Assembly: GCA_944388865.1 (NCBI GenBank)
Contig: CALXKM010000019.1
Span: 1 to 48,126, forward strand
DNA from: an uncultured Duodenibacillus sp.
GTDB lineage: Bacteria > Pseudomonadota > Gammaproteobacteria > Burkholderiales > Burkholderiaceae_F
Length of the DNA: 48,126 nucleotides
Reading direction: 5' to 3'
A program made the position numbers and the translations under genes. Below, piece by piece: positions 1 to 48,126 of this stretch (position 1 is the first letter of the stretch; each line of letters starts with the position of its first letter). A model generated the notes under the pieces. That model ran no database searches. It was not told the origin of the DNA and worked only from the letters and a program-made list of their open reading frames with translations.

Positions 1-169
1 TGCGGCCGTCGGAGTCGCCGGATACAGGAGTGCTGCCAAGCTCAAAGCGGCGATGCCCGCCAAGAGTACGCAAAGCAACTGTCAGAAGACCTTTGGCGGC
101 CCATCGGCGAATAGTGCTGGCAGAAACGCCGTATTGTCGGGCAACGACTCCAATCGAGCAAAGTGTCAT
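1..169 (-). CDS. IS607-family serine recombinase TnpA, N-terminal fragment (cut by window edge)
   Basis: The first 56 codons are visible. The translation begins MTLCSIGVVARQYGVSAST, continues with an I-R-R-W-A-A-K-G-L-L turn and then L-G-G-H-R-R-F-E. This is the MerR-like winged helix-turn-helix that opens IS607 transposases, in which an HTH precedes a serine-recombinase catalytic domain; the G-G-H-R-R-[FY] wing is diagnostic of this HTH class. A GGAGGT ribosome-binding site lies at 174-179, five or so bases before the ATG at 169. The catalytic domain is beyond the window edge, so a MerR-type regulator cannot be fully excluded, but the insertion into a porin gene favours the transposase. Confidence 0.7.
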   Translation of the reverse strand, partial: MTLCSIGVVARQYGVSASTIRRWAAKGLLTVALRTLGGHRRFELGSTPVSGDSDGR

Positions 170-294
170 AGCTACCTCCAATGGGTTGTTGTCCTTGCTT
201 CTCGATCCTCCTATTCGTTCTCAACGATGAGTTTACCGAGCCCTTTTCCTAAGGTTATGACAAATTTGTTCGTTTTTTTTGTCGACTAGTTAAA
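1..294 (-). mobile_element. 5' end of an IS607-family insertion sequence (runs off the window)
   Basis: The segment holds the start of an IS607-type transposase gene reading out of the window. Its upstream end meets the porin gene at about position 294, where porin similarity stops abruptly after the motif G-I-K-G. IS607 elements have no conventional terminal inverted repeats and use a serine recombinase that favours GG dinucleotides; the porin strand reads AAGGGT at the junction, which is compatible. The other end and any tnpB lie outside the window, so element length and completeness are unknown. The boundary is inferred from loss of porin similarity only. Confidence 0.65.
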
Positions 295-473
295 CCCTTG
301 ATGCCCCAGAAGGAAGCAGAAGCGCCGCCGCTTCGCATGGAGGTGTCGACGTCGCCGCCCTGGTGGTTGACGGCAATGTAGGTATCAAACGTACCGTAGA
401 GTTCAACTTCTGCAGCGGTTGCACCGCAAGCCATGGCGGAAAGGCAGGCCAGTGCCACTAAACTTTTTCTCAT
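255..473 (-). pseudogene. Truncated outer-membrane porin (N-terminal fragment)
   Basis: The product starts MRKSLVALACLSAMACGATA, a classical Sec signal peptide cut after A-T-A-A, then V-E-L-Y-G-T-F-D-T-Y-I, the first beta strand of the Neisseria/Burkholderia general porin family. The 'A-S-F-W-G-I-K-G' stretch is the second conserved block, normally followed by the rest of a 350-400-residue 16-strand barrel. Here it runs into an unrelated tail T-S-R-Q-K-K-R and a stop, giving 72 residues in total. The cause is almost certainly the adjacent IS607-type insertion. A GGAG ribosome-binding site precedes the ATG at 473. The fragment cannot form a barrel; the rest of the gene is not in the window. 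Confidence 0.8.
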
Positions 474-738
474 TTTCAACTCTCCTTTGTTGCTGAAGCG
501 AGAAGCCCCAGCAGGGCCTAATTTTTTGATCAATGCTCTGATCTTATGGTTGAGCGTTCGAACAAAGTGTTGGCTACTAGACAGTCGGCTGTGACACTTT
601 AAATTTTTACGGGTAATCCCGAAGTCAAAGCGTGACGTCTCTGGCAACGCCTCTATTGGTCGACATCGCCAATAGAGCATGAACGGGCGGAGCGTCGGCT
701 AAAATTGCGCTCGCAAAAACATTGAGGAACAACAAGCT

Positions 739-1221
739 TTGAACACCACCATTCGCAACAAACGCGCCCTGCATGATTACACCGTTGAGGAGCGCTTTGA
801 AGCCGGCCTTGTTTTAAGAGGTTGGGAAGCCAAAAGCGTTCGCGCCGGTCGCGCGACCATTAATCTGGCGCATGTCTACATTCGCGACGGCGAACTGTAT
901 CTGTGCAATTCGAGCTTTACGCCCACCGATCAGACCTGTACGCATGAGCACCCGGAAATGACGCGCACGCGCAAAGTTCTCATGCACAAAAAGGAGATCG
1001 AACGGCTTATCGGCAAAGTTGAGCGAGCAGGATATGCTTTGGTGCCCCTTGATCTGCATTTCTCGCGCGGCCGAGTCAAAATGCAGCTTGCTCTTGCCAA
1101 AGGCAAGCGTGAATTTGAAAAGCGCGCCGACGAGAGCAAAAAGGAATGGAAGCGCCAGCAGGAACGTTTGATGAAAAACGACATGACCCGCGGCAAGCCA
1201 CGGCAAAACTACAAGGACTAG
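739..1221 (+). CDS. smpB: SsrA-binding protein SmpB
   Basis: SmpB binds tmRNA and delivers it to ribosomes stalled on broken messages (trans-translation). The 160-residue product matches the family along its whole length: N-K-R-A-L-H-D-Y followed by F-E-A-G-L-V-L-R-G-W-E-A-K-S-V-R-A-G, the T-R-T-R-K-V-L-M block, and a basic tail (residues ~128-160) that is disordered until it enters the mRNA channel. The start appears to be TTG at 739, with GAGG at 724-727 as ribosome-binding site; no ATG lies close enough to replace it. The Nudix gene begins 5 bases after the stop, so the two probably share a message. Confidence 0.95.
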   Translation: MNTTIRNKRALHDYTVEERFEAGLVLRGWEAKSVRAGRATINLAHVYIRDGELYLCNSSFTPTDQTCTHEHPEMTRTRKVLMHKKEIERLIGKVERAGYALVPLDLHFSRGRVKMQLALAKGKREFEKRADESKKEWKRQQERLMKNDMTRGKPRQNYKD

Positions 1222-1226
1222 ACAAG

Positions 1227-1814
1227 ATGCTCGAATCGATCCCTGAAGATCAGCAGCTCAAGGAGGACGTCCTTTTTGAAGAGGATGTCTACATCGGAAA
1301 ACTTCTTCACGTCATGCGCCGCACGGTGCAGTTGCCAAACGGGCGCACGACGACGCGCGAGATGATCCACCACCCCGGGGCGGCAGCCATGGTGGTGATC
1401 GACAGCGAAAACCGCGTGGTTTTCGAGCGCCAGTGGCGCTCGCCGATGGATGCTGCCTTCTGGGAGATTCCTGCCGGAAAGATCGACCCGGGCGAAGCTC
1501 CTTTTGAGACGGCCAGACGCGAACTTCTGGAAGAAACCGGCATGACGGCCTCCAAGTGGGTGGAGCTTGGCACCATTCACAATGCCATCGGCTACAGCGA
1601 CGAGCGCATTGTGATTTATCTTGCGCAGGGCACGATCGTTGGCGGCGCCCGAGAGCTCGACGACAACGAATTCATTGACGTGCACAAGATTCCCTTTGAG
1701 GAGGCTCTTGCCATGACGCGCGACGGGCGCATCACGGACGTTAAAACCATCATTGGGCTCAACTGGGCCGAGCAGCATCTGCTGGGCAAGCTCGCGCAGG
1801 CCAAAGAACTTTAA
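1227..1814 (+). CDS. Nudix hydrolase, ADP-ribose pyrophosphatase type
   Basis: This 195-residue protein carries a complete Nudix box at residues 84-106 (G-K-I-D-P-G-E ... R-R-E-L-L-E-E-T-G-M), the Mg-binding signature that hydrolyses nucleoside diphosphates linked to another moiety. The upstream R-Q-W-R-S-P and W-E-I-P-A-G patterns are those of the NudF/ADP-ribose pyrophosphatase subgroup, which cleaves ADP-ribose to AMP and ribose 5-phosphate. The ATG at 1227 is chosen because it follows the smpB stop by 5 bases with AGGA at 1213-1216; an in-frame upstream extension would lie wholly inside smpB. Substrate specificity within the subgroup cannot be read from sequence alone. Confidence 0.88.
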   Translation: MLESIPEDQQLKEDVLFEEDVYIGKLLHVMRRTVQLPNGRTTTREMIHHPGAAAMVVIDSENRVVFERQWRSPMDAAFWEIPAGKIDPGEAPFETARRELLEETGMTASKWVELGTIHNAIGYSDERIVIYLAQGTIVGGARELDDNEFIDVHKIPFEEALAMTRDGRITDVKTIIGLNWAEQHLLGKLAQAKEL

Positions 1815-1833
1815 GGCCAGCAGGCAAGAAAAA

Positions 1834-1864
1834 CCGCCCGAAGCATAAAGCTATTTTCGGGCGG
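1834..1864. terminator. Bidirectional terminator between Nudix gene and bamD
   Basis: A perfect 9-bp stem, CCGCCCGAA with TTCGGGCGG, lies between the convergent Nudix and bamD genes. It is flanked on the left by GAAAAA, which gives a U-tract for minus-strand transcription, so it best serves bamD. Confidence 0.75.
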
Positions 1865-1904
1865 CTGATGGCTGGATGCAAAAGCTCAGGCAAGAAGGAT
1901 TTTC

Positions 1905-2681
1905 TTAATTGCTGCTTGTCTGCGCGGGCTTATTCATTTCGATGATGCGCCGCGTATCGGCCTCAAGATCAAACATGCCGAGCTCGCGATAGCTGTCGGC
2001 AATGAGTTCGAGCGCCTCATCGCGCATGGGCGTCTGCTGGAAGTCGGTCAAGACGACTTTTGCGCGGTTGATGCAGGCGATGTAGGCCTTGCGGTCAAAG
2101 TAAAAGCGCGCTGTCGAAATTTCATGACGAGCGCCGGCAAGCACTAGTTCGTGCATGCGGCGGCGGGCTTCCGGAGCGTAGCGCGAGTCAGGATAGCGGC
2201 CGGCGAGTTCCTTGAAAATGTCAAAGGCGTCGCGCGCGGCCTGCGCATCGCGATCGGCGATGTCCTGACGCGTAAACGAGCTGTACCAGCTGTCGCGCTC
2301 GTTGAGCGTGGCAAGCGCCTTGAGGTAGAGCGCGTAGTCGCTGTTGGGATGGTTGGGATAGGCGCGCAGGAAGCGATCGAGCGTCTGAACGGCCGTGGGC
2401 GCTTCGTCGTCTTTGTAGTAGACGTAGGCCAGATCAATCTGCGCTTGCTGCGCGTACGTGCCGAAGGGGTAGCGGGCTTCAAGCTTGGTATAGTAGTCCC
2501 TTGCAACTTCCCAATTGGAATCGCTCATGGCGGCGCGGGCTTCGGTGTAGAGCTGATTGGCCGTCCAGTCACGGGTGGGATCGATTTCGATGCTCTCGAG
2601 CCAGGAGCAGCCGGCCGTCATGGCAATGGCTGCTGCAGCAGCTGCGAACCTGGCCGGCCGCAACATGGTTTTTAAGTTCAT
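1905..2681 (-). CDS. bamD: Outer membrane assembly lipoprotein BamD
   Basis: BamD is the essential lipoprotein of the BAM complex that folds beta-barrel proteins into the outer membrane. The 258-residue product has a lipoprotein signal peptide with lipobox T-A-G-C (Cys25), then TPR repeats: A-N-Q-L-Y-T-E-A-R-A-A (about 41-51), Y-P-F-G-T-Y-A-Q-Q-A-Q-I-D-L-A-Y (about 71-86) and Y-P-N-H-P-N (about 108-113) are hallmark BamD (YfiO/ComL) blocks. It is transcribed away from rluD, as in E. coli, where bamD, rluD and pgeF also neighbour each other. Its start codon overlaps that of rluD on the other strand; a TATAAT-like -10 lies inside the first rluD codons. Confidence 0.95.
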   Translation of the reverse strand: MNLKTMLRPARFAAAAAAIAMTAGCSWLESIEIDPTRDWTANQLYTEARAAMSDSNWEVARDYYTKLEARYPFGTYAQQAQIDLAYVYYKDDEAPTAVQTLDRFLRAYPNHPNSDYALYLKALATLNERDSWYSSFTRQDIADRDAQAARDAFDIFKELAGRYPDSRYAPEARRRMHELVLAGARHEISTARFYFDRKAYIACINRAKVVLTDFQQTPMRDEALELIADSYRELGMFDLEADTRRIIEMNKPAQTSSN

Positions 2682-3759
2682 GGCAACAATAAAAAATAAG
2701 AATTTGGGCGATTATATCGTTGAAAACGATCAGCAAACGCAGCAGGCGTTCTTTGAAGATGATGCTGATGATACAGGACGCAGCGAGCACTTTGAACTCG
2801 ATTGGTCGCAGAGCTCGGAGCGGCTCGACAAGGTGCTCGCGCGCCTGATGCCTTCGGTGAGCCGTGCGCGAATCCAGAAGTGGATTGAAGACGGGGCGGT
2901 TTCGGTCAATGCAGCAAAGGCCGACAGCGTCAGACTCAAAGTGGCCGGGGGCGACGTCATTGACCTCGTCAAGCTCCCCTCGCCCGAGGAAAACGCCTAT
3001 GCGCCCGAAGATGGAATCGTCTTTGACGTGGTCTACGAAGACGAGGCCGTCATCATCATCAATAAGCCTGCCGGTCTGGTCGTGCATCCGGCCGCTGGCC
3101 ACTGGTCGGGCACGCTTTTAAACGGGCTGCTCTATCGCTATCCGGAACTTGCGCGCGTGCCGCGCGCTGGGATCGTGCATCGACTCGATAAGGAAACATC
3201 AGGCTTGATGGTGGTGGCGAGAACAGAGTCGGCGCAAACCGATCTGGTGCGCCAGCTGCAGGCGCGCACTGTTGGGCGCGAGTATTGGGCGCTTGTGCTC
3301 GGACTTGCCCCTGAGGCGGGGTTTGTTGACCGCTCCATCGGGCGAGATCCCCGCAATCCCTTGAAGTTTTGCTGTCGCGGCGGGCAGGGAAGCAAGCCTG
3401 CGATGACGCACTGCCGGCTGGTGGACGTTGCGCAGGCCGCAGGCCGCACCATCAGCTGGGTGGCGTGTCGGCTTGAAACCGGCCGCACCCATCAGATACG
3501 CGTACATTTAACGACCGTGGGGCTTCCGCTTTTGGGCGATCCCCTCTATCGAACCAACGCCTCCAAGCTTCCGCAGGAGGCTGGGCTTGCGGCGCAGTTT
3601 TCACGTCAGGCGCTGCATGCCAGCCGTCTGCGGCTCAGACACCCGGAAACGGGAGACGAGCAGGAGTGGTTCGTGCCGCCGCCGCAAGATATGTACGAAG
3701 TAATGGATGAGCTTGGCTTTGGGCCGCTGGATGAACCCACAGCCGTATTCGAACAATAA
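2680..3759 (+). CDS. rluD: 23S rRNA pseudouridine synthase RluD
   Basis: RluD converts U1911, U1915 and U1917 of helix 69 in 23S rRNA to pseudouridine. Domains: an acidic N-terminal stretch, an S4-like RNA-binding domain (R-L-D-K-V-L-A-R-L ... S-R-A-R-I-Q-K-W-I, about 48-70), then the RsuA/RluD catalytic domain with H-R-L-D-K-E-T-S-G (catalytic Asp170) and the G-R-T-H-Q-I-R-V-H block. With the ATG at 2680 the protein is 359 residues. That ATG overlaps the bamD start codon on the other strand and lacks a good ribosome-binding site, so a start at TTG 2704 or further in is possible. The order bamD/rluD/pgeF matches E. coli. Confidence 0.93.
   Translation: MATIKNKNLGDYIVENDQQTQQAFFEDDADDTGRSEHFELDWSQSSERLDKVLARLMPSVSRARIQKWIEDGAVSVNAAKADSVRLKVAGGDVIDLVKLPSPEENAYAPEDGIVFDVVYEDEAVIIINKPAGLVVHPAAGHWSGTLLNGLLYRYPELARVPRAGIVHRLDKETSGLMVVARTESAQTDLVRQLQARTVGREYWALVLGLAPEAGFVDRSIGRDPRNPLKFCCRGGQGSKPAMTHCRLVDVAQAAGRTISWVACRLETGRTHQIRVHLTTVGLPLLGDPLYRTNASKLPQEAGLAAQFSRQALHASRLRLRHPETGDEQEWFVPPPQDMYEVMDELGFGPLDEPTAVFEQ
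2711..2730 (-). promoter_or_regulatory. Putative bamD promoter element and dyad
   Basis: On the minus strand a TATAAT hexamer (2712-2717) lies about 30 bases before the bamD ATG. Overlapping it is a perfect dyad, ATCGTT-N3-AACGAT (2716-2730). No good -35 at 16-18 bases is visible, so a regulator or extended contact may be needed. The sites sit within codons 11-17 of rluD if that gene starts at 2680. Confidence 0.4.
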
Positions 3760-3878
3760 GAACGGTCGTCGAATCCCCGGGGAGCTTTGGACTTTTTGTC
3801 CGTTAAGAGCGAAAGGTTTTCAAAAGAAGAGCCGGGTGTTTTCGTCGACCTCAAACACGAAGAAGTGAGAAACATCAA

Positions 3879-4664
3879 ATGTCGATGGTCAAAAGTGAAC
3901 TTGGGTGCCTTGCTCCCGATCTGGGAAGCAGGATTGGGGCTTTCTTTACCGAACGCGAGGGCGGCGTTTCTTCCGGCCCCTGGGGCGGCGTTGATGGCAT
4001 CATGGGACTTAACGTCGGCAGCCGCGTGGGCGACAACGCGGCCTGCGTGCGCATGAACCGCTCAATCGTGGCGCAGCTCACGCCTTCGGCTCCGCGCTGG
4101 ATGACGCAGGTGCACGGCACTCGTGTGGTTCTAGCCGATGAGGTCGCCGACGAGGCGCTTGAGGCCGATGCGCAGATCACGACGACGCCCGGCGTTGTCT
4201 GCACGGTGCAGGTGGCCGACTGCCTGCCGGTTTTGATTGCCGATGAAAGGGGACGCGTTGCAGCAGCCGTGCACGCCGGTTGGCGAAGCCTGGCTGCGGG
4301 CATTGTCGAGAAGACCGTCGAAGCCATGCGCCAAAAGTGCGCGGGTGAAGAACTGACTCTTGCCGCCTGGCTTGGGCCTCGCATCGGCTTTGACGATTTT
4401 GAAACGGGCTCTGAGGTGGTTGAGGCTTTTGAAGCGCATTTTGGAAAAGCGCCCGAATGCGTCAGAAAAGGCAGCGACGGCAAGTTTTTTGTCGATCTTG
4501 CAGGCTTTGCAAAAATTGCGCTCGAACGCACGGGCGTGACCAAGGTCAAGGACTGCGGCTTGTCGACAGTTTCTGATGCAGTGCGCTTTTACAGCTATCG
4601 GCGCGACGGCGAACACACCGGCCGGCACGCGGCGCTCATTTGGATTAAGCCCGAGGAGGTTTGA
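3879..4664 (+). CDS. pgeF: PgeF/YfiH family peptidoglycan editing factor (multicopper-like purine nucleoside enzyme fold)
   Basis: This 261-residue protein belongs to the YfiH/LACC1 family. E. coli PgeF removes wrong amino acids from UDP-MurNAc precursors, and relatives act as purine nucleoside phosphorylase/adenosine deaminase enzymes. The zinc/active-site triad is visible as His79 (T-Q-V-H-G), Cys115 (V-A-D-C-L-P-V) and His132 (V-H-A-G-W-R). R-F-Y-S-Y-R-R-D-G near the C-terminus is the second family hallmark. It lies 119 bases after rluD and 3 bases before rimO, so cotranscription with rimO is likely. The ATG at 3879 is followed by another at 3885; the upstream purine-rich sequence is only a weak ribosome-binding site. 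Confidence 0.88.
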   Translation: MSMVKSELGCLAPDLGSRIGAFFTEREGGVSSGPWGGVDGIMGLNVGSRVGDNAACVRMNRSIVAQLTPSAPRWMTQVHGTRVVLADEVADEALEADAQITTTPGVVCTVQVADCLPVLIADERGRVAAAVHAGWRSLAAGIVEKTVEAMRQKCAGEELTLAAWLGPRIGFDDFETGSEVVEAFEAHFGKAPECVRKGSDGKFFVDLAGFAKIALERTGVTKVKDCGLSTVSDAVRFYSYRRDGEHTGRHAALIWIKPEEV

Positions 4665-4667
4665 GCT

Positions 4668-6026
4668 ATGTCTGAGCAAGCCAATCGCACGCGGCCTCGC
4701 ATCGGGCGGGTCGGCTTTGTTAGTCTGGGCTGTCCCAAGGCGCTCGTTGATACCGAGCGCATCGTCACAGAACTTAGAGCAGAGGGATACATCATTGCGG
4801 CTGACTACAAAGAGGCCGATTTGGTGATCGTCAACACCTGCGCCTTCATTGACGCAGCGGTGGCCGAAAGTCTGGAGGCAATTGCCGAGGCCATGCGTGA
4901 AAACGGCCGCGTGATCGTCACGGGATGCCTGGGCGGCAAGAAAAATGCCGACGGCACCAACTGGGTCAAGCAGCGCGTGCCGCAGGTGATCGGCGTCACA
5001 GGACCCGACAGCCTCAAGGAAACGCTTGATTTGGTGCATGCGCATTTGCCGCGCGCGCATGAGCCTTTCGATGAACTGGTGCCTGCGGCAGGGTTAAAGC
5101 TTACGCCCGCGCATTACGCCTATCTCAAGATCAGCGAGGGATGCGCGCATCACTGCACGTTTTGCATTATTCCCGATCTCAGAGGCAAGCTCGTGAGCCG
5201 TCCGGTTGGAAGCGTTCTGCGCGAGGCCGAAAATTTGGTCAAGGGCGGCGTTAAGGAGCTTTTGGTCATCAGTCAGGATACGGGAGCCTATGGGCTTGAC
5301 ATGCGCTATCGTACGGGTTTTGTCGACGGCCGTCCGGTCAAGACGCGTCTGCTTGAGCTCGCCCGCGAGCTGGGCAGGCTTGATGCCTGGGTGAGGCTTC
5401 ATTACGTCTATCCCTATCCGTCAATCGATGAGGTGGTCGAGCTGATGGCCCAGGGGCTGATTTTGCCCTACCTTGACGTGCCGTTTCAGCATGCGCATCC
5501 ACGCGTGCTCAAGGCTATGAAAAGACCTGCGAGTGCAGAAAAAAATCTCGAGCGCATACAAGCTTGGCGAAAGATTTGCCCCAACATTACGATACGTTCG
5601 ACTTTCATTGCGGGCTTTCCCGGCGAGACTGAAGAAGAGTTCGAATATTTGCTCGACTTTCTGCGCGAAGCCAGACTCGATCGCGTCGGCTGCTTTGCCT
5701 ATAGTCCGGTTGAAGGGGCGCAGGCCAATGCTCTGCCCGGTCAGCTTCCTGACGAAGTCCGCGAAGAAAGACGCAAGCGCTTCATGCAGGTGCAAGCCGC
5801 GATCTCAGCCGATATCCTTAAAGGGAAAATCGGCACGACGCAGCGCGTCATCATTGATGAGCCCGAGGATGAAGACGGCGTGGCCGTCGGCCGCACGACG
5901 GCCGATGCTCCGGATATTGACGGCGTGATTTACGTCACAACGGACAAGCCTCTGAAGCCGGGCGACTTCGTTGATGTGCTTGTCACCGACAGCGAGGAGC
6001 ACGATCTTATTGGTCGTGCTCTCTAG
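4668..6026 (+). CDS. rimO: Ribosomal protein S12 methylthiotransferase RimO
   Basis: RimO is a radical-SAM enzyme that methylthiolates the conserved Asp of ribosomal protein S12. The 452-residue product shows the three cysteines of the auxiliary 4Fe-4S cluster (Cys22 in L-G-C-P-K, Cys58 in N-T-C-A-F, Cys87 in T-G-C-L-G). It also has the radical-SAM motif C-A-H-H-C-T-F-C (Cys159, 163, 166), Y-P-Y-P and P-F-Q-H-A radical-SAM-core blocks, and a C-terminal TRAM domain ending in H-D-L-I-G. The L-G-C-P-K and S-R-P-V signatures separate RimO from MiaB. The start ATG follows a GAGGAGGT ribosome-binding site overlapping the pgeF end. Confidence 0.95.
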
Positions 6027-6126
6027 AGCGTTGCCTATAGGTACAAGGCTTGTTAAGCGCGCTGCTGCAAAAGTCTTGTTTTTTTGTCTTCCCTGACTTG
6101 ACTCATAAGCTGGTCCTGGGTTTATA

Positions 6127-6171
6127 AGCCTCGTCTTGACAGCTGTCAAAAGCTGCGCGGCGGGGCTTTTT
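6127..6171 (+). terminator. Rho-independent terminator after rimO
   Basis: AGCCTCGTC (6127-6135) pairs with GGCGGGGCT (6159-6167) over nine positions including G-U pairs, followed by a run of T. The loop contains a second palindrome, TTGACAGCTGTCAA. It closes the rimO transcription unit. Confidence 0.75.
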
Positions 6172-6381
6172 CGTGGAAGCACTTGAAAAAATCGGAATCG
6201 GATTTCCTCAAAAAATCTGTTGAGTGAATCAGACGCGAGACTATGTGCCTGTCAACTCGTTCAGTCAATCAGAGTGCAAAAACCGTCAACTTTTTTCAGA
6301 CAACGCAAAATGGAATGAAAATGCAAGTGCACTTTGAATTTTATTCAAACTAAGCGTGTAATTTTATTTAACGCAGAGTCG
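6172..6381. other. Non-coding AT-rich spacer, nothing recognised
   Basis: This 210-base stretch between the rimO terminator and the IS remnant contains no open frame of coding character, no clear promoter and no repeat that I can recognise. Confidence 0.5.
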
Positions 6382-7197
6382 ATGATCTGCAGACATCATC
6401 CTGTCGAAATCAAGACCACTGAGCATCCGCAAGTCGGCATGACCAAGGCGTTTGTCAACATAAAGGGCGATAAGGTCAAGCGCGGCAATGGGGCGCTCAT
6501 CTGCATGACGCAAGAGCCTCGCTACCTCGCAAGCGATGTGGTCGCCCACAGCATTTGGGATATTTGACCACTTCGTTTGTCCAAGACTGCAAAAACTTCC
6601 AACTGCGCCGTTTTTTCGGCTCTTTGCTCTCGTCTGAGTGATTGGCTTCGCGTCTACTCTGCGGGCTGTTCGCGGCCTGCTCTCGCGTACCGTCCCTGTT
6701 TGCGGTCTCTGCTCAGCCCCCCTGCAAAGCGCCGAGCGGATTATTTTGTTGTTTTTGTTTCTGTCTTGATCAGCCTGCACTGTGTAGCCGCAATGCTGAC
6801 ACTGAAATTGATCGCCCTTGCGGTTGTCTCTTGACGTATGCCCGCACTCCGGACAGTGCTGCGAAGAGTACGCCGCCGGCACGAACACCACCTGCACGCC
6901 CGCACAGGCCGTCTAAAAGAGCAGCCGCTCCTTGATCGTCCCGCGCACCCATTTGCTCAGCATATTGCGCACTTGCTTGCTGTACTTGCCGCCCATCACA
7001 AAGCGATGCGACAAGTCTTCGAGCACGTACGCCTGCGCAGGGATTTGCCTGAGCATTCGGGTGATTGCCTCATTGACGATGTTTTTGATTTCCACCTGCA
7101 TTGGGCTTGTTTCCTGCTCAAATAAAAAACGTCGGATTTTTTCGAAAACCGAAATGCTCCAGAGCCTCATTTTTGTCTCTTGCGTGCGAACACGTTG
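6364..7197 (-). pseudogene. Decayed TnpB (IS200/IS605/IS607 accessory RNA-guided nuclease family), C-terminal half
   Basis: Reading on the minus strand, the frame opens after a stop at 7198-7200. It contains V-L-E-D-L-S-H-R-F, the RuvC-II glutamate region. A TAG stop at 6913-6915 interrupts the frame, which then continues with V-F-V-P-A-A-Y-S-S-Q-H-C-P-E-C-G-H and C-Q-H-C-G-Y, the TnpB zinc finger. Next comes A-D-Q-D-R-N-K-N-N, the RuvC-III aspartate region. The N-terminal half with RuvC-I is missing. TnpB proteins are about 370-450 residues, so this is a dead remnant with both truncation and a nonsense codon. Where the original C-terminus lay is unclear; the frame stays open to 6364. It is separate from the TnpA at the window start. 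Confidence 0.75.
6382..6567 (+). CDS. Small unassigned open frame (61 codons), possibly a gene fragment
   Basis: The frame from ATG 6382 encodes a 61-residue polypeptide with the look of a real protein (V-E-I-K-T-T-E-H-P-Q, then K-A-F-V-N-I-K-G-D-K-V-K-R-G-N-G-A-L). Its third codon positions are strongly G/C-rich like true genes of this window, unlike the antisense frames around it. No ribosome-binding site is visible, and it overlaps the 3' end of the decayed TnpB frame on the other strand. I do not recognise a family. It could be a leftover exon-like fragment of a gene interrupted by the insertion, or chance. Confidence 0.25.
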   Translation: MICRHHPVEIKTTEHPQVGMTKAFVNIKGDKVKRGNGALICMTQEPRYLASDVVAHSIWDI

Positions 7198-7202
7198 CTA
7201 GT

Positions 7203-7271
7203 AGGCCAAGAATGAAAAAATGTGCAGAATATTGGCCTGCATTCAAAAGTGTTGGCCTAAATTCATAAGGG
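7203..7271. repeat. TTGGCCT repeats: a dyad and a tandem 20-bp direct repeat
   Basis: TTGGCCT occurs on the plus strand at 7232-7238 and 7252-7258 as the start of two adjacent 20-base units (TTGGCCT-nn-ATTCA-n-AAG-n-G, 16 of 20 identical). Its complement AGGCCAA occurs at 7203-7209, forming a dyad with the first copy, and again at 7385-7391. The block begins where the TnpB remnant ends, so it may be the end of the old element; it could equally be a regulator-binding site of the downstream cytochrome gene. Confidence 0.5.
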
Positions 7272-7316
7272 ATTACCCTGAACGCTTGCCGCAGAGGGAA
7301 TGCTCAGGGATGGGCA

Positions 7317-7374
7317 TTAAGCTGAGCTTAACCGGCTTAAATCAAGGCTTAAGACGAGCTTAAGCAAGTTGACA
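7317..7374 (+). promoter_or_regulatory. Phased GCTTAA array and -35-like TTGACA upstream of the octahaem cytochrome gene
   Basis: GCTTAA occurs four times in the same orientation at 7326, 7335, 7347 and 7358, with an inverted copy TTAAGC at 7317. Start-to-start distances are 9, 12 and 11 bases, roughly one helical turn, the pattern of direct-repeat sites for OmpR/PhoB-type response regulators. A TTGACA hexamer follows at 7369-7374, but no good -10 lies 16-18 bases downstream, as expected for an activator-dependent promoter. The regulator is not identified. Confidence 0.45.
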
Positions 7375-7514
7375 TGTTCTCTCTAGGCCAAGAGCTGAAT
7401 TTTGTCGTCGTTTCCGAAAGAAGATGACTTATGGAACAATCACACACTAAGCGAGCCTGAACGCGCAATCCCCAAGCGTCAAAACACACAACAGGCCGCT
7501 CATAGGAGAAGAAG

Positions 7515-9140
7515 ATGATGAACAAGAAACATTTGGTTGAGGCTTGCCTTGCACTGGCTGTTTCGATGGCTTTCATTCCAGCCTCTTTTGCAGCTGAAAA
7601 GGTCGACACAAAGGCCTGCGTTGCCTGCCACAGCAATATCGGCGGCTTTCATCAGTCCGGCGCCCACAAGGCCGTGAGCTGCACGAGCTGCCATGACGGC
7701 CTGGCCAAGCATGTGAAGGCCCCTGGCAAGCAGACTCGTCCGGCAACGAGCATGGATCCGGCCAAGTGCGGCAGCTGCCACAAGCCGCAGTTTGAGTCCA
7801 TGTTCAAGGTCAATGAAGAACGCGTGCCGCGCGACTCCAAGAAAAACAGCTACGGCATCGCTCCCGATCCGTTCTATGACCGCGCCATGGGTGCTCACGG
7901 CTTTACCAAGGAACATGACCTGCCGCGCAGCCACGCCTTTGCTGCGCTCGATCAGTTCTTGGTTGACCGCGCCTTCGGCGGACGCTTTGAGCCCAAGGAA
8001 GGCTGGATGTATCTGTCGATGGGCGACGGCGCCTTCAAGGTTTGGGACGTCATCAACGACAAGTATCCTGAAGACAATGCTCAGAAGCCGCGCCGCGCTG
8101 GCACGGCTGCTGCCGGCAACCCTGTATGCTGGACCTGCAAGTCGACCGACCTGATGCTCGACTGGGCATATCTGGGCGACAAGCACCCCGAAGCCAAGTT
8201 CTCGCGCGAGTCTGCCGTTGTCGACATCATGCGCAACGTCAACCATTCGGTCAACTGCAACTTCTGCCACGATCCGCACTCGGCCAAGCCGCGCGTGGTG
8301 AGCCATGGCCTCATTCAGGCTCTGACCCGCACCGACTTCCCGACGCTTTACTCTGAGGATGCCAAGCGCACCAAGATTGAAGTGGTCAACGCCGGCGTGC
8401 GCGGATTCGAGCGCAAGATTGCCATGCTCGAGAAGTCCGACTCCAAGCTGATGTGCGCTCAGTGCCACGTCGAGTACAACTGCAATCCGGGCTTTGATCC
8501 CAAGACGGGCAAGGCCATCGGCATGACCGATCGCCGCACGAACATCTTCCCGTTCGTTGACGTCACCAAGATCGACGACTTCTACAAGCACATTTCCTTC
8601 AAGGACTTCAAGCATCCCGTGACGGGCGCTGCGCTCACCAAGATGCAGCATCCGGACGTCGAAACCTACTGGAATTCGACGCACGACAAGGCCGGCGTGG
8701 GCTGCGCTTCCTGCCATATGCCCAAGGTCAAGGGCAAGGACGGCAAGGTGACGACCTCGCACTGGACGACTTCGCCGCGCCACTACATGAAGGAAACCTG
8801 CCAGAGCTGCCACAAGGACAAGACGGTCAAGGAGCTCAACCGCGTGATCGACGGCATGCATGCCTACTACAACGGCAAGCTGCGTGAAGCCGAATCTCGC
8901 ATGACCGACATGTTCAACGCCTTTGACCTCGCAACGGTTGTCGGTGTTGACGACAAGGTTCTCAATGAAGCTCGTCAGCTGCACTCCGTGGCCCACACCA
9001 ATTGGGAATGGTGGACGGCTGTAAACGGCGCATGGTTCCACAATCCGCAGGCTGCTCAGGCCTCTCTGGCTAAGTCTGCCGACGCCGCTCAGAAGGCTAC
9101 CAAGCTGCTGCGCGACGCCATCGCCAAGAAGATGAAGTAA
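7515..9140 (+). CDS. Octahaem nitrite-reductase-type cytochrome c (ONR/NrfA superfamily), exported
   Basis: The 541-residue precursor has a Sec signal peptide (cleaved near Ala26/Ala27) and eight haem c motifs. Seven are CXXCH (Cys35, 56, 85, 248, 314, 397, 429) and one is CWTCK (Cys205-Lys209), the lysine-ligated active-site haem of ammonia-forming nitrite reductases. Haem 4 being the CXXCK one, with three extra N-terminal haems before the five-haem NrfA core, is the octahaem (ONR) layout. Arg152, Lys209, Tyr321 and His379 keep exactly or nearly the spacing of Arg131, Lys188, Tyr303 and His361 of Thioalkalivibrio TvNiR. Cys323 sits two residues after Tyr321, as in the TvNiR Tyr-Cys cross-link. 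Predicted reaction: six-electron reduction of nitrite (possibly hydroxylamine or sulfite) to ammonia in the periplasm. AGGAG at 7505-7508 suits ATG 7515 or 7518. No quinol dehydrogenase (NrfH, NrfBCD) is adjacent, so its electron donor is unknown. Confidence 0.9.
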   Translation: MMNKKHLVEACLALAVSMAFIPASFAAEKVDTKACVACHSNIGGFHQSGAHKAVSCTSCHDGLAKHVKAPGKQTRPATSMDPAKCGSCHKPQFESMFKVNEERVPRDSKKNSYGIAPDPFYDRAMGAHGFTKEHDLPRSHAFAALDQFLVDRAFGGRFEPKEGWMYLSMGDGAFKVWDVINDKYPEDNAQKPRRAGTAAAGNPVCWTCKSTDLMLDWAYLGDKHPEAKFSRESAVVDIMRNVNHSVNCNFCHDPHSAKPRVVSHGLIQALTRTDFPTLYSEDAKRTKIEVVNAGVRGFERKIAMLEKSDSKLMCAQCHVEYNCNPGFDPKTGKAIGMTDRRTNIFPFVDVTKIDDFYKHISFKDFKHPVTGAALTKMQHPDVETYWNSTHDKAGVGCASCHMPKVKGKDGKVTTSHWTTSPRHYMKETCQSCHKDKTVKELNRVIDGMHAYYNGKLREAESRMTDMFNAFDLATVVGVDDKVLNEARQLHSVAHTNWEWWTAVNGAWFHNPQAAQASLAKSADAAQKATKLLRDAIAKKMK

Positions 9141-9160
9141 AAAATCATCCTTTTGAGGCG

Positions 9161-9192
9161 CAGCGCCCTGAGTTGATCAACACAGGGCGCTG
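9161..9192. terminator. Hairpin after the octahaem cytochrome gene
   Basis: A perfect 10-bp stem, CAGCGCCCTG with CAGGGCGCTG, lies 20 bases past the stop. It is followed by AAAAAA rather than T on the plus strand, so it may act as an mRNA 3'-end stabiliser or a Rho-assisted stop more than as a classic intrinsic terminator. Confidence 0.5.
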
Positions 9193-9332
9193 AAAAAAGG
9201 AATCTTCTGCAATGGGGCGACTCTGAGGTTTGGAGCCGCCTCGTTTTTTGCCTGTTGTTCTTGCCTTTCCTTTGGCATCGAGTCCTTGGCGGCAATCTTG
9301 GCAAAAGGTTTCTTGGATACAATTCCCTGCCT

Positions 9333-10250
9333 ATGACGAGCGAAATCATCTTTTGGTGCATTGCCGGCTTGATGCTGGCTGCTGCTGTGTGTTTTGTTGC
9401 AGCGGCCTTTGCGCGCACGCGCTTTTTCTGCGGCGAGCAAACTAGCGAGCAGGCCAATCGCAGGCTTTTAAATGAAGAGCTTGATGTGCTCAAAAAAGAA
9501 AGGGCCGCGGGACTCATTTCAGATTCGATCTACGAAGAAAGCGTTGATGATGTGCGCCGCCGTGCTCTTGAAGAGCTCCCCGAAGTCCGACGGGTGCAGA
9601 CGCAGGAAAAGCACAAAATTGCCGTCATGGTCTGCGTTTGCCTCTTTGTCGCTGCAGGGGCGCTGGCCTTATATCTCCAAATCGGCGCTCCCGGCATGAT
9701 TCCTTTTGTGGAGTCGCAGCGCACGCATGGCTTGATGCGTGCCGACGGGACGCTTGCTGCGGCAGCGCCTCAGTACGATGCCAAGCTTATGGAGGCCTAT
9801 CTCAAGCGCAATCCCAACGATGAGCGGGCATGGGTTTTATTGGCGCGGCTCTATGTGAAGGAGCGCAGCTGGAGCGCAGCAATTGCGTCGTATCGCTCTG
9901 CGCTTGATCTCAACGGCAAGGTCGTGCACGACCCTGAGGTGTGGATTGAATACGCAGCAAGCATCATGAGTCTTCCTGAGCCCGATGCTTACGAAAAGGG
10001 GCTGCCTGCGGCGGCCAAGGCGCTCTCGCTTGATGAGACCAATGCCAATGCGCACGAGCTCTACGCCATTGCCTGTCTGGAGACGGCTCGCTGGAAGGAA
10101 GCGCTCGAGCACCTCGAGTATCTTCTTTCTCGCCTGCATATGGATACGCCGCAGTATCAGAAGCTTGCACGTACGGCGGCTTTTGCCGCGCAAATGCTCA
10201 GAGCGCACGAACCGGCTCAAAATGATGCCGATAAGTCCGCTTCGCAATAA
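9333..10250 (+). CDS. CcmI/NrfG-like TPR protein for cytochrome c maturation
   Basis: This 305-residue protein begins with two membrane segments (about 4-27 and 89-110) separated by a cytoplasmic loop. The loop is rich in coiled-coil residues (L-N-E-E-L-D-V-L-K-K-E-R-A-A-G-L-I-S-D), a layout characteristic of CcmI/CycH. The rest is periplasmic TPR repeats (A-Y-L-K-R-N-P-N-D-E-R-A-W-V-L-L-A, about 153-169, and two more after it). CcmI-type proteins hold apocytochromes for haem attachment; in E. coli the related NrfG with NrfEF attaches haem to the CXXCK site. Its position right after a CXXCK cytochrome gene, with no other ccm gene nearby, suggests a dedicated helper. The ATG at 9333 has only a weak ribosome-binding site. 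Confidence 0.72.
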   Translation: MTSEIIFWCIAGLMLAAAVCFVAAAFARTRFFCGEQTSEQANRRLLNEELDVLKKERAAGLISDSIYEESVDDVRRRALEELPEVRRVQTQEKHKIAVMVCVCLFVAAGALALYLQIGAPGMIPFVESQRTHGLMRADGTLAAAAPQYDAKLMEAYLKRNPNDERAWVLLARLYVKERSWSAAIASYRSALDLNGKVVHDPEVWIEYAASIMSLPEPDAYEKGLPAAAKALSLDETNANAHELYAIACLETARWKEALEHLEYLLSRLHMDTPQYQKLARTAAFAAQMLRAHEPAQNDADKSASQ

Positions 10251-10294
10251 TTTTCTCTTTCGGTATCGGTGCTCAGAGCAGAGCGCGAAAAAAA

Positions 10295-10322
10295 TGCCGC
10301 CAACGCAAAATGGTCGGCGGCA
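10295..10322 (-). terminator. Terminator of the EamA transporter gene
   Basis: TGCCGCC (10295-10301) pairs with GGCGGCA (10316-10322); on the minus strand it is followed by a run of seven T. It lies between convergent ccmI-like and EamA genes. Confidence 0.75.
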
Positions 10323-10346
10323 GAAACTTTCGTTTAGGAAAAGAAA

Positions 10347-11264
10347 TCAGGCTTCAGGCTTGTTGGTTTGTTCTTGAGCAGCCAAACGCGCGGCAAGTTT
10401 TTTTTGCTCCATCAGGCGCGTGAGAATGCTCGCCAGGCACCCTGCAACCAAAATGAGCGCCATGCCCAGCAACGCGCTTGCCGGCAGCTCTTCTTTAAAG
10501 ACAAGCACGCTGATGATTTCGGCAATCGGGATGGTTGCAAACTGAAAGCAGGCCGTAAGCATCATGTTGCCGTAGGCATAAGAACGAGTCAGCGCAAGCT
10601 GCGCTAGCACGGCAGCCGTGCCTAGTCCAAGCAAGCCGAGCCATGTTTCGAGGTTGTGCAGCTTGAGGCCGCCTTCAAAAAGCAGGCAGCCTAAAAGTCC
10701 CCAGACCGTCCCCACGAGCGAGAAGTAAAACACGATGCGCAGCGACGGCTCTCTGAGCTTGCCGAGCTGTTTGATTTGAAAGAAGATGACCGGCCCCATG
10801 GCGCCGGCCGCAAGTCCGATGAGCGCATAGGGAAGCTGCTCGTTGTTCACTGAGGGCTGCAGGACGAGACAGACGCCGGCAAAGCCCAGTGCAATGGCTC
10901 CTCCCAGATTCCAGGGGGCTTTTTCACGATGCCGCAGTGCGACGTAGATCAAGTAGCCGGCAATAAAAAGAGGAGCCGTGTAGTTGAGCGTCGTGGCTGT
11001 TCCCAGCGGCAGGTGTCCCATTGTGGAAAACCACATGGTGAACGAAATCGTCCCCAGCAACGAACGCTTGAAATGCCCGAAAGGATATTTGGTGTGAAAG
11101 GAAACGCCCTTGACGAGCATGAGGACGGTGATGAACAGCAGTCCCATGAAGGAGCGGTAGAAGACGATCTCAAATGTGCCGGCGTCGGCTGAGGAAAATT
11201 TGACGAATGCCGTCATGGTGGCAAAAAAGAAAGCCGCCACGAGCATCCAACAGGACTGGAGCAT
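10347..11264 (-). CDS. EamA/DMT family transporter
   Basis: The 305-residue product has about ten hydrophobic helices arranged as two EamA repeats. The first is about residues 5-130, with F-Y-R-S-F-M-G and Y-T-A-P-L-F in the positions usual for the family. The second is about 140-285, ending with F-K-E-E-L-P-A-S-A-L-L-G-M-A-L-I. Drug/metabolite transporters of this group export amino acids and other small metabolites across the inner membrane; the substrate cannot be predicted. The lysine-rich cytoplasmic tail (M-E-Q-K-K-L-A-A-R) follows the last helix. It is divergent from the YgbA-like gene, sharing a 168-base intergenic region with a Fur-like dyad. Confidence 0.85.
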   Translation of the reverse strand: MLQSCWMLVAAFFFATMTAFVKFSSADAGTFEIVFYRSFMGLLFITVLMLVKGVSFHTKYPFGHFKRSLLGTISFTMWFSTMGHLPLGTATTLNYTAPLFIAGYLIYVALRHREKAPWNLGGAIALGFAGVCLVLQPSVNNEQLPYALIGLAAGAMGPVIFFQIKQLGKLREPSLRIVFYFSLVGTVWGLLGCLLFEGGLKLHNLETWLGLLGLGTAAVLAQLALTRSYAYGNMMLTACFQFATIPIAEIISVLVFKEELPASALLGMALILVAGCLASILTRLMEQKKLAARLAAQEQTNKPEA

Positions 11265-11369
11265 GTCGAAACCTGAACGTGCAAGGTGTTTGGGAACCGA
11301 AGATCAGATTATAGGCCTGCTGTTTTTTCCGAAAGATTAGGTTTGAACCTAGGTTGGACAAAGCAATTT

Positions 11370-11386
11370 TGAGATAAGAATTCTCA
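11370..11386. promoter_or_regulatory. Fur-like dyad between EamA and YgbA-like genes
   Basis: TGAGA-N7-TCTCA (17 bases), read on the minus strand within AAATGAGAATTCTTATCTC, resembles the TGAGAAT half-site of Fur boxes. It lies about 47 bases upstream of the YgbA-like gene and about 106 bases upstream of the EamA gene. The assignment is by eye and the regulator is not proven; NsrR is an alternative because E. coli ygbA is NsrR-controlled. Confidence 0.35.
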
Positions 11387-11432
11387 TTTAGAGTGTCGTT
11401 TGATTTTGACGGTTTTATTTTTTTTCCCAAGT

Positions 11433-11906
11433 ATGGCAATGCAGGAAGAAATCAAAGCAGACGGCGAGCAGCGGGGCTCTGCTCGCGGCGAGGAGCGCAT
11501 GAAGAGGCTCGAGTCAGGAGCGCTGGCTCGCGAAGCTCGAACGATTGCCTCCATGATCGAGCTCTATTGCCGAGCTCATCACGGTACGAAAAGCGGCCTT
11601 TGTCCTGAATGCGAGGAACTTAATGCTTACGCCAGAAAGCGCCTGAGCTGCTGTCCGTTTGGGCAGGACAAGCCCGTGTGCGCCAAATGCAAGGTGCACT
11701 GCTATAAGCCTGCGATGAGAGAAAAAATTGGCGCTGTGATGCGCTTTGCTGGGCCCAGAATCATCTTCGTGCATCCGCTTTTATCTCTTGAGCACCTGTG
11801 GAAGTCGCTTACAGTGACGCCTCCTGAAAAGCCCCGCGCCAAGCCTCGTACGCAGACAATCAGAGCCACGCCAGAGGCTGTATCCGAAGAGCAAAAGAAG
11901 AATTAG
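11433..11906 (+). CDS. YgbA-like 'nitrous oxide-stimulated promoter' family protein
   Basis: The 157-residue product contains the YgbA family core: A-S-M-I-E-L-Y-C-R-A-H-H-G, G-L-C-P-E-C, C-C-P-F-G-Q-D-K-P-V-C-A-K-C-K-V-H-C-Y-K-P-A-M-R and M-R-F-A-G-P-R. The cysteine pattern (C-x2-C, CC, C-x2-C, C) suggests a metal or iron-sulfur site. E. coli ygbA belongs to the NsrR regulon induced by nitric oxide and supports growth after nitrosative damage; the molecular activity is not established. The acidic/basic N-terminal 30 residues and the R/K/P-rich tail are unconserved. ATG 11439 is an alternative start. A small membrane-protein gene follows after 14 bases, so the two are likely co-transcribed. 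Confidence 0.8.
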   Translation: MAMQEEIKADGEQRGSARGEERMKRLESGALAREARTIASMIELYCRAHHGTKSGLCPECEELNAYARKRLSCCPFGQDKPVCAKCKVHCYKPAMREKIGAVMRFAGPRIIFVHPLLSLEHLWKSLTVTPPEKPRAKPRTQTIRATPEAVSEEQKKN

Positions 11907-11920
11907 GCAAAGGAGAAATC

Positions 11921-12271
11921 ATGTGGAGACTCGTTTTTGCGGTTTTGGCCTATGTGCTTTTTGCCGCGCATGTCATGTTTCATGGCCTTGGACTGGCGTT
12001 GGTTGCAGCCGTGCTCATTGTCAATATTTTGCTTTTTGTTCCGCGCTCCTGGGCGCGTACGGCAAATACGATTCTTTTGGTGCTTGCAGGTGCCGAGTGG
12101 GTTAGAACGGCTGTGGCACTTGTGCATGAGCGCATGATGATGGGACGAAGTTGGACGACGGCGCTCGTGATTTTGCTTGGCTGTGCTTTTTTTACCTGGT
12201 TTGGCGCGTGGCTTTTGCATCACCGAGCGCTTAGCGGCTGGTACCGCACCGGCAGCCGCAGCAATGCGTAG
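11921..12271 (+). CDS. Small multi-pass membrane protein, function unknown
   Basis: The 116-residue product has three or four hydrophobic segments (about 3-20, 22-42, 46-66 and 80-99) with short basic loops (R-S-W-A-R, H-E-R-M-M-M-G-R). A strong AGGAG ribosome-binding site precedes the ATG, which lies 14 bases after the YgbA-like gene, so the two are probably translated from one message. I do not recognise the family. The context suggests a role linked to nitrosative stress or metal status, but nothing in the sequence shows a catalytic motif. Confidence 0.7.
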   Translation: MWRLVFAVLAYVLFAAHVMFHGLGLALVAAVLIVNILLFVPRSWARTANTILLVLAGAEWVRTAVALVHERMMMGRSWTTALVILLGCAFFTWFGAWLLHHRALSGWYRTGSRSNA

Positions 12272-12357
12272 CGAGAGCGTCGGCAATGCAAACATCCTTT
12301 GCTGCATGCCCGCTCGAAAGGACAAAAAAAGAGCTTCATGATGAGGTTCTAAAAAAA

Positions 12358-12386
12358 GCCCGACCGTGCAAATTGCGCGATCGGGC
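12358..12386 (-). terminator. Terminator of the AsmA-like gene
   Basis: GCCCGA (12358-12363) pairs with TCGGGC (12381-12386), extended by further G-C pairs, with a T7 run following on the minus strand. Confidence 0.75.
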
Positions 12387-12416
12387 GTTAATCATTTAGG
12401 CGGCAAGTTCAAAACA

Positions 12417-14891
12417 TCAATACCGTCCCGATGTCTTGGTAAAGACATTGTTGAGTGCGTCTACAACAATGGACTCGAGCGCATCGCGGCCTGCACCGCC
12501 CAGGCTGAAGCGGCCATTGCTGTAGGTGAGGTTGCGTACGGTGATGTCCTGCGTCACGGCGTCTTCGGCCTTTTGCATGCGGCGCGCCGTGTTCTTGTGC
12601 CCAGTGGCTTCAGCAATCTGACCAAAGAGACCGAGCAGGGCGCTTGTTGTCTTTACCGCCTTTTGCGCGGGTTCCTTGACGGTAAGTTCGCCGACAGTCA
12701 CCGAGAGGGGATCGATTGAGGCAAGCTTGATTCCGTTGCCTGTGACCTGCTTCCAGGTCATAAGCGTCTTGCCTTTGGCGTTTTTGGCTTCGAAATTGTC
12801 AATCGCCAAGTCTCCCGTCCAGGTGAGCTGCATCTTTTCTCCTGACTTCACGTTGAGTTTGCCGATGACGTCAGCCGTTCCTTTGGTAAGAGATGCGCCG
12901 GAAATCGACTTGATCCAAGGGTTGAAGCCCGAAAAGCCCAAGCGGCTCACGTTGGTCGCGGCAGCAAGCGAAAGGGGCGCAAGCGTGAGCGTGCCGTCTG
13001 AAGAAAGCGTGCCGCCGTTGACATTGGCAGAGAGCGTATAAGTGCCGGCTGCGCCTTTTGCCGAGCTGAAGTTCTTGGCCGTGGCCGCAATGCCGGTGAC
13101 CGAAAGCGATTGCGCGGGCTTGAGCCCCGTATCGGTGAGCTTGACTGCGCCGTTGGTTATGCGAGCCGAGGCAAGCGACCACTGCCAGCTCGAAGCTGCT
13201 TCAGAGCTTGCTGCGGTTTTTGGGGCCTTGGGTTTTGCAGTGTTTTTGGCGTCAGTCTTTGGTGCGGCTTTGGGAGCGGCTGCAGACTGTGTGCTGGAAA
13301 ATGCAAGATTAACCGAGGGTGCGTCAGCAACGATGCTGGTGACGCTGATTTTTTGAGCGTTGAGGTCAAAGAGCGCCACATCAACAGCGAGATTTTTGAC
13401 GCTGGCAAGCTGCGTTCCCTTGGGGTCGAGCGTCTGCAAATTTTGCAGCGCCGCCTTTCCCTTCCACGTCAAGGCGGTTTTGGCGCCAGACTTGAAGTCA
13501 AGCGTGCCGGCAGCTTCGGCGCTTCCCTTGGGGATTGAGTAGCCGCTGGCCGTCTTAATCCAGGGATTAATGGAGGCCAAAGAGAGTCCCTTCAAATTGG
13601 TTGAGGCTCTGAGTGCGAGCGGAGCTAGAGAGATCGTGCCTTCAGAGGAAACGTTGCCGCCGTTGACGGCTGCTGAGACTGCATAAGAGCCGGAAGTGCC
13701 CGACTTGGATGAGAAGTGTTTGGCCGTAGCGGTAAGGCCGCTGACCGTGATGGTGCTCTTGGGGGCGACGCCCTTGTCGGTGATTCGCAGCGAGCCGCCT
13801 GAAACCGAAGCCGATTCAAGCGACCAGTTCCAACCCGCGGAGGCTGGCTCTGAATTCTTTGCAGAAGCACCTTTTGGCGAGGCGCTCTTTGGCTGCGTTT
13901 TTGCGGCAGTCTGCGCGGCAGATAGGCCGGAGTCAATGGTGAGATCGGCCTCTGGGTTGACGACGGACACTGACTTGATTTCAATGGTTTGACCAGCAAG
14001 ATCAAAGCGGCCGATGTCAACTGTGGCCTGAGCTGCCTTGGCAAAGGGAGCTCCGGTGTTGTTTCGCACCTCGAGATTTTTGATTTGCGTCGTGCCCGAA
14101 GCCGTAAAGAGCGGCGCGCCGGATTTCGGAAGCAGAAAGTCGAGGTTGATGGTGGTGGAAACAAGTGCGCTTCTGACGTCGTAGTCAAGCGTCAGAGGAA
14201 GGGCACGTACGAGTCGTGCCGCATCAAGCTCAGAGACGGAAACGGCAAGCGAAGCTTTTTCACCCTTCATGCTGCCCTTGGCGTCAACAGGTTTGCCATT
14301 GATTTTGAAGGAGAGTTTTGGGGTGACGCTCGAAGAGCCCGTACCGGGCAGCGTAGAGATGACCGGCAGACTGAAATTGATTTCAGAGATGTCGACCTGA
14401 GCGCTCTTTTTAACGTTGATGAACCGAACGGAACTGTTTTTAACGGAAACGTTCGAGAGGCTAAAGGCTGGCAGTCCGCCCTTTGTGCTCGGCGATTGAG
14501 CGGCGCCGGCCTCAACGGCATTTTTGGCTTCGGCATTATTGAGCTCATTGGCCGTAAGCTGCACGCGCAGCCCGTCGAGCGCCACTGCGTCAAGCACTGG
14601 GGCCATATTGGTGAGGCTCGAAAAGCTTGCGTCAACAACAGCCTGATCGAGTTCAAGCAGGTGATTTTGAGGCTGATTGGCCGAGCTCACGGCGAGATTT
14701 TTCAAGGTGAGCGTCCAGTTCCAAGGATTGAAGGACACGTCGCCCACAGTTGCCGTGCGACCGGACAGAGCGTCCGGCAGAACGTTGTTGATGGCCCAGC
14801 GCACGCCGGCCGGGACGCCGATGTATCCAGCAGCGGCATAGATGCCGGCAAGGACGACTGCGCCGACAATAGGTTTCACAAAAAAACGCAT
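12417..14891 (-). CDS. AsmA/DUF748-type envelope protein with internal duplication
   Basis: The 824-residue product starts with one hydrophobic anchor (V-G-A-V-V-L-A-G-I-Y-A-A-A-G-Y, residues ~7-21). Next comes L-P-D-A-L-S-G-R-T-A-T-V-G-D-V-S-F-N-P-W-N-W-T-L, the N-terminal hallmark of DUF748 proteins of the AsmA/TamB bridge superfamily, which carry lipids between inner and outer membrane. The remaining periplasmic region is beta-rich and Ala/Ser/Lys-rich. Two similar units of about 215 residues follow each other (about 354-568 and 569-740). Both contain a W-x-W-S-L-x-S-A start, G-S-L-R-I-T-D-K-G or G-A-V-K-L-T-D-T-G, and x-N-P-W-I-K, and A/K/P-rich linkers separate them. The ATG at 14891 is preceded by AGGAG at a good distance. 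It is transcribed alone. Confidence 0.78.
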   Translation of the reverse strand: MRFFVKPIVGAVVLAGIYAAAGYIGVPAGVRWAINNVLPDALSGRTATVGDVSFNPWNWTLTLKNLAVSSANQPQNHLLELDQAVVDASFSSLTNMAPVLDAVALDGLRVQLTANELNNAEAKNAVEAGAAQSPSTKGGLPAFSLSNVSVKNSSVRFINVKKSAQVDISEINFSLPVISTLPGTGSSSVTPKLSFKINGKPVDAKGSMKGEKASLAVSVSELDAARLVRALPLTLDYDVRSALVSTTINLDFLLPKSGAPLFTASGTTQIKNLEVRNNTGAPFAKAAQATVDIGRFDLAGQTIEIKSVSVVNPEADLTIDSGLSAAQTAAKTQPKSASPKGASAKNSEPASAGWNWSLESASVSGGSLRITDKGVAPKSTITVSGLTATAKHFSSKSGTSGSYAVSAAVNGGNVSSEGTISLAPLALRASTNLKGLSLASINPWIKTASGYSIPKGSAEAAGTLDFKSGAKTALTWKGKAALQNLQTLDPKGTQLASVKNLAVDVALFDLNAQKISVTSIVADAPSVNLAFSSTQSAAAPKAAPKTDAKNTAKPKAPKTAASSEAASSWQWSLASARITNGAVKLTDTGLKPAQSLSVTGIAATAKNFSSAKGAAGTYTLSANVNGGTLSSDGTLTLAPLSLAAATNVSRLGFSGFNPWIKSISGASLTKGTADVIGKLNVKSGEKMQLTWTGDLAIDNFEAKNAKGKTLMTWKQVTGNGIKLASIDPLSVTVGELTVKEPAQKAVKTTSALLGLFGQIAEATGHKNTARRMQKAEDAVTQDITVRNLTYSNGRFSLGGAGRDALESIVVDALNNVFTKTSGRY

Positions 14892-15031
14892 GATCAGTTG
14901 CTCCTTAAATGAGCACGAACAAAATGAGTGAATCTGTGCATATCCTAGCGCCTTTGCGGGCGAACAAATTCTACGCAAATGCAATCAAATTTTGCACGCC
15001 GCTTAAGCTTGGAGTCGAAGAAGAAAAAAAT

Positions 15032-15054
15032 GCCGCGCCCAACTCGAGCGCGGC
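15032..15054 (-). terminator. Terminator of the methyltransferase gene
   Basis: GCCGCGC (15032-15038) pairs with GCGCGGC (15048-15054); a T7 run follows on the minus strand. Confidence 0.75.
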
Positions 15055-15089
15055 TAGAAAAAGGAAATTCTCGGATAGAGAAAATGCTA

Positions 15090-15806
15090 CTAGACGGGCT
15101 TTTCGGCCAATACGATCAGACGCTGGCTTTGCCGTGTAAAGGGCGTAAAGCCGGGCCCGAAAAAGCCGATAAGCTTAAGCCCTGCAGCTTTGATCATGGC
15201 TTCAAATTCTTCGGTCTTGTAGATGCGCACGCTGGCGACAACAGGTCCGCGGTAGTCGGTGGCAGGAAAGACGACGCCGGCGCGGTGCGTCTCGGGATCG
15301 AAGTTTTCGGAAAGCATTTCGCCCGAGGCGATGATGCGGGTGGCTTCGCCTGCGATGACGCGATCGGGATTGGCGACTTCAATGAGAAGCTTTCCTCCAG
15401 GAACCAAACAGGAGGCGAAACGGCCGAGCAGATCTGCGTTGCCTTCGTCTGAGAAATAGCCAAAGGAGCTTGACCAGTTGATCACCAGATCCATGCCGCC
15501 GGGCAGCTGCGCCTTGCGCATGTCTTCTGTTCTGAAGCTGCCCTGCAGTCCCGCACGGTAGAACTTGTTGCGAGCTGCGGCTACGAAGTGCGAATTAAAG
15601 TCCATGCCCTCGACCTGGGCGCCCATGCGCGCCAGCGGGAAGCTGATGTCGGCCTTGCCGCAGGGGCACTCGAAGACGCGCACGCCGGGCTTGAGCTCGA
15701 GTTTTTCCCAGATGCTTTGGGCATCGGCGCGGCTTGCAGCGGGATCGCGCAGCCATTTGTCTTCGGGAACATGGCGAAACCATTCGGTCAAAGGAGCAGT
15801 AGTCAT
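15090..15806 (-). CDS. Class I SAM-dependent methyltransferase
   Basis: The 238-residue protein has the Rossmann-type methyltransferase motifs. Motif I is V-R-V-F-E-C-P-C-G-K-A-D (about 35-46), with unusual cysteines where most family members have D-x-G-x-G. The post-I acidic site is G-M-D-F-N, motif II/III is D-L-V-I-N-W-S-S-S-F-G-Y-F, and P-G-G-K-L-L-I-E follows later. The pattern 'E-C-P-C-G' with 'W-S-S-F-G-Y-F' resembles the small group of methyltransferases often called class I/cyclopropane-like. The substrate is unknown. An in-frame ATG at 15836 would add ten residues; neither start has a convincing ribosome-binding site. Confidence 0.75.
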   Translation of the reverse strand: MTTAPLTEWFRHVPEDKWLRDPAASRADAQSIWEKLELKPGVRVFECPCGKADISFPLARMGAQVEGMDFNSHFVAAARNKFYRAGLQGSFRTEDMRKAQLPGGMDLVINWSSSFGYFSDEGNADLLGRFASCLVPGGKLLIEVANPDRVIAGEATRIIASGEMLSENFDPETHRAGVVFPATDYRGPVVASVRIYKTEEFEAMIKAAGLKLIGFFGPGFTPFTRQSQRLIVLAEKPV

Positions 15807-16015
15807 GATTGTTTTTTCAACCCATACAAAAGTCATAAGAGGCAGAAGCCGGCGCAGCGCAAAAAAATTCGAGCGTACCTAAGACGCTTCAGCGCAAATG
15901 CCGGAAAAGACCTCAACCAACTTATTGTACTTCGGTGCGCGGGCGAGCGTTTGTGCCAAAATCCAAAGCAGCATAAAAATTTTTTCCCATCAGTGCGAAA
16001 TTTCTTAATTCGTTT

Positions 16016-16951
16016 ATGTTCATCGGCGTTTTCTATGGCATTGCCGCCTGCATGCTCTGGGGCTTTGTGTATCTCGTGCCTCTGGTGCTGCCGCAATACG
16101 ATCCGGCCTACATTGCAGCCGGCCGTTTTGTGAGCTTTGGGCTTCTTGCCGGGCCTCTGATTTGGCTCGAGCGCGAGGAAATGCGCTGCTATACGCTTGC
16201 CGACTGGATTTACGTGGCCAAGCTGGGAGTGATTGGAAACATTGTCTATTTCTGGTGTCTGACATACTGCATACAGTATGCAGGAGCGCCTTTTGCCGGC
16301 ATGTGCATGTCGCTTGTTCCCGTGCTGGTGGCGCTTGTTTCAAACTTCAAAAACAGACGCAAGGGGCGCGGACTGCCTTTGTCGAGACTTGCGCCGGGGC
16401 TGCTCTTGATTCTGGCGGGCTTGGTGATAGCCAACATCACCGAATTTAGGCTTGTCGTTGAAGCCTCGCGCGATGGTAGCGCTCGGTTTTGGTTTGGGGT
16501 CTTCATGGGTGTGCTGGCTCTTCTGACCTGGACTTGGTATCCGATTCGCAATGCTGAATGGCTGCTTGCGCATCCTGAGCGCTCGGCGCGGACTTGGTCG
16601 ACCGCTCAAGGACTCACGACGCTGCCCTTTGCCATCGTTTTTTATCTGGTTGTATGGAAGTTTGACGAACCGGGTCGCGCGCTTTTGGGACCAGATCCGT
16701 GGTGGTTTGTGCTGGTGGTTGCCGCTTCGGGCATCGTCTGCTCGTGGATGGGCATCGTGCTTTGGAATGCGATGAGTCAGAGGCTGCCGACGGCTCTTGG
16801 TGGGCAACTCATCGTGTTTGAAACGATTTTTGCAGTGATCTACGCTCATGCACTGCGCGCGGCTTGGCCCGAGCCAACAATGACTGCTGGCTTGGCGCTT
16901 TTGCTCGCTGGCGTGCTGCTTTCGCTTAGAGCATTTCGCCGGCAATGGTAA
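16016..16951 (+). CDS. EamA/DMT family transporter
   Basis: The 311-residue product has about ten membrane helices in two EamA halves. The first opens with F-Y-G-I-A-A-C-M-L-W-G-F-V-Y-L and contains V-Y-F-W-C-L-T-Y-C-I-Q-Y-A-G-A-P. The second includes W-M-G-I-V-L-W-N-A-M-S-Q-R-L-P-T-A-L-G-G-Q-L-I, which is conserved among DMT transporters from proteobacteria. The likely role is inner-membrane export or uptake of a small metabolite. It is not closely similar to the EamA gene at 10347, so the two are distinct subgroups rather than recent duplicates. No clear ribosome-binding site is seen before the ATG. Confidence 0.85.
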   Translation: MFIGVFYGIAACMLWGFVYLVPLVLPQYDPAYIAAGRFVSFGLLAGPLIWLEREEMRCYTLADWIYVAKLGVIGNIVYFWCLTYCIQYAGAPFAGMCMSLVPVLVALVSNFKNRRKGRGLPLSRLAPGLLLILAGLVIANITEFRLVVEASRDGSARFWFGVFMGVLALLTWTWYPIRNAEWLLAHPERSARTWSTAQGLTTLPFAIVFYLVVWKFDEPGRALLGPDPWWFVLVVAASGIVCSWMGIVLWNAMSQRLPTALGGQLIVFETIFAVIYAHALRAAWPEPTMTAGLALLLAGVLLSLRAFRRQW

Positions 16952-17002
16952 GACGATGTCGGGAAAGCTGCGGCGCTTTGGCTGGACCTATCAGAAAAGG
17001 AC

Positions 17003-17031
17003 TTGACGCGGTTGGTTTCGTGGGCTACCTT
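17003..17031 (+). promoter_or_regulatory. Probable sigma-70 promoter of leuA
   Basis: TTGACG (17003-17008), a 17-base spacer, and TACCTT (17026-17031) lie about 75 bases before the leuA start. Confidence 0.55.
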
Positions 17032-17106
17032 TAACAGATGCCCCCGCGCTTTTTCGGCTCATAAGCAGGAGCTTCAAAAACACAACTTTTAGGAGTGATG
17101 ACGACT

Positions 17107-18645
17107 ATGGAACGTCTGGTGATATTCGACACGACGCTGCGAGACGGGGAGCAGAGCCCCGGCGCTTCGATGACTCAGGAAGAGAAACTTCGCATTGCGC
17201 TGCAGCTCGAGCGTCTGGGCGTAGACGTCATGGAGGCGGGATTTGCAGCCAGCTCTCAGGGCGATTTTGACGCAATCCATCAAATTGCGCAGCACGTGCG
17301 CGAGAGCACGGTCTGCTCGCTTGCCCGCGCAAGCCTGCGTGACATCGAGCGTGCCGGCGAAGCGATTCGTCCGGCCGAGCGCAAGCGCATTCATACCTTT
17401 ATTGCCACTTCGCCCCTGCACATGGAAAAGAAGCTGCGCATGACGCCCGATGAAGTGCTCGAGCGCGCCGTGGCGGCTGTCAAGGCGGCTAGAAACTACA
17501 CCGATGATGTGGAGTTTTCTGCCGAGGACGGCTATCGGTCTGAGCTCGACTTTTTGGCCCGCATCTGCGAGGCGGCCATTGCAGCCGGCGCCACGACCGT
17601 CAATATTCCCGATACGGTTGGATATGCGACGCCGGAGCTTTACGGCGAATTTCTGCGCACTCTGCGCGAGCGCGTTCCAAATTCGGACAAGGCGATTTGG
17701 TCTGTGCACTGCCACAATGATCTCGGAATGGCAACGGCAAATTCGCTTGCAGGCGTCAAGGTGGGCGGAGCCCGCCAGATCGAGTGCACGATCAACGGCC
17801 TGGGCGAGCGCGCCGGCAACTGCGCGCTCGAAGAGGTTGTGATGGCCGTGCGCACGCGCAGAGACTATTTTGGTCTTGAAACGGGCATTCACTGCGAGCA
17901 GATTGTGCCTGCTTCCAAGCTTGTGAGCTCAATTACGGGCTTTCCCGTGCAGCCCAACAAGGCTGTCGTCGGCGCCAATGCTTTCGCTCATGCCTCCGGC
18001 ATTCACCAAGACGGCGTGCTCAAGAGCCGCGAGACTTATGAAATCATGCGCGCCGAGGATGTGGGCTGGTCGACCAACAAGATCGTTCTGGGCAAGCTCT
18101 CCGGGCGCAACGCCTTCCGTCAGCGCGTCAAGGAGCTCGGCATTCCGCTTTCGTCTGAAGCCGAATTAAACGATGCATTCCTGCGCTTTAAGGATTTGGC
18201 CGACCGCAAGAGCCAGATTTTTGACGAGGATATTCAAGCGCTCTTTCGCGGTTCGGACAAGCGTCGTCAGCGCGACCGCTATGAGTTCGTCAGCCTCACG
18301 CAGCAGTCTGAAACGGGCGAGCGTCCGACGGCGACCGTTGTGTGGACTGAGGACGGCGTGGAGAAGCGCTCGACGGCCGACGGCAACGGGCCTGTGGATG
18401 CTTCGCTGCGCGCCATTGAGGCCGAGGTGAAGTCGGGTGCCGAAATGCTCCTTTACAGCGTCAACGCCATCACGGGCGGCACGGAAAGTCTGGGCGACGT
18501 GACCGTGCGTCTTTCCAAGGGCGGCCGCGTGGTCAACGGAACGGGCGCCGATCCGGACATCATTGCGGCTTCGGCCAAGGCCTACCTCAATGCGCTCAGC
18601 AAGCTCGCTACCGAGGCGCCTTGCAATCCGCAGCATACGGTGTAG
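17107..18645 (+). CDS. leuA: 2-isopropylmalate synthase LeuA
   Basis: LeuA condenses acetyl-CoA with 2-oxoisovalerate, the first step committed to leucine. The 512-residue product carries [13 protein letters not shown] near the N-terminus, the HMGL-like TIM-barrel signature with the metal-binding Asp. It also has [19 protein letters not shown], and S-G-I-H-Q-D-G, plus K-L-S-G-R-N-A-F leading to the C-terminal leucine-feedback domain, so it is full length. Starts at GTG 17095, ATG 17098 and ATG 17107 are all in frame; AGGAG at 17091-17095 best serves 17107. It stands alone here, with leuBCD elsewhere. Confidence 0.95.
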
Positions 18646-18671
18646 TCCGCCGTCCTTTATTAAGTCGCTCG

Positions 18672-18752
18672 TTTTGCGCTCATGACAGAGCGCGACCGAG
18701 CGCAAAAAGAAAAGCTCTGTCGCTGAACTTCATTGCGGGCAGAGCTTTTTTG
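18672..18752 (+). terminator. Tandem terminators between leuA and the TehA-like gene
   Basis: Two hairpins follow leuA: TTTTGCGCTC (18672-18681) with GAGCGCAAAA (18698-18707), then AAGCTCTG (18712-18719) with CAGAGCTT (18740-18747) ending in TTTTTT. The first is symmetrical and can serve both strands, the second ends leuA transcripts. Confidence 0.75.
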
Positions 18753-18773
18753 ATTTTGCCTTGGATGAAAAAA

Positions 18774-19730
18774 TTATTTTGGGAAAAAATTCTTGAAGTT
18801 TTTCAAGTACAGCGCAAGCACGTAAAAGATGACAAGCGCAGCAATGGCAAGCTCTCCATGCGCAATAAGCCTCAGCGTGCGTTCATATTCATGTGCGCCA
18901 GCAATGGCGGCAAGGACGTCGGCAGCCTTGTACAGAGCCGTGGCGCCGATTGCCATCGGGAATGTGAATGCAGCGTAGCCCGGCGAGAACTGCAGCCGTA
19001 GCAAGCGCCAGAAGGCAAAATAGATGGCCACGGTCATCAAGATGGCAATGCCAAGAAGAATGGCGCACAAAAGCAGATTGGGGTCTTTGACGACAGTGAG
19101 GTAGCCCGCCAGACTTAAGCTAGCCGGTGCGGCCATAATGGCGATTGTGGGCTGCGCCCCGGCTTGAATTGATGAATAGAAAAAAAGACGATAGAGCATG
19201 ACGGGCAGGAGAATGGCATAACTTGCGAGACCAACGTACAAAATGATGATGGCCGCAGGGTAGAGCCAATCAAGCCCGGGAAATGTGACGTCGGCCACGA
19301 TAAGTCCGACAGGAGGCACGAACCAGCTCGGCACCATGACTTCAAGGCTTGGCGTTGAGAGCCGGTGGTAGATGAAGGCTGCCAGAATCAATAGGTGCAA
19401 AACGACGGCAATTGACCAGACAATGGCTCCGGCGTTGATTGAAATGAGCCCGACGGTTTTCGAGAGCACCATCAGGCACATGGCAAATGTGGGGGCAATG
19501 CTGCCGAGCACAGGGTGCTTGAGATCGGCGATGAGCGTGTCAAAGTGAAAGCTGTAGCGCAGGCTCAAGAGGGCGAGCAGGGCGGCAGCAATCAAGGCGC
19601 CAGCGGCTTGCGCCCAGCCATGACAGGGCAGCGCCAGTTCAAAGCAGACCCCGATGCTGGCAACGCCAAGAGCAAGTCCGGCCATAGGAGTGGGCAGGTT
19701 GCGAAAGCGCGGAGGCAGTGTTTTAATCAT
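18774..19730 (-). CDS. TDT-family channel/transporter (TehA/SLAC1-like)
   Basis: This 318-residue protein has about ten transmembrane helices and the family's N-terminal signature P-T-P-M-A-G-L-A-L-G. Members are trimeric anion channels such as TehA (tellurite resistance), SLAC1, and the C4-dicarboxylate transporter Mae1. Conserved features include H-P-V-L-G-S-I-A-P-T-F and W-F-V-P-P-V-G-L-I-V-A, and a pore Phe can be expected in helix 5-9 but cannot be assigned by eye. Anion type is not predictable. It is divergent from the UvrA-like gene. Confidence 0.82.
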   Translation of the reverse strand: MIKTLPPRFRNLPTPMAGLALGVASIGVCFELALPCHGWAQAAGALIAAALLALLSLRYSFHFDTLIADLKHPVLGSIAPTFAMCLMVLSKTVGLISINAGAIVWSIAVVLHLLILAAFIYHRLSTPSLEVMVPSWFVPPVGLIVADVTFPGLDWLYPAAIIILYVGLASYAILLPVMLYRLFFYSSIQAGAQPTIAIMAAPASLSLAGYLTVVKDPNLLLCAILLGIAILMTVAIYFAFWRLLRLQFSPGYAAFTFPMAIGATALYKAADVLAAIAGAHEYERTLRLIAHGELAIAALVIFYVLALYLKNFKNFFPK

Positions 19731-19913
19731 GCGGTAAAAGGGAAATCAGACCTGCCGGCTTGCTGAGAATGAGCAGCTGAGCACAGTAAGTTGAGCCGGC
19801 GAGAGTGAGTGGATAAAGAAATGAGATAGGACAAGGAGCCGCGTACTTTAGCGCAGCTCATTTTGTTGTCAATAATCCTTTCGTCTAAGAGGCAATCTTT
19901 TTTGGCAATAGTC

Positions 19914-22394
19914 ATGAGCAAAATTGAGAGCATTGAAGTGCGCGGTGCACGCGTGCACAACCTCAAAGATATAAGTGTTTCAGTGCCTTTGCACGAAATC
20001 GTCGGCATTGCCGGCGTTTCAGGCTCTGGAAAATCTTCTCTGGCGCTCGGCGTGCTCTACGCCGAAGGCTCAAGACGCTATTTGGATTCCTTGTCGACGT
20101 ATACAAGGCGACGTATGACGATGGCCGCCAAGGCAAGCGTCGATGAGGTGCTGCACGTGCCGGCAGCGCTTGCTTTGCGGCAAAGACCCGGCATTGCAGG
20201 CGTGAGAAGCACTTTCGGCACGGCAACGGAATTGCTCAACAGCCTGCGCTTGATGTTCTCGCGCTTGGGCAGCCATGTCTGTCCCAACGGTCACCATGTG
20301 CCTCCCACGCTGGCGGTTGCCGCAGAAAAAGAGATCGTCTGTTCGGAGTGCGGAGCGCATTTCTTTGGGCCTTCCGCAGAGGATTTGTCTTTTAACGGCG
20401 CCGGTGCATGTCCGTCCTGCAGCGGCACGGGCATTGTGCGCACGGTCGATCGTTCGACGCTTGTGCCAGACGAAACGCTCACTATAGAAGAAGGAGCCGT
20501 GGTGGTTTGGGGCTCATTGATGTGGTCTTTGATGGTCGATGTGTGCCGAGAGATGGGCGTGCGCACGAATGTACCGTTCAAAGACCTGACGGCTCATGAA
20601 AAGGAGATTGTTTTCGACGGTCCGGCTGAAAAAAAGCACATTCTCTACAAAGGCGGCAAGAATTCCAATCCGACAGAACTTGACTTTACATATTTCAGTG
20701 CCGTGCGCACGGTTGAAAATGCACTCTCCAAGGTCAAGGACGAGTCAGGAATGAAGCGCGTGGCGAAGTTTCTCAAAGAAGAGCCATGCCCGACATGCGC
20801 CGGAACTCGCTTGTCCGAGAAGGCAAGAGCGCCATTGGTGCGCGGCATTACGCTTGCCCAAGCCTGCAGCAAAACTCTTGCTGAGCTCGTCGACTGGGTC
20901 AGGGGCGTGCCGCAGACGATGCCCGAAGAGATGAGGCTCATGGCGCAGAGCATCTGCGAATCGTTTCTGGAAAACGCAAAGCGCCTGTGCGATCTGGGCT
21001 TGAGCTACCTAAGCCTTGATCGCGCATCTTCTACGCTGTCGACCGGCGAGCGGCAGCGCATGCAGCTTGCGCGCGCCGTCAGAAATCGCACCACAGGCGT
21101 GCTCTACGTTTTGGATGAACCTTCGATCGGCCTGCACCCGAGCAATATTGAGGGACTGATTGCGGTCATGCACGACCTTGTGGCCGACGGAAATTCCGTG
21201 GTGTTCGTCGATCATGACGTGCAGATTCTCAAGGCGGCCGATCACTTAATTGAAATGGGGCCGGGGGCGGGCGCCGAGGGAGGCGTGCTCATCGCTCAGG
21301 GAACAGTGAAGGAGCTTGCCTGCAATAGGGCTTCTCGCATCGGACCGTTTCTTGCCGGTCAAGCGGTTGCTGTGAGGCAGCCCTCTGCGGCAGACCAGAT
21401 TTTTGAAAAAGGCTCGATTTTGCTCGAGACCGGAGCAATTCATACGGTCAAGCCTCTTTCAGTGCGCATTCCAAAAGGACGATTGACGGTCGTCACCGGC
21501 GTTTCCGGCTCGGGCAAGACCACGCTTGTGCTCGAAAGTCTTGTGCCTGCGCTGGCCGCGCGCACAGCAGGAAAAGAACTTCCTGCGCACGTCAGAAGTC
21601 TTGAGGCTCCCGGCATTGCGGCCGTTAAGCTCATCGATGCCTCGCCCATCGGAGTCAACGTGCGCTCGACCGTGGCCACTTACGCCAACGTGCACGATGA
21701 GCTGCGCAAGGTGTTTGCCAAAACGCCCCAGGCTAAGGAGCAGGGCTTTAAAGCCGGAGACTTTTCCTACAACACGGGAAGGCTGCGCTGCGCGACTTGC
21801 GACGGAACGGGAGAAGTCAATCTTGACGTGCAGTTTTTGCCCGATGTGAGCATCGATTGCCCGGACTGCTGCGGCAGCCGCTATGGTCGCGAAGCGCAGA
21901 CGGTGCGGTTTGTCAATAAAAAGGGCAGCAGCTACACGCTGCCCGAACTTATGGAAATGGATGTGCACTCGGCGCTTGAGGCCTGCAGCGGGCTGACAAC
22001 GGTTTGCCGCAGGCTGCAGACGCTTGACGATCTTGGTCTGGGATACCTGACGCTGGGCGAGGCGACGCCCAATCTTTCGGGCGGCGAGGCGCAAAGGCTC
22101 AAGCTTGCAGGCGAAATCGGCCGCTCGCAGCAAAGTTCCGTGTTTGTGTTCGACGAACCGACTATCGGCCTTCATCCGCTTGATGTGCGCACGCTTCTAG
22201 AAGTCATTGACCGGTTGATCGAAAGCGGCGCAACGGTCGTTGTCATTGAACACGACCTTGACGTCATTCGCAATGCCGACTGGATCATCGATATGGGTCC
22301 TGAAGGAGGAGCAGCAGGGGGAATGATCGTGGCGGCTGGAACGCAGCAGCAAATCAGAGCATGTCCGGAAAGCCGCACTGGGCGCTATATATAA
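19914..22394 (+). CDS. UvrA-like ABC ATPase of the short (UvrA2-type) class
   Basis: The 826-residue product is shorter than canonical UvrA (about 940). It keeps both ABC ATPase halves: Walker A G-V-S-G-S-G-K-S at 34-41 and G-V-S-G-S-G-K-T near 529-536; signatures L-S-T-G-E-R-Q-R and L-S-G-G-E-A-Q-R; Walker B L-D-E-P-S and F-D-E-P-T. Two zinc modules are visible (C-S-E-C ... C-P-S-C and C-A-T-C ... C-P-D-C). The insert that forms the UvrB-binding domain in UvrA appears to be absent or much reduced, the mark of UvrA2/DrrC-type proteins implicated in resistance to DNA-binding compounds. The ATG at 19914 begins M-S-K-I-E-S-I-E-V-R-G; an upstream extension lacks family similarity. Confidence 0.83.
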   Translation: MSKIESIEVRGARVHNLKDISVSVPLHEIVGIAGVSGSGKSSLALGVLYAEGSRRYLDSLSTYTRRRMTMAAKASVDEVLHVPAALALRQRPGIAGVRSTFGTATELLNSLRLMFSRLGSHVCPNGHHVPPTLAVAAEKEIVCSECGAHFFGPSAEDLSFNGAGACPSCSGTGIVRTVDRSTLVPDETLTIEEGAVVVWGSLMWSLMVDVCREMGVRTNVPFKDLTAHEKEIVFDGPAEKKHILYKGGKNSNPTELDFTYFSAVRTVENALSKVKDESGMKRVAKFLKEEPCPTCAGTRLSEKARAPLVRGITLAQACSKTLAELVDWVRGVPQTMPEEMRLMAQSICESFLENAKRLCDLGLSYLSLDRASSTLSTGERQRMQLARAVRNRTTGVLYVLDEPSIGLHPSNIEGLIAVMHDLVADGNSVVFVDHDVQILKAADHLIEMGPGAGAEGGVLIAQGTVKELACNRASRIGPFLAGQAVAVRQPSAADQIFEKGSILLETGAIHTVKPLSVRIPKGRLTVVTGVSGSGKTTLVLESLVPALAARTAGKELPAHVRSLEAPGIAAVKLIDASPIGVNVRSTVATYANVHDELRKVFAKTPQAKEQGFKAGDFSYNTGRLRCATCDGTGEVNLDVQFLPDVSIDCPDCCGSRYGREAQTVRFVNKKGSSYTLPELMEMDVHSALEACSGLTTVCRRLQTLDDLGLGYLTLGEATPNLSGGEAQRLKLAGEIGRSQQSSVFVFDEPTIGLHPLDVRTLLEVIDRLIESGATVVVIEHDLDVIRNADWIIDMGPEGGAAGGMIVAAGTQQQIRACPESRTGRYI

Positions 22395-22508
22395 CGTCGC
22401 GCAGGTCAAACATCGAGTTTGGCGGCCCGGAGAATCAAACAAATGCGGCCTAATTGACGTCCCTTTTCGCGCAATGGGAGTTTATTTGCTTGTGGGTGCG
22501 CTGCGGCC

Positions 22509-22536
22509 TTGATTTTCCAAGGCAATTCAGTACAAT
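22509..22536 (+). promoter_or_regulatory. Probable rpsO promoter
   Basis: TTGATT (22509-22514), 16-base spacer, TACAAT (22531-22536). The leader downstream has a small hairpin, CGGTGC with GCACCG (about 22554-22579), before the ribosome-binding site; rpsO leaders are commonly targets of S15 autoregulation. Confidence 0.6.
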
Positions 22537-22611
22537 AAAGCGTTTTCTTTCACGGTGCAGGCCTCGACACCGGCACCGCACGTTTAACCGCCAATTATTT
22601 AGGTGAATTAC

Positions 22612-22878
22612 ATGTCTGAACAGATCAACAAGGCTGAAATCGTTGCCAAGTTTGCCCGCACGCCCGGTGATACCGGTTCTCCTGAAGTCCAGGTCGCTCT
22701 GCTGACGGCCCGCATCAACTCTCTGACCGGTCACTTCAAGGAACACAAGAAGGATCACCACTCCCGCCGCGGTCTGCTGAAGATGGTCAGCCGTCGCCGC
22801 AAGCTTCTTGACTACCTCAAGGGCAAGGACGTCAATGCGTATCGCAAGCTCATCGATACGCTCGGCCTGCGCAAGTAA
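22612..22878 (+). CDS. rpsO: 30S ribosomal protein S15
   Basis: The 88-residue product matches S15 from end to end: F[18 protein letters not shown], I-N-x-L-T-x-H, [12 protein letters not shown], and [10 protein letters not shown]15 nucleates assembly of the small-subunit central domain by binding 16S rRNA helices 20-22. ATG 22612 with AGGTG at 22601-22605 is the start; an in-frame ATG nine bases upstream would place the ribosome-binding site wrongly. pnp follows after a structured leader, the usual arrangement. Confidence 0.97.
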
Positions 22879-23217
22879 TCTGCTGCAAAAAATCAGCGGC
22901 CTGTTTGCCCGAAAGCAAGCAGGCCGTCAGTTTGTCGCAGGACTGAGGACAAAGGCGCCTCAGACTTCTCTTTTCGTTCTTTAGAGCTCTTTCTCATTTC
23001 GTTTCATCCCGGTCGGCACGCTTTGCTTGATGGTCAGCGCGCGTTGCGACACAAGGGCTTTTCTTCACGTTTTTCCGAGATTTCTGAAAGCTTCTGTGCC
23101 GCAGCGTGCCGTCGGTCTGCCTGCCGCAGAGCTCTTTCGAGGCTGCAGCTCAGACGACAGCAAGCCGTGAAGACCGGGTGAGCAGCTCAATTCATTTATT
23201 TGAAGGAACACTCACAC
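22879..23217 (+). promoter_or_regulatory. Structured rpsO-pnp intergenic leader
   Basis: This 339-base gap without a gene holds a hairpin, CGGCCTG-N-TTGC with GCAA-N-CAGGCCG (22897-22926), right after rpsO, and a second, CTGAGG with CCTCAG (22943-22963). In E. coli the equivalent region contains the rpsO terminator and the RNase III-cleaved stem through which PNPase represses its own gene. Neither hairpin here is followed by a long T run. The rest is unassigned. Confidence 0.5.
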
Positions 23218-25335
23218 ATGTCTATGTTCAACAAAGTCTCCAAGAGCTTTCGGTTCGGAGATCACAACGTTACCCTGACCACGGGTGAAATCGCGCGCCA
23301 AGCCAGCGGCGCAGTCATCTGCCAGATGGACGATACAGTGGTGCTCGCCACGGTCGTTGCCAAGAAGGAAGCCAAGCCCGGTCAGGACTTCTTCCCGCTC
23401 ACGGTCGACTACATCGAGAAGGCTTACGCTGCCGGCAAGTTCCCCGGCGGGTTCTTTAAGCGCGAAGGCCGCCCTTCGGAAAAGGAAACTCTGACGAGCC
23501 GTCTGATCGACCGTCCGATTCGTCCGCTTTTCCCGGACGGATTCTTCAACGAAGTGCAGGTCATCATCCATGTGCTCTCTGTGGATCCTGAAGTCGATCC
23601 CGATATTCCCTCCATGATCGGCGCATCCGCCGCTCTGACGATTTCTGGCATTCCGTTCAAGGGCCCGATCGGCGCCTGCCGCGTGGGCTACATCAATGAT
23701 CAGTTCGTGGTCAACCCGAAGGTGAGCCAGCTCAAAGACAGCCGTCTTGATCTCGTGGTTGCCGGCACCGAACGCGCCGTGCTGATGGTTGAGTCCGAAG
23801 CTGACCGTCTGCCCGAAAAGACGATGCTCGATGCCGTCATGTTCGGTCATCAGCAGATGCAGGTTGCCATCAATGCCATTCATGAGCTGACGGCCGAAGC
23901 CGGCAAGCCCGCTTGGGATTGGCAGCCCGCCCCGAAGAATGAAGCGCTCATTGCCCGCATTGAAGAGATTGCGCGCGCCGGGCTCGAAGAGGCCTACACG
24001 ATTCGCTCCAAGCAGCAGCGCAACGACAAGCTTCGCGAAGTCTATGAGCTCGTCGAGAAGACGCTTGTCGAAGATGCCGAAAAGGCCGGTGCTGAAGCAC
24101 CCGACATGAACGAAGTGCACGGCATTCTCTTTGAGATGGAAGCGCATATCGTGCGCGGCAACATTCTTGCCGGCAAGCCCCGTATTGACGGCCGCGACAC
24201 CCGCACGGTGCGTCCCATCGAGATTCGTCAGTCGATCCTGCCCCGCACCCACGGCTCGGCGCTCTTTACGCGCGGCGAGACGCAGGCGCTGGTTCTCACC
24301 ACGCTTGGCACCAAGCAAGATGAGCAGATCGTCGACGGCATCATGGGCGAAAGCCGCGACCGCTTCATCCTGCACTACAACATGCCTCCCTTTGCAACCG
24401 GTGAAACCGGCCGCGTGGGAAGCCCCAAGCGCCGTGAGATCGGCCATGGTCGTCTGGCTAAGCGCGCTCTGAAGGCAGTGCTGCCGAGCGCCGAAGAGTT
24501 CAACTATACGATTCGCGTTGTCTCCGAAATCTGCGAATCGAATGGTTCGTCTTCCATGGCTTCCGTCTGCGGCGGATGTCTGTCGATGCTCGACGCCGGC
24601 GTTCCTTTGAAGGACTATGTTGCGGGCGTGGCTATGGGCCTCATCAAGGAAGGCAACAAGTTTGCTGTTCTGACCGACATTTTGGGCGACGAAGACCACC
24701 TGGGCGACATGGACTTCAAGGTGGCTGGTACCGAAAATGGCGTGACCGCTCTGCAGATGGACATCAAGATTGAAGGCATTACGGCTGAAATCATGCAGGC
24801 TGCGCTTGCTCAGGCTCATGAAGGCCGCATGCACATTTTGGGCAAGATGCATGAAATGGCCGGCGACGGCGCCAAGGAACTCTCCGTTTGGGCTCCGCGT
24901 CTGCTCTCGCTCAAGATCAATCCTGAGAAGATCCGCGACGTCATCGGCAAGGGCGGCGCAACGATTCGTGCGTTGTGCGAAGAAACCGGCTGCCAGATCA
25001 ACGTCGAAGACGACGGCATGGTGACGATTGCCTCCAACGATACGGCTCAGGCCGAAATCGCCAAGAAGCGCATTGAAGAGATCACCGCTGAACTCGAAGT
25101 CGGCCAGATCTACGAAGGCAAGGTGATCAAACTGCTTGATTTCGGTGCAATCGTCAGCCTGCTGCCCGGCAAGGATGGTCTGCTGCACATCAGCCAGATT
25201 GCCAACGAGCGCGTGCATCAGGTTTCGGACTACCTTTCCGAAGATCAGACGGTGCGCGTGAAGGTGATCGGCTTTGACGATCGCGGCCGCGTGCGTTTGT
25301 CGATGAAGGCTCTTTTAAACGACGACGCTCAGTAA
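23218..25335 (+). CDS. pnp: Polyribonucleotide nucleotidyltransferase (PNPase)
   Basis: PNPase degrades RNA 3'-to-5' by phosphorolysis, forming a trimer and joining the degradosome. The 705-residue product has two RNase PH domains (first with [12 protein letters not shown], second with [12 protein letters not shown] and [11 protein letters not shown]) separated by a helical linker. A KH domain follows ([13 protein letters not shown]) and then an S1 domain ([15 protein letters not shown]). The start is ATG 23218, with AAGGA about ten bases upstream. The protein ends shortly after S1, without a long degradosome-binding tail. Confidence 0.97.
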
Positions 25336-25347
25336 ATCGACAGACGT

Positions 25348-25380
25348 TGCCCAAAAGGATGCAGACTTTCCCTTTGGGCA
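25348..25380 (+). terminator. Hairpin after pnp
   Basis: TGCCCAAA (25348-25355) pairs with TTTGGGCA (25373-25380), followed by GTTTGCCTTT. A weak U-tract makes it a plausible but not strong terminator. Confidence 0.55.
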
Positions 25381-25521
25381 GTTTGCCTTTGCTCTGACAG
25401 GTGCGCTTGAGCCGACAGTGCTCGGCGCGCCTGAGAAAATGGAAAAAGACGGGCCGAAAGTGGCAGAAACCGTTGATTTCATTAAAATTCACAGACTCGC
25501 ATTATCCTGGAGTTGAATACT

Positions 25522-26265
25522 ATGACGCGCCAAAGGCTGGTCGTAGCTAATTGGAAGATGAACGGCTCTCTTGAGGCCAATGCGGCCTGGGCTGAGGGCT
25601 GGATGCGTCTTGAACGCCCTGCGTGCGAGGCGGCCGTTTGCGCTCCGTTCGTGTACTTGGCGCAGATGAAGCCGCTTTTGGCTCAGGCTGGTCTTGGGCT
25701 TGGAGCGCAGAATGTGAGTCAGCATGCAGCCGGCGCTTATACGGGCGAAGTCTCAGCGCAGATGCTTGTTGATGCCGGCGTTGAGTGGGTCATCATCGGT
25801 CACTCGGAGCGCCGCACGCTTTTTGGCGAAACCAATGCGGTGGTGGCCTCCAAAGTGAAGGCAGCGCTTGCTGCCGGACTCAAGCCCATCGTTTGCGTGG
25901 GCGAGACGCTTCAGGAGCGTGAATCGAGTCAGACGCTTCGCGTCGTCGAAGAGCAGCTCGGCGCCGTCATCTCCGAGGTAGGTGCAAAAGCGCTTGCCTC
26001 CTGCGCTGTTGCCTATGAACCTGTCTGGGCAATCGGCACGGGCAAGAGCGCGACTCCTGAGATTGCTCAGCACGTTCACGCAGCGCTTCGCGATGCAGTT
26101 GCCCGCTTTGATGTTGAGACTGCTCGGCAGCTTCGCATCCTCTACGGCGGCAGCGTCAAGCCTTCGAATGCGGCCGAGCTCTTTGCTCAGCCCGATATCG
26201 ACGGCGGCTTGATCGGCGGCGCAGCGCTCAAGAGCGAAGATTTTCATGCAATTTGCGCGGCATGA
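25522..26265 (+). CDS. tpiA: Triosephosphate isomerase
   Basis: TpiA interconverts dihydroxyacetone phosphate and glyceraldehyde 3-phosphate. The 247-residue protein has the catalytic set Lys12 (A-N-W-K-M-N), His94 (I-I-G-H-S-E-R-R) and Glu166 ([11 protein letters not shown]), plus the phosphate-binding Y-G-G-S-V and G-G-A-A-L loops. TGGAG at 25508-25512 fits ATG 25522; the in-frame TTG at 25513 would touch the ribosome-binding site. secG follows after 55 bases, an order conserved in Burkholderiales. Confidence 0.97.
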
Positions 26266-26320
26266 TGCGCGCAAGTCGTTTTTTTCAACACTTGACATAC
26301 AACTATTAGAGAAAGCTCAA

Positions 26321-26686
26321 ATGCAGATGTTGATGAGTGTTGCAATTGTGGTTCAGATCATTGCCGCGGTTGCAGTCATTATTTTGGTCCTGCTGCAGCA
26401 CGGCAAGGGTGCTGATCTCGGTGCAGCCTTTGGCGCCGGCGCTTCCGGTTCGCTTTTCGGTGCAACGGGGTCGGCCAATTTTCTGTCGCGTTCTACGGCT
26501 ATTGCTGCGACGGTGTTTTTCTGCGCGACGATCGCCATCACCCTTGGTTCGGGCGTCTTTCAGAAGAGCGCTGAGAAGAAGGCCGGCGGCGTTTTGGGTT
26601 CTGTAACGACCGAACAGGCTGCGGGAGCAGAAAATTCTGCACAGGGTGGTGCAAACGACTTGCAATCCAACCAGATTCCGCGCTAA
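26321..26686 (+). CDS. secG: Preprotein translocase subunit SecG
   Basis: SecG is the small accessory subunit of SecYEG. The 121-residue product has two membrane helices (about 5-24 and 56-77) around the conserved cytoplasmic loop [20 protein letters not shown] with [14 protein letters not shown], the family hallmark. The Ala/Gln/Ser-rich tail is typical. The ATG at 26321 has GAGAAAG upstream. A TTGACA at 26292-26297 may be a -35 element, though no good -10 follows. The tRNA-Leu(GAG) gene comes next, as in many proteobacteria. Confidence 0.95.
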
Positions 26687-26693
26687 AATACTC

Positions 26694-26725
26694 ATCTTCG
26701 CTGAACGGAAACGGACAGCGAAGAT
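26694..26725 (+). terminator. Perfect 10-bp hairpin between secG and tRNA-Leu
   Basis: ATCTTCGCTG (26694-26703) pairs with CAGCGAAGAT (26716-26725). It is followed by an A-rich rather than T-rich run, so it may be a processing or pausing hairpin at the secG-tRNA junction rather than a strict terminator. Confidence 0.45.
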
Positions 26726-26742
26726 ATAAGAAAAATTTGCAA

Positions 26743-26827
26743 GCGGTCGTGGCGAAATTGGTAGACGCGCAGCCTTGAGGTGGCTGTGGCGAGAGTCATG
26801 AGAGTTCGAGTCTCTCCGACCGCACCA
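26743..26827 (+). tRNA. leuU: tRNA-Leu (anticodon GAG), copy 1
   Basis: An 85-base tRNA with encoded CCA. Acceptor GCGGTCG (26743-26749) pairs with CGACCGC (26817-26823), discriminator A. The anticodon loop TTGAGGT is closed by CAGCC/GGCTG, giving GAG. A long class II variable arm and GTTCGAG T-loop are present. It follows secG as in E. coli and Burkholderia. Confidence 0.97.
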
Positions 26828-26832
26828 AGCAC

Positions 26833-26910
26833 TGGGGTATCGCCAAGTCCGGTTAAGGCAGCGGATTCTGAATCCGCCATTCGTAGGTTCGAATCCTACT
26901 ACCCCTGCCA
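26833..26910 (+). tRNA. tRNA-Gln (anticodon CTG), copy 1
   Basis: A 78-base tRNA including CCA. The anticodon stem GCGGA/TCCGC closes loop TTCTGAA, anticodon CTG. The acceptor arms TGGGGTA and TACCCCT pair at positions 2-7, but position 1 (U) faces U72, a mismatch where tRNA-Gln usually has U1-A72. Discriminator G, as GlnRS requires. It starts five bases after the leucine tRNA, so both come from one precursor. Confidence 0.95.
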
Positions 26911-27017
26911 GAAACCCACGGGTTTTGTGCTGCAGTGCAAATTTTCTTGCTTTTTCCGCTGTTTCATATAAAATGGCGGTCCGCGAAGCGAAAGCTGAGC
27001 GAAAAAAATCTGAACAT

Positions 27018-27102
27018 GCGGTCGTGGCGAAATTGGTAGACGCGCAGCCTTGAGGTGGCTGTGGCGAGAGTCATGAGAGTTCGAGTCTCTCCGACCGCAC
27101 CA
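27018..27102 (+). tRNA. tRNA-Leu (anticodon GAG), copy 2
   Basis: Identical to the copy at 26743 over all 85 bases. A TATAAA hexamer followed by a G/C-rich stretch (about 26969-26990) precedes it, which looks like its own stringently controlled promoter. Confidence 0.97.
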
Positions 27103-27107
27103 GGCAC

Positions 27108-27185
27108 TGGGGTATCGCCAAGTCCGGTTAAGGCAGCGGATTCTGAATCCGCCATTCGTAGGTTCGAATCCTACTACCCCTGCCA
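27108..27185 (+). tRNA. tRNA-Gln (anticodon CTG), copy 2
   Basis: Identical to the copy at 26833, including the U1:U72 mismatch. The five-base spacer to tRNA-Leu differs by one base from copy 1. A weak hairpin and a run of eight T (about 27208-27241) follow and probably end the transcript. Confidence 0.95.
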
Positions 27186-27317
27186 ATTGTGCCGATGTTC
27201 TCAGAAAAGAAGGGTCGAGACGTTGTGTCCGGCTCTTTTTTTTCGCCCGAAATTTCTTCGGTATTCAAAAGCTTCGAGTTTTCTCGGCGCGAAGCGCGCT
27301 GCAAAAGGTAAAAAAAG

Positions 27318-27341
27318 GCCTGCAGCGTAAATTCTGCAGGC
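27318..27341. terminator. Bidirectional terminator after gltS
   Basis: GCCTGCAG (27318-27325) pairs with CTGCAGGC (27334-27341). A-rich sequence precedes it and TTTTTT follows, so it can stop transcription in both directions between the tRNAs and gltS. Confidence 0.75.
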
Positions 27342-27373
27342 ACTTTTTTCAAGAAGGCAAGCGCAGCTTTCCA

Positions 27374-28630
27374 CTAAAAGCTCATCGCGCCCATCCAGGT
27401 GATGATCAGCGCGTTGATCAAGTCGATCAGGAAAGCGCCGACAATGCTGACGATAAGCCATGACTGCGGATTTGCACCGTATTTCTCGCTGATGGCCTGC
27501 ATGTTGGCCAGACCATTGGCAGTTGCGCCCATCGAAAAGCCGATGCCGCCCACCGTGAGCATCACGGCTGTATAGTCGCGTCCAAACAGGCCAAAGAGCA
27601 CAAAGTAGGCATAGATCATCATCAGAATCGTTTGGCACAGCAAAATGATGACCAGCGGCAGCGCAAGATGCACGAGCTCGTGGAGCTTGAGCGAATTGAT
27701 GGCCATCGTTACGAAGAGCACAAGGCTGATGTCGGCGACGGCATTCAAACCGGTTTTGTCAATCTGAAGCTTGCCCGTGAAGTCGGCAATGTTGCGCACG
27801 ATGGCGGCAATAATCATCGAGCCGATGTAGCCCGGCAGCGTAATGAACTGGCCAAGATAGTTGCTCAGAAACGTGCCTAGGGCCATGCACACGGCAATCA
27901 TGCCGCCAGCTTTAAAGAGCTGCTCAGTAAAGCTCGGGTGTTCGGCCGAATGTTCGTCAATGACGTCGGTTTTCACCTCTTCGGGAACATTGAGCTCTTT
28001 GGCCATGTCTGGATCGGTAAGCGGCGTTTTAACTTTGTAGCGGCGAATGAGCCATTCGCCGAACGGTCCGCCGATTGTAAGGGCTGCAACCATGCCGAAA
28101 GTCGCTGAAGTCACGGCAACGACCGTGCCCCCGGTTGTCCCGTAGAGATCTTCAAAGTAGGGGCCAAATGCTGCCGACGTGCCCAGTCCGCCCATCATGG
28201 AAACGGAACCTGCAAGAATGCCGTAGTGAAAGTCATACCCCATCGATTCTGTTACGACAATGCCGATGCCGTTTTGTACAAAGCAAAGCACCGTTACGGC
28301 CAGCAGAAAGCAAACAAGAAGTTTTCCGCCCTGAGCGATGAGCTTGAGGCTGGCCATCATGCCGATGGTTGTAAAAAAGGCAAGCATCAGCATCGACTGC
28401 AGCTTGGAGTCAAAGTGAACCTGCAGGATGCCGCTTGCTTCAAGAATGGACAAAACGAGCGCCACGGGCATGCCGCCTACGACCGGGCTCGGTACGGAAA
28501 AGCGTTCGAGAAAACTGATTTTCTTTTTGAGCCAGACGCCGCCGTAGTAGGCTAAAACGGCCAGCGCAAGCGCCTGCACCATATCGACGTTAACTATCAG
28601 CATGTCATTGGCTGCATTTTCAATCGCCAC
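27374..28630 (-). CDS. gltS: Sodium/glutamate symporter GltS
   Basis: GltS imports glutamate with sodium across the inner membrane. The 418-residue product has two homologous halves of about five helices, each with a G-G-rich re-entrant loop: V-S-M-M-G-G-L-G-T-S-A-A-F-G in the first and T-V-G-G-I-G-F-S-M-G-A-T-A in the second, the signature of the family. The N-terminal V-Q-A-L-A-L-A-V-L-A-Y-Y-G-G is usual. The start is GTG 28630, six bases after GGGAGG; the ORF upstream lacks similarity. A charged central loop (residues ~204-240) separates the halves. Glutamate would feed amino-acid fermentation or biosynthesis. Confidence 0.93.
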   Translation of the reverse strand: MAIENAANDMLIVNVDMVQALALAVLAYYGGVWLKKKISFLERFSVPSPVVGGMPVALVLSILEASGILQVHFDSKLQSMLMLAFFTTIGMMASLKLIAQGGKLLVCFLLAVTVLCFVQNGIGIVVTESMGYDFHYGILAGSVSMMGGLGTSAAFGPYFEDLYGTTGGTVVAVTSATFGMVAALTIGGPFGEWLIRRYKVKTPLTDPDMAKELNVPEEVKTDVIDEHSAEHPSFTEQLFKAGGMIAVCMALGTFLSNYLGQFITLPGYIGSMIIAAIVRNIADFTGKLQIDKTGLNAVADISLVLFVTMAINSLKLHELVHLALPLVIILLCQTILMMIYAYFVLFGLFGRDYTAVMLTVGGIGFSMGATANGLANMQAISEKYGANPQSWLIVSIVGAFLIDLINALIITWMGAMSF

Positions 28631-28869
28631 GAAATCCTCCCTTGTAATGTTTATGAAAGAACCGCCGGCGCAAAAAGCTCCCCTTTCGGGCGTTTTGCGC
28701 AATGGTGATTCGTGGTGTTGGTTTGATTGCTTATCCCAAATGTTGTTTTTTTACTAGCAAAATCGGGAACCCATAATTTTCCCCAACTTTGCTGCATTTG
28801 GCAAGAGCCGAAAAAAGCACCTGCACCGTTTGAAAAAAGATTTCGCAGGCAAAGCGAACTTTTCGCGGG

Positions 28870-29733
28870 CTATGTATGCTCAAGCCACGCAAGAAGTTGG
28901 TTTTGAAGCTCGAGCGCATCACTTTTTCCCATGTTGTAGGCAAGTTCGATTTCGTTGGGATCATGCGAGAGCCTGCCTACGGGAATCGGCTTGGCGGGGC
29001 GAATGACGAAGGCTGATTGCGCCTGCTGCTGTTTTTGGATATAGGCCTGCGTGCGCTCGTAATGGGCCGGACTGTTTTCAAAAGTGCGGCAGAAGTTTGG
29101 ATAGCGTCGATAAAAGACGCGCGCCAAAATAGCATCCCGGTCTTTGACGTGATGCTCCTGCGGATGCGTGAGCACAACGATGTTGCGCGCAAAGCCCATC
29201 TCTTCAAAAGCCTTGAGCGGCACGCGATCCGAGCAGCCGCCGTCGAGCAGCTTCTTGCCTTGATACTCAATTGGTCGGGAAACATAGGGCAGGGAAGCCG
29301 AGGCAATGAGCGCAGGCATCTCTTCGATGCAGTTGCGCATGCGCAGATACTCCGGTCTGCCGGTTTCAATATTGGTGCTTACTGCCCAAAAGCCGATGCC
29401 CGAGTTTTCAAAGGCTTCTTCATCGAATGGTTCAAGCTCGGAGGGAATCACGCGATAGCAAAAGTCATTGTCAACAATGCTGCCGGTTCTCAGAAGCGTG
29501 CGCAGACTGAAAAACCTTGGATCCTTGCAAAAGCGCTTGTAGATGCGATAGCTCCTTTCTTTTTGTCCGGAAACGAATGAGCAGCCATGGATTGCTCCGG
29601 CAGACACGCCGATGACGCCTTCAATGGGTAGATGCAGATCGTGCAGCACGTCAAGGACGCCGGCGGCATAAATCGCGCGCACGCCGCCGCCTTCGACGAC
29701 AAGACCAAGACGAGAGGTTGCTGAAGAGCTCAT
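28870..29733 (-). CDS. Patatin-like phospholipase (YjjU/RssA type)
   Basis: The 287-residue protein has all patatin elements: the oxyanion loop G-G-G-V-R-A (15-20), nucleophile Ser44 in G-V-S-A-G, and the catalytic Asp164 in D-G-G. It belongs to the bacterial YjjU-like group with the C-terminal cap of aromatic and basic residues (Y-E-R-T-Q-A-Y-I ... N-E-I-E-L-A-Y-N-M-G). Function is acyl hydrolysis of membrane or stored lipids; the natural substrate is unknown. ATG 29733 is chosen as the start because family similarity begins at R-L-G-L-V-V-E-G; two further in-frame starts exist upstream (ATG 29754, GTG 29811), none with a good ribosome-binding site. It lies downstream of the giant helicase on the same strand. 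Confidence 0.85.
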   Translation of the reverse strand: MSSSATSRLGLVVEGGGVRAIYAAGVLDVLHDLHLPIEGVIGVSAGAIHGCSFVSGQKERSYRIYKRFCKDPRFFSLRTLLRTGSIVDNDFCYRVIPSELEPFDEEAFENSGIGFWAVSTNIETGRPEYLRMRNCIEEMPALIASASLPYVSRPIEYQGKKLLDGGCSDRVPLKAFEEMGFARNIVVLTHPQEHHVKDRDAILARVFYRRYPNFCRTFENSPAHYERTQAYIQKQQQAQSAFVIRPAKPIPVGRLSHDPNEIELAYNMGKSDALELQNQLLAWLEHT

Positions 29734-29776
29734 GCTGCAGGACTTTCGAAATTGCATAAAAGGAAGAAAACCAAAA

Positions 29777-29807
29777 TTTCTGCTCGCCTCGAATGCCTCG
29801 GCAGAAA
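29777..29807 (-). terminator. Terminator of the helicase gene
   Basis: TTTCTGC (29777-29783) pairs with GCAGAAA (29801-29807); on the minus strand it is followed by TTTTGGTTTTC. It would separate the helicase gene from the patatin gene. Confidence 0.55.
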
Positions 29808-29844
29808 GCACGAAGCTTAGTCTTTTTTGGCGGAACTCGGTAAA

Positions 29845-32800
29845 TCAGCTTTGCTCAGAGAGCCTTCGAAAATGAAACTTCGGAAGTACGACGGCTTCTT
29901 CTTGATCGTTTTTGCGATCTTTCCATGCGACGATAAAGCCGATTTCAGCCCGCTCAATCATCCAGCCGGCCGCTTGCATTTTCTGCAGCCGAGTCATGCC
30001 TTTTTCCGACATGCGCAGGACATTTTTGAGCCCAAAGCGAGTGTTTGCCTGAAACATTTTTGGCGAGTCCTGCCGAGCAAGAAGTTCTTGGCCGCTTCTG
30101 AGCGAGCAGATAAGTTTTTTCTTGCCGATGAAAAAGTCGAGATGAACGTCGCGCAATGAAAAAGAAACGAAAAGTTTTTCGGGCGGCGTCCAGAACGTGC
30201 GGTCAACTTCGTGCACGAATTCCGAACACTGAAGGCGGGAGAAAATCGGCTGGCTTTCATGAATGAAAAGGTTTGATTTTGCCCGCGTGACCGCAACGTA
30301 CAGGCAGCGTTTTTGCTCGTCGTTCAGGCGGCTCTGCGCATTGTCCAGCCACAAATGCACGGTATCGAATTCCGTGCCTTTGGACTTGTGAATCGTTGAG
30401 ACCAAGATGCTTTTTTGATGTGCTTCATAAAGGTCTTCTATACGCGACTCGCGCACGAATTCAACAAAATCCGTGTAGTAGCGAGCTTTTTTAGGCGTAA
30501 TCGAATCATAGAGCTTCGTGAGCTTCAAAAGGATCTCGAAGGAGGTGCTTTCTCGATATGTGCGCGCAATCTTTTCAAGCGCCGCCTCCCAGTCCTCCTG
30601 ACGAACGAGAGGACAGTCGCATCGCCGTTTGTCAAGTTCGCAAAGAAAGGCTCTTACTTCAAGAATTCTTTCTAATGAAAAATTTGCTTCGGTTTCAACC
30701 AATTTAGCCTTGATGCCTGCAGCTGCAAGTGCGCCGAACGCCTCAAGAGCCTGAGCATTGGTGCGCGTGAGAACAGCCGTTGTGCCTGCGGCGGGGCGCT
30801 GGCGGTGTTGGTCGGCAATGATTCGTGCAATGGGCTTGGCCAAATGCGCAGAAGACTCGTACAAAATGACGCGCGTTTGACCGCGAGCGTCGTTGACAGC
30901 CTTGCCAGGCGAGGATTTCATGCGGCAGCTGATTTTTGCAGCAAAAGTATTTGCAAGATCAACAATGGCAGCTGTGCTGCGGTAGTTTTCGATCATTTCG
31001 TAACGTTTGGTGGCGTGATGTTCGGCAAATGATCTGAAAAACTTCGGGTCGGAGCCGCGAAATTCGTAGACGTTTTGATCGTCATCGCCGACGGCGATGA
31101 CGCGCATTTCCGGGTTGCGCTCAATGAGTGCACGAATGAGATCAAAGTCTGTCTCGTTCATGTCCTGAGCTTCGTCGACAACCAAAACCGACTTGGCAAT
31201 GCGAGCGGACTCTGCCTTGTGTTCGCGAATCATTGCAGCAGCGTCGGCGACCACGGTTTGAGCGTCTTGCAAAGTGCCGAGCTTGCCCAGCAGGTCAAAG
31301 GAAAAGGAGTGGAAGGTTTTGATCTGGGCGTAATGAGCGGCCGAGCCGATAAGTTCAATGAGGCGCTGCTTGAACACGGTTGCCGCAGCGCGTGAAAATG
31401 TCAGCACAAGCAGCTGTTCGCTTTTTGTCTCTTCCAGAAGCAAAAGAGAGGCAAGCTTGTGCACTAGTACTTTCGTTTTCCCGCTGCCGGGCCCTGCCGC
31501 CACGGCAATGAATTGGGATTGCTTGTCGTTGACGATTTTGCGCTGAATTTCAGACAGCCCATCAAAGAGGCGGCGCGCAGTGCTCTGAGTGATTGGTCTC
31601 GAGAGCGCGGCCTCGCTTTCATCTTTGAAGTAACGGCGAATGAAAAGCTTGTAGTCAAGCGAAAAATAGTCTTTGACAAATGCAAGTGCTTGTCCGTAGT
31701 CGGCGGCAAGCAGACTTGCATATTTTGCGACAATATGAATCTGTTGAATTTTCTGGCGATAATATCCGTCAAGTTTTTTGTAGTCGTCTTTGCGATACTG
31801 CATGCGATTGTCTGCGACCAGGCGCCTAATGGTCATGGCGTTGTAGATCACCAGAAAGCCGCCTTCAAGAGCGAAGGCTTCGATTTTTGACAGATAAAGC
31901 AGGGCGTTGCGCACGCTCGCCGTCGTTGCATCTTGATTGAGCAAGGAAAAGCTTTTGCATTGTCTGCTTAGACCGACAAGAGAGAACTTAACGAGCGACT
32001 TGCCGTCCGAATAGTTTTCTGCGGGCGGCAGAGAATACAGAATTTCGATGATGCTCGAGCACAGCGCTTTGCGCGACTCAAGACTTTTGACAACAGCTTC
32101 GTACTTTCCTTCGAATCGAATGTCTACGCATTGACTGCCGGCATTAATGAGCTGATCAATGAGCCCGGAGATGCGCCAGAAATAAAAGATTGTGCGTATG
32201 TTCTTGACGCTCGAGGCAAGAGCATTTTCTAAAGCCTTCGTGTTGAGCTCCTTGAGGCTCACGCGAGGATCCTTTCGGTCTCTAAGCTCATCGGCCAGGA
32301 ACTTTTCAAGCAAGAAGAAATCTTTGAGCAGGCGCATCGTGTGCTTTTGGGAACCTTTGCTGCCGACGACGGCGCCCATGTCCGTGTCATCCTTGAGAAT
32401 GCCGGCTTCGCGCAGATCCGTTACGATTTCGATCACTTCGGGCTTCGCAATGCCCAGACGGTCAGACAAATAGTCGATGCGAGATTCAGCTTCGCCCGAG
32501 ACGGCCATCGATGTGCTGCGTCTGGAGATGAGAGAGCGCATGATTCTTTCGGCTTTCTGCCTCTTGCCAGGATCAGCAAAAGCTTGAACAGAGCTGATTT
32601 TTTGAACCGCTTCCTGCTGATTCTTAACTTGAATGCTCGTTGCATATACTCGCGGAGAGTTCATTTCGCGGCGGATGTATTGAGCATCCTCAAGGGCGGC
32701 AAGCGCCGTTTTGACTTTTGTCTCGAGTTCTGAGGCGTTGTTGGTCTGCTCGTCGCTCCAGCCGGCGGCTCGGGCAAGTTCCAGTGCAGAACTTGAAAAA

Positions 32801-34722
32801 GCCTGTCTTGGACCTGCGAGTTCTTTGATGCCGCGCCAGATGTCTTTGATTTCCTTCAGACTCAGCCGGCTTTGAGAAAGCAGCTGAAAGTGCTTTTGCA
32901 GATCGCCTTCGCAAAATAAAACCCAGCAGTCAGCCTGCAGGTTGGGATCACGAGCTCCGCGGCCGGCCTCTTGTACGTAGTTTTCTAGAGAAGGCGAAAT
33001 GTCGTAGTGCACGATCAGCCCAATGTCTTTTTTGTCCACGCCCATGCCGAAGGCATTGGTTGCAACGATGATGCGCACGCGATCAGAGAGAAAATCTTCC
33101 TGGTTGCGCTTTTTCTGAGGAGCTGGCATCGGGCCGTTGTAGGCTAGAGCCGGAAAGCCGTCGGTGCTCAAGCGGTTTGCAAGTTCAAGCGTGAGCCTCA
33201 CTGACGAGACATAGACGATGCAAGGGCAATTTTTTTGCTCAAGAATTTCTCTAAGGCGTGCATACTTTTCTTCGGCATCTTTGACTTCCGTCACTTTGTA
33301 GCGAAGATTCGTGCGCACGGATTTCGATGCGAAAATTTTGAGCTCTAATCCCAGTTTTTCCCGAAAGTACTCGCAGATGTCTTGAACAACGCGTTGTCTG
33401 GCCGTTGCGGTAAAACACGAAACAGGAATGCGTCGATTGCTGCCGCGAATGCGCTGTACTCTGGCGATGAAGTCGGCAATGAAGAGATAATCGACGCGAA
33501 AATCGTGCCCCCAGGCAGAAAAACAGTGTGCTTCATCTATGACAAAGCGTTCAATGCGGCGCGACAGCAGAACTTTTTCTATTGTTTTGGAGCGCAGCGC
33601 TTCGGGTGAAAGATAGACAATGCTAGCCGTTCCATTGATGACGAGCTCGTAGGCTTTTGCGCGCTCTACGGGATCGAGCATTCCGTTGATGGTTGCTGCT
33701 TCGCTGATGCCCGCTTGCATTAGGTGATCGACCTGATCCTTCATCAGAGATTGCAGCGGAGAGATGACGACTGTGAGTCCGCGGCTTGCCTGCGCAGCCA
33801 TGAGAGCCGGCAACTGAAAAGCCAACGATTTGCCGCCTCCTGTCGGAAAGATGGCTAGAAGCGATTCGTCGTTAATTGCGGCCTGAGCCGCAAGCTCTTG
33901 AAGTGGTTCGCCCGCATAGAGGCGAAATTGATCAAAGCCAAAAAAGCGACGCAGCCCGACGTGGAGATTCAAAGCGCTGCTGCAGTACTTGCAGCCCATT
34001 TGGCAGCAGGTGCTGCGCAGCCTTTGCATCACCGTTTCTATCGACGGAAAACGGTGCATCAGCCAAGCCGGCGTTGTTGACGAGCCGTCGTCTGCGCTGA
34101 TCAGAGCAAGCGAATAGGCAAGTTCAACGGAGGCCTCGGCAATCAGCCCAAGCACATCGGCATGCGAGCAGAGCTTGCCTTCAAAAAAGTCCAATATGAG
34201 CGCGGCGGTTTGTTTGCTCTCAACGATGGCCTCGTCGTCCGAGCAGAGTCCTGCGGCTCGCAGGTAGGCAAAAAAACCTTCAAAAGCTCGGTGTTTTCGC
34301 AGCAGCAAACCATAAATGCGCTGCAGCGGACGAGGCAGCTTGCAGAACTCGGCAGCAGATTCGTCAAAGACAATTTTTGCTTTACCGGCATCGGCTACAG
34401 GATCGTTGAGCTGTTCGGAGACGATTTTGTCGTCTTTTACAAGCCGGTGATAAGGCTTTTTGGGAAAAAGCAGAGCCGAAAGATAAAGCGTGTCAATGAG
34501 CGGCTTGTGAAAATGAATGCCGAACTTCTCAAGCATCGGCACGTCGAAATCAACAATGTTGTGCCCGCAGATAAAGTGCGCGTCGCGCACAAACTCAACA
34601 AAAGGAGCCGCGCGGCTGCTGCGGAAAGTGCCGCCGTCTTCGCGCAATGCGCCAAGCTCAAGGAGTCTGCTATCGTCGCAGGAAATCTCGGCATCAATGA
34701 AGACGACATGCGGCTGATCCAT
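29845..34722 (-). CDS. 1625-residue fusion: DEDD exonuclease, RecQ-type SF2 helicase, UvrD-type SF1 helicase
   Basis: One uninterrupted frame joins three machines. Residues ~5-120 are a DnaQ-like 3'-5' exonuclease: D-A-E (Asp10, Glu12), G-H-N-x-x-D-F-D (53-60) and a His92/Asp region. A cysteine knot C-C-Q-M-G-C-K-Y-C (239-247) follows. Residues ~255-620 are RecQ-like: T-G-G-G-K-S (294-299), D-E-A-H (396-399), Q-E-A-G-R-G-A-R-D (584-592). A helical/winged-helix middle has no RecQ zinc-binding cysteines. Residues ~1050-1510 are UvrD-like: G-P-G-S-G-K-T (1077-1083), D-E-A-Q-D (1183-1187), G-D-D-D-Q-N-V-Y, I-H-K-S-K-G (about 1445), V-A-V-T-R-A-K. A beta-rich C-terminal domain follows. All catalytic motifs are intact, so both motors and the nuclease should be active in DNA repair or foreign-DNA control. 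The ATG lacks a good ribosome-binding site. Confidence 0.9.
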   Translation of the reverse strand: MDQPHVVFIDAEISCDDSRLLELGALREDGGTFRSSRAAPFVEFVRDAHFICGHNIVDFDVPMLEKFGIHFHKPLIDTLYLSALLFPKKPYHRLVKDDKIVSEQLNDPVADAGKAKIVFDESAAEFCKLPRPLQRIYGLLLRKHRAFEGFFAYLRAAGLCSDDEAIVESKQTAALILDFFEGKLCSHADVLGLIAEASVELAYSLALISADDGSSTTPAWLMHRFPSIETVMQRLRSTCCQMGCKYCSSALNLHVGLRRFFGFDQFRLYAGEPLQELAAQAAINDESLLAIFPTGGGKSLAFQLPALMAAQASRGLTVVISPLQSLMKDQVDHLMQAGISEAATINGMLDPVERAKAYELVINGTASIVYLSPEALRSKTIEKVLLSRRIERFVIDEAHCFSAWGHDFRVDYLFIADFIARVQRIRGSNRRIPVSCFTATARQRVVQDICEYFREKLGLELKIFASKSVRTNLRYKVTEVKDAEEKYARLREILEQKNCPCIVYVSSVRLTLELANRLSTDGFPALAYNGPMPAPQKKRNQEDFLSDRVRIIVATNAFGMGVDKKDIGLIVHYDISPSLENYVQEAGRGARDPNLQADCWVLFCEGDLQKHFQLLSQSRLSLKEIKDIWRGIKELAGPRQAFSSSALELARAAGWSDEQTNNASELETKVKTALAALEDAQYIRREMNSPRVYATSIQVKNQQEAVQKISSVQAFADPGKRQKAERIMRSLISRRSTSMAVSGEAESRIDYLSDRLGIAKPEVIEIVTDLREAGILKDDTDMGAVVGSKGSQKHTMRLLKDFFLLEKFLADELRDRKDPRVSLKELNTKALENALASSVKNIRTIFYFWRISGLIDQLINAGSQCVDIRFEGKYEAVVKSLESRKALCSSIIEILYSLPPAENYSDGKSLVKFSLVGLSRQCKSFSLLNQDATTASVRNALLYLSKIEAFALEGGFLVIYNAMTIRRLVADNRMQYRKDDYKKLDGYYRQKIQQIHIVAKYASLLAADYGQALAFVKDYFSLDYKLFIRRYFKDESEAALSRPITQSTARRLFDGLSEIQRKIVNDKQSQFIAVAAGPGSGKTKVLVHKLASLLLLEETKSEQLLVLTFSRAAATVFKQRLIELIGSAAHYAQIKTFHSFSFDLLGKLGTLQDAQTVVADAAAMIREHKAESARIAKSVLVVDEAQDMNETDFDLIRALIERNPEMRVIAVGDDDQNVYEFRGSDPKFFRSFAEHHATKRYEMIENYRSTAAIVDLANTFAAKISCRMKSSPGKAVNDARGQTRVILYESSAHLAKPIARIIADQHRQRPAAGTTAVLTRTNAQALEAFGALAAAGIKAKLVETEANFSLERILEVRAFLCELDKRRCDCPLVRQEDWEAALEKIARTYRESTSFEILLKLTKLYDSITPKKARYYTDFVEFVRESRIEDLYEAHQKSILVSTIHKSKGTEFDTVHLWLDNAQSRLNDEQKRCLYVAVTRAKSNLFIHESQPIFSRLQCSEFVHEVDRTFWTPPEKLFVSFSLRDVHLDFFIGKKKLICSLRSGQELLARQDSPKMFQANTRFGLKNVLRMSEKGMTRLQKMQAAGWMIERAEIGFIVAWKDRKNDQEEAVVLPKFHFRRLSEQS

Positions 34723-34974
34723 GGAAAGAAAAAGCGTCTGAGAACCCGGTTGTTAAAAGCAGCGCACGCCTGAAAATGGCGGCTGATGGAATTCAGCAAT
34801 TTTAGCCGCGCAGTCCAATGCACATGCGATGGTTTTGCAGACGCGACCGGTATCTTGCGGCAGATTGCAGAAGAATCGTCGAGAGCTGCATAAGCCTCAG
34901 AGTGCATTTTTGGTCTACACTCGGCAAAGCTGCTTATCCTGCAGCTCATCGACGGCAAACAAAAAGGCGAAAAA

Positions 34975-36000
34975 ATGCTGCACTTTGATACTGACTACAT
35001 GCGCGGGGCGCATCCCGAGGTAATGAAAAGACTCATGGAGACCAATCTGCTGCAAACTCCTGGGTATGGAACAGACCAATACACGGCTCACGCACGAGAA
35101 CTCATCGTCAAGGCCTGCGGGCTTGAAGACGGCAAGGTGTTTTTCCTCTCGGGCGGCACCCAGACCAATGCCACGGTCATCGACAGCGTGCTTGCTCGTC
35201 ATGAAGGCGTTTTGGCCGTAGAAACCGCGCACATCAACGTGCACGAGGCTGGAGCCATTGAGGCCTGTGGCCACAAAGTGCTCACGCTGCCTTCGCATCA
35301 GGGCAAGATGTGGGCTGAAGATCTGCAAAAGTGGCTGGATGATTTTTTTGGCGACGACACCTATGAGCACATGGTCGCTCCCGGCATGGTCTATATCTCG
35401 CATCCTACCGAGCTTGGCACTTTGTATTCGCTCTCGGAGCTTGAAGCCATCAGCGCGATTTGCCGCAAGGCGCATATTGCCTTGTATCTGGACGGGGCTC
35501 GTTTGGGGTATGGCCTGGCTTCGCCTGAGGCCGATGTGACGCTCAAGGACATTGCGAGGCTTTGCGACGTTTTCTACATCGGCGGCACCAAAGCAGGCGC
35601 GCTTTTCGGCGAGGCCGTCGTCGTCAGCAACCCCGAACTTTTTGCGCATGCCGTGCCGCTCATCAAGCGCCATGGCGCGCTGATGGCCAAGGGCAGACTG
35701 ATCAGCGTGCAGTTTGAGAGACTTTTTACGGACGATCTCTACGTAGAGATTGCCCGCAGCGCTGTTGCCAGAGCAATGCAGCTCAAAGAGGCCTTTGTGC
35801 GGGCGGGGTTTGAGCTTTTTATTGATTCGCCTACCAATCAGCAGTTTTTCGTGCTCCCCAACGAGGTCATCGATCGACTGCAGAGCGCGGCGACTTTTGA
35901 GCTTTGGGGACCAAGAGGAGAAAAGAAAACGCCTGTGCGCTTTGTGACCGACTGGGCAACGAGCGAGGATGACGTCAAGGCGCTGATTGAATTGCTCTGA
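34975..36000 (+). CDS. ltaE: Low-specificity L-threonine aldolase
   Basis: Threonine aldolase splits L-threonine or L-allo-threonine to glycine and acetaldehyde using pyridoxal phosphate. The 341-residue protein starts with the family pattern F-D-T-D-Y-M-R-G-A-H-P, has the PLP-binding D-G-A-R (Asp173) and I-G-G-T-K-A-G (PLP Lys206), and ends with a small C-terminal domain carrying F-V-T-D-W-A-T. The typical bacterial start M-L-H-F-D-x-D-Y shares ATG 34975 with AAGGCG upstream. It runs divergently from the helicase. Confidence 0.9.
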   Translation: MLHFDTDYMRGAHPEVMKRLMETNLLQTPGYGTDQYTAHARELIVKACGLEDGKVFFLSGGTQTNATVIDSVLARHEGVLAVETAHINVHEAGAIEACGHKVLTLPSHQGKMWAEDLQKWLDDFFGDDTYEHMVAPGMVYISHPTELGTLYSLSELEAISAICRKAHIALYLDGARLGYGLASPEADVTLKDIARLCDVFYIGGTKAGALFGEAVVVSNPELFAHAVPLIKRHGALMAKGRLISVQFERLFTDDLYVEIARSAVARAMQLKEAFVRAGFELFIDSPTNQQFFVLPNEVIDRLQSAATFELWGPRGEKKTPVRFVTDWATSEDDVKALIELL

Positions 36001-36478
36001 TGCTTTGCAGCCTTTTTTGCGCGGGCTTTTTTATTTCTGAATTGCCGCTCAACTCGTTTTGTGCAGAGGTTCGCTGCCAGCCGGATTGCTCCGGCCGGCT
36101 CCTTTGCGTTGGCTGTAATACAGCAAGAGAATCAACGCCGCAGAGCGAAAAACTTGACAAAAGAGCCCGAACATCGGACACTCTCAGGTGCTTTTGTTGA
36201 AATATTCGAAGCAGTCGTCGGCTGCTTCAATTTTCTGACGCCATGAAGTCTCGCAGCCTCATTCTTTTTTCCTTTGCTGCCGCGACCGCCTACTGCCGGT
36301 CGTGCCTCATGCGGCCTGCACTCTGATCTGCTTGTGGGCCGCAGTTTTGACGCGGCTTCAGCCTTTGCCGGACGTTCTCATAGAAAACCCATTTTTTGCA
36401 GATCTGCGGGTCTAAAAGCCTGCGCTGCAGGATGTGGTCCGGTTCGAGAAAAATACCCAATCAGCAATTACACGCAAC
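36001..36478 (+). promoter_or_regulatory. Long leader upstream of metN
   Basis: 478 bases without a convincing gene. It holds weak T-rich terminator signals right after ltaE, a stem AGCCGG/CCGGCT (about 36080-36101), and a promoter-like TTGACA (36154-36159) with GACACT at 17 bases. A perfect 7-bp hairpin GAAGCAG/CTGCTTC (36208-36228) followed by AATTTTC looks like an attenuator, and a 27-codon frame sits at 36243-36326. I see no known SAM-riboswitch fold. The length and terminator-like hairpin suggest transcriptional attenuation of the methionine transporter, but this is not shown. Confidence 0.45.
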
Positions 36479-37507
36479 ATGCTTGAACTAAAGCACATTA
36501 CAAAAACGTTTCAAACCGAAGCAGGTGCCGTCACTGCCGTTGACGATGTATCGCTTTCGATTCGTCCCGGAGAGATTTTCGGCATCATCGGCTTTTCGGG
36601 TGCAGGAAAATCCACGCTTGTGCGCTGCATCAATTTGCTCGAAAGGCCGACTTCGGGTGAAGTCATCGTCGACGGCACTGATCTCACAAAGCTTTCGGAC
36701 GCTGAGCTGCGCGTCGTGCGCCGCCGCATCGGCATGATTTTTCAGCACTTCAATCTCATGCCCAGCCGCACGGTGTTCGGCAACATCGCGCTTGCACTGC
36801 GTCACTCCGGTCTTGATAAAGAGGCCAAGGCTCGAAAAATCAAAGAGCTCCTTGCCCTTGTGGGGTTGTCCGACAAGATCAACGCCTATCCGGCGCAGCT
36901 CTCGGGCGGGCAAAAGCAGCGCGTAGCCATTGCTAGAGCGCTTGCCAATGATCCCAAGGTGCTTTTGTGCGACGAGGCTACAAGCGCGCTTGATCCGCAG
37001 ACAACGCACTCCATTTTGAAGCTTCTCAAGGAAGTCAATCAAAAGCTCAAGCTCACGATTGTGGTCATCACGCATCAGATGGCAGTCATCAAGGAAATTT
37101 GCGATCGCGTGGCGGTGATGAAAAAGGGCCGCATCATTGAAGAGGGCAGCATTACGGAGATTTTTGCGCACCCGCAGGCCGATCTCACCAAGGACTTCAT
37201 CAATACGGCCAACAACGTCAAGAAGTTTCTTGAGGTGGTCTCAAGCGGCGAGCTTGCCTCCGAACTCAATGCGGGCGACAAGGTGCTGCTGCTGACCTAT
37301 ACGGGAAAATCGGCAGGCGAGCCGATGGTGGTGGCGCTCTACGAGCGCTTTCACGTCAAGGCAAACATTGTTTTTGGCAACATTGACTTCATTCAAGGCT
37401 CGGCGCTCGGCAAACTCGGCGTCGTGCTCTCGGGCGAGCCTGAGGCCGTTGCAGCTGCTCAGCAGTATTTAAGAGACAACGGCGTTGCCATTGAGGAGCT
37501 TTCGTAA
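36479..37507 (+). CDS. metN: Methionine ABC transporter ATP-binding protein MetN
   Basis: The 342-residue ATPase has Walker A G-F-S-G-A-G-K-S-T (38-46), signature L-S-G-G-Q-K-Q-R, and Walker B L-C-D-E-A-T-S-A-L-D. The N-terminal block L-x-H-I-T-K-T-F is usual for MetN. The C-terminal ~80 residues form a NIL domain, the methionine-sensing regulatory domain of these importers. It is the first gene of metNIQ, with metI 2 bases after its stop. The ATG at 36479 has no strong ribosome-binding site and an in-frame upstream start at 36434 would add 15 unconserved residues. Confidence 0.93.
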   Translation: MLELKHITKTFQTEAGAVTAVDDVSLSIRPGEIFGIIGFSGAGKSTLVRCINLLERPTSGEVIVDGTDLTKLSDAELRVVRRRIGMIFQHFNLMPSRTVFGNIALALRHSGLDKEAKARKIKELLALVGLSDKINAYPAQLSGGQKQRVAIARALANDPKVLLCDEATSALDPQTTHSILKLLKEVNQKLKLTIVVITHQMAVIKEICDRVAVMKKGRIIEEGSITEIFAHPQADLTKDFINTANNVKKFLEVVSSGELASELNAGDKVLLLTYTGKSAGEPMVVALYERFHVKANIVFGNIDFIQGSALGKLGVVLSGEPEAVAAAQQYLRDNGVAIEELS

Positions 37508-37509
37508 AA

Positions 37510-38187
37510 ATGGACTTCATCAACACCTTGATGCCCAATTTCGAGCGTCTGAGCGGCGAACTGCTCGAGTGCATTGGGCAAACCTTCACGATGCTTGCCG
37601 TCTCAGGCACCATTGCCTGGGTTCTGGGCGTGGCCGTCGGCGTACTTTTGATTGTGTGCCGCCCTCACGGCATCCTTGAAAATCGCGTGCTTTTCACGAT
37701 TTTCGATCGAGGCATCGACATCATCCGCTCCATTCCCTTCATCATTCTCATCGTGCTGCTTATCCCTGTGAGCCGCTTTTTGGTCGGAACGGGTTCGGGC
37801 GTGACGGGCTCCTTTGTGGCGCTCGTTGCCGGCACCGTGCCTTTTTTTGCCCGCCAGATCGAGTCGGTGCTCTCAGACATCGACCACGGTCTGATTGAAG
37901 CAAGTCAGGCCATGGGCTTTTCGCCGCGCGAGATCATCTTCAGCGTCTATCTGAAGGAAAGCATTCCGGGCATTACCCGCGTGACGATGATTACCTTCGT
38001 CAGCCTGGTCGGCATCACGGCCATTGCAGGGGCCATCGGCGCGGGCGGTTTGGGCGACTTTGCCATTCGCTACGGCTACCAAATGGGCTATCGGGATATG
38101 ATTTGGCTCACCGTAATCATCATTTTGCTCATCATCAGCGTTTTCCAATTTTTCGGCAACATCATCATCCGCAAATCCACGCATTAG
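37510..38187 (+). CDS. metI: Methionine ABC transporter permease MetI
   Basis: The 225-residue permease has five membrane helices. The family hallmark E-C-I-G-Q-T-F-T-M-L lies near the N-terminus, followed by I-D-I-I-R-S-I-P-F-I-I-L and the EAA loop E-A-S-Q-A-M-G-F-S-P-R-E-I-I that docks the ATPase. G-A-G-G-L-G-D follows it as in other MetI proteins. It pairs with MetN just upstream and MetQ downstream, and starts with ATG 37510 after GGAG at 36-37496. Confidence 0.94.
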   Translation: MDFINTLMPNFERLSGELLECIGQTFTMLAVSGTIAWVLGVAVGVLLIVCRPHGILENRVLFTIFDRGIDIIRSIPFIILIVLLIPVSRFLVGTGSGVTGSFVALVAGTVPFFARQIESVLSDIDHGLIEASQAMGFSPREIIFSVYLKESIPGITRVTMITFVSLVGITAIAGAIGAGGLGDFAIRYGYQMGYRDMIWLTVIIILLIISVFQFFGNIIIRKSTH

Positions 38188-38222
38188 GCTTGCGATTCAG
38201 CGTTCATAGGGAGAAAAGAAAA

Positions 38223-39104
38223 ATGCACATCAATTCGGGTCTGACCAAGTTTGCCGTCGGCGCTGCCGCGGCCGCTGTCTGCGCAGTCTCTCTGACTGGG
38301 TGCGGCGACGACAAGAACGAGGCAGCTGCTTCCGGCACGACGGTCGTCAAGGTCGGCGTTGTGGGCGACTACAACGCACAGTGGGATACGATCAACGAAA
38401 TTCTTAAAAAGGACAAAATCACCATCAAGCTGGTGAAATTTTCCGACTACGCCACTCCAAACCGCGCGCTTGCCGATGGCGAAATTGATCTCAACGCTTT
38501 CCAGCACAAGGCCTATCTTGCCAACGACATTGCCCGCAACGGCTACAAGATTGAAGCAATCGGGGATACGATCATCACGCCGCTGCGCGTGTTCAACAAC
38601 AAAAACAAGCTCAAGTCCATGAACGAGGTCAAGGACGGCGACATCTTTGCCATTCCGAGCGACCTCACCAACGGCGGCCGCGCGCTCAAGGTGCTTGAAG
38701 CGGCAGGGCTAATCGTCTGCGATCCGGCCAAGGGCTATGTTCCCACCAAGACCGACATCACAAAGTACAACGTCAAGATCGAAATTCGCGAAGCCGAGTC
38801 AGGCGTGCTCTACAACATTTTGCCCGACGTTTCGGCTGCGCTCATCAACGGCGGCAATGCCTATACCGCTGGGCTTGACGCCGTCAAGGATTCGATCTTT
38901 GCCGAAAACATCAACGCCAAGGAAAATCCCAACGTCGGGCAGCTCTACAACGTGATCGTCGCGCGCAGCAAAGATAAGGACAATCCTGTCTACAAGAAGG
39001 TGGTCGAAGCCTACCATACGCAGCAGACTGCCAAGACGCTCATGGATGTCTACAAGGGCGCCTTTACGCCGGTCTGGGCGGGTTCTGAAAACTACAAGTA
39101 TTAA
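38223..39104 (+). CDS. metQ: Methionine-binding lipoprotein MetQ
   Basis: The 293-residue product has a lipoprotein signal peptide with lipobox L-T-G-C and then the NlpA/MetQ fold: V-V-K-V-G-V-V-G-D, F-S-D-Y-A-T-P-N-R-A-L-A-D-G-E-I-D-L-N-A-F-Q-H, and P-S-D-L-T-N-G-G-R-A-L. It delivers D- or L-methionine to MetNI in the periplasm. AGGGAG at 38207-38212 precedes the ATG. It completes a metNIQ operon of conventional order. Confidence 0.94.
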   Translation: MHINSGLTKFAVGAAAAAVCAVSLTGCGDDKNEAAASGTTVVKVGVVGDYNAQWDTINEILKKDKITIKLVKFSDYATPNRALADGEIDLNAFQHKAYLANDIARNGYKIEAIGDTIITPLRVFNNKNKLKSMNEVKDGDIFAIPSDLTNGGRALKVLEAAGLIVCDPAKGYVPTKTDITKYNVKIEIREAESGVLYNILPDVSAALINGGNAYTAGLDAVKDSIFAENINAKENPNVGQLYNVIVARSKDKDNPVYKKVVEAYHTQQTAKTLMDVYKGAFTPVWAGSENYKY

Positions 39105-39127
39105 TTTCTGATTTTTGCATCAGTCGT

Positions 39128-39188
39128 CCGCACGAAGCTTTTTCGGCATGCATCCGGCCGCAGACTTTGTGCGGGCAAATTTTTTTTG
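39128..39188 (+). terminator. Terminator after metQ
   Basis: CCGCAC-N-AAG (39128-39137) pairs with CTT-N-GTGCGG (39165-39174) around an inner G/C-rich loop, then a run of eight T. It would separate metNIQ from the M20 hydrolase gene, although read-through could still couple them. Confidence 0.65.
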
Positions 39189-39201
39189 CGGACAATTTCA
39201 A

Positions 39202-40389
39202 ATGCTTCATATCGATCCGTTCGTGCTCGAACAAAAGGACTACATCGTCAATATGCGCAGATACTTTCATGCGCATCCTGAAATCAGCCTCAAGGAGTAC
39301 AAAACAAGCGCGCGCATTATTGAAGAGCTCGAACGCGAGGGCATCGAGTACGAGCGCGTGGGCGAAACAGGCGTATTTGCCCGCATTGTCGGCAAAAAGA
39401 TTTCGGATAAGAAAGGCCGCGTGGTGGCGCTGCGCGCTGATATGGATGCGCTGGGCATGCAGGACCTAAAGAGCTGCCCGTACGCTTCGCAAAACGAAGG
39501 GCTCTGCCACGCCTGCGGTCATGACGGACATACGGCGACGCTTTTGGCAGCGGCTCGCATCCTCAAGGCGCGCGAAAACGAGTTTTGCGGTGAAGTGAGG
39601 CTCTTTTTTCAGCAGGCCGAAGAAATCGGTCAGGGTGCGCGTCAGTTTGTGGCTGCGGGACTTCTTGAGGGCGTAGACCGACTTTTTGGCGCGCATGTCA
39701 GCAGCTCTCTTGACGTCGGACAGGTTTCGGCCGTTGCGGGGCCCATCAATGCGAGCTGCGACTTTTTCCGCATCAGCGTCAAGGGCAAGGGCGCGCATGT
39801 CTCCAAGCCCAATATGGGCATTGATGCGCTCTACGTTGCAAGCCAGATCGTGGTGGCGCTGCAAAGCATCGTTGCGCGCAGCACCGATCCGATGGATGCG
39901 GTCGTCGTCGGCGTGGGCAAGGCCTGGGCCGGCACGCAGTACAACATTGTGGCCGAAGAGGCGGTGCTCGAAGGCACAACGCGCACCTTTACGCCCGAGG
40001 TGCGTGAATTCACCAATAGGCGCGTCGAGGAAATCGCCAAGCAGACGGCTGCGCTTTATGGCGCCCAGGCTTCAGTGACGTTTAAAAATTACTCCTCGCC
40101 ACTGATTACTGACGCCAAGGCAACGGCAGAAGTGCGCCGCATTGCTGAAAAGATCGTCGGCCCCGAAGGAATTGCGGCCGATTATCCCAAGTCGATGAGC
40201 GCAGAAGACTTTGCCGACTATTTGCCGCATGTCTGCGGTACGTTCGTGTACTTCGGCACCCGCAGCAAGAAGCCGGGCACCGAGTACTCCAATCACAATG
40301 GGCACTTCGACATCGACGAAGACGGTCTGCTCGTGTCCTGCAGCCTGTACGTAAACTACGCGCTTTTTGTGCTCAACGAGCTGCAATAG
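39202..40389 (+). CDS. M20 family metallo-amidohydrolase (N-acyl amino acid deacylase type)
   Basis: The 395-residue protein belongs to the M20D aminoacylase/hippurate hydrolase group. Metal-site elements are F-H-A-H-P-E (22-27), L-R-A-D-M-D-A-L (77-84), C-H-A-C-G-H-D-G-H-T-A (102-112) and Q-Q-A-E-E (137-141). The G-K-G-A-H-V-S dimerisation region and the C-terminal N-H-N-G-H-F complete the set. Typical reaction: release of an amino acid from its N-acyl form. Lying just after metNIQ it may deacylate N-formyl- or N-acetyl-methionine, but this is inference from position alone. The gene is full length. Confidence 0.87.
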   Translation: MLHIDPFVLEQKDYIVNMRRYFHAHPEISLKEYKTSARIIEELEREGIEYERVGETGVFARIVGKKISDKKGRVVALRADMDALGMQDLKSCPYASQNEGLCHACGHDGHTATLLAAARILKARENEFCGEVRLFFQQAEEIGQGARQFVAAGLLEGVDRLFGAHVSSSLDVGQVSAVAGPINASCDFFRISVKGKGAHVSKPNMGIDALYVASQIVVALQSIVARSTDPMDAVVVGVGKAWAGTQYNIVAEEAVLEGTTRTFTPEVREFTNRRVEEIAKQTAALYGAQASVTFKNYSSPLITDAKATAEVRRIAEKIVGPEGIAADYPKSMSAEDFADYLPHVCGTFVYFGTRSKKPGTEYSNHNGHFDIDEDGLLVSCSLYVNYALFVLNELQ

Positions 40390-40417
40390 TTTTCAGAAAG
40401 TCCGCTGAAGGCGCCGC

Positions 40418-41989
40418 TCAACTCTCGACCCATTCGGGGAGCTCTGCGGCGTGGCGCGCGGCAATTCGACCGTAGGCCAGACACTCGGCAACATTGCTCG
40501 AGCCCTGATACACGGTGCCCCAGAGCGAACCGAGTTCGCCTGCGGCGTAAAGCCGCTCAATAGGGTGGCCGGCTCTGTCGAGAACCTGCGCGAATTCATT
40601 GCGTCGCGGACCGCCCTGCGTGTTGAGAAGCGCTGGGTAGAGTTCTACGGCATAAAACGGAGGCTTGCTGATCGGGGCCGACAAACGCCGAGGCGTGAGG
40701 CCGGCCAGAGAATCTTTTTCGGAAAGAGGCTTTTGCATGCGGCGTCCGAACTCTTCGTCGCATCCTTTTTCAACAGCATCGTTCCAGCGCTTGACGCTTG
40801 CGCAAAGCGAGCTGCGGTCAACGCCGATAATTCGGGCAAGTTCTTCGAGGGTTTCGGCTTTTTTGACGACGCCGGCTTCAATTTCGCGACTGCAGTCAGC
40901 CGACCAGGCATAGCCTTCAATGACCGCGCCGTAGCCGAAACGCTGGTGCGTGAGGCTGCCGGCAAGACGCGCCGCTTCATCAAAAACCGCCCAGCAGGGG
41001 ATGGCAGGGTAGCAGTGTGCGACCGGATCAAAATTGTTGACGCTGTACAGACACGAGTGAAAGTCGACATCGGCCTCGTTTGCAAAGCGTTTGCCGAACT
41101 TGTTGATCCAAATGTAGCCCGGCGTCATCGGCAGAAACGGCAGAGCGCTGTTGAGCCCCGGGACCTGCATGCCGAGAGGACAAGAGTAGGCGCGCATATG
41201 CCAGAGTCCGGCGTTGACGGTTTGCGCCATGCGCAGACCGTCGCCCGTGTTGGCGGGAGTTCCCAGAGAGAGCACCCGGCTTGCCTGACAATACTCGTCT
41301 AAAGCTTGAGCGTCGCATTCATAGCCGCCGGTGCAGAGGATGACGCCTTTGTTTGCTTTGATCAAAATTTCTTTTTCGTGCTGCCGTGCAAGGACGCCGA
41401 CCACAGCGTTGTCTTTTACGACAAGTTCCATGGCCGGAGTCTCGTAGAGGACTTGGGCCTGCAGTTTTTCAACCCATTTCTTGAGCGTCATGAAAAGGTT
41501 GATGCCGCCCGTCTTAGGCCCCTTGACGTGGTATTTCGTGATGACCTCGGCATGGGGCAGGTGCGGGAAGTTGGCGTGGCCTGCTACCTCAAGCTCGATG
41601 TTGGGATCAAGTTCGGCAAAAAACTCTTTTGTTGCCGCTGCCTCTTTGCAAAAATGTCGAACAGCCTCTTCATCCATTTCGCTGGAACCCATTTCGAAGG
41701 TTTTGCTGAGATATTCAAAAGCTTTTTGCGCATCCGACGGAATGATGAAGTTGCCGGCAGAAACAGCGGTGTTTCCTCCGCCGCAGGCAAGTTTTTCGAG
41801 CACGATGACCGAGCAGCCGAGCCTGCGCGCTTCAATGGCCGCACTGGCTCCTGCGCCGCCGAATCCAACGATGATGATGTCGGACTGATGATCAAACTGC
41901 ATGCCCTTGCGCCAGGCAAGCGCGCGTACGCCGGCTTTGTCTGGAGACTGTGCAAGAGAGGGATGATGCTTAAGGTTCGTGGTGCTCAT
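40418..41989 (-). CDS. FAD-binding reductase of the fumarate/urocanate reductase family, no export signal
   Basis: The 523-residue product has an N-terminal FAD-binding Rossmann motif I-I-V-G-F-G-G-A-G-A-S-A-A, then the family's G-G-G-N-T-A-V-S-A-G. G-Y-I-W-I-N-K-F-G-K-R-F marks the capping-domain side and A-A-G-E-L-G-S-L-W-G-T-V-Y-Q-G-S the C-terminal FAD region. It lacks a signal peptide and any haem motif, so it is probably cytosolic. Family members reduce C=C bonds of fumarate, urocanate and other acceptors; the substrate cannot be predicted. The first 29 residues are unconserved and M30 is an alternative start. It is divergent from the Tat-exported paralogue. Confidence 0.83.
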   Translation of the reverse strand: MSTTNLKHHPSLAQSPDKAGVRALAWRKGMQFDHQSDIIIVGFGGAGASAAIEARRLGCSVIVLEKLACGGGNTAVSAGNFIIPSDAQKAFEYLSKTFEMGSSEMDEEAVRHFCKEAAATKEFFAELDPNIELEVAGHANFPHLPHAEVITKYHVKGPKTGGINLFMTLKKWVEKLQAQVLYETPAMELVVKDNAVVGVLARQHEKEILIKANKGVILCTGGYECDAQALDEYCQASRVLSLGTPANTGDGLRMAQTVNAGLWHMRAYSCPLGMQVPGLNSALPFLPMTPGYIWINKFGKRFANEADVDFHSCLYSVNNFDPVAHCYPAIPCWAVFDEAARLAGSLTHQRFGYGAVIEGYAWSADCSREIEAGVVKKAETLEELARIIGVDRSSLCASVKRWNDAVEKGCDEEFGRRMQKPLSEKDSLAGLTPRRLSAPISKPPFYAVELYPALLNTQGGPRRNEFAQVLDRAGHPIERLYAAGELGSLWGTVYQGSSNVAECLAYGRIAARHAAELPEWVES

Positions 41990-42265
41990 AGGAGGCCCCG
42001 GAAAAAGAAAAGACGGAAAAGAGACGAGCTTTTTGCCGCAGCTTCAGGCTTGCGGCGCAAGGATGCAAGCAAGCATATTTTGGCTGGAAATTCTTATGAA
42101 GAGCTGTTGATTGAACGATATTTTTGCGCTCATCGTGTTTTTGCTTATCGCCGCGGGCGGCTCTTTGGAGTTACGATCGACTGCGAAGCCTTGCTTGCTG
42201 AGAAATAAGCGCAGACAAGGCGAGAGAGAAATTTTTCGCAGAGCTTCCTAAAAGGAGAAAAGGCA
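41990..42265. other. Divergent intergenic region between two flavoprotein genes
   Basis: This 276-base gap carries no gene. Purine-rich stretches and AGGAG at the 42252 end serve as ribosome-binding site for the right gene. I see no obvious -35/-10 pair or operator dyad, and nothing else to report. Confidence 0.5.
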
Positions 42266-43882
42266 ATGACTTGCAACGGACAACAGCAAGCAGCAAAGTG
42301 CTCGCGCAGAAGGTTCTTGGCTTTAGGAGCTGCTTCGGCGCTTACGGCGGCATCTTCTCAGGCGCTCGCCGTGCAGACAGCCGACGATGTCAAATGGAAT
42401 GAGACGGCCGATGTCGTTGTGCTCGGCTACGGAAACGCAGGCACTAATGCGGCCATTGCCGCGCATGACGCCGGTGCCTCGGTTGTGATTTTGGAAAAGA
42501 TGGCCGAAGGCGGCGGAAATGTGGCCGTCTCTTCGGGCGGCTTTGTCGTTCCTACTGACAAAAAGGCCTATTACACATATCTTAAGAGCCTCTACGAACT
42601 TTCTCATTCGCAGTGGGAGCCGGAACTGCTGGAGGTTTTTTGCGATGAGTCCATGAAGCTGCTTGAATATGTTCAGGCGCTTGAGCCCAAGGCAAAGGTC
42701 GGCGTCTATGGTCATGCAGGCTACCAGTCGCTGCCCGGAGCCGACAGCGTGCGCAAGTTTTCCATTCGCGGCGTCCCAGGCAAAAAGGGAGGCGACAGAC
42801 TCTTCGGCGTGCTTGCGCGAGCCGTCGAATCTCGCGGCATTGCGGTTCATCTAAGTACGCCTGCGCGCCGACTCGTGATGAAAAATGGCGAAGTCATCGG
42901 CGTTGAAGCCCTTCGCGGTGGCAAGCCTTTCTTTGTGCGCGCCGCTAAGGCCGTCATCATTGCAACAGGCGGCTTTCAGTGCAATCCCGAGCTTATGCAG
43001 ACATATATTTTTGGTCAGCCGATGTCGTATCTGGGCAGTCCCGGGCACACCGGCGACGGTCTGCTGATGGCTCAGTCGGCAGGTGCGCAGCTCTGGCACA
43101 TGAATGCCGTCTCTGCACCTTTGGGAATACAGGTGCCGGGCGTCAAGGCGGGCATTGCATTGGTGACAAGGCAGCCTGCCTTCATCTGGGTTGATCAGTA
43201 CGGAAAGCGCTTTTGCGATGAAAAAGGACTTGACTACCATTGTTCTTGGATGGCCGTCAATCACTTCGATGCGATTCATCACAAGTATCCGGCCATTCCT
43301 TGCTTCATGGTGATGGATGAATCCTACATCAAGGCCGGGCCCATTGTGTCTGCGGGCGGCTCAGGCTATGCAATCAATCGTGAGAACTATGTCTGGAGCA
43401 AAGACAACAGCGCCGAGATCAAGTCCGGCGTCATCGTGAAGGCCGATACGCTTGCCGAGCTTGCGCAAAAACTCAACATTCCGGCCAAAGCGCTTGAGAG
43501 TACCGTTGCGCAGTGGAATTCGGATTTGAAGACGCACGGCGTCGATACGCAATTTGGCCGTCGAATTTCCGCTGATCCCAAGCAAAAGAGCGTTTTTGTC
43601 GGCCGCGACGTCAAGGCCTGGTCGGCGCCTCTTTCAGAAAAAGGTCCCTACTATGCTGTTCGCCTGGTTCCGGTGCTCTACCACACCATGGGCGGTCCGA
43701 AGCGCTCAGTCAAGGGAGAGTGCCTTGATACGCAGGGCAAGCCCATTGCCGGGCTTTTCGCCGTGGGCGAACTCGGTTCGCTTTGGGGTTTAACCTATCA
43801 AGGCGCGTGCGCGAACTCAGATGCAATGATTTTTGGGCGCATCGCCGGGCGCGAGGCGGCTCGGCTCGCAAGCCGCAGATAA
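42266..43882 (+). CDS. Tat-exported FAD-binding reductase, fumarate/urocanate reductase family
   Basis: The 538-residue product begins with a Tat signal, S-R-R-R-F-L (13-18), then a hydrophobic stretch with likely cleavage after A-L-A (about 35). The mature protein has V-V-V-L-G-Y-G-N-A-G-T-N-A-A (FAD), G-G-G-N-V-A-V-S-S-G, A-F-I-W-V-D-Q-Y-G-K-R-F and A-V-G-E-L-G-S-L-W-G-L-T-Y-Q-G-A. No CXXCH haem domain is attached, so electrons must come from a separate cytochrome. It probably acts as a periplasmic terminal reductase in anaerobic respiration. It shares the G-H/N-T-G-D-G-L and Q-V-P-G blocks with the divergent paralogue. AGGAG lies nine bases before the ATG. Confidence 0.87.
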   Translation: MTCNGQQQAAKCSRRRFLALGAASALTAASSQALAVQTADDVKWNETADVVVLGYGNAGTNAAIAAHDAGASVVILEKMAEGGGNVAVSSGGFVVPTDKKAYYTYLKSLYELSHSQWEPELLEVFCDESMKLLEYVQALEPKAKVGVYGHAGYQSLPGADSVRKFSIRGVPGKKGGDRLFGVLARAVESRGIAVHLSTPARRLVMKNGEVIGVEALRGGKPFFVRAAKAVIIATGGFQCNPELMQTYIFGQPMSYLGSPGHTGDGLLMAQSAGAQLWHMNAVSAPLGIQVPGVKAGIALVTRQPAFIWVDQYGKRFCDEKGLDYHCSWMAVNHFDAIHHKYPAIPCFMVMDESYIKAGPIVSAGGSGYAINRENYVWSKDNSAEIKSGVIVKADTLAELAQKLNIPAKALESTVAQWNSDLKTHGVDTQFGRRISADPKQKSVFVGRDVKAWSAPLSEKGPYYAVRLVPVLYHTMGGPKRSVKGECLDTQGKPIAGLFAVGELGSLWGLTYQGACANSDAMIFGRIAGREAARLASRR

Positions 43883-43904
43883 AGCGCTAAGCGAAAAAAT
43901 AAAG

Positions 43905-43945
43905 AAGGTGCAGGCTGCGCGAAAAAACGCAGCTGCACCTTTTTG
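43905..43945. terminator. Terminator between the Tat flavoprotein and SBP genes
   Basis: AAGGTGCAG-N-CTGCG (43905-43919) pairs with CGCAG-CTGCACCTT (43928-43941), with TTTT after it on the plus strand. It ends the flavoprotein transcript and, being nearly symmetric, may also stop the minus-strand operon. Confidence 0.8.
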
Positions 43946-44011
43946 CAAAGCGGACAAAGTCAATCTTTGCGCATAAAAACCTGCAAACTGGCTATTTGCC
44001 GAAATATTGCT

Positions 44012-44971
44012 TTATTTGCGGGCTGTCGGGAGCACCAGCTTTTCGACATCAACGGGTTTTTGCATCATGCCGTTTTCTATGAGAAATGCTTGATCAAGCT
44101 TAAGTCCCTCGATGTCTTGGTCGGTGACGGTGCTGTAGTAGTGCGACCAGTCAGCAAGCGTTTGGGCGTCTTTAACAGAGATGCCGTGTTCCTTGGCGCC
44201 GAGTTCAATTGCAGCCTTGGAGTTTTTTTGAATCCAGTCAAGGGCTTCGCGGTGCGTGGCAACGACAAGCTTCAAGGCTTCGGGGTTGTTTTGCGCAAAG
44301 GACTTGCTTGCCGTGAGCACGAGATTGACGTTGACCAGACCGCGTGCGGTGGCAATCGTCTTGCAGCCGCTTTCCTGAGCTTTGATCACGGCGCTTGCGG
44401 CAAGAAGCGCTGCGTCGGCATTGCCCGTCAAAAGCGCTGAAAGCGCGGGCGCAGGATCCATAGAGATGAATTCGACGTCATCAATCGTCATGCCTTCTTT
44501 TTTGAGCGCGGCCACAAGCAGCTGATGCAGCACGGTGCCGCGGGGCCCTGCCACCTTCTTTCCGCGCAGATCCTTAATTGAAAGATTTTTTCCCTTGGGG
44601 CCCACAATCGCAAATGTGTCGGTCGGGTGCGCAACGCCGTCGGCAATGTAAATCGTGCTGCCTGCGCCGTTGCCCATCAAAAAGGAGGCAGTATTCATGA
44701 CGGCCGAGACGTCAATGGAGCCGGCGGCCATGGCTTGGGCCTGTTTGGCGCCCGAGGTGATGGTGTGCCATTTCACGCGAGTGCCGTATTTTTCAAAGGC
44801 TTTTTCGAGCATGCCGCGCTCTTTGAGCACCATGTTCTGCAGATTAAAGGGAGCCTTGACGTAGACGATGTTGAGTTCATCGGGCATGCCGCCTGAGGCA
44901 GCAAATGCGCTTGAGGCCATGATGCCTGCGGCGGCCAGGGCCGTCAGAGCGTGCTTAAAAAATGAGTGCAT
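44012..44971 (-). CDS. ABC transporter substrate-binding protein (nitrate/sulfonate/taurine type)
   Basis: The 319-residue product has a Sec signal peptide (cleavage after A-F-A, residue 24) and the NMT1/SsuA-like periplasmic fold: L-K-E-R-G-M-L-E-K-A-F-E-K-Y-G, A-A-G-S-I-D-V-S-A-V, L-R-G-K-K-V-A-G-P-R-G-T, and L-L-T-G-N-A-D-A-A-L-L. It binds a small anionic or aromatic solute for the transporter encoded just upstream. GGAG lies nine bases before ATG 44971. The order on the minus strand is permease, ATPase, binding protein, all close together. Confidence 0.85.
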   Translation of the reverse strand: MHSFFKHALTALAAAGIMASSAFAASGGMPDELNIVYVKAPFNLQNMVLKERGMLEKAFEKYGTRVKWHTITSGAKQAQAMAAGSIDVSAVMNTASFLMGNGAGSTIYIADGVAHPTDTFAIVGPKGKNLSIKDLRGKKVAGPRGTVLHQLLVAALKKEGMTIDDVEFISMDPAPALSALLTGNADAALLAASAVIKAQESGCKTIATARGLVNVNLVLTASKSFAQNNPEALKLVVATHREALDWIQKNSKAAIELGAKEHGISVKDAQTLADWSHYYSTVTDQDIEGLKLDQAFLIENGMMQKPVDVEKLVLPTARK

Positions 44972-45006
44972 GATTTCAAACTCCAAATAACAGTTGTTTT
45001 TTAATG

Positions 45007-45765
45007 CTAAAGGACAGCGTCAACGGGCGTTGCCTCATTGTGAACAAAAAAAGATTGAAGAATTTCATCGACAAGAGCGGCTAGTCCCGGCGTGCCGATG
45101 CTGCGCGGGTAGGGCGCAGCAACATTCCAGACCTGTTCAATTGCTCCGTTTTTGAGCTTGCAGACCGTACGCGAAAGCATGACGGCCTCGGCAACGTCGT
45201 GGGTGACGAGAATGGTCGTCATGGGGCGTTGCGCGGCAATCGATATGAATTGCGCTCGCAGCTTCTCGCGGGTAAGCGCATCAAGCGCGCTGAAGGCCTC
45301 ATCGAGCAGCAGGATGTCGGGGCGTCGGCACAGAGCCCGGGCCATGCCGACGCGCTGCGCCATGCCGCCCGAGAGCTCTTGCGGATATTTGTCTGCGGCG
45401 GCCGAAAGGCCCACAGTCCGCAGCGTCTCGTCAATGAGTTCAAGCTGCTCGTCTCTGGGCCTGCTGCGCACGGCAAGCGCAATGTTTTCTCGAACCGTGA
45501 GCCAGTCAAAAAGTCGAGGCTCCTGAAAGACCATGGAAATAACAGGAGTTTTGCTTCCGTCACGGGATTGTTGGTCAACATATTCGACGCTGCCGGAATC
45601 GGGCAACTCAAGCCCTGCGATCATTCTCAGAAGCGTGGTTTTGCCGCAGCCGCTTTCGCCGACGATTGAGGTGATTTGTCCTGCGGCAAATTCAAACGAA
45701 ATGTCTTGAGCAGGAGTCGTTTTGCCGTAGCGCTTGACGAGTCCTCGGCAGCGGATGCAAAACAT
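45007..45765 (-). CDS. ABC transporter ATP-binding protein (SsuB/TauB-like)
   Basis: The 252-residue ATPase has Walker A G-E-S-G-C-G-K-T-T, Q-loop F-Q-E-P-R-L-F-D-W-L-T-V-R-E-N-I, signature L-S-G-G-M-A-Q-R, Walker B L-L-L-D-E-A-F-S-A-L-D and H-loop T-H-D-V. This set is characteristic of the nitrate/sulfonate/taurine importers. ATG 45765 with AGGAGA six bases away is chosen over an upstream in-frame start at 45786. The permease stop (45767) abuts its start, so translation is coupled. Confidence 0.9.
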   Translation of the reverse strand: MFCIRCRGLVKRYGKTTPAQDISFEFAAGQITSIVGESGCGKTTLLRMIAGLELPDSGSVEYVDQQSRDGSKTPVISMVFQEPRLFDWLTVRENIALAVRSRPRDEQLELIDETLRTVGLSAAADKYPQELSGGMAQRVGMARALCRRPDILLLDEAFSALDALTREKLRAQFISIAAQRPMTTILVTHDVAEAVMLSRTVCKLKNGAIEQVWNVAAPYPRSIGTPGLAALVDEILQSFFVHNEATPVDAVL

Positions 45766-45766
45766 G

Positions 45767-46543
45767 TCACTTCTCCTTTGCTGCACAAGCAGACTTTGTC
45801 TGTCGCCGGGCTGCTGAGCTCATGCGTCCGAGTGCGGCGGCCAGCGCCTGGTCGGCCGCAATGCCAAGCAGCGCAATTGTGATGATGCCCACAAACACGC
45901 AGTCTGTTTTGAGGTATTCGCCGGACTCGTTGATCAGATAGCCAAGACCTGATGAGGCGGCAATGAGCTCAGCGCCCACCAACGCGCGCCAGCTGTAGCC
46001 AAATCCCAGTCTGAGCCCGGTGAGGATGCCGGGCATCGCCGCAGGAAGCATGATGAGCCTGAAAACCTCTGAGCTGGAAAAGTCAAGCGATGCGCCGACC
46101 TCAAGAAGCTTGCGGTCAACGTTTTTAAAGGCCGTCAACGTATTGAGGTAGATCGGGAAGAAGCCGGAGAGAAAGACGATGGCAATTTTGGGGGCTTCGT
46201 TGATGCCCAGCCACAATATAAGCAGCGGGATCATGGCTAGCGGCGGCGTGACGCGAAGCGCTTCCAGCACAAGGTGCACGCTTTGCTCGGCTTTCAGTCT
46301 GCGTGAAAAGAATAGTCCTAGTCCGACGCCGGTCAAAGAAGCCAGCGCAAAGCCTGCAAGCGATCTGGCGGCCGATGCCAACGTATGGTCAAAGAGTTCG
46401 CCCGAAACGGCGAGCCTGCCGAAGGCTTTGAGCACATCAATCGGCGAAGGCAGCAAGACGGCGGGTACGGCGCTGATATGCGAGGCGGCAAGCCACAAAA
46501 TAAAAAGAAAAAGCGGACCTGCGGCGTATAGAGCAGTTCTCAC
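45767..46543 (-). CDS. ABC transporter permease (SsuC/TauC-like)
   Basis: The permease has about six helices and the EAA loop E-V-G-A-S-L-D-F-S-S-S-E-V-F-R-L-I-M-L-P that contacts the ATPase. L-P-S-P-I-D-V-L-K-A-F near the N-terminus is the usual SsuC/TauC entry, and W-R-A-L-V-G-A-E-L-I-A lies in the C-terminal part. GTG 46543 gives 258 residues, the usual length; the frame extends to 46651 with unconserved cysteine-rich sequence. No good ribosome-binding site marks the start. It is the first gene of the import operon. Confidence 0.82.
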   Translation of the reverse strand: MRTALYAAGPLFLFILWLAASHISAVPAVLLPSPIDVLKAFGRLAVSGELFDHTLASAARSLAGFALASLTGVGLGLFFSRRLKAEQSVHLVLEALRVTPPLAMIPLLILWLGINEAPKIAIVFLSGFFPIYLNTLTAFKNVDRKLLEVGASLDFSSSEVFRLIMLPAAMPGILTGLRLGFGYSWRALVGAELIAASSGLGYLINESGEYLKTDCVFVGIITIALLGIAADQALAAALGRMSSAARRQTKSACAAKEK

Positions 46544-46688
46544 GACAATGCAAACAGAACAAAAAGGCTGAAAAATAAAAAATGAATTGTAAAACTCTCT
46601 GCTGCAAAGCAAGCAGAGCAGGCCCCCGCACGCTTGGTTCTGCTTGCGCACCTAAGCGGAAATGACGCATGCGCGGCGTCAGTTTTTC

Positions 46689-47159
46689 CTAGGCGGAAGC
46701 TTGCCTGGCACTGCGCTTGGAGCTGCCGGCATCGTCTGCGTCTTTGGAAGAAGTCTCAAGAGGCAGATCAACGAGCTTGTTGTAGCGGCAGTGCAGGCAG
46801 TGGGGCATCGTTTCTCCGTCAGCCTCATTGTCGGTATTGATGTAGTTCGAAGACCAGCGGCAGATGCTGCGCAAAATCGGCAGAACTGATTCACCCTTGG
46901 CGGTGAGCTGGTACTCGACGCGGGGAGGTATTTCATCGAATTGCTCGCGGCTCACCATGCCTTGAGCAATCAAATCTTTGAGGGTATTGGCAAGGACCGC
47001 ATCGGTGATGTTGACCATGTCGCGCCGAATGTCGCTGTAGCGAAGACGATCCTTGACAGCGAGAACGCACAAAATGCGCGACTTCCACTTGCCGCCGAAA
47101 ATGTTGAGTCCGTATTCAAGCGGGCAGCGCAGTTCTTTGGTAGAGCGTAGATGAGGCAT
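46689..47159 (-). CDS. HxlR-family transcriptional regulator
   Basis: The 156-residue product has the winged helix-turn-helix of HxlR/YodB regulators: C-P-L-E-Y-G-L-N-I-F-G-G-K-W-K (12-26), R-Y-S-D-I-R-R-D-M, and I-T-D-A-V-L-A-N-T-L-K-D-L-I-A-Q-G. The Cys12 occupies the position of the redox/aldehyde-sensing cysteine of HxlR and HypR. The tail contains a second cysteine pair, C-L-H-C-R-Y. GGGAG lies eight bases before ATG 47159. It sits 145 bases upstream of the importer operon on the same strand and may control it or itself. Confidence 0.87.
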   Translation of the reverse strand: MPHLRSTKELRCPLEYGLNIFGGKWKSRILCVLAVKDRLRYSDIRRDMVNITDAVLANTLKDLIAQGMVSREQFDEIPPRVEYQLTAKGESVLPILRSICRWSSNYINTDNEADGETMPHCLHCRYNKLVDLPLETSSKDADDAGSSKRSARQASA

Positions 47160-47311
47160 GCAGCAAACTCCCTTAAGAGCGCTCTGTGCATACGCTCTCA
47201 GCAAAGGAGGTAAATCCAAAGTTGGGTAGTATACACCTAGCCTTAAGTAGTAGTTTGCGCGTGAACCTAAAAATGAACAAAATCAAATGTTTGCGGGATA
47301 AAGTTGTCGAT

Positions 47312-47905
47312 TTATGCAACGTCTTTTGCTTTGTGCGCACTCAATGCTTCTGTCGCAAGAAGGTCAACAAGTTCGTCAATTTTGTCGGATTGATAAAAGA
47401 GCGCTCTGGTCTGCGGCGTCATTAAGCCGGCCCGAACGGATTGATCTACGAACTCAAAAAGCTTGTCGTAGTAGCCGGCGACATTGAAGAAGCCAGCCGG
47501 TTTGTTGAAGACACCGATGGAGTTGTTGGTGATGACTTCAAAAATTTCTTCGAATGTTCCTATGCCGCCGGGCAGCGCAATGAAAAAATCCGACAAATCG
47601 GCCATCGTCTTTTTGCGCTCGTGCATGTCGGCAACGGTAATGAGCCGCGTAAGGTTCTCCGCGGGAGGTTCCTTGCTTTTGAGAAACTCAGGGATGACGC
47701 CCGTGACGTGCACGCCTGCCGATAAAGCCGCTTGGGAAACAATGCCCATCAGGCCGGAGTTGCCTCCGCCGAAAACGACATTGATGCCGCGCTGAGCAAG
47801 AGTTTTTCCTGTACGAGCGGCGATTTCAGAAAAGAGGGGATCGGCGCCGGGGCGTGAACCGCAGAACACGCAGGCGGTGAGCGTATGAAAAGATTGCAAA
47901 GACAT
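47312..47905 (-). CDS. LOG-family (TIGR00730) Rossmann-fold protein
   Basis: The 197-residue product carries the lysine-decarboxylase-like/LOG signatures: V-F-C-G-S-R-P-G (13-20), V-F-G-G-G-N-S-G-L-M-G and P-G-G-I-G-T-F-E-E (about 113-121). Members hydrolyse the N-glycosidic bond of nucleoside monophosphates (cytokinin-activating type) and include PpnN relatives. The catalytic Arg-Glu pair is in the M-H-E-R-K and G-T-F-E-E segments. The bacterial role is nucleotide salvage; the precise substrate is uncertain. Start ATG 47905, no clear ribosome-binding site. Confidence 0.88.
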   Translation of the reverse strand: MSLQSFHTLTACVFCGSRPGADPLFSEIAARTGKTLAQRGINVVFGGGNSGLMGIVSQAALSAGVHVTGVIPEFLKSKEPPAENLTRLITVADMHERKKTMADLSDFFIALPGGIGTFEEIFEVITNNSIGVFNKPAGFFNVAGYYDKLFEFVDQSVRAGLMTPQTRALFYQSDKIDELVDLLATEALSAHKAKDVA

Positions 47906-48126
47906 GAAAATCTTAATGTGTGTCGAGTTCAGCAGGCACCGAGCCTACCGCAAAATTGTGATCAGTGCTCGAAAGCCGAGGCAGTTTTGCAATTTGCAAC
48001 ACTGCTGTCCAAATTAAAAATGTGCATCCCCGCTTGAGGTAAAGCCACCTCCTTTCAAATCAAGGGCTTGCATTTTCAGGCCTAAAAGTAGCCCCCTGCT
48101 TGCAATTACAAGGCTAATTGCTCCTG
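47906..48126. other. Window end without a recognised gene
   Basis: 221 bases without a convincing open frame. On the minus strand AAAGGAGGT (about 48047-48056) is a perfect ribosome-binding site, but no start codon sits at a proper distance after it. It may be a regulatory leader of a gene beyond the edge. Confidence 0.4.

Follow-up and report, generated by a model that had tools for sequence, protein, structure and literature searches.

A fusion gene and its described relatives

Human WRN joins a 3′-5′ exonuclease to a RecQ helicase. In the Gabija system, the helicase GajB works with a separate nuclease, GajA. The end-processing enzymes RecBCD, AddAB, and AdnAB have a nuclease of another type and several subunits, and DinG is not known to have an SF1 motor. 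The DinG protein of Bacillus subtilis, which combines a DEDD nuclease with an SF2 helicase, is reported to degrade single-stranded DNA in the 3′-5′ direction (PMC12525004). DinG forms with a DEDDh nuclease and with a degenerate nuclease are described in a review (PMC11981726). In the literature searched, most of it other than subscription papers and bioRxiv preprints, no description of a DEDD-RecQ-UvrD protein was recognised. The family reported here is widespread and apparently unstudied, and in databases its members pass as ordinary RecQ proteins.

The window (the whole 48,126-nt stretch of DNA that was analysed) is contig 19 of a 2.49-Mb draft genome in 53 contigs. The gene copy in it, which encodes what I call the window protein, is one ATG-started ORF at positions 29845 to 34722 on the minus strand, with 1625 amino acids plus a stop codon, delimited by the ORF itself, Pfam, NCBIfam, and the alignment. 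The order of its parts is a DEDD nuclease, a Cys4 segment, a RecQ core, a winged-helix-like linker, a UvrD motor, and a C-terminal beta domain. Thus, the triple fusion in a single 1625-residue frame that was proposed in a sequence-only reading is real. Separate genes or a frameshift are ruled out for the window gene, which is one open frame. Long single ORFs were found in 75 other cases among 97 loci. A few relatives are interrupted: L067 and L091 are each split into two ORFs and L040 has a late start, and some others end at contig ends (for example, the G005 and G009 pieces). A promoter and terminator scan of 34650 to 35050 found none.

As in WRN, an N-terminal DEDD exonuclease domain precedes a RecQ core in one chain, and WRN helicase structures match the family profile at positions 246 to 613. 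The acids and their order also match the WRN-type DEDDy exonuclease, but the window protein has no DEDDy Tyr at residues 106 to 107 (Asn or Asp is found at 107, near the expected place), has no RQC or HRDC match, and adds the Cys4 segment before RecQ and a UvrD-type motor. The likeness to the ExoDinG/DinG proteins of B. subtilis and Staphylococcus aureus lies in the fusion of a bacterial DEDD exonuclease to an SF2 helicase, while their helicase is XPD-like instead of RecQ and their nuclease is of the DEDDh type. What is new here is a second motor, of the SF1A type, added to the DEDD-helicase fusion.

The C-terminal half resembles GajB in fold (8sm3 and 8iud), with a best PADLOC match of 2.6e-47. 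In contrast to GajB, the RecQ motor and the nuclease share the chain here, and there is no recurrent partner in 92 loci; GajA was not seen next to the gene by eye in the window. RecBCD, AddAB, and AdnAB are likewise machines of one or more motors and a nuclease for end processing, and RecB, AddA, and AdnB are among the fold matches; here, however, a DEDD nuclease, an SF2 motor, and an SF1 motor of the same expected polarity lie in one chain. In PADLOC, the RecQ core matches DpdF (3.3e-92 at 255 to 725) and PsyrT (5.5e-77 at 257 to 635), although these matches do not reach beyond the core and, at most, the next 100 or so residues. No Dpd or Psyr partners were present among the 25 families listed for each of two neighbour sets (A8 and A10, see below). 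Among the best 25 of the 87 PADLOC matches to the window protein, all covered the RecQ or UvrD parts only, and none was a full-length match to a system component.

Conserved domains and active sites

Conservation was assessed in a main alignment of 76 rows, consisting of the window protein and 75 further ORFs, each 1,450 or more amino acids long, some of them cut at contig ends. A second set had 32 ORFs, 20 from genomes and 12 from IMG/VR contigs; three of the 32 repeat first-set genes (L128 is L008, L129 is L007, and L161 is probably L018), L199 is without its N-terminus, and L203 is without its C-terminus. In the main alignment, 74 rows share D10, E12, H54, N55, D60, D77, and T78, the other two being gapped there, whereas D111, C185, C240, C244, C247, K298, the DEAH motif, R588, R591, K1082, the DEAQ motif, and R1480 are identical in all 76. 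In the second set, the four DEDD acids are present in all 31 covering rows, the four cysteines in 32 of 32, and both Walker A lysines wherever the rows cover them. The plasmid rows L100 to L104, at 29% identity, keep all these catalytic and cysteine residues, and most of the cysteine site has been lost in L099, a divergent plasmid row with 32% identity. Since the same residues recur in the 75 other ORFs and in the second set, the fusion is not a chance event. Loss of catalytic residues across homologues, named beforehand as the outcome that would count against the fusion, was looked for, and the residues are kept. It is very probable that the chain carries three working modules.

The DnaQ/RNase H-like nuclease occupies residues 1 to 160 (34243 to 34722, minus strand), as judged from conservation, AlphaFold2, PHROG, and a PolC profile match. 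Its notable residues are D10, E12, H54, N55, D60, D77-T78, H92, K96, N106, and D111. D10, E12, H54-N55, and D60, which had been pointed out from the sequence, are all present; with D111 as the fourth acid, the D, E, D, D set of motifs Exo I to III is complete. The His expected five residues before the last Asp in DEDDh enzymes is replaced by Asn. At this position 106, the main alignment has Asn in 72 rows, Ser in 3, and Cys in 1, and the 31 rows of the second set have Asn in 27, Ser in 2, and Cys in 2. The predicted Asn active site is a new feature here. With Asn in place of His or Tyr, the nuclease could be weak or altered. H92 (kept in 75 of the 76 rows, with one gap, and Leu in L174 of the second set) and K96 could serve as the catalytic base.

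PHROG polymerase-exonuclease families match the window protein at 28 to 94 (best 4.5e-9), and the family profile matches the PolC exonuclease 2p1j with an E-value of 0.0018 for the whole sequence and 0.045 for the best stretch. Among 42 members, Pfam finds RNase_T in one and DNA_pol_B_exo1 in five, and no nuclease family in residues 1 to 160 of the window protein. In the AlphaFold2 models (mean pLDDT 84.0 for the N-terminal half, residues 1 to 720, and 84.5 for the C-terminal half), the first strand bears D10 and E12, and helices bear D60 and D111, with strands and helices in the order of the DnaQ-type nuclease fold; confidence is low for the loop 94 to 102, close to the active site. Because the N-half model spans residues 1 to 720, RecQ-type matches fill the best 50 rows of its fold search, and the viral library also gave helicases first.

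The following helical segment, residues 161 to 255 (33958 to 34242, minus strand), has a putative metal site composed of C185, C240, C244, and C247, based on 76 of 76 and 32 of 32 rows. The cluster C-C-x3-C-x2-C had been noticed earlier in this region. Its last three cysteines are C240, C244, and C247, while its first, C239, occurs in only 1 of the 76 rows; C185 takes its place in the conserved set. The four cysteines may hold a metal, possibly as an iron-sulfur site.

The RecQ-type SF2 helicase core spans residues 257 to 618 (32869 to 33954, minus strand), with the motifs PTGGGKS, DEAH, and QEAGRGARD. It scores 251.1 bits against the RecQ subfamily model TIGR00614 (cut-off 219.8), in agreement with a RecQ-family core, and 299 bits against the equivalog TIGR01389, which is below the cut-off of 640.2. 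PDB profile and fold matches were to RecQ, RECQL5, and BLM, and the best PDB matches of the N-half model were RecQ-type helicases (RecQ/RECQL5). Of the RecQ motifs that had been called intact, Walker A and DEAH are so, and motif VI is a variant whose two arginines, R588 and R591, are the invariant ones listed above. The GAR in this motif is found only in the window protein and L099 among the 42 A1 rows, the others having QEAGRAGRD or near variants. The absence of the RecQ zinc-binding domain was correctly anticipated: no Pfam match to RecQ-Zn, RQC, or HRDC was obtained at E ≤ 1, and none of 74 rows has four cysteines in residues 600 to 720.

A family-specific linker, residues 622 to 1045 (31588 to 32859, minus strand), extends for about 420 residues after the RecQ core. 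The AlphaFold2 secondary structure has several winged-helix-like segments here, and the Pfam matches (HTH, MarR, and TrmB) are all weak, the commonest being found in 12 of 42 members.

The UvrD/Rep-type SF1A motor was placed at residues 1046 to 1500 (30223 to 31587, minus strand) from Pfam, fold matches, and the spacing of motifs Ib and II; the Pfam/NCBIfam bounds are about 1057 to 1488. Its motifs are AGPGSGKT, DEAQD, GDDDQ, NYRS, STIHKSKG, and YVAVTRAK. Both PF00580 and PF13361 exceed their gathering scores, and SF1A motifs I to VI are conserved. In the whole protein, the Pfam matches are UvrD-helicase (3.5e-34), DEAD (2.7e-30), UvrD_C (7e-25), and Helicase_C (1.5e-17). PcrA (1pjr), UvrD (2is1), and Rep (1uaa) are the top fold matches of the C-terminal half, with AdnB, RecB, and GajB (8sm3) lower. 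The domain 1B of UvrD is larger than the gap between motifs Ib and II in this family, which is 44 to 89 residues with a median of 45 in 73 rows. In addition, the UvrD Pfam match skips profile positions 96 to 207. Thus, subdomain 1B is essentially missing; the motor that had been described as a complete UvrD has the motifs but is not complete. The protein ends with a domain at residues 1501 to 1625 (29848 to 30222, minus strand), where AlphaFold2 strands agree with the beta-rich C-terminus seen earlier and conservation is modest.

Distribution and genomic surroundings

Is the gene common among close relatives? With the linker as the search profile (A6), it was found in 10 of 67 family genomes, 4 of 10 genus genomes, and 14 of 349 genomes of a phylum sample, the source genome included. 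From genome contigs, 80 loci were retained out of 375 stretches confirmed among 388, and some ordinary RecQ-type proteins may be part of this count. In 20 genomes that were checked, the gene is present once per genome. In a quick FastTree phylogeny of 84 rows, 41 are labelled Bacteroidota and 21 Bacillota, and the five copies from the window's family cluster together among sequences of gut Bacillota and Bacteroidota that are mixed with each other. This placement is suggestive of horizontal transfer, in a tree with long branches. Among 72,556 plasmid records, 8 contain 80% or more of the query at a single place. The hosts of plasmids that carry a copy include Bacteroides, Phocaeicola, Aliarcobacter, Cereibacter, Rhizobium, Allochromatium, and Thiothrix. 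None of 50,697 phage records has 80% of the query covered in one place. Relatives of the linker were found on twelve IMG/VR contigs, with 23 to 27% identity for the weakest.

The locus itself differs between close relatives. When window positions 26501 to 40500 were compared by blastn with the corresponding locus L127 of G004, the flanks 26501 to 29725 and 34909 to 39903 aligned at 83 to 94% identity, with small breaks at 27246 to 27373 and 35999 to 36151, and the stretch 29726 to 34908 (no strand assigned) was unaligned. G004 has a transposase-like ORF (by eye) in this slot instead of the helicase gene, and no trace of the helicase was found there (tblastn E-values of 2 or worse). In G008, 325 bp separate the aligned transporter block from the aldolase block. 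Mostly other genes surround the copies in G007, G009, and G031. From these comparisons, the insert in the window is a single gene. No convincing terminal repeats were seen around it. In G009, the N-terminal piece has next to it an ORF with 50% identity to the window gene at 47357 to 47881, which lies 12.6 kb from the window helicase. The gene is accessory, being present or absent between close relatives. The host also has a RecQ-type ORF of 650 amino acids and UvrD-type ORFs of 829 and 1184 amino acids; thus, the fusion gene is an addition to separate helicases of both types.

No conserved partner gene was found when 1070 ORFs from 92 loci were clustered (ORFs called by a greedy longest-ORF script instead of a gene finder, clusters kept if present in at least three loci). 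The largest non-self cluster covers 6 of the 92 loci, and a cluster spanning 11 loci is made up of the gene's own copies or fragments together with a single different RecQ-type ORF. A neighbour on the same strand lies within 60 bp upstream in 12 of 71 loci and downstream in 12 of 69. By eye, the window neighbours are housekeeping-like, without a recognisable defence gene or other mobile gene, and no partition or replication family was recognised among the recurrent neighbours.

Defence genes were searched with PADLOC in three sets: A8, with 108 neighbours from 18 of 19 Pseudomonadota loci (the gene-bearing L172 left out); A9, a control of 143 proteins from 18 of 20 selected regions of seven genomes chosen for convenience; and A10, with 124 of 126 nearest neighbours of the genome loci and no matched control. 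A10 left out a RecQ-type ORF (L083:5791-7896) and a piece of the gene (L091:11401-12792), and it kept the L067 gene piece, so that some of its UvrD/GajB-type matches may be the gene's own. At E ≤ 1e-15, families matched numbered 98 in A8, 64 in A9, and 48 in A10, where one protein can match many families, so that the counts fit enrichment as well as its absence. Among the 25 families listed per set, A8 has three PbeA and single LmuA, LmuB, LmuC, type III methylase, and PtuA; the control A9 has three mad3 besides MTase_II, a DUF1156 methylase, a PLD helicase, DarG, and Cas12f; and A10 has three HNH and single MkoA, MkoC, PD-T4-1, and AbiEii. The listed Pfam families of the neighbours are mostly metabolic or otherwise ordinary.

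On plasmids, single cases were a type I restriction-modification system nearby in Allochromatium and a type I-D CRISPR system in Thiothrix. Methylase and/or restriction genes lie within about 10 kb in 5 of 9 IMG/VR contigs, and 9 of 10 IMG/VR neighbours, a hand-picked and biased choice, have methylase or restriction matches. Methylases are often carried by mobile elements.

Possible roles

With a probability of roughly 0.48, the gene would be a solitary accessory gene for a single-chain, ATP-driven helicase-nuclease acting on foreign or conflict-damaged DNA. The RecQ motor may load where forks, gaps, or ends offer 3′-ended single strands and may open the duplex, which the winged-helix-like linker may hold. 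The 1B-less UvrD motor would move 3′-5′ along the exposed strand, removing proteins or passing the strand on, and the DEDD domain would trim its 3′ ends. Foreign or conflict-damaged DNA, such as plasmids and phage intermediates, might thereby be destroyed or blocked without a partner protein. Both motors are presumed from their families to have 3′-5′ polarity, so that they may work one behind the other on a single strand or each pull on a different strand of a fork. If all the modules work, one polypeptide covers the jobs of RecQ, a 3′-5′ nuclease, and a UvrD/Rep motor, and it offers a direct system for how two same-polarity motors share one DNA. The self-contained unwinding and trimming machine of the sequence-only reading fits this anatomy and the three conserved active sites, although the nuclease is atypical and subdomain 1B is missing, two features that it had not noted.

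That reading had also suggested an attack on invading DNA. This is plausible given the patchy distribution and the carriage on plasmids and other mobile elements, while the housekeeping-like neighbours and the PADLOC scans without clear enrichment speak against it. I favour conflict with foreign DNA over core repair because of the accessory distribution and mobility, and the neighbourhood evidence keeps an anti-foreign role, as opposed to repair, at about even odds. The on/off distribution makes the gene a testable candidate for solo immunity, which methods based on gene neighbourhood would tend to miss. A bolder version is tentative and rather doubtful. In it, one gene would guard against foreign DNA by encoding a mobile helicase-helicase-nuclease, whose two motors, alike in polarity and from different superfamilies, would feed a DEDD nuclease with a new catalytic set under Cys4-metal control.

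Alternatively, the protein may be an accessory repair or recombination enzyme, a bacterial WRN-like processor of forks and ends that would aid the host chromosome when replication is stressed and would have no particular function against invading DNA. I consider this somewhat unlikely. The module logic is shared with WRN (exonuclease plus RecQ) and DinG (DEDD plus SF2), the profile matches include the BLM, WRN, and RECQL5 cores, the window gene is chromosomal and by eye among ordinary genes, and the PADLOC scans of neighbours lacked clear defence-island enrichment. However, plasmid carriage and patchiness within one genus (the 4 of 10 genomes above) would be unusual for a repair gene, and the host is already provided with RecQ- and UvrD-type proteins. 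Damage control was also assessed by scanning 71 upstream loci, with a shuffled control, for four LexA-type box patterns. CTG-N10-CAG occurs in 6 of 71 loci, compared with a mean of 2.5 after shuffling, an excess that favours the repair enzyme as a weak hint of damage control in some members. In contrast, the other boxes are rare: GAAC-N4-GTTC and CTGT-N8-ACAG were found in 0 of 71 each, and GTTC-N7-GTTC in 2 of 71 (shuffled 0.14), both in near-identical Flavobacterium copies.

It is improbable that the gene encodes a maintenance or replication enzyme of plasmids or other mobile elements, spread by them and sometimes stranded on chromosomes. ParA/ParB or SSB genes lie near the plasmid copies of Bacteroides (L098) and Aliarcobacter (L099), and recombinase-like ORFs were seen by eye on IMG/VR contigs, but the single-gene insert in the window has no other mobile gene nearby and the recurrent neighbours offer no partition or replication family, both by eye. 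Compatible with any of these roles but quite improbable is a dead nuclease that only binds 3′ single-stranded DNA in a double motor, for which Asn106, the Asn or Asp at 107, and the degenerate DEDD domain predicted on a helicase in pExoDinG (PMC11981726) would speak, whereas the four acids are kept in all covering rows here, while pExoDinG is said to be without two, and H92 and K96 could act as the base.

The GC content of the insert is 51.6%, against 55.1% for the window, and the nearest relative copy bearing an organism name is from a Sutterella MAG.

RecQ motif VI of the helicase

In the minus-strand helicase of the window (34722-29848), it was found that RecQ motif VI reads QEAGRGARD, with GA at residues 589-590. 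The same form is present in the divergent plasmid row L099 of the 42-row alignment of the window protein and its relatives, while the remaining 40 rows have QEAGRAGRD or a near variant.

Surroundings of the helicase in the window and in related genomes

Two ORFs adjoin the helicase at window 27374-29811; judged by eye, one is patatin-like and the other resembles sodium/glutamate symporters. Good matches to the patatin-like ORF were found in 4 of the 10 genus genomes (G000, G002, G004, and G009), and the surroundings of the G002 and G009 matches differ from those in the window. In G009, an ORF (L134 4638-5246) having 50% identity to the window gene at 47357-47881 adjoins an N-terminal piece of the helicase. 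In G004, the helicase slot is filled by an ORF (L127 5942-6847) that appears by eye to be transposase-like.

A tRNA-Leu(gag)/tRNA-Gln(ctg) pair lies in the window in two tandem copies (26743-26910 and 27018-27185). When the window was aligned with the DNA of G004, the regions of this pair cross-aligned there as well.

Neighbours of relatives in other genomes

The matches listed for 108 neighbour proteins from 18 Pseudomonadota loci include three proteins (within L128-L177) with hits to the C-terminal family of XPB-like (ERCC3/RAD25) helicases, as well as three proteins (also within L128-L177), perhaps the same ones, that match PADLOC PbeA. Clustering of ORFs revealed a neighbour of the helicase (345 aa in L087) common to the Mycoplasmatota/Clostridiales loci L065, L079, and L087. 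Another nearby ORF, of up to 661 aa and restriction-like by eye, is common to four Bacteroidota loci (L033, L035, L066, and L078).
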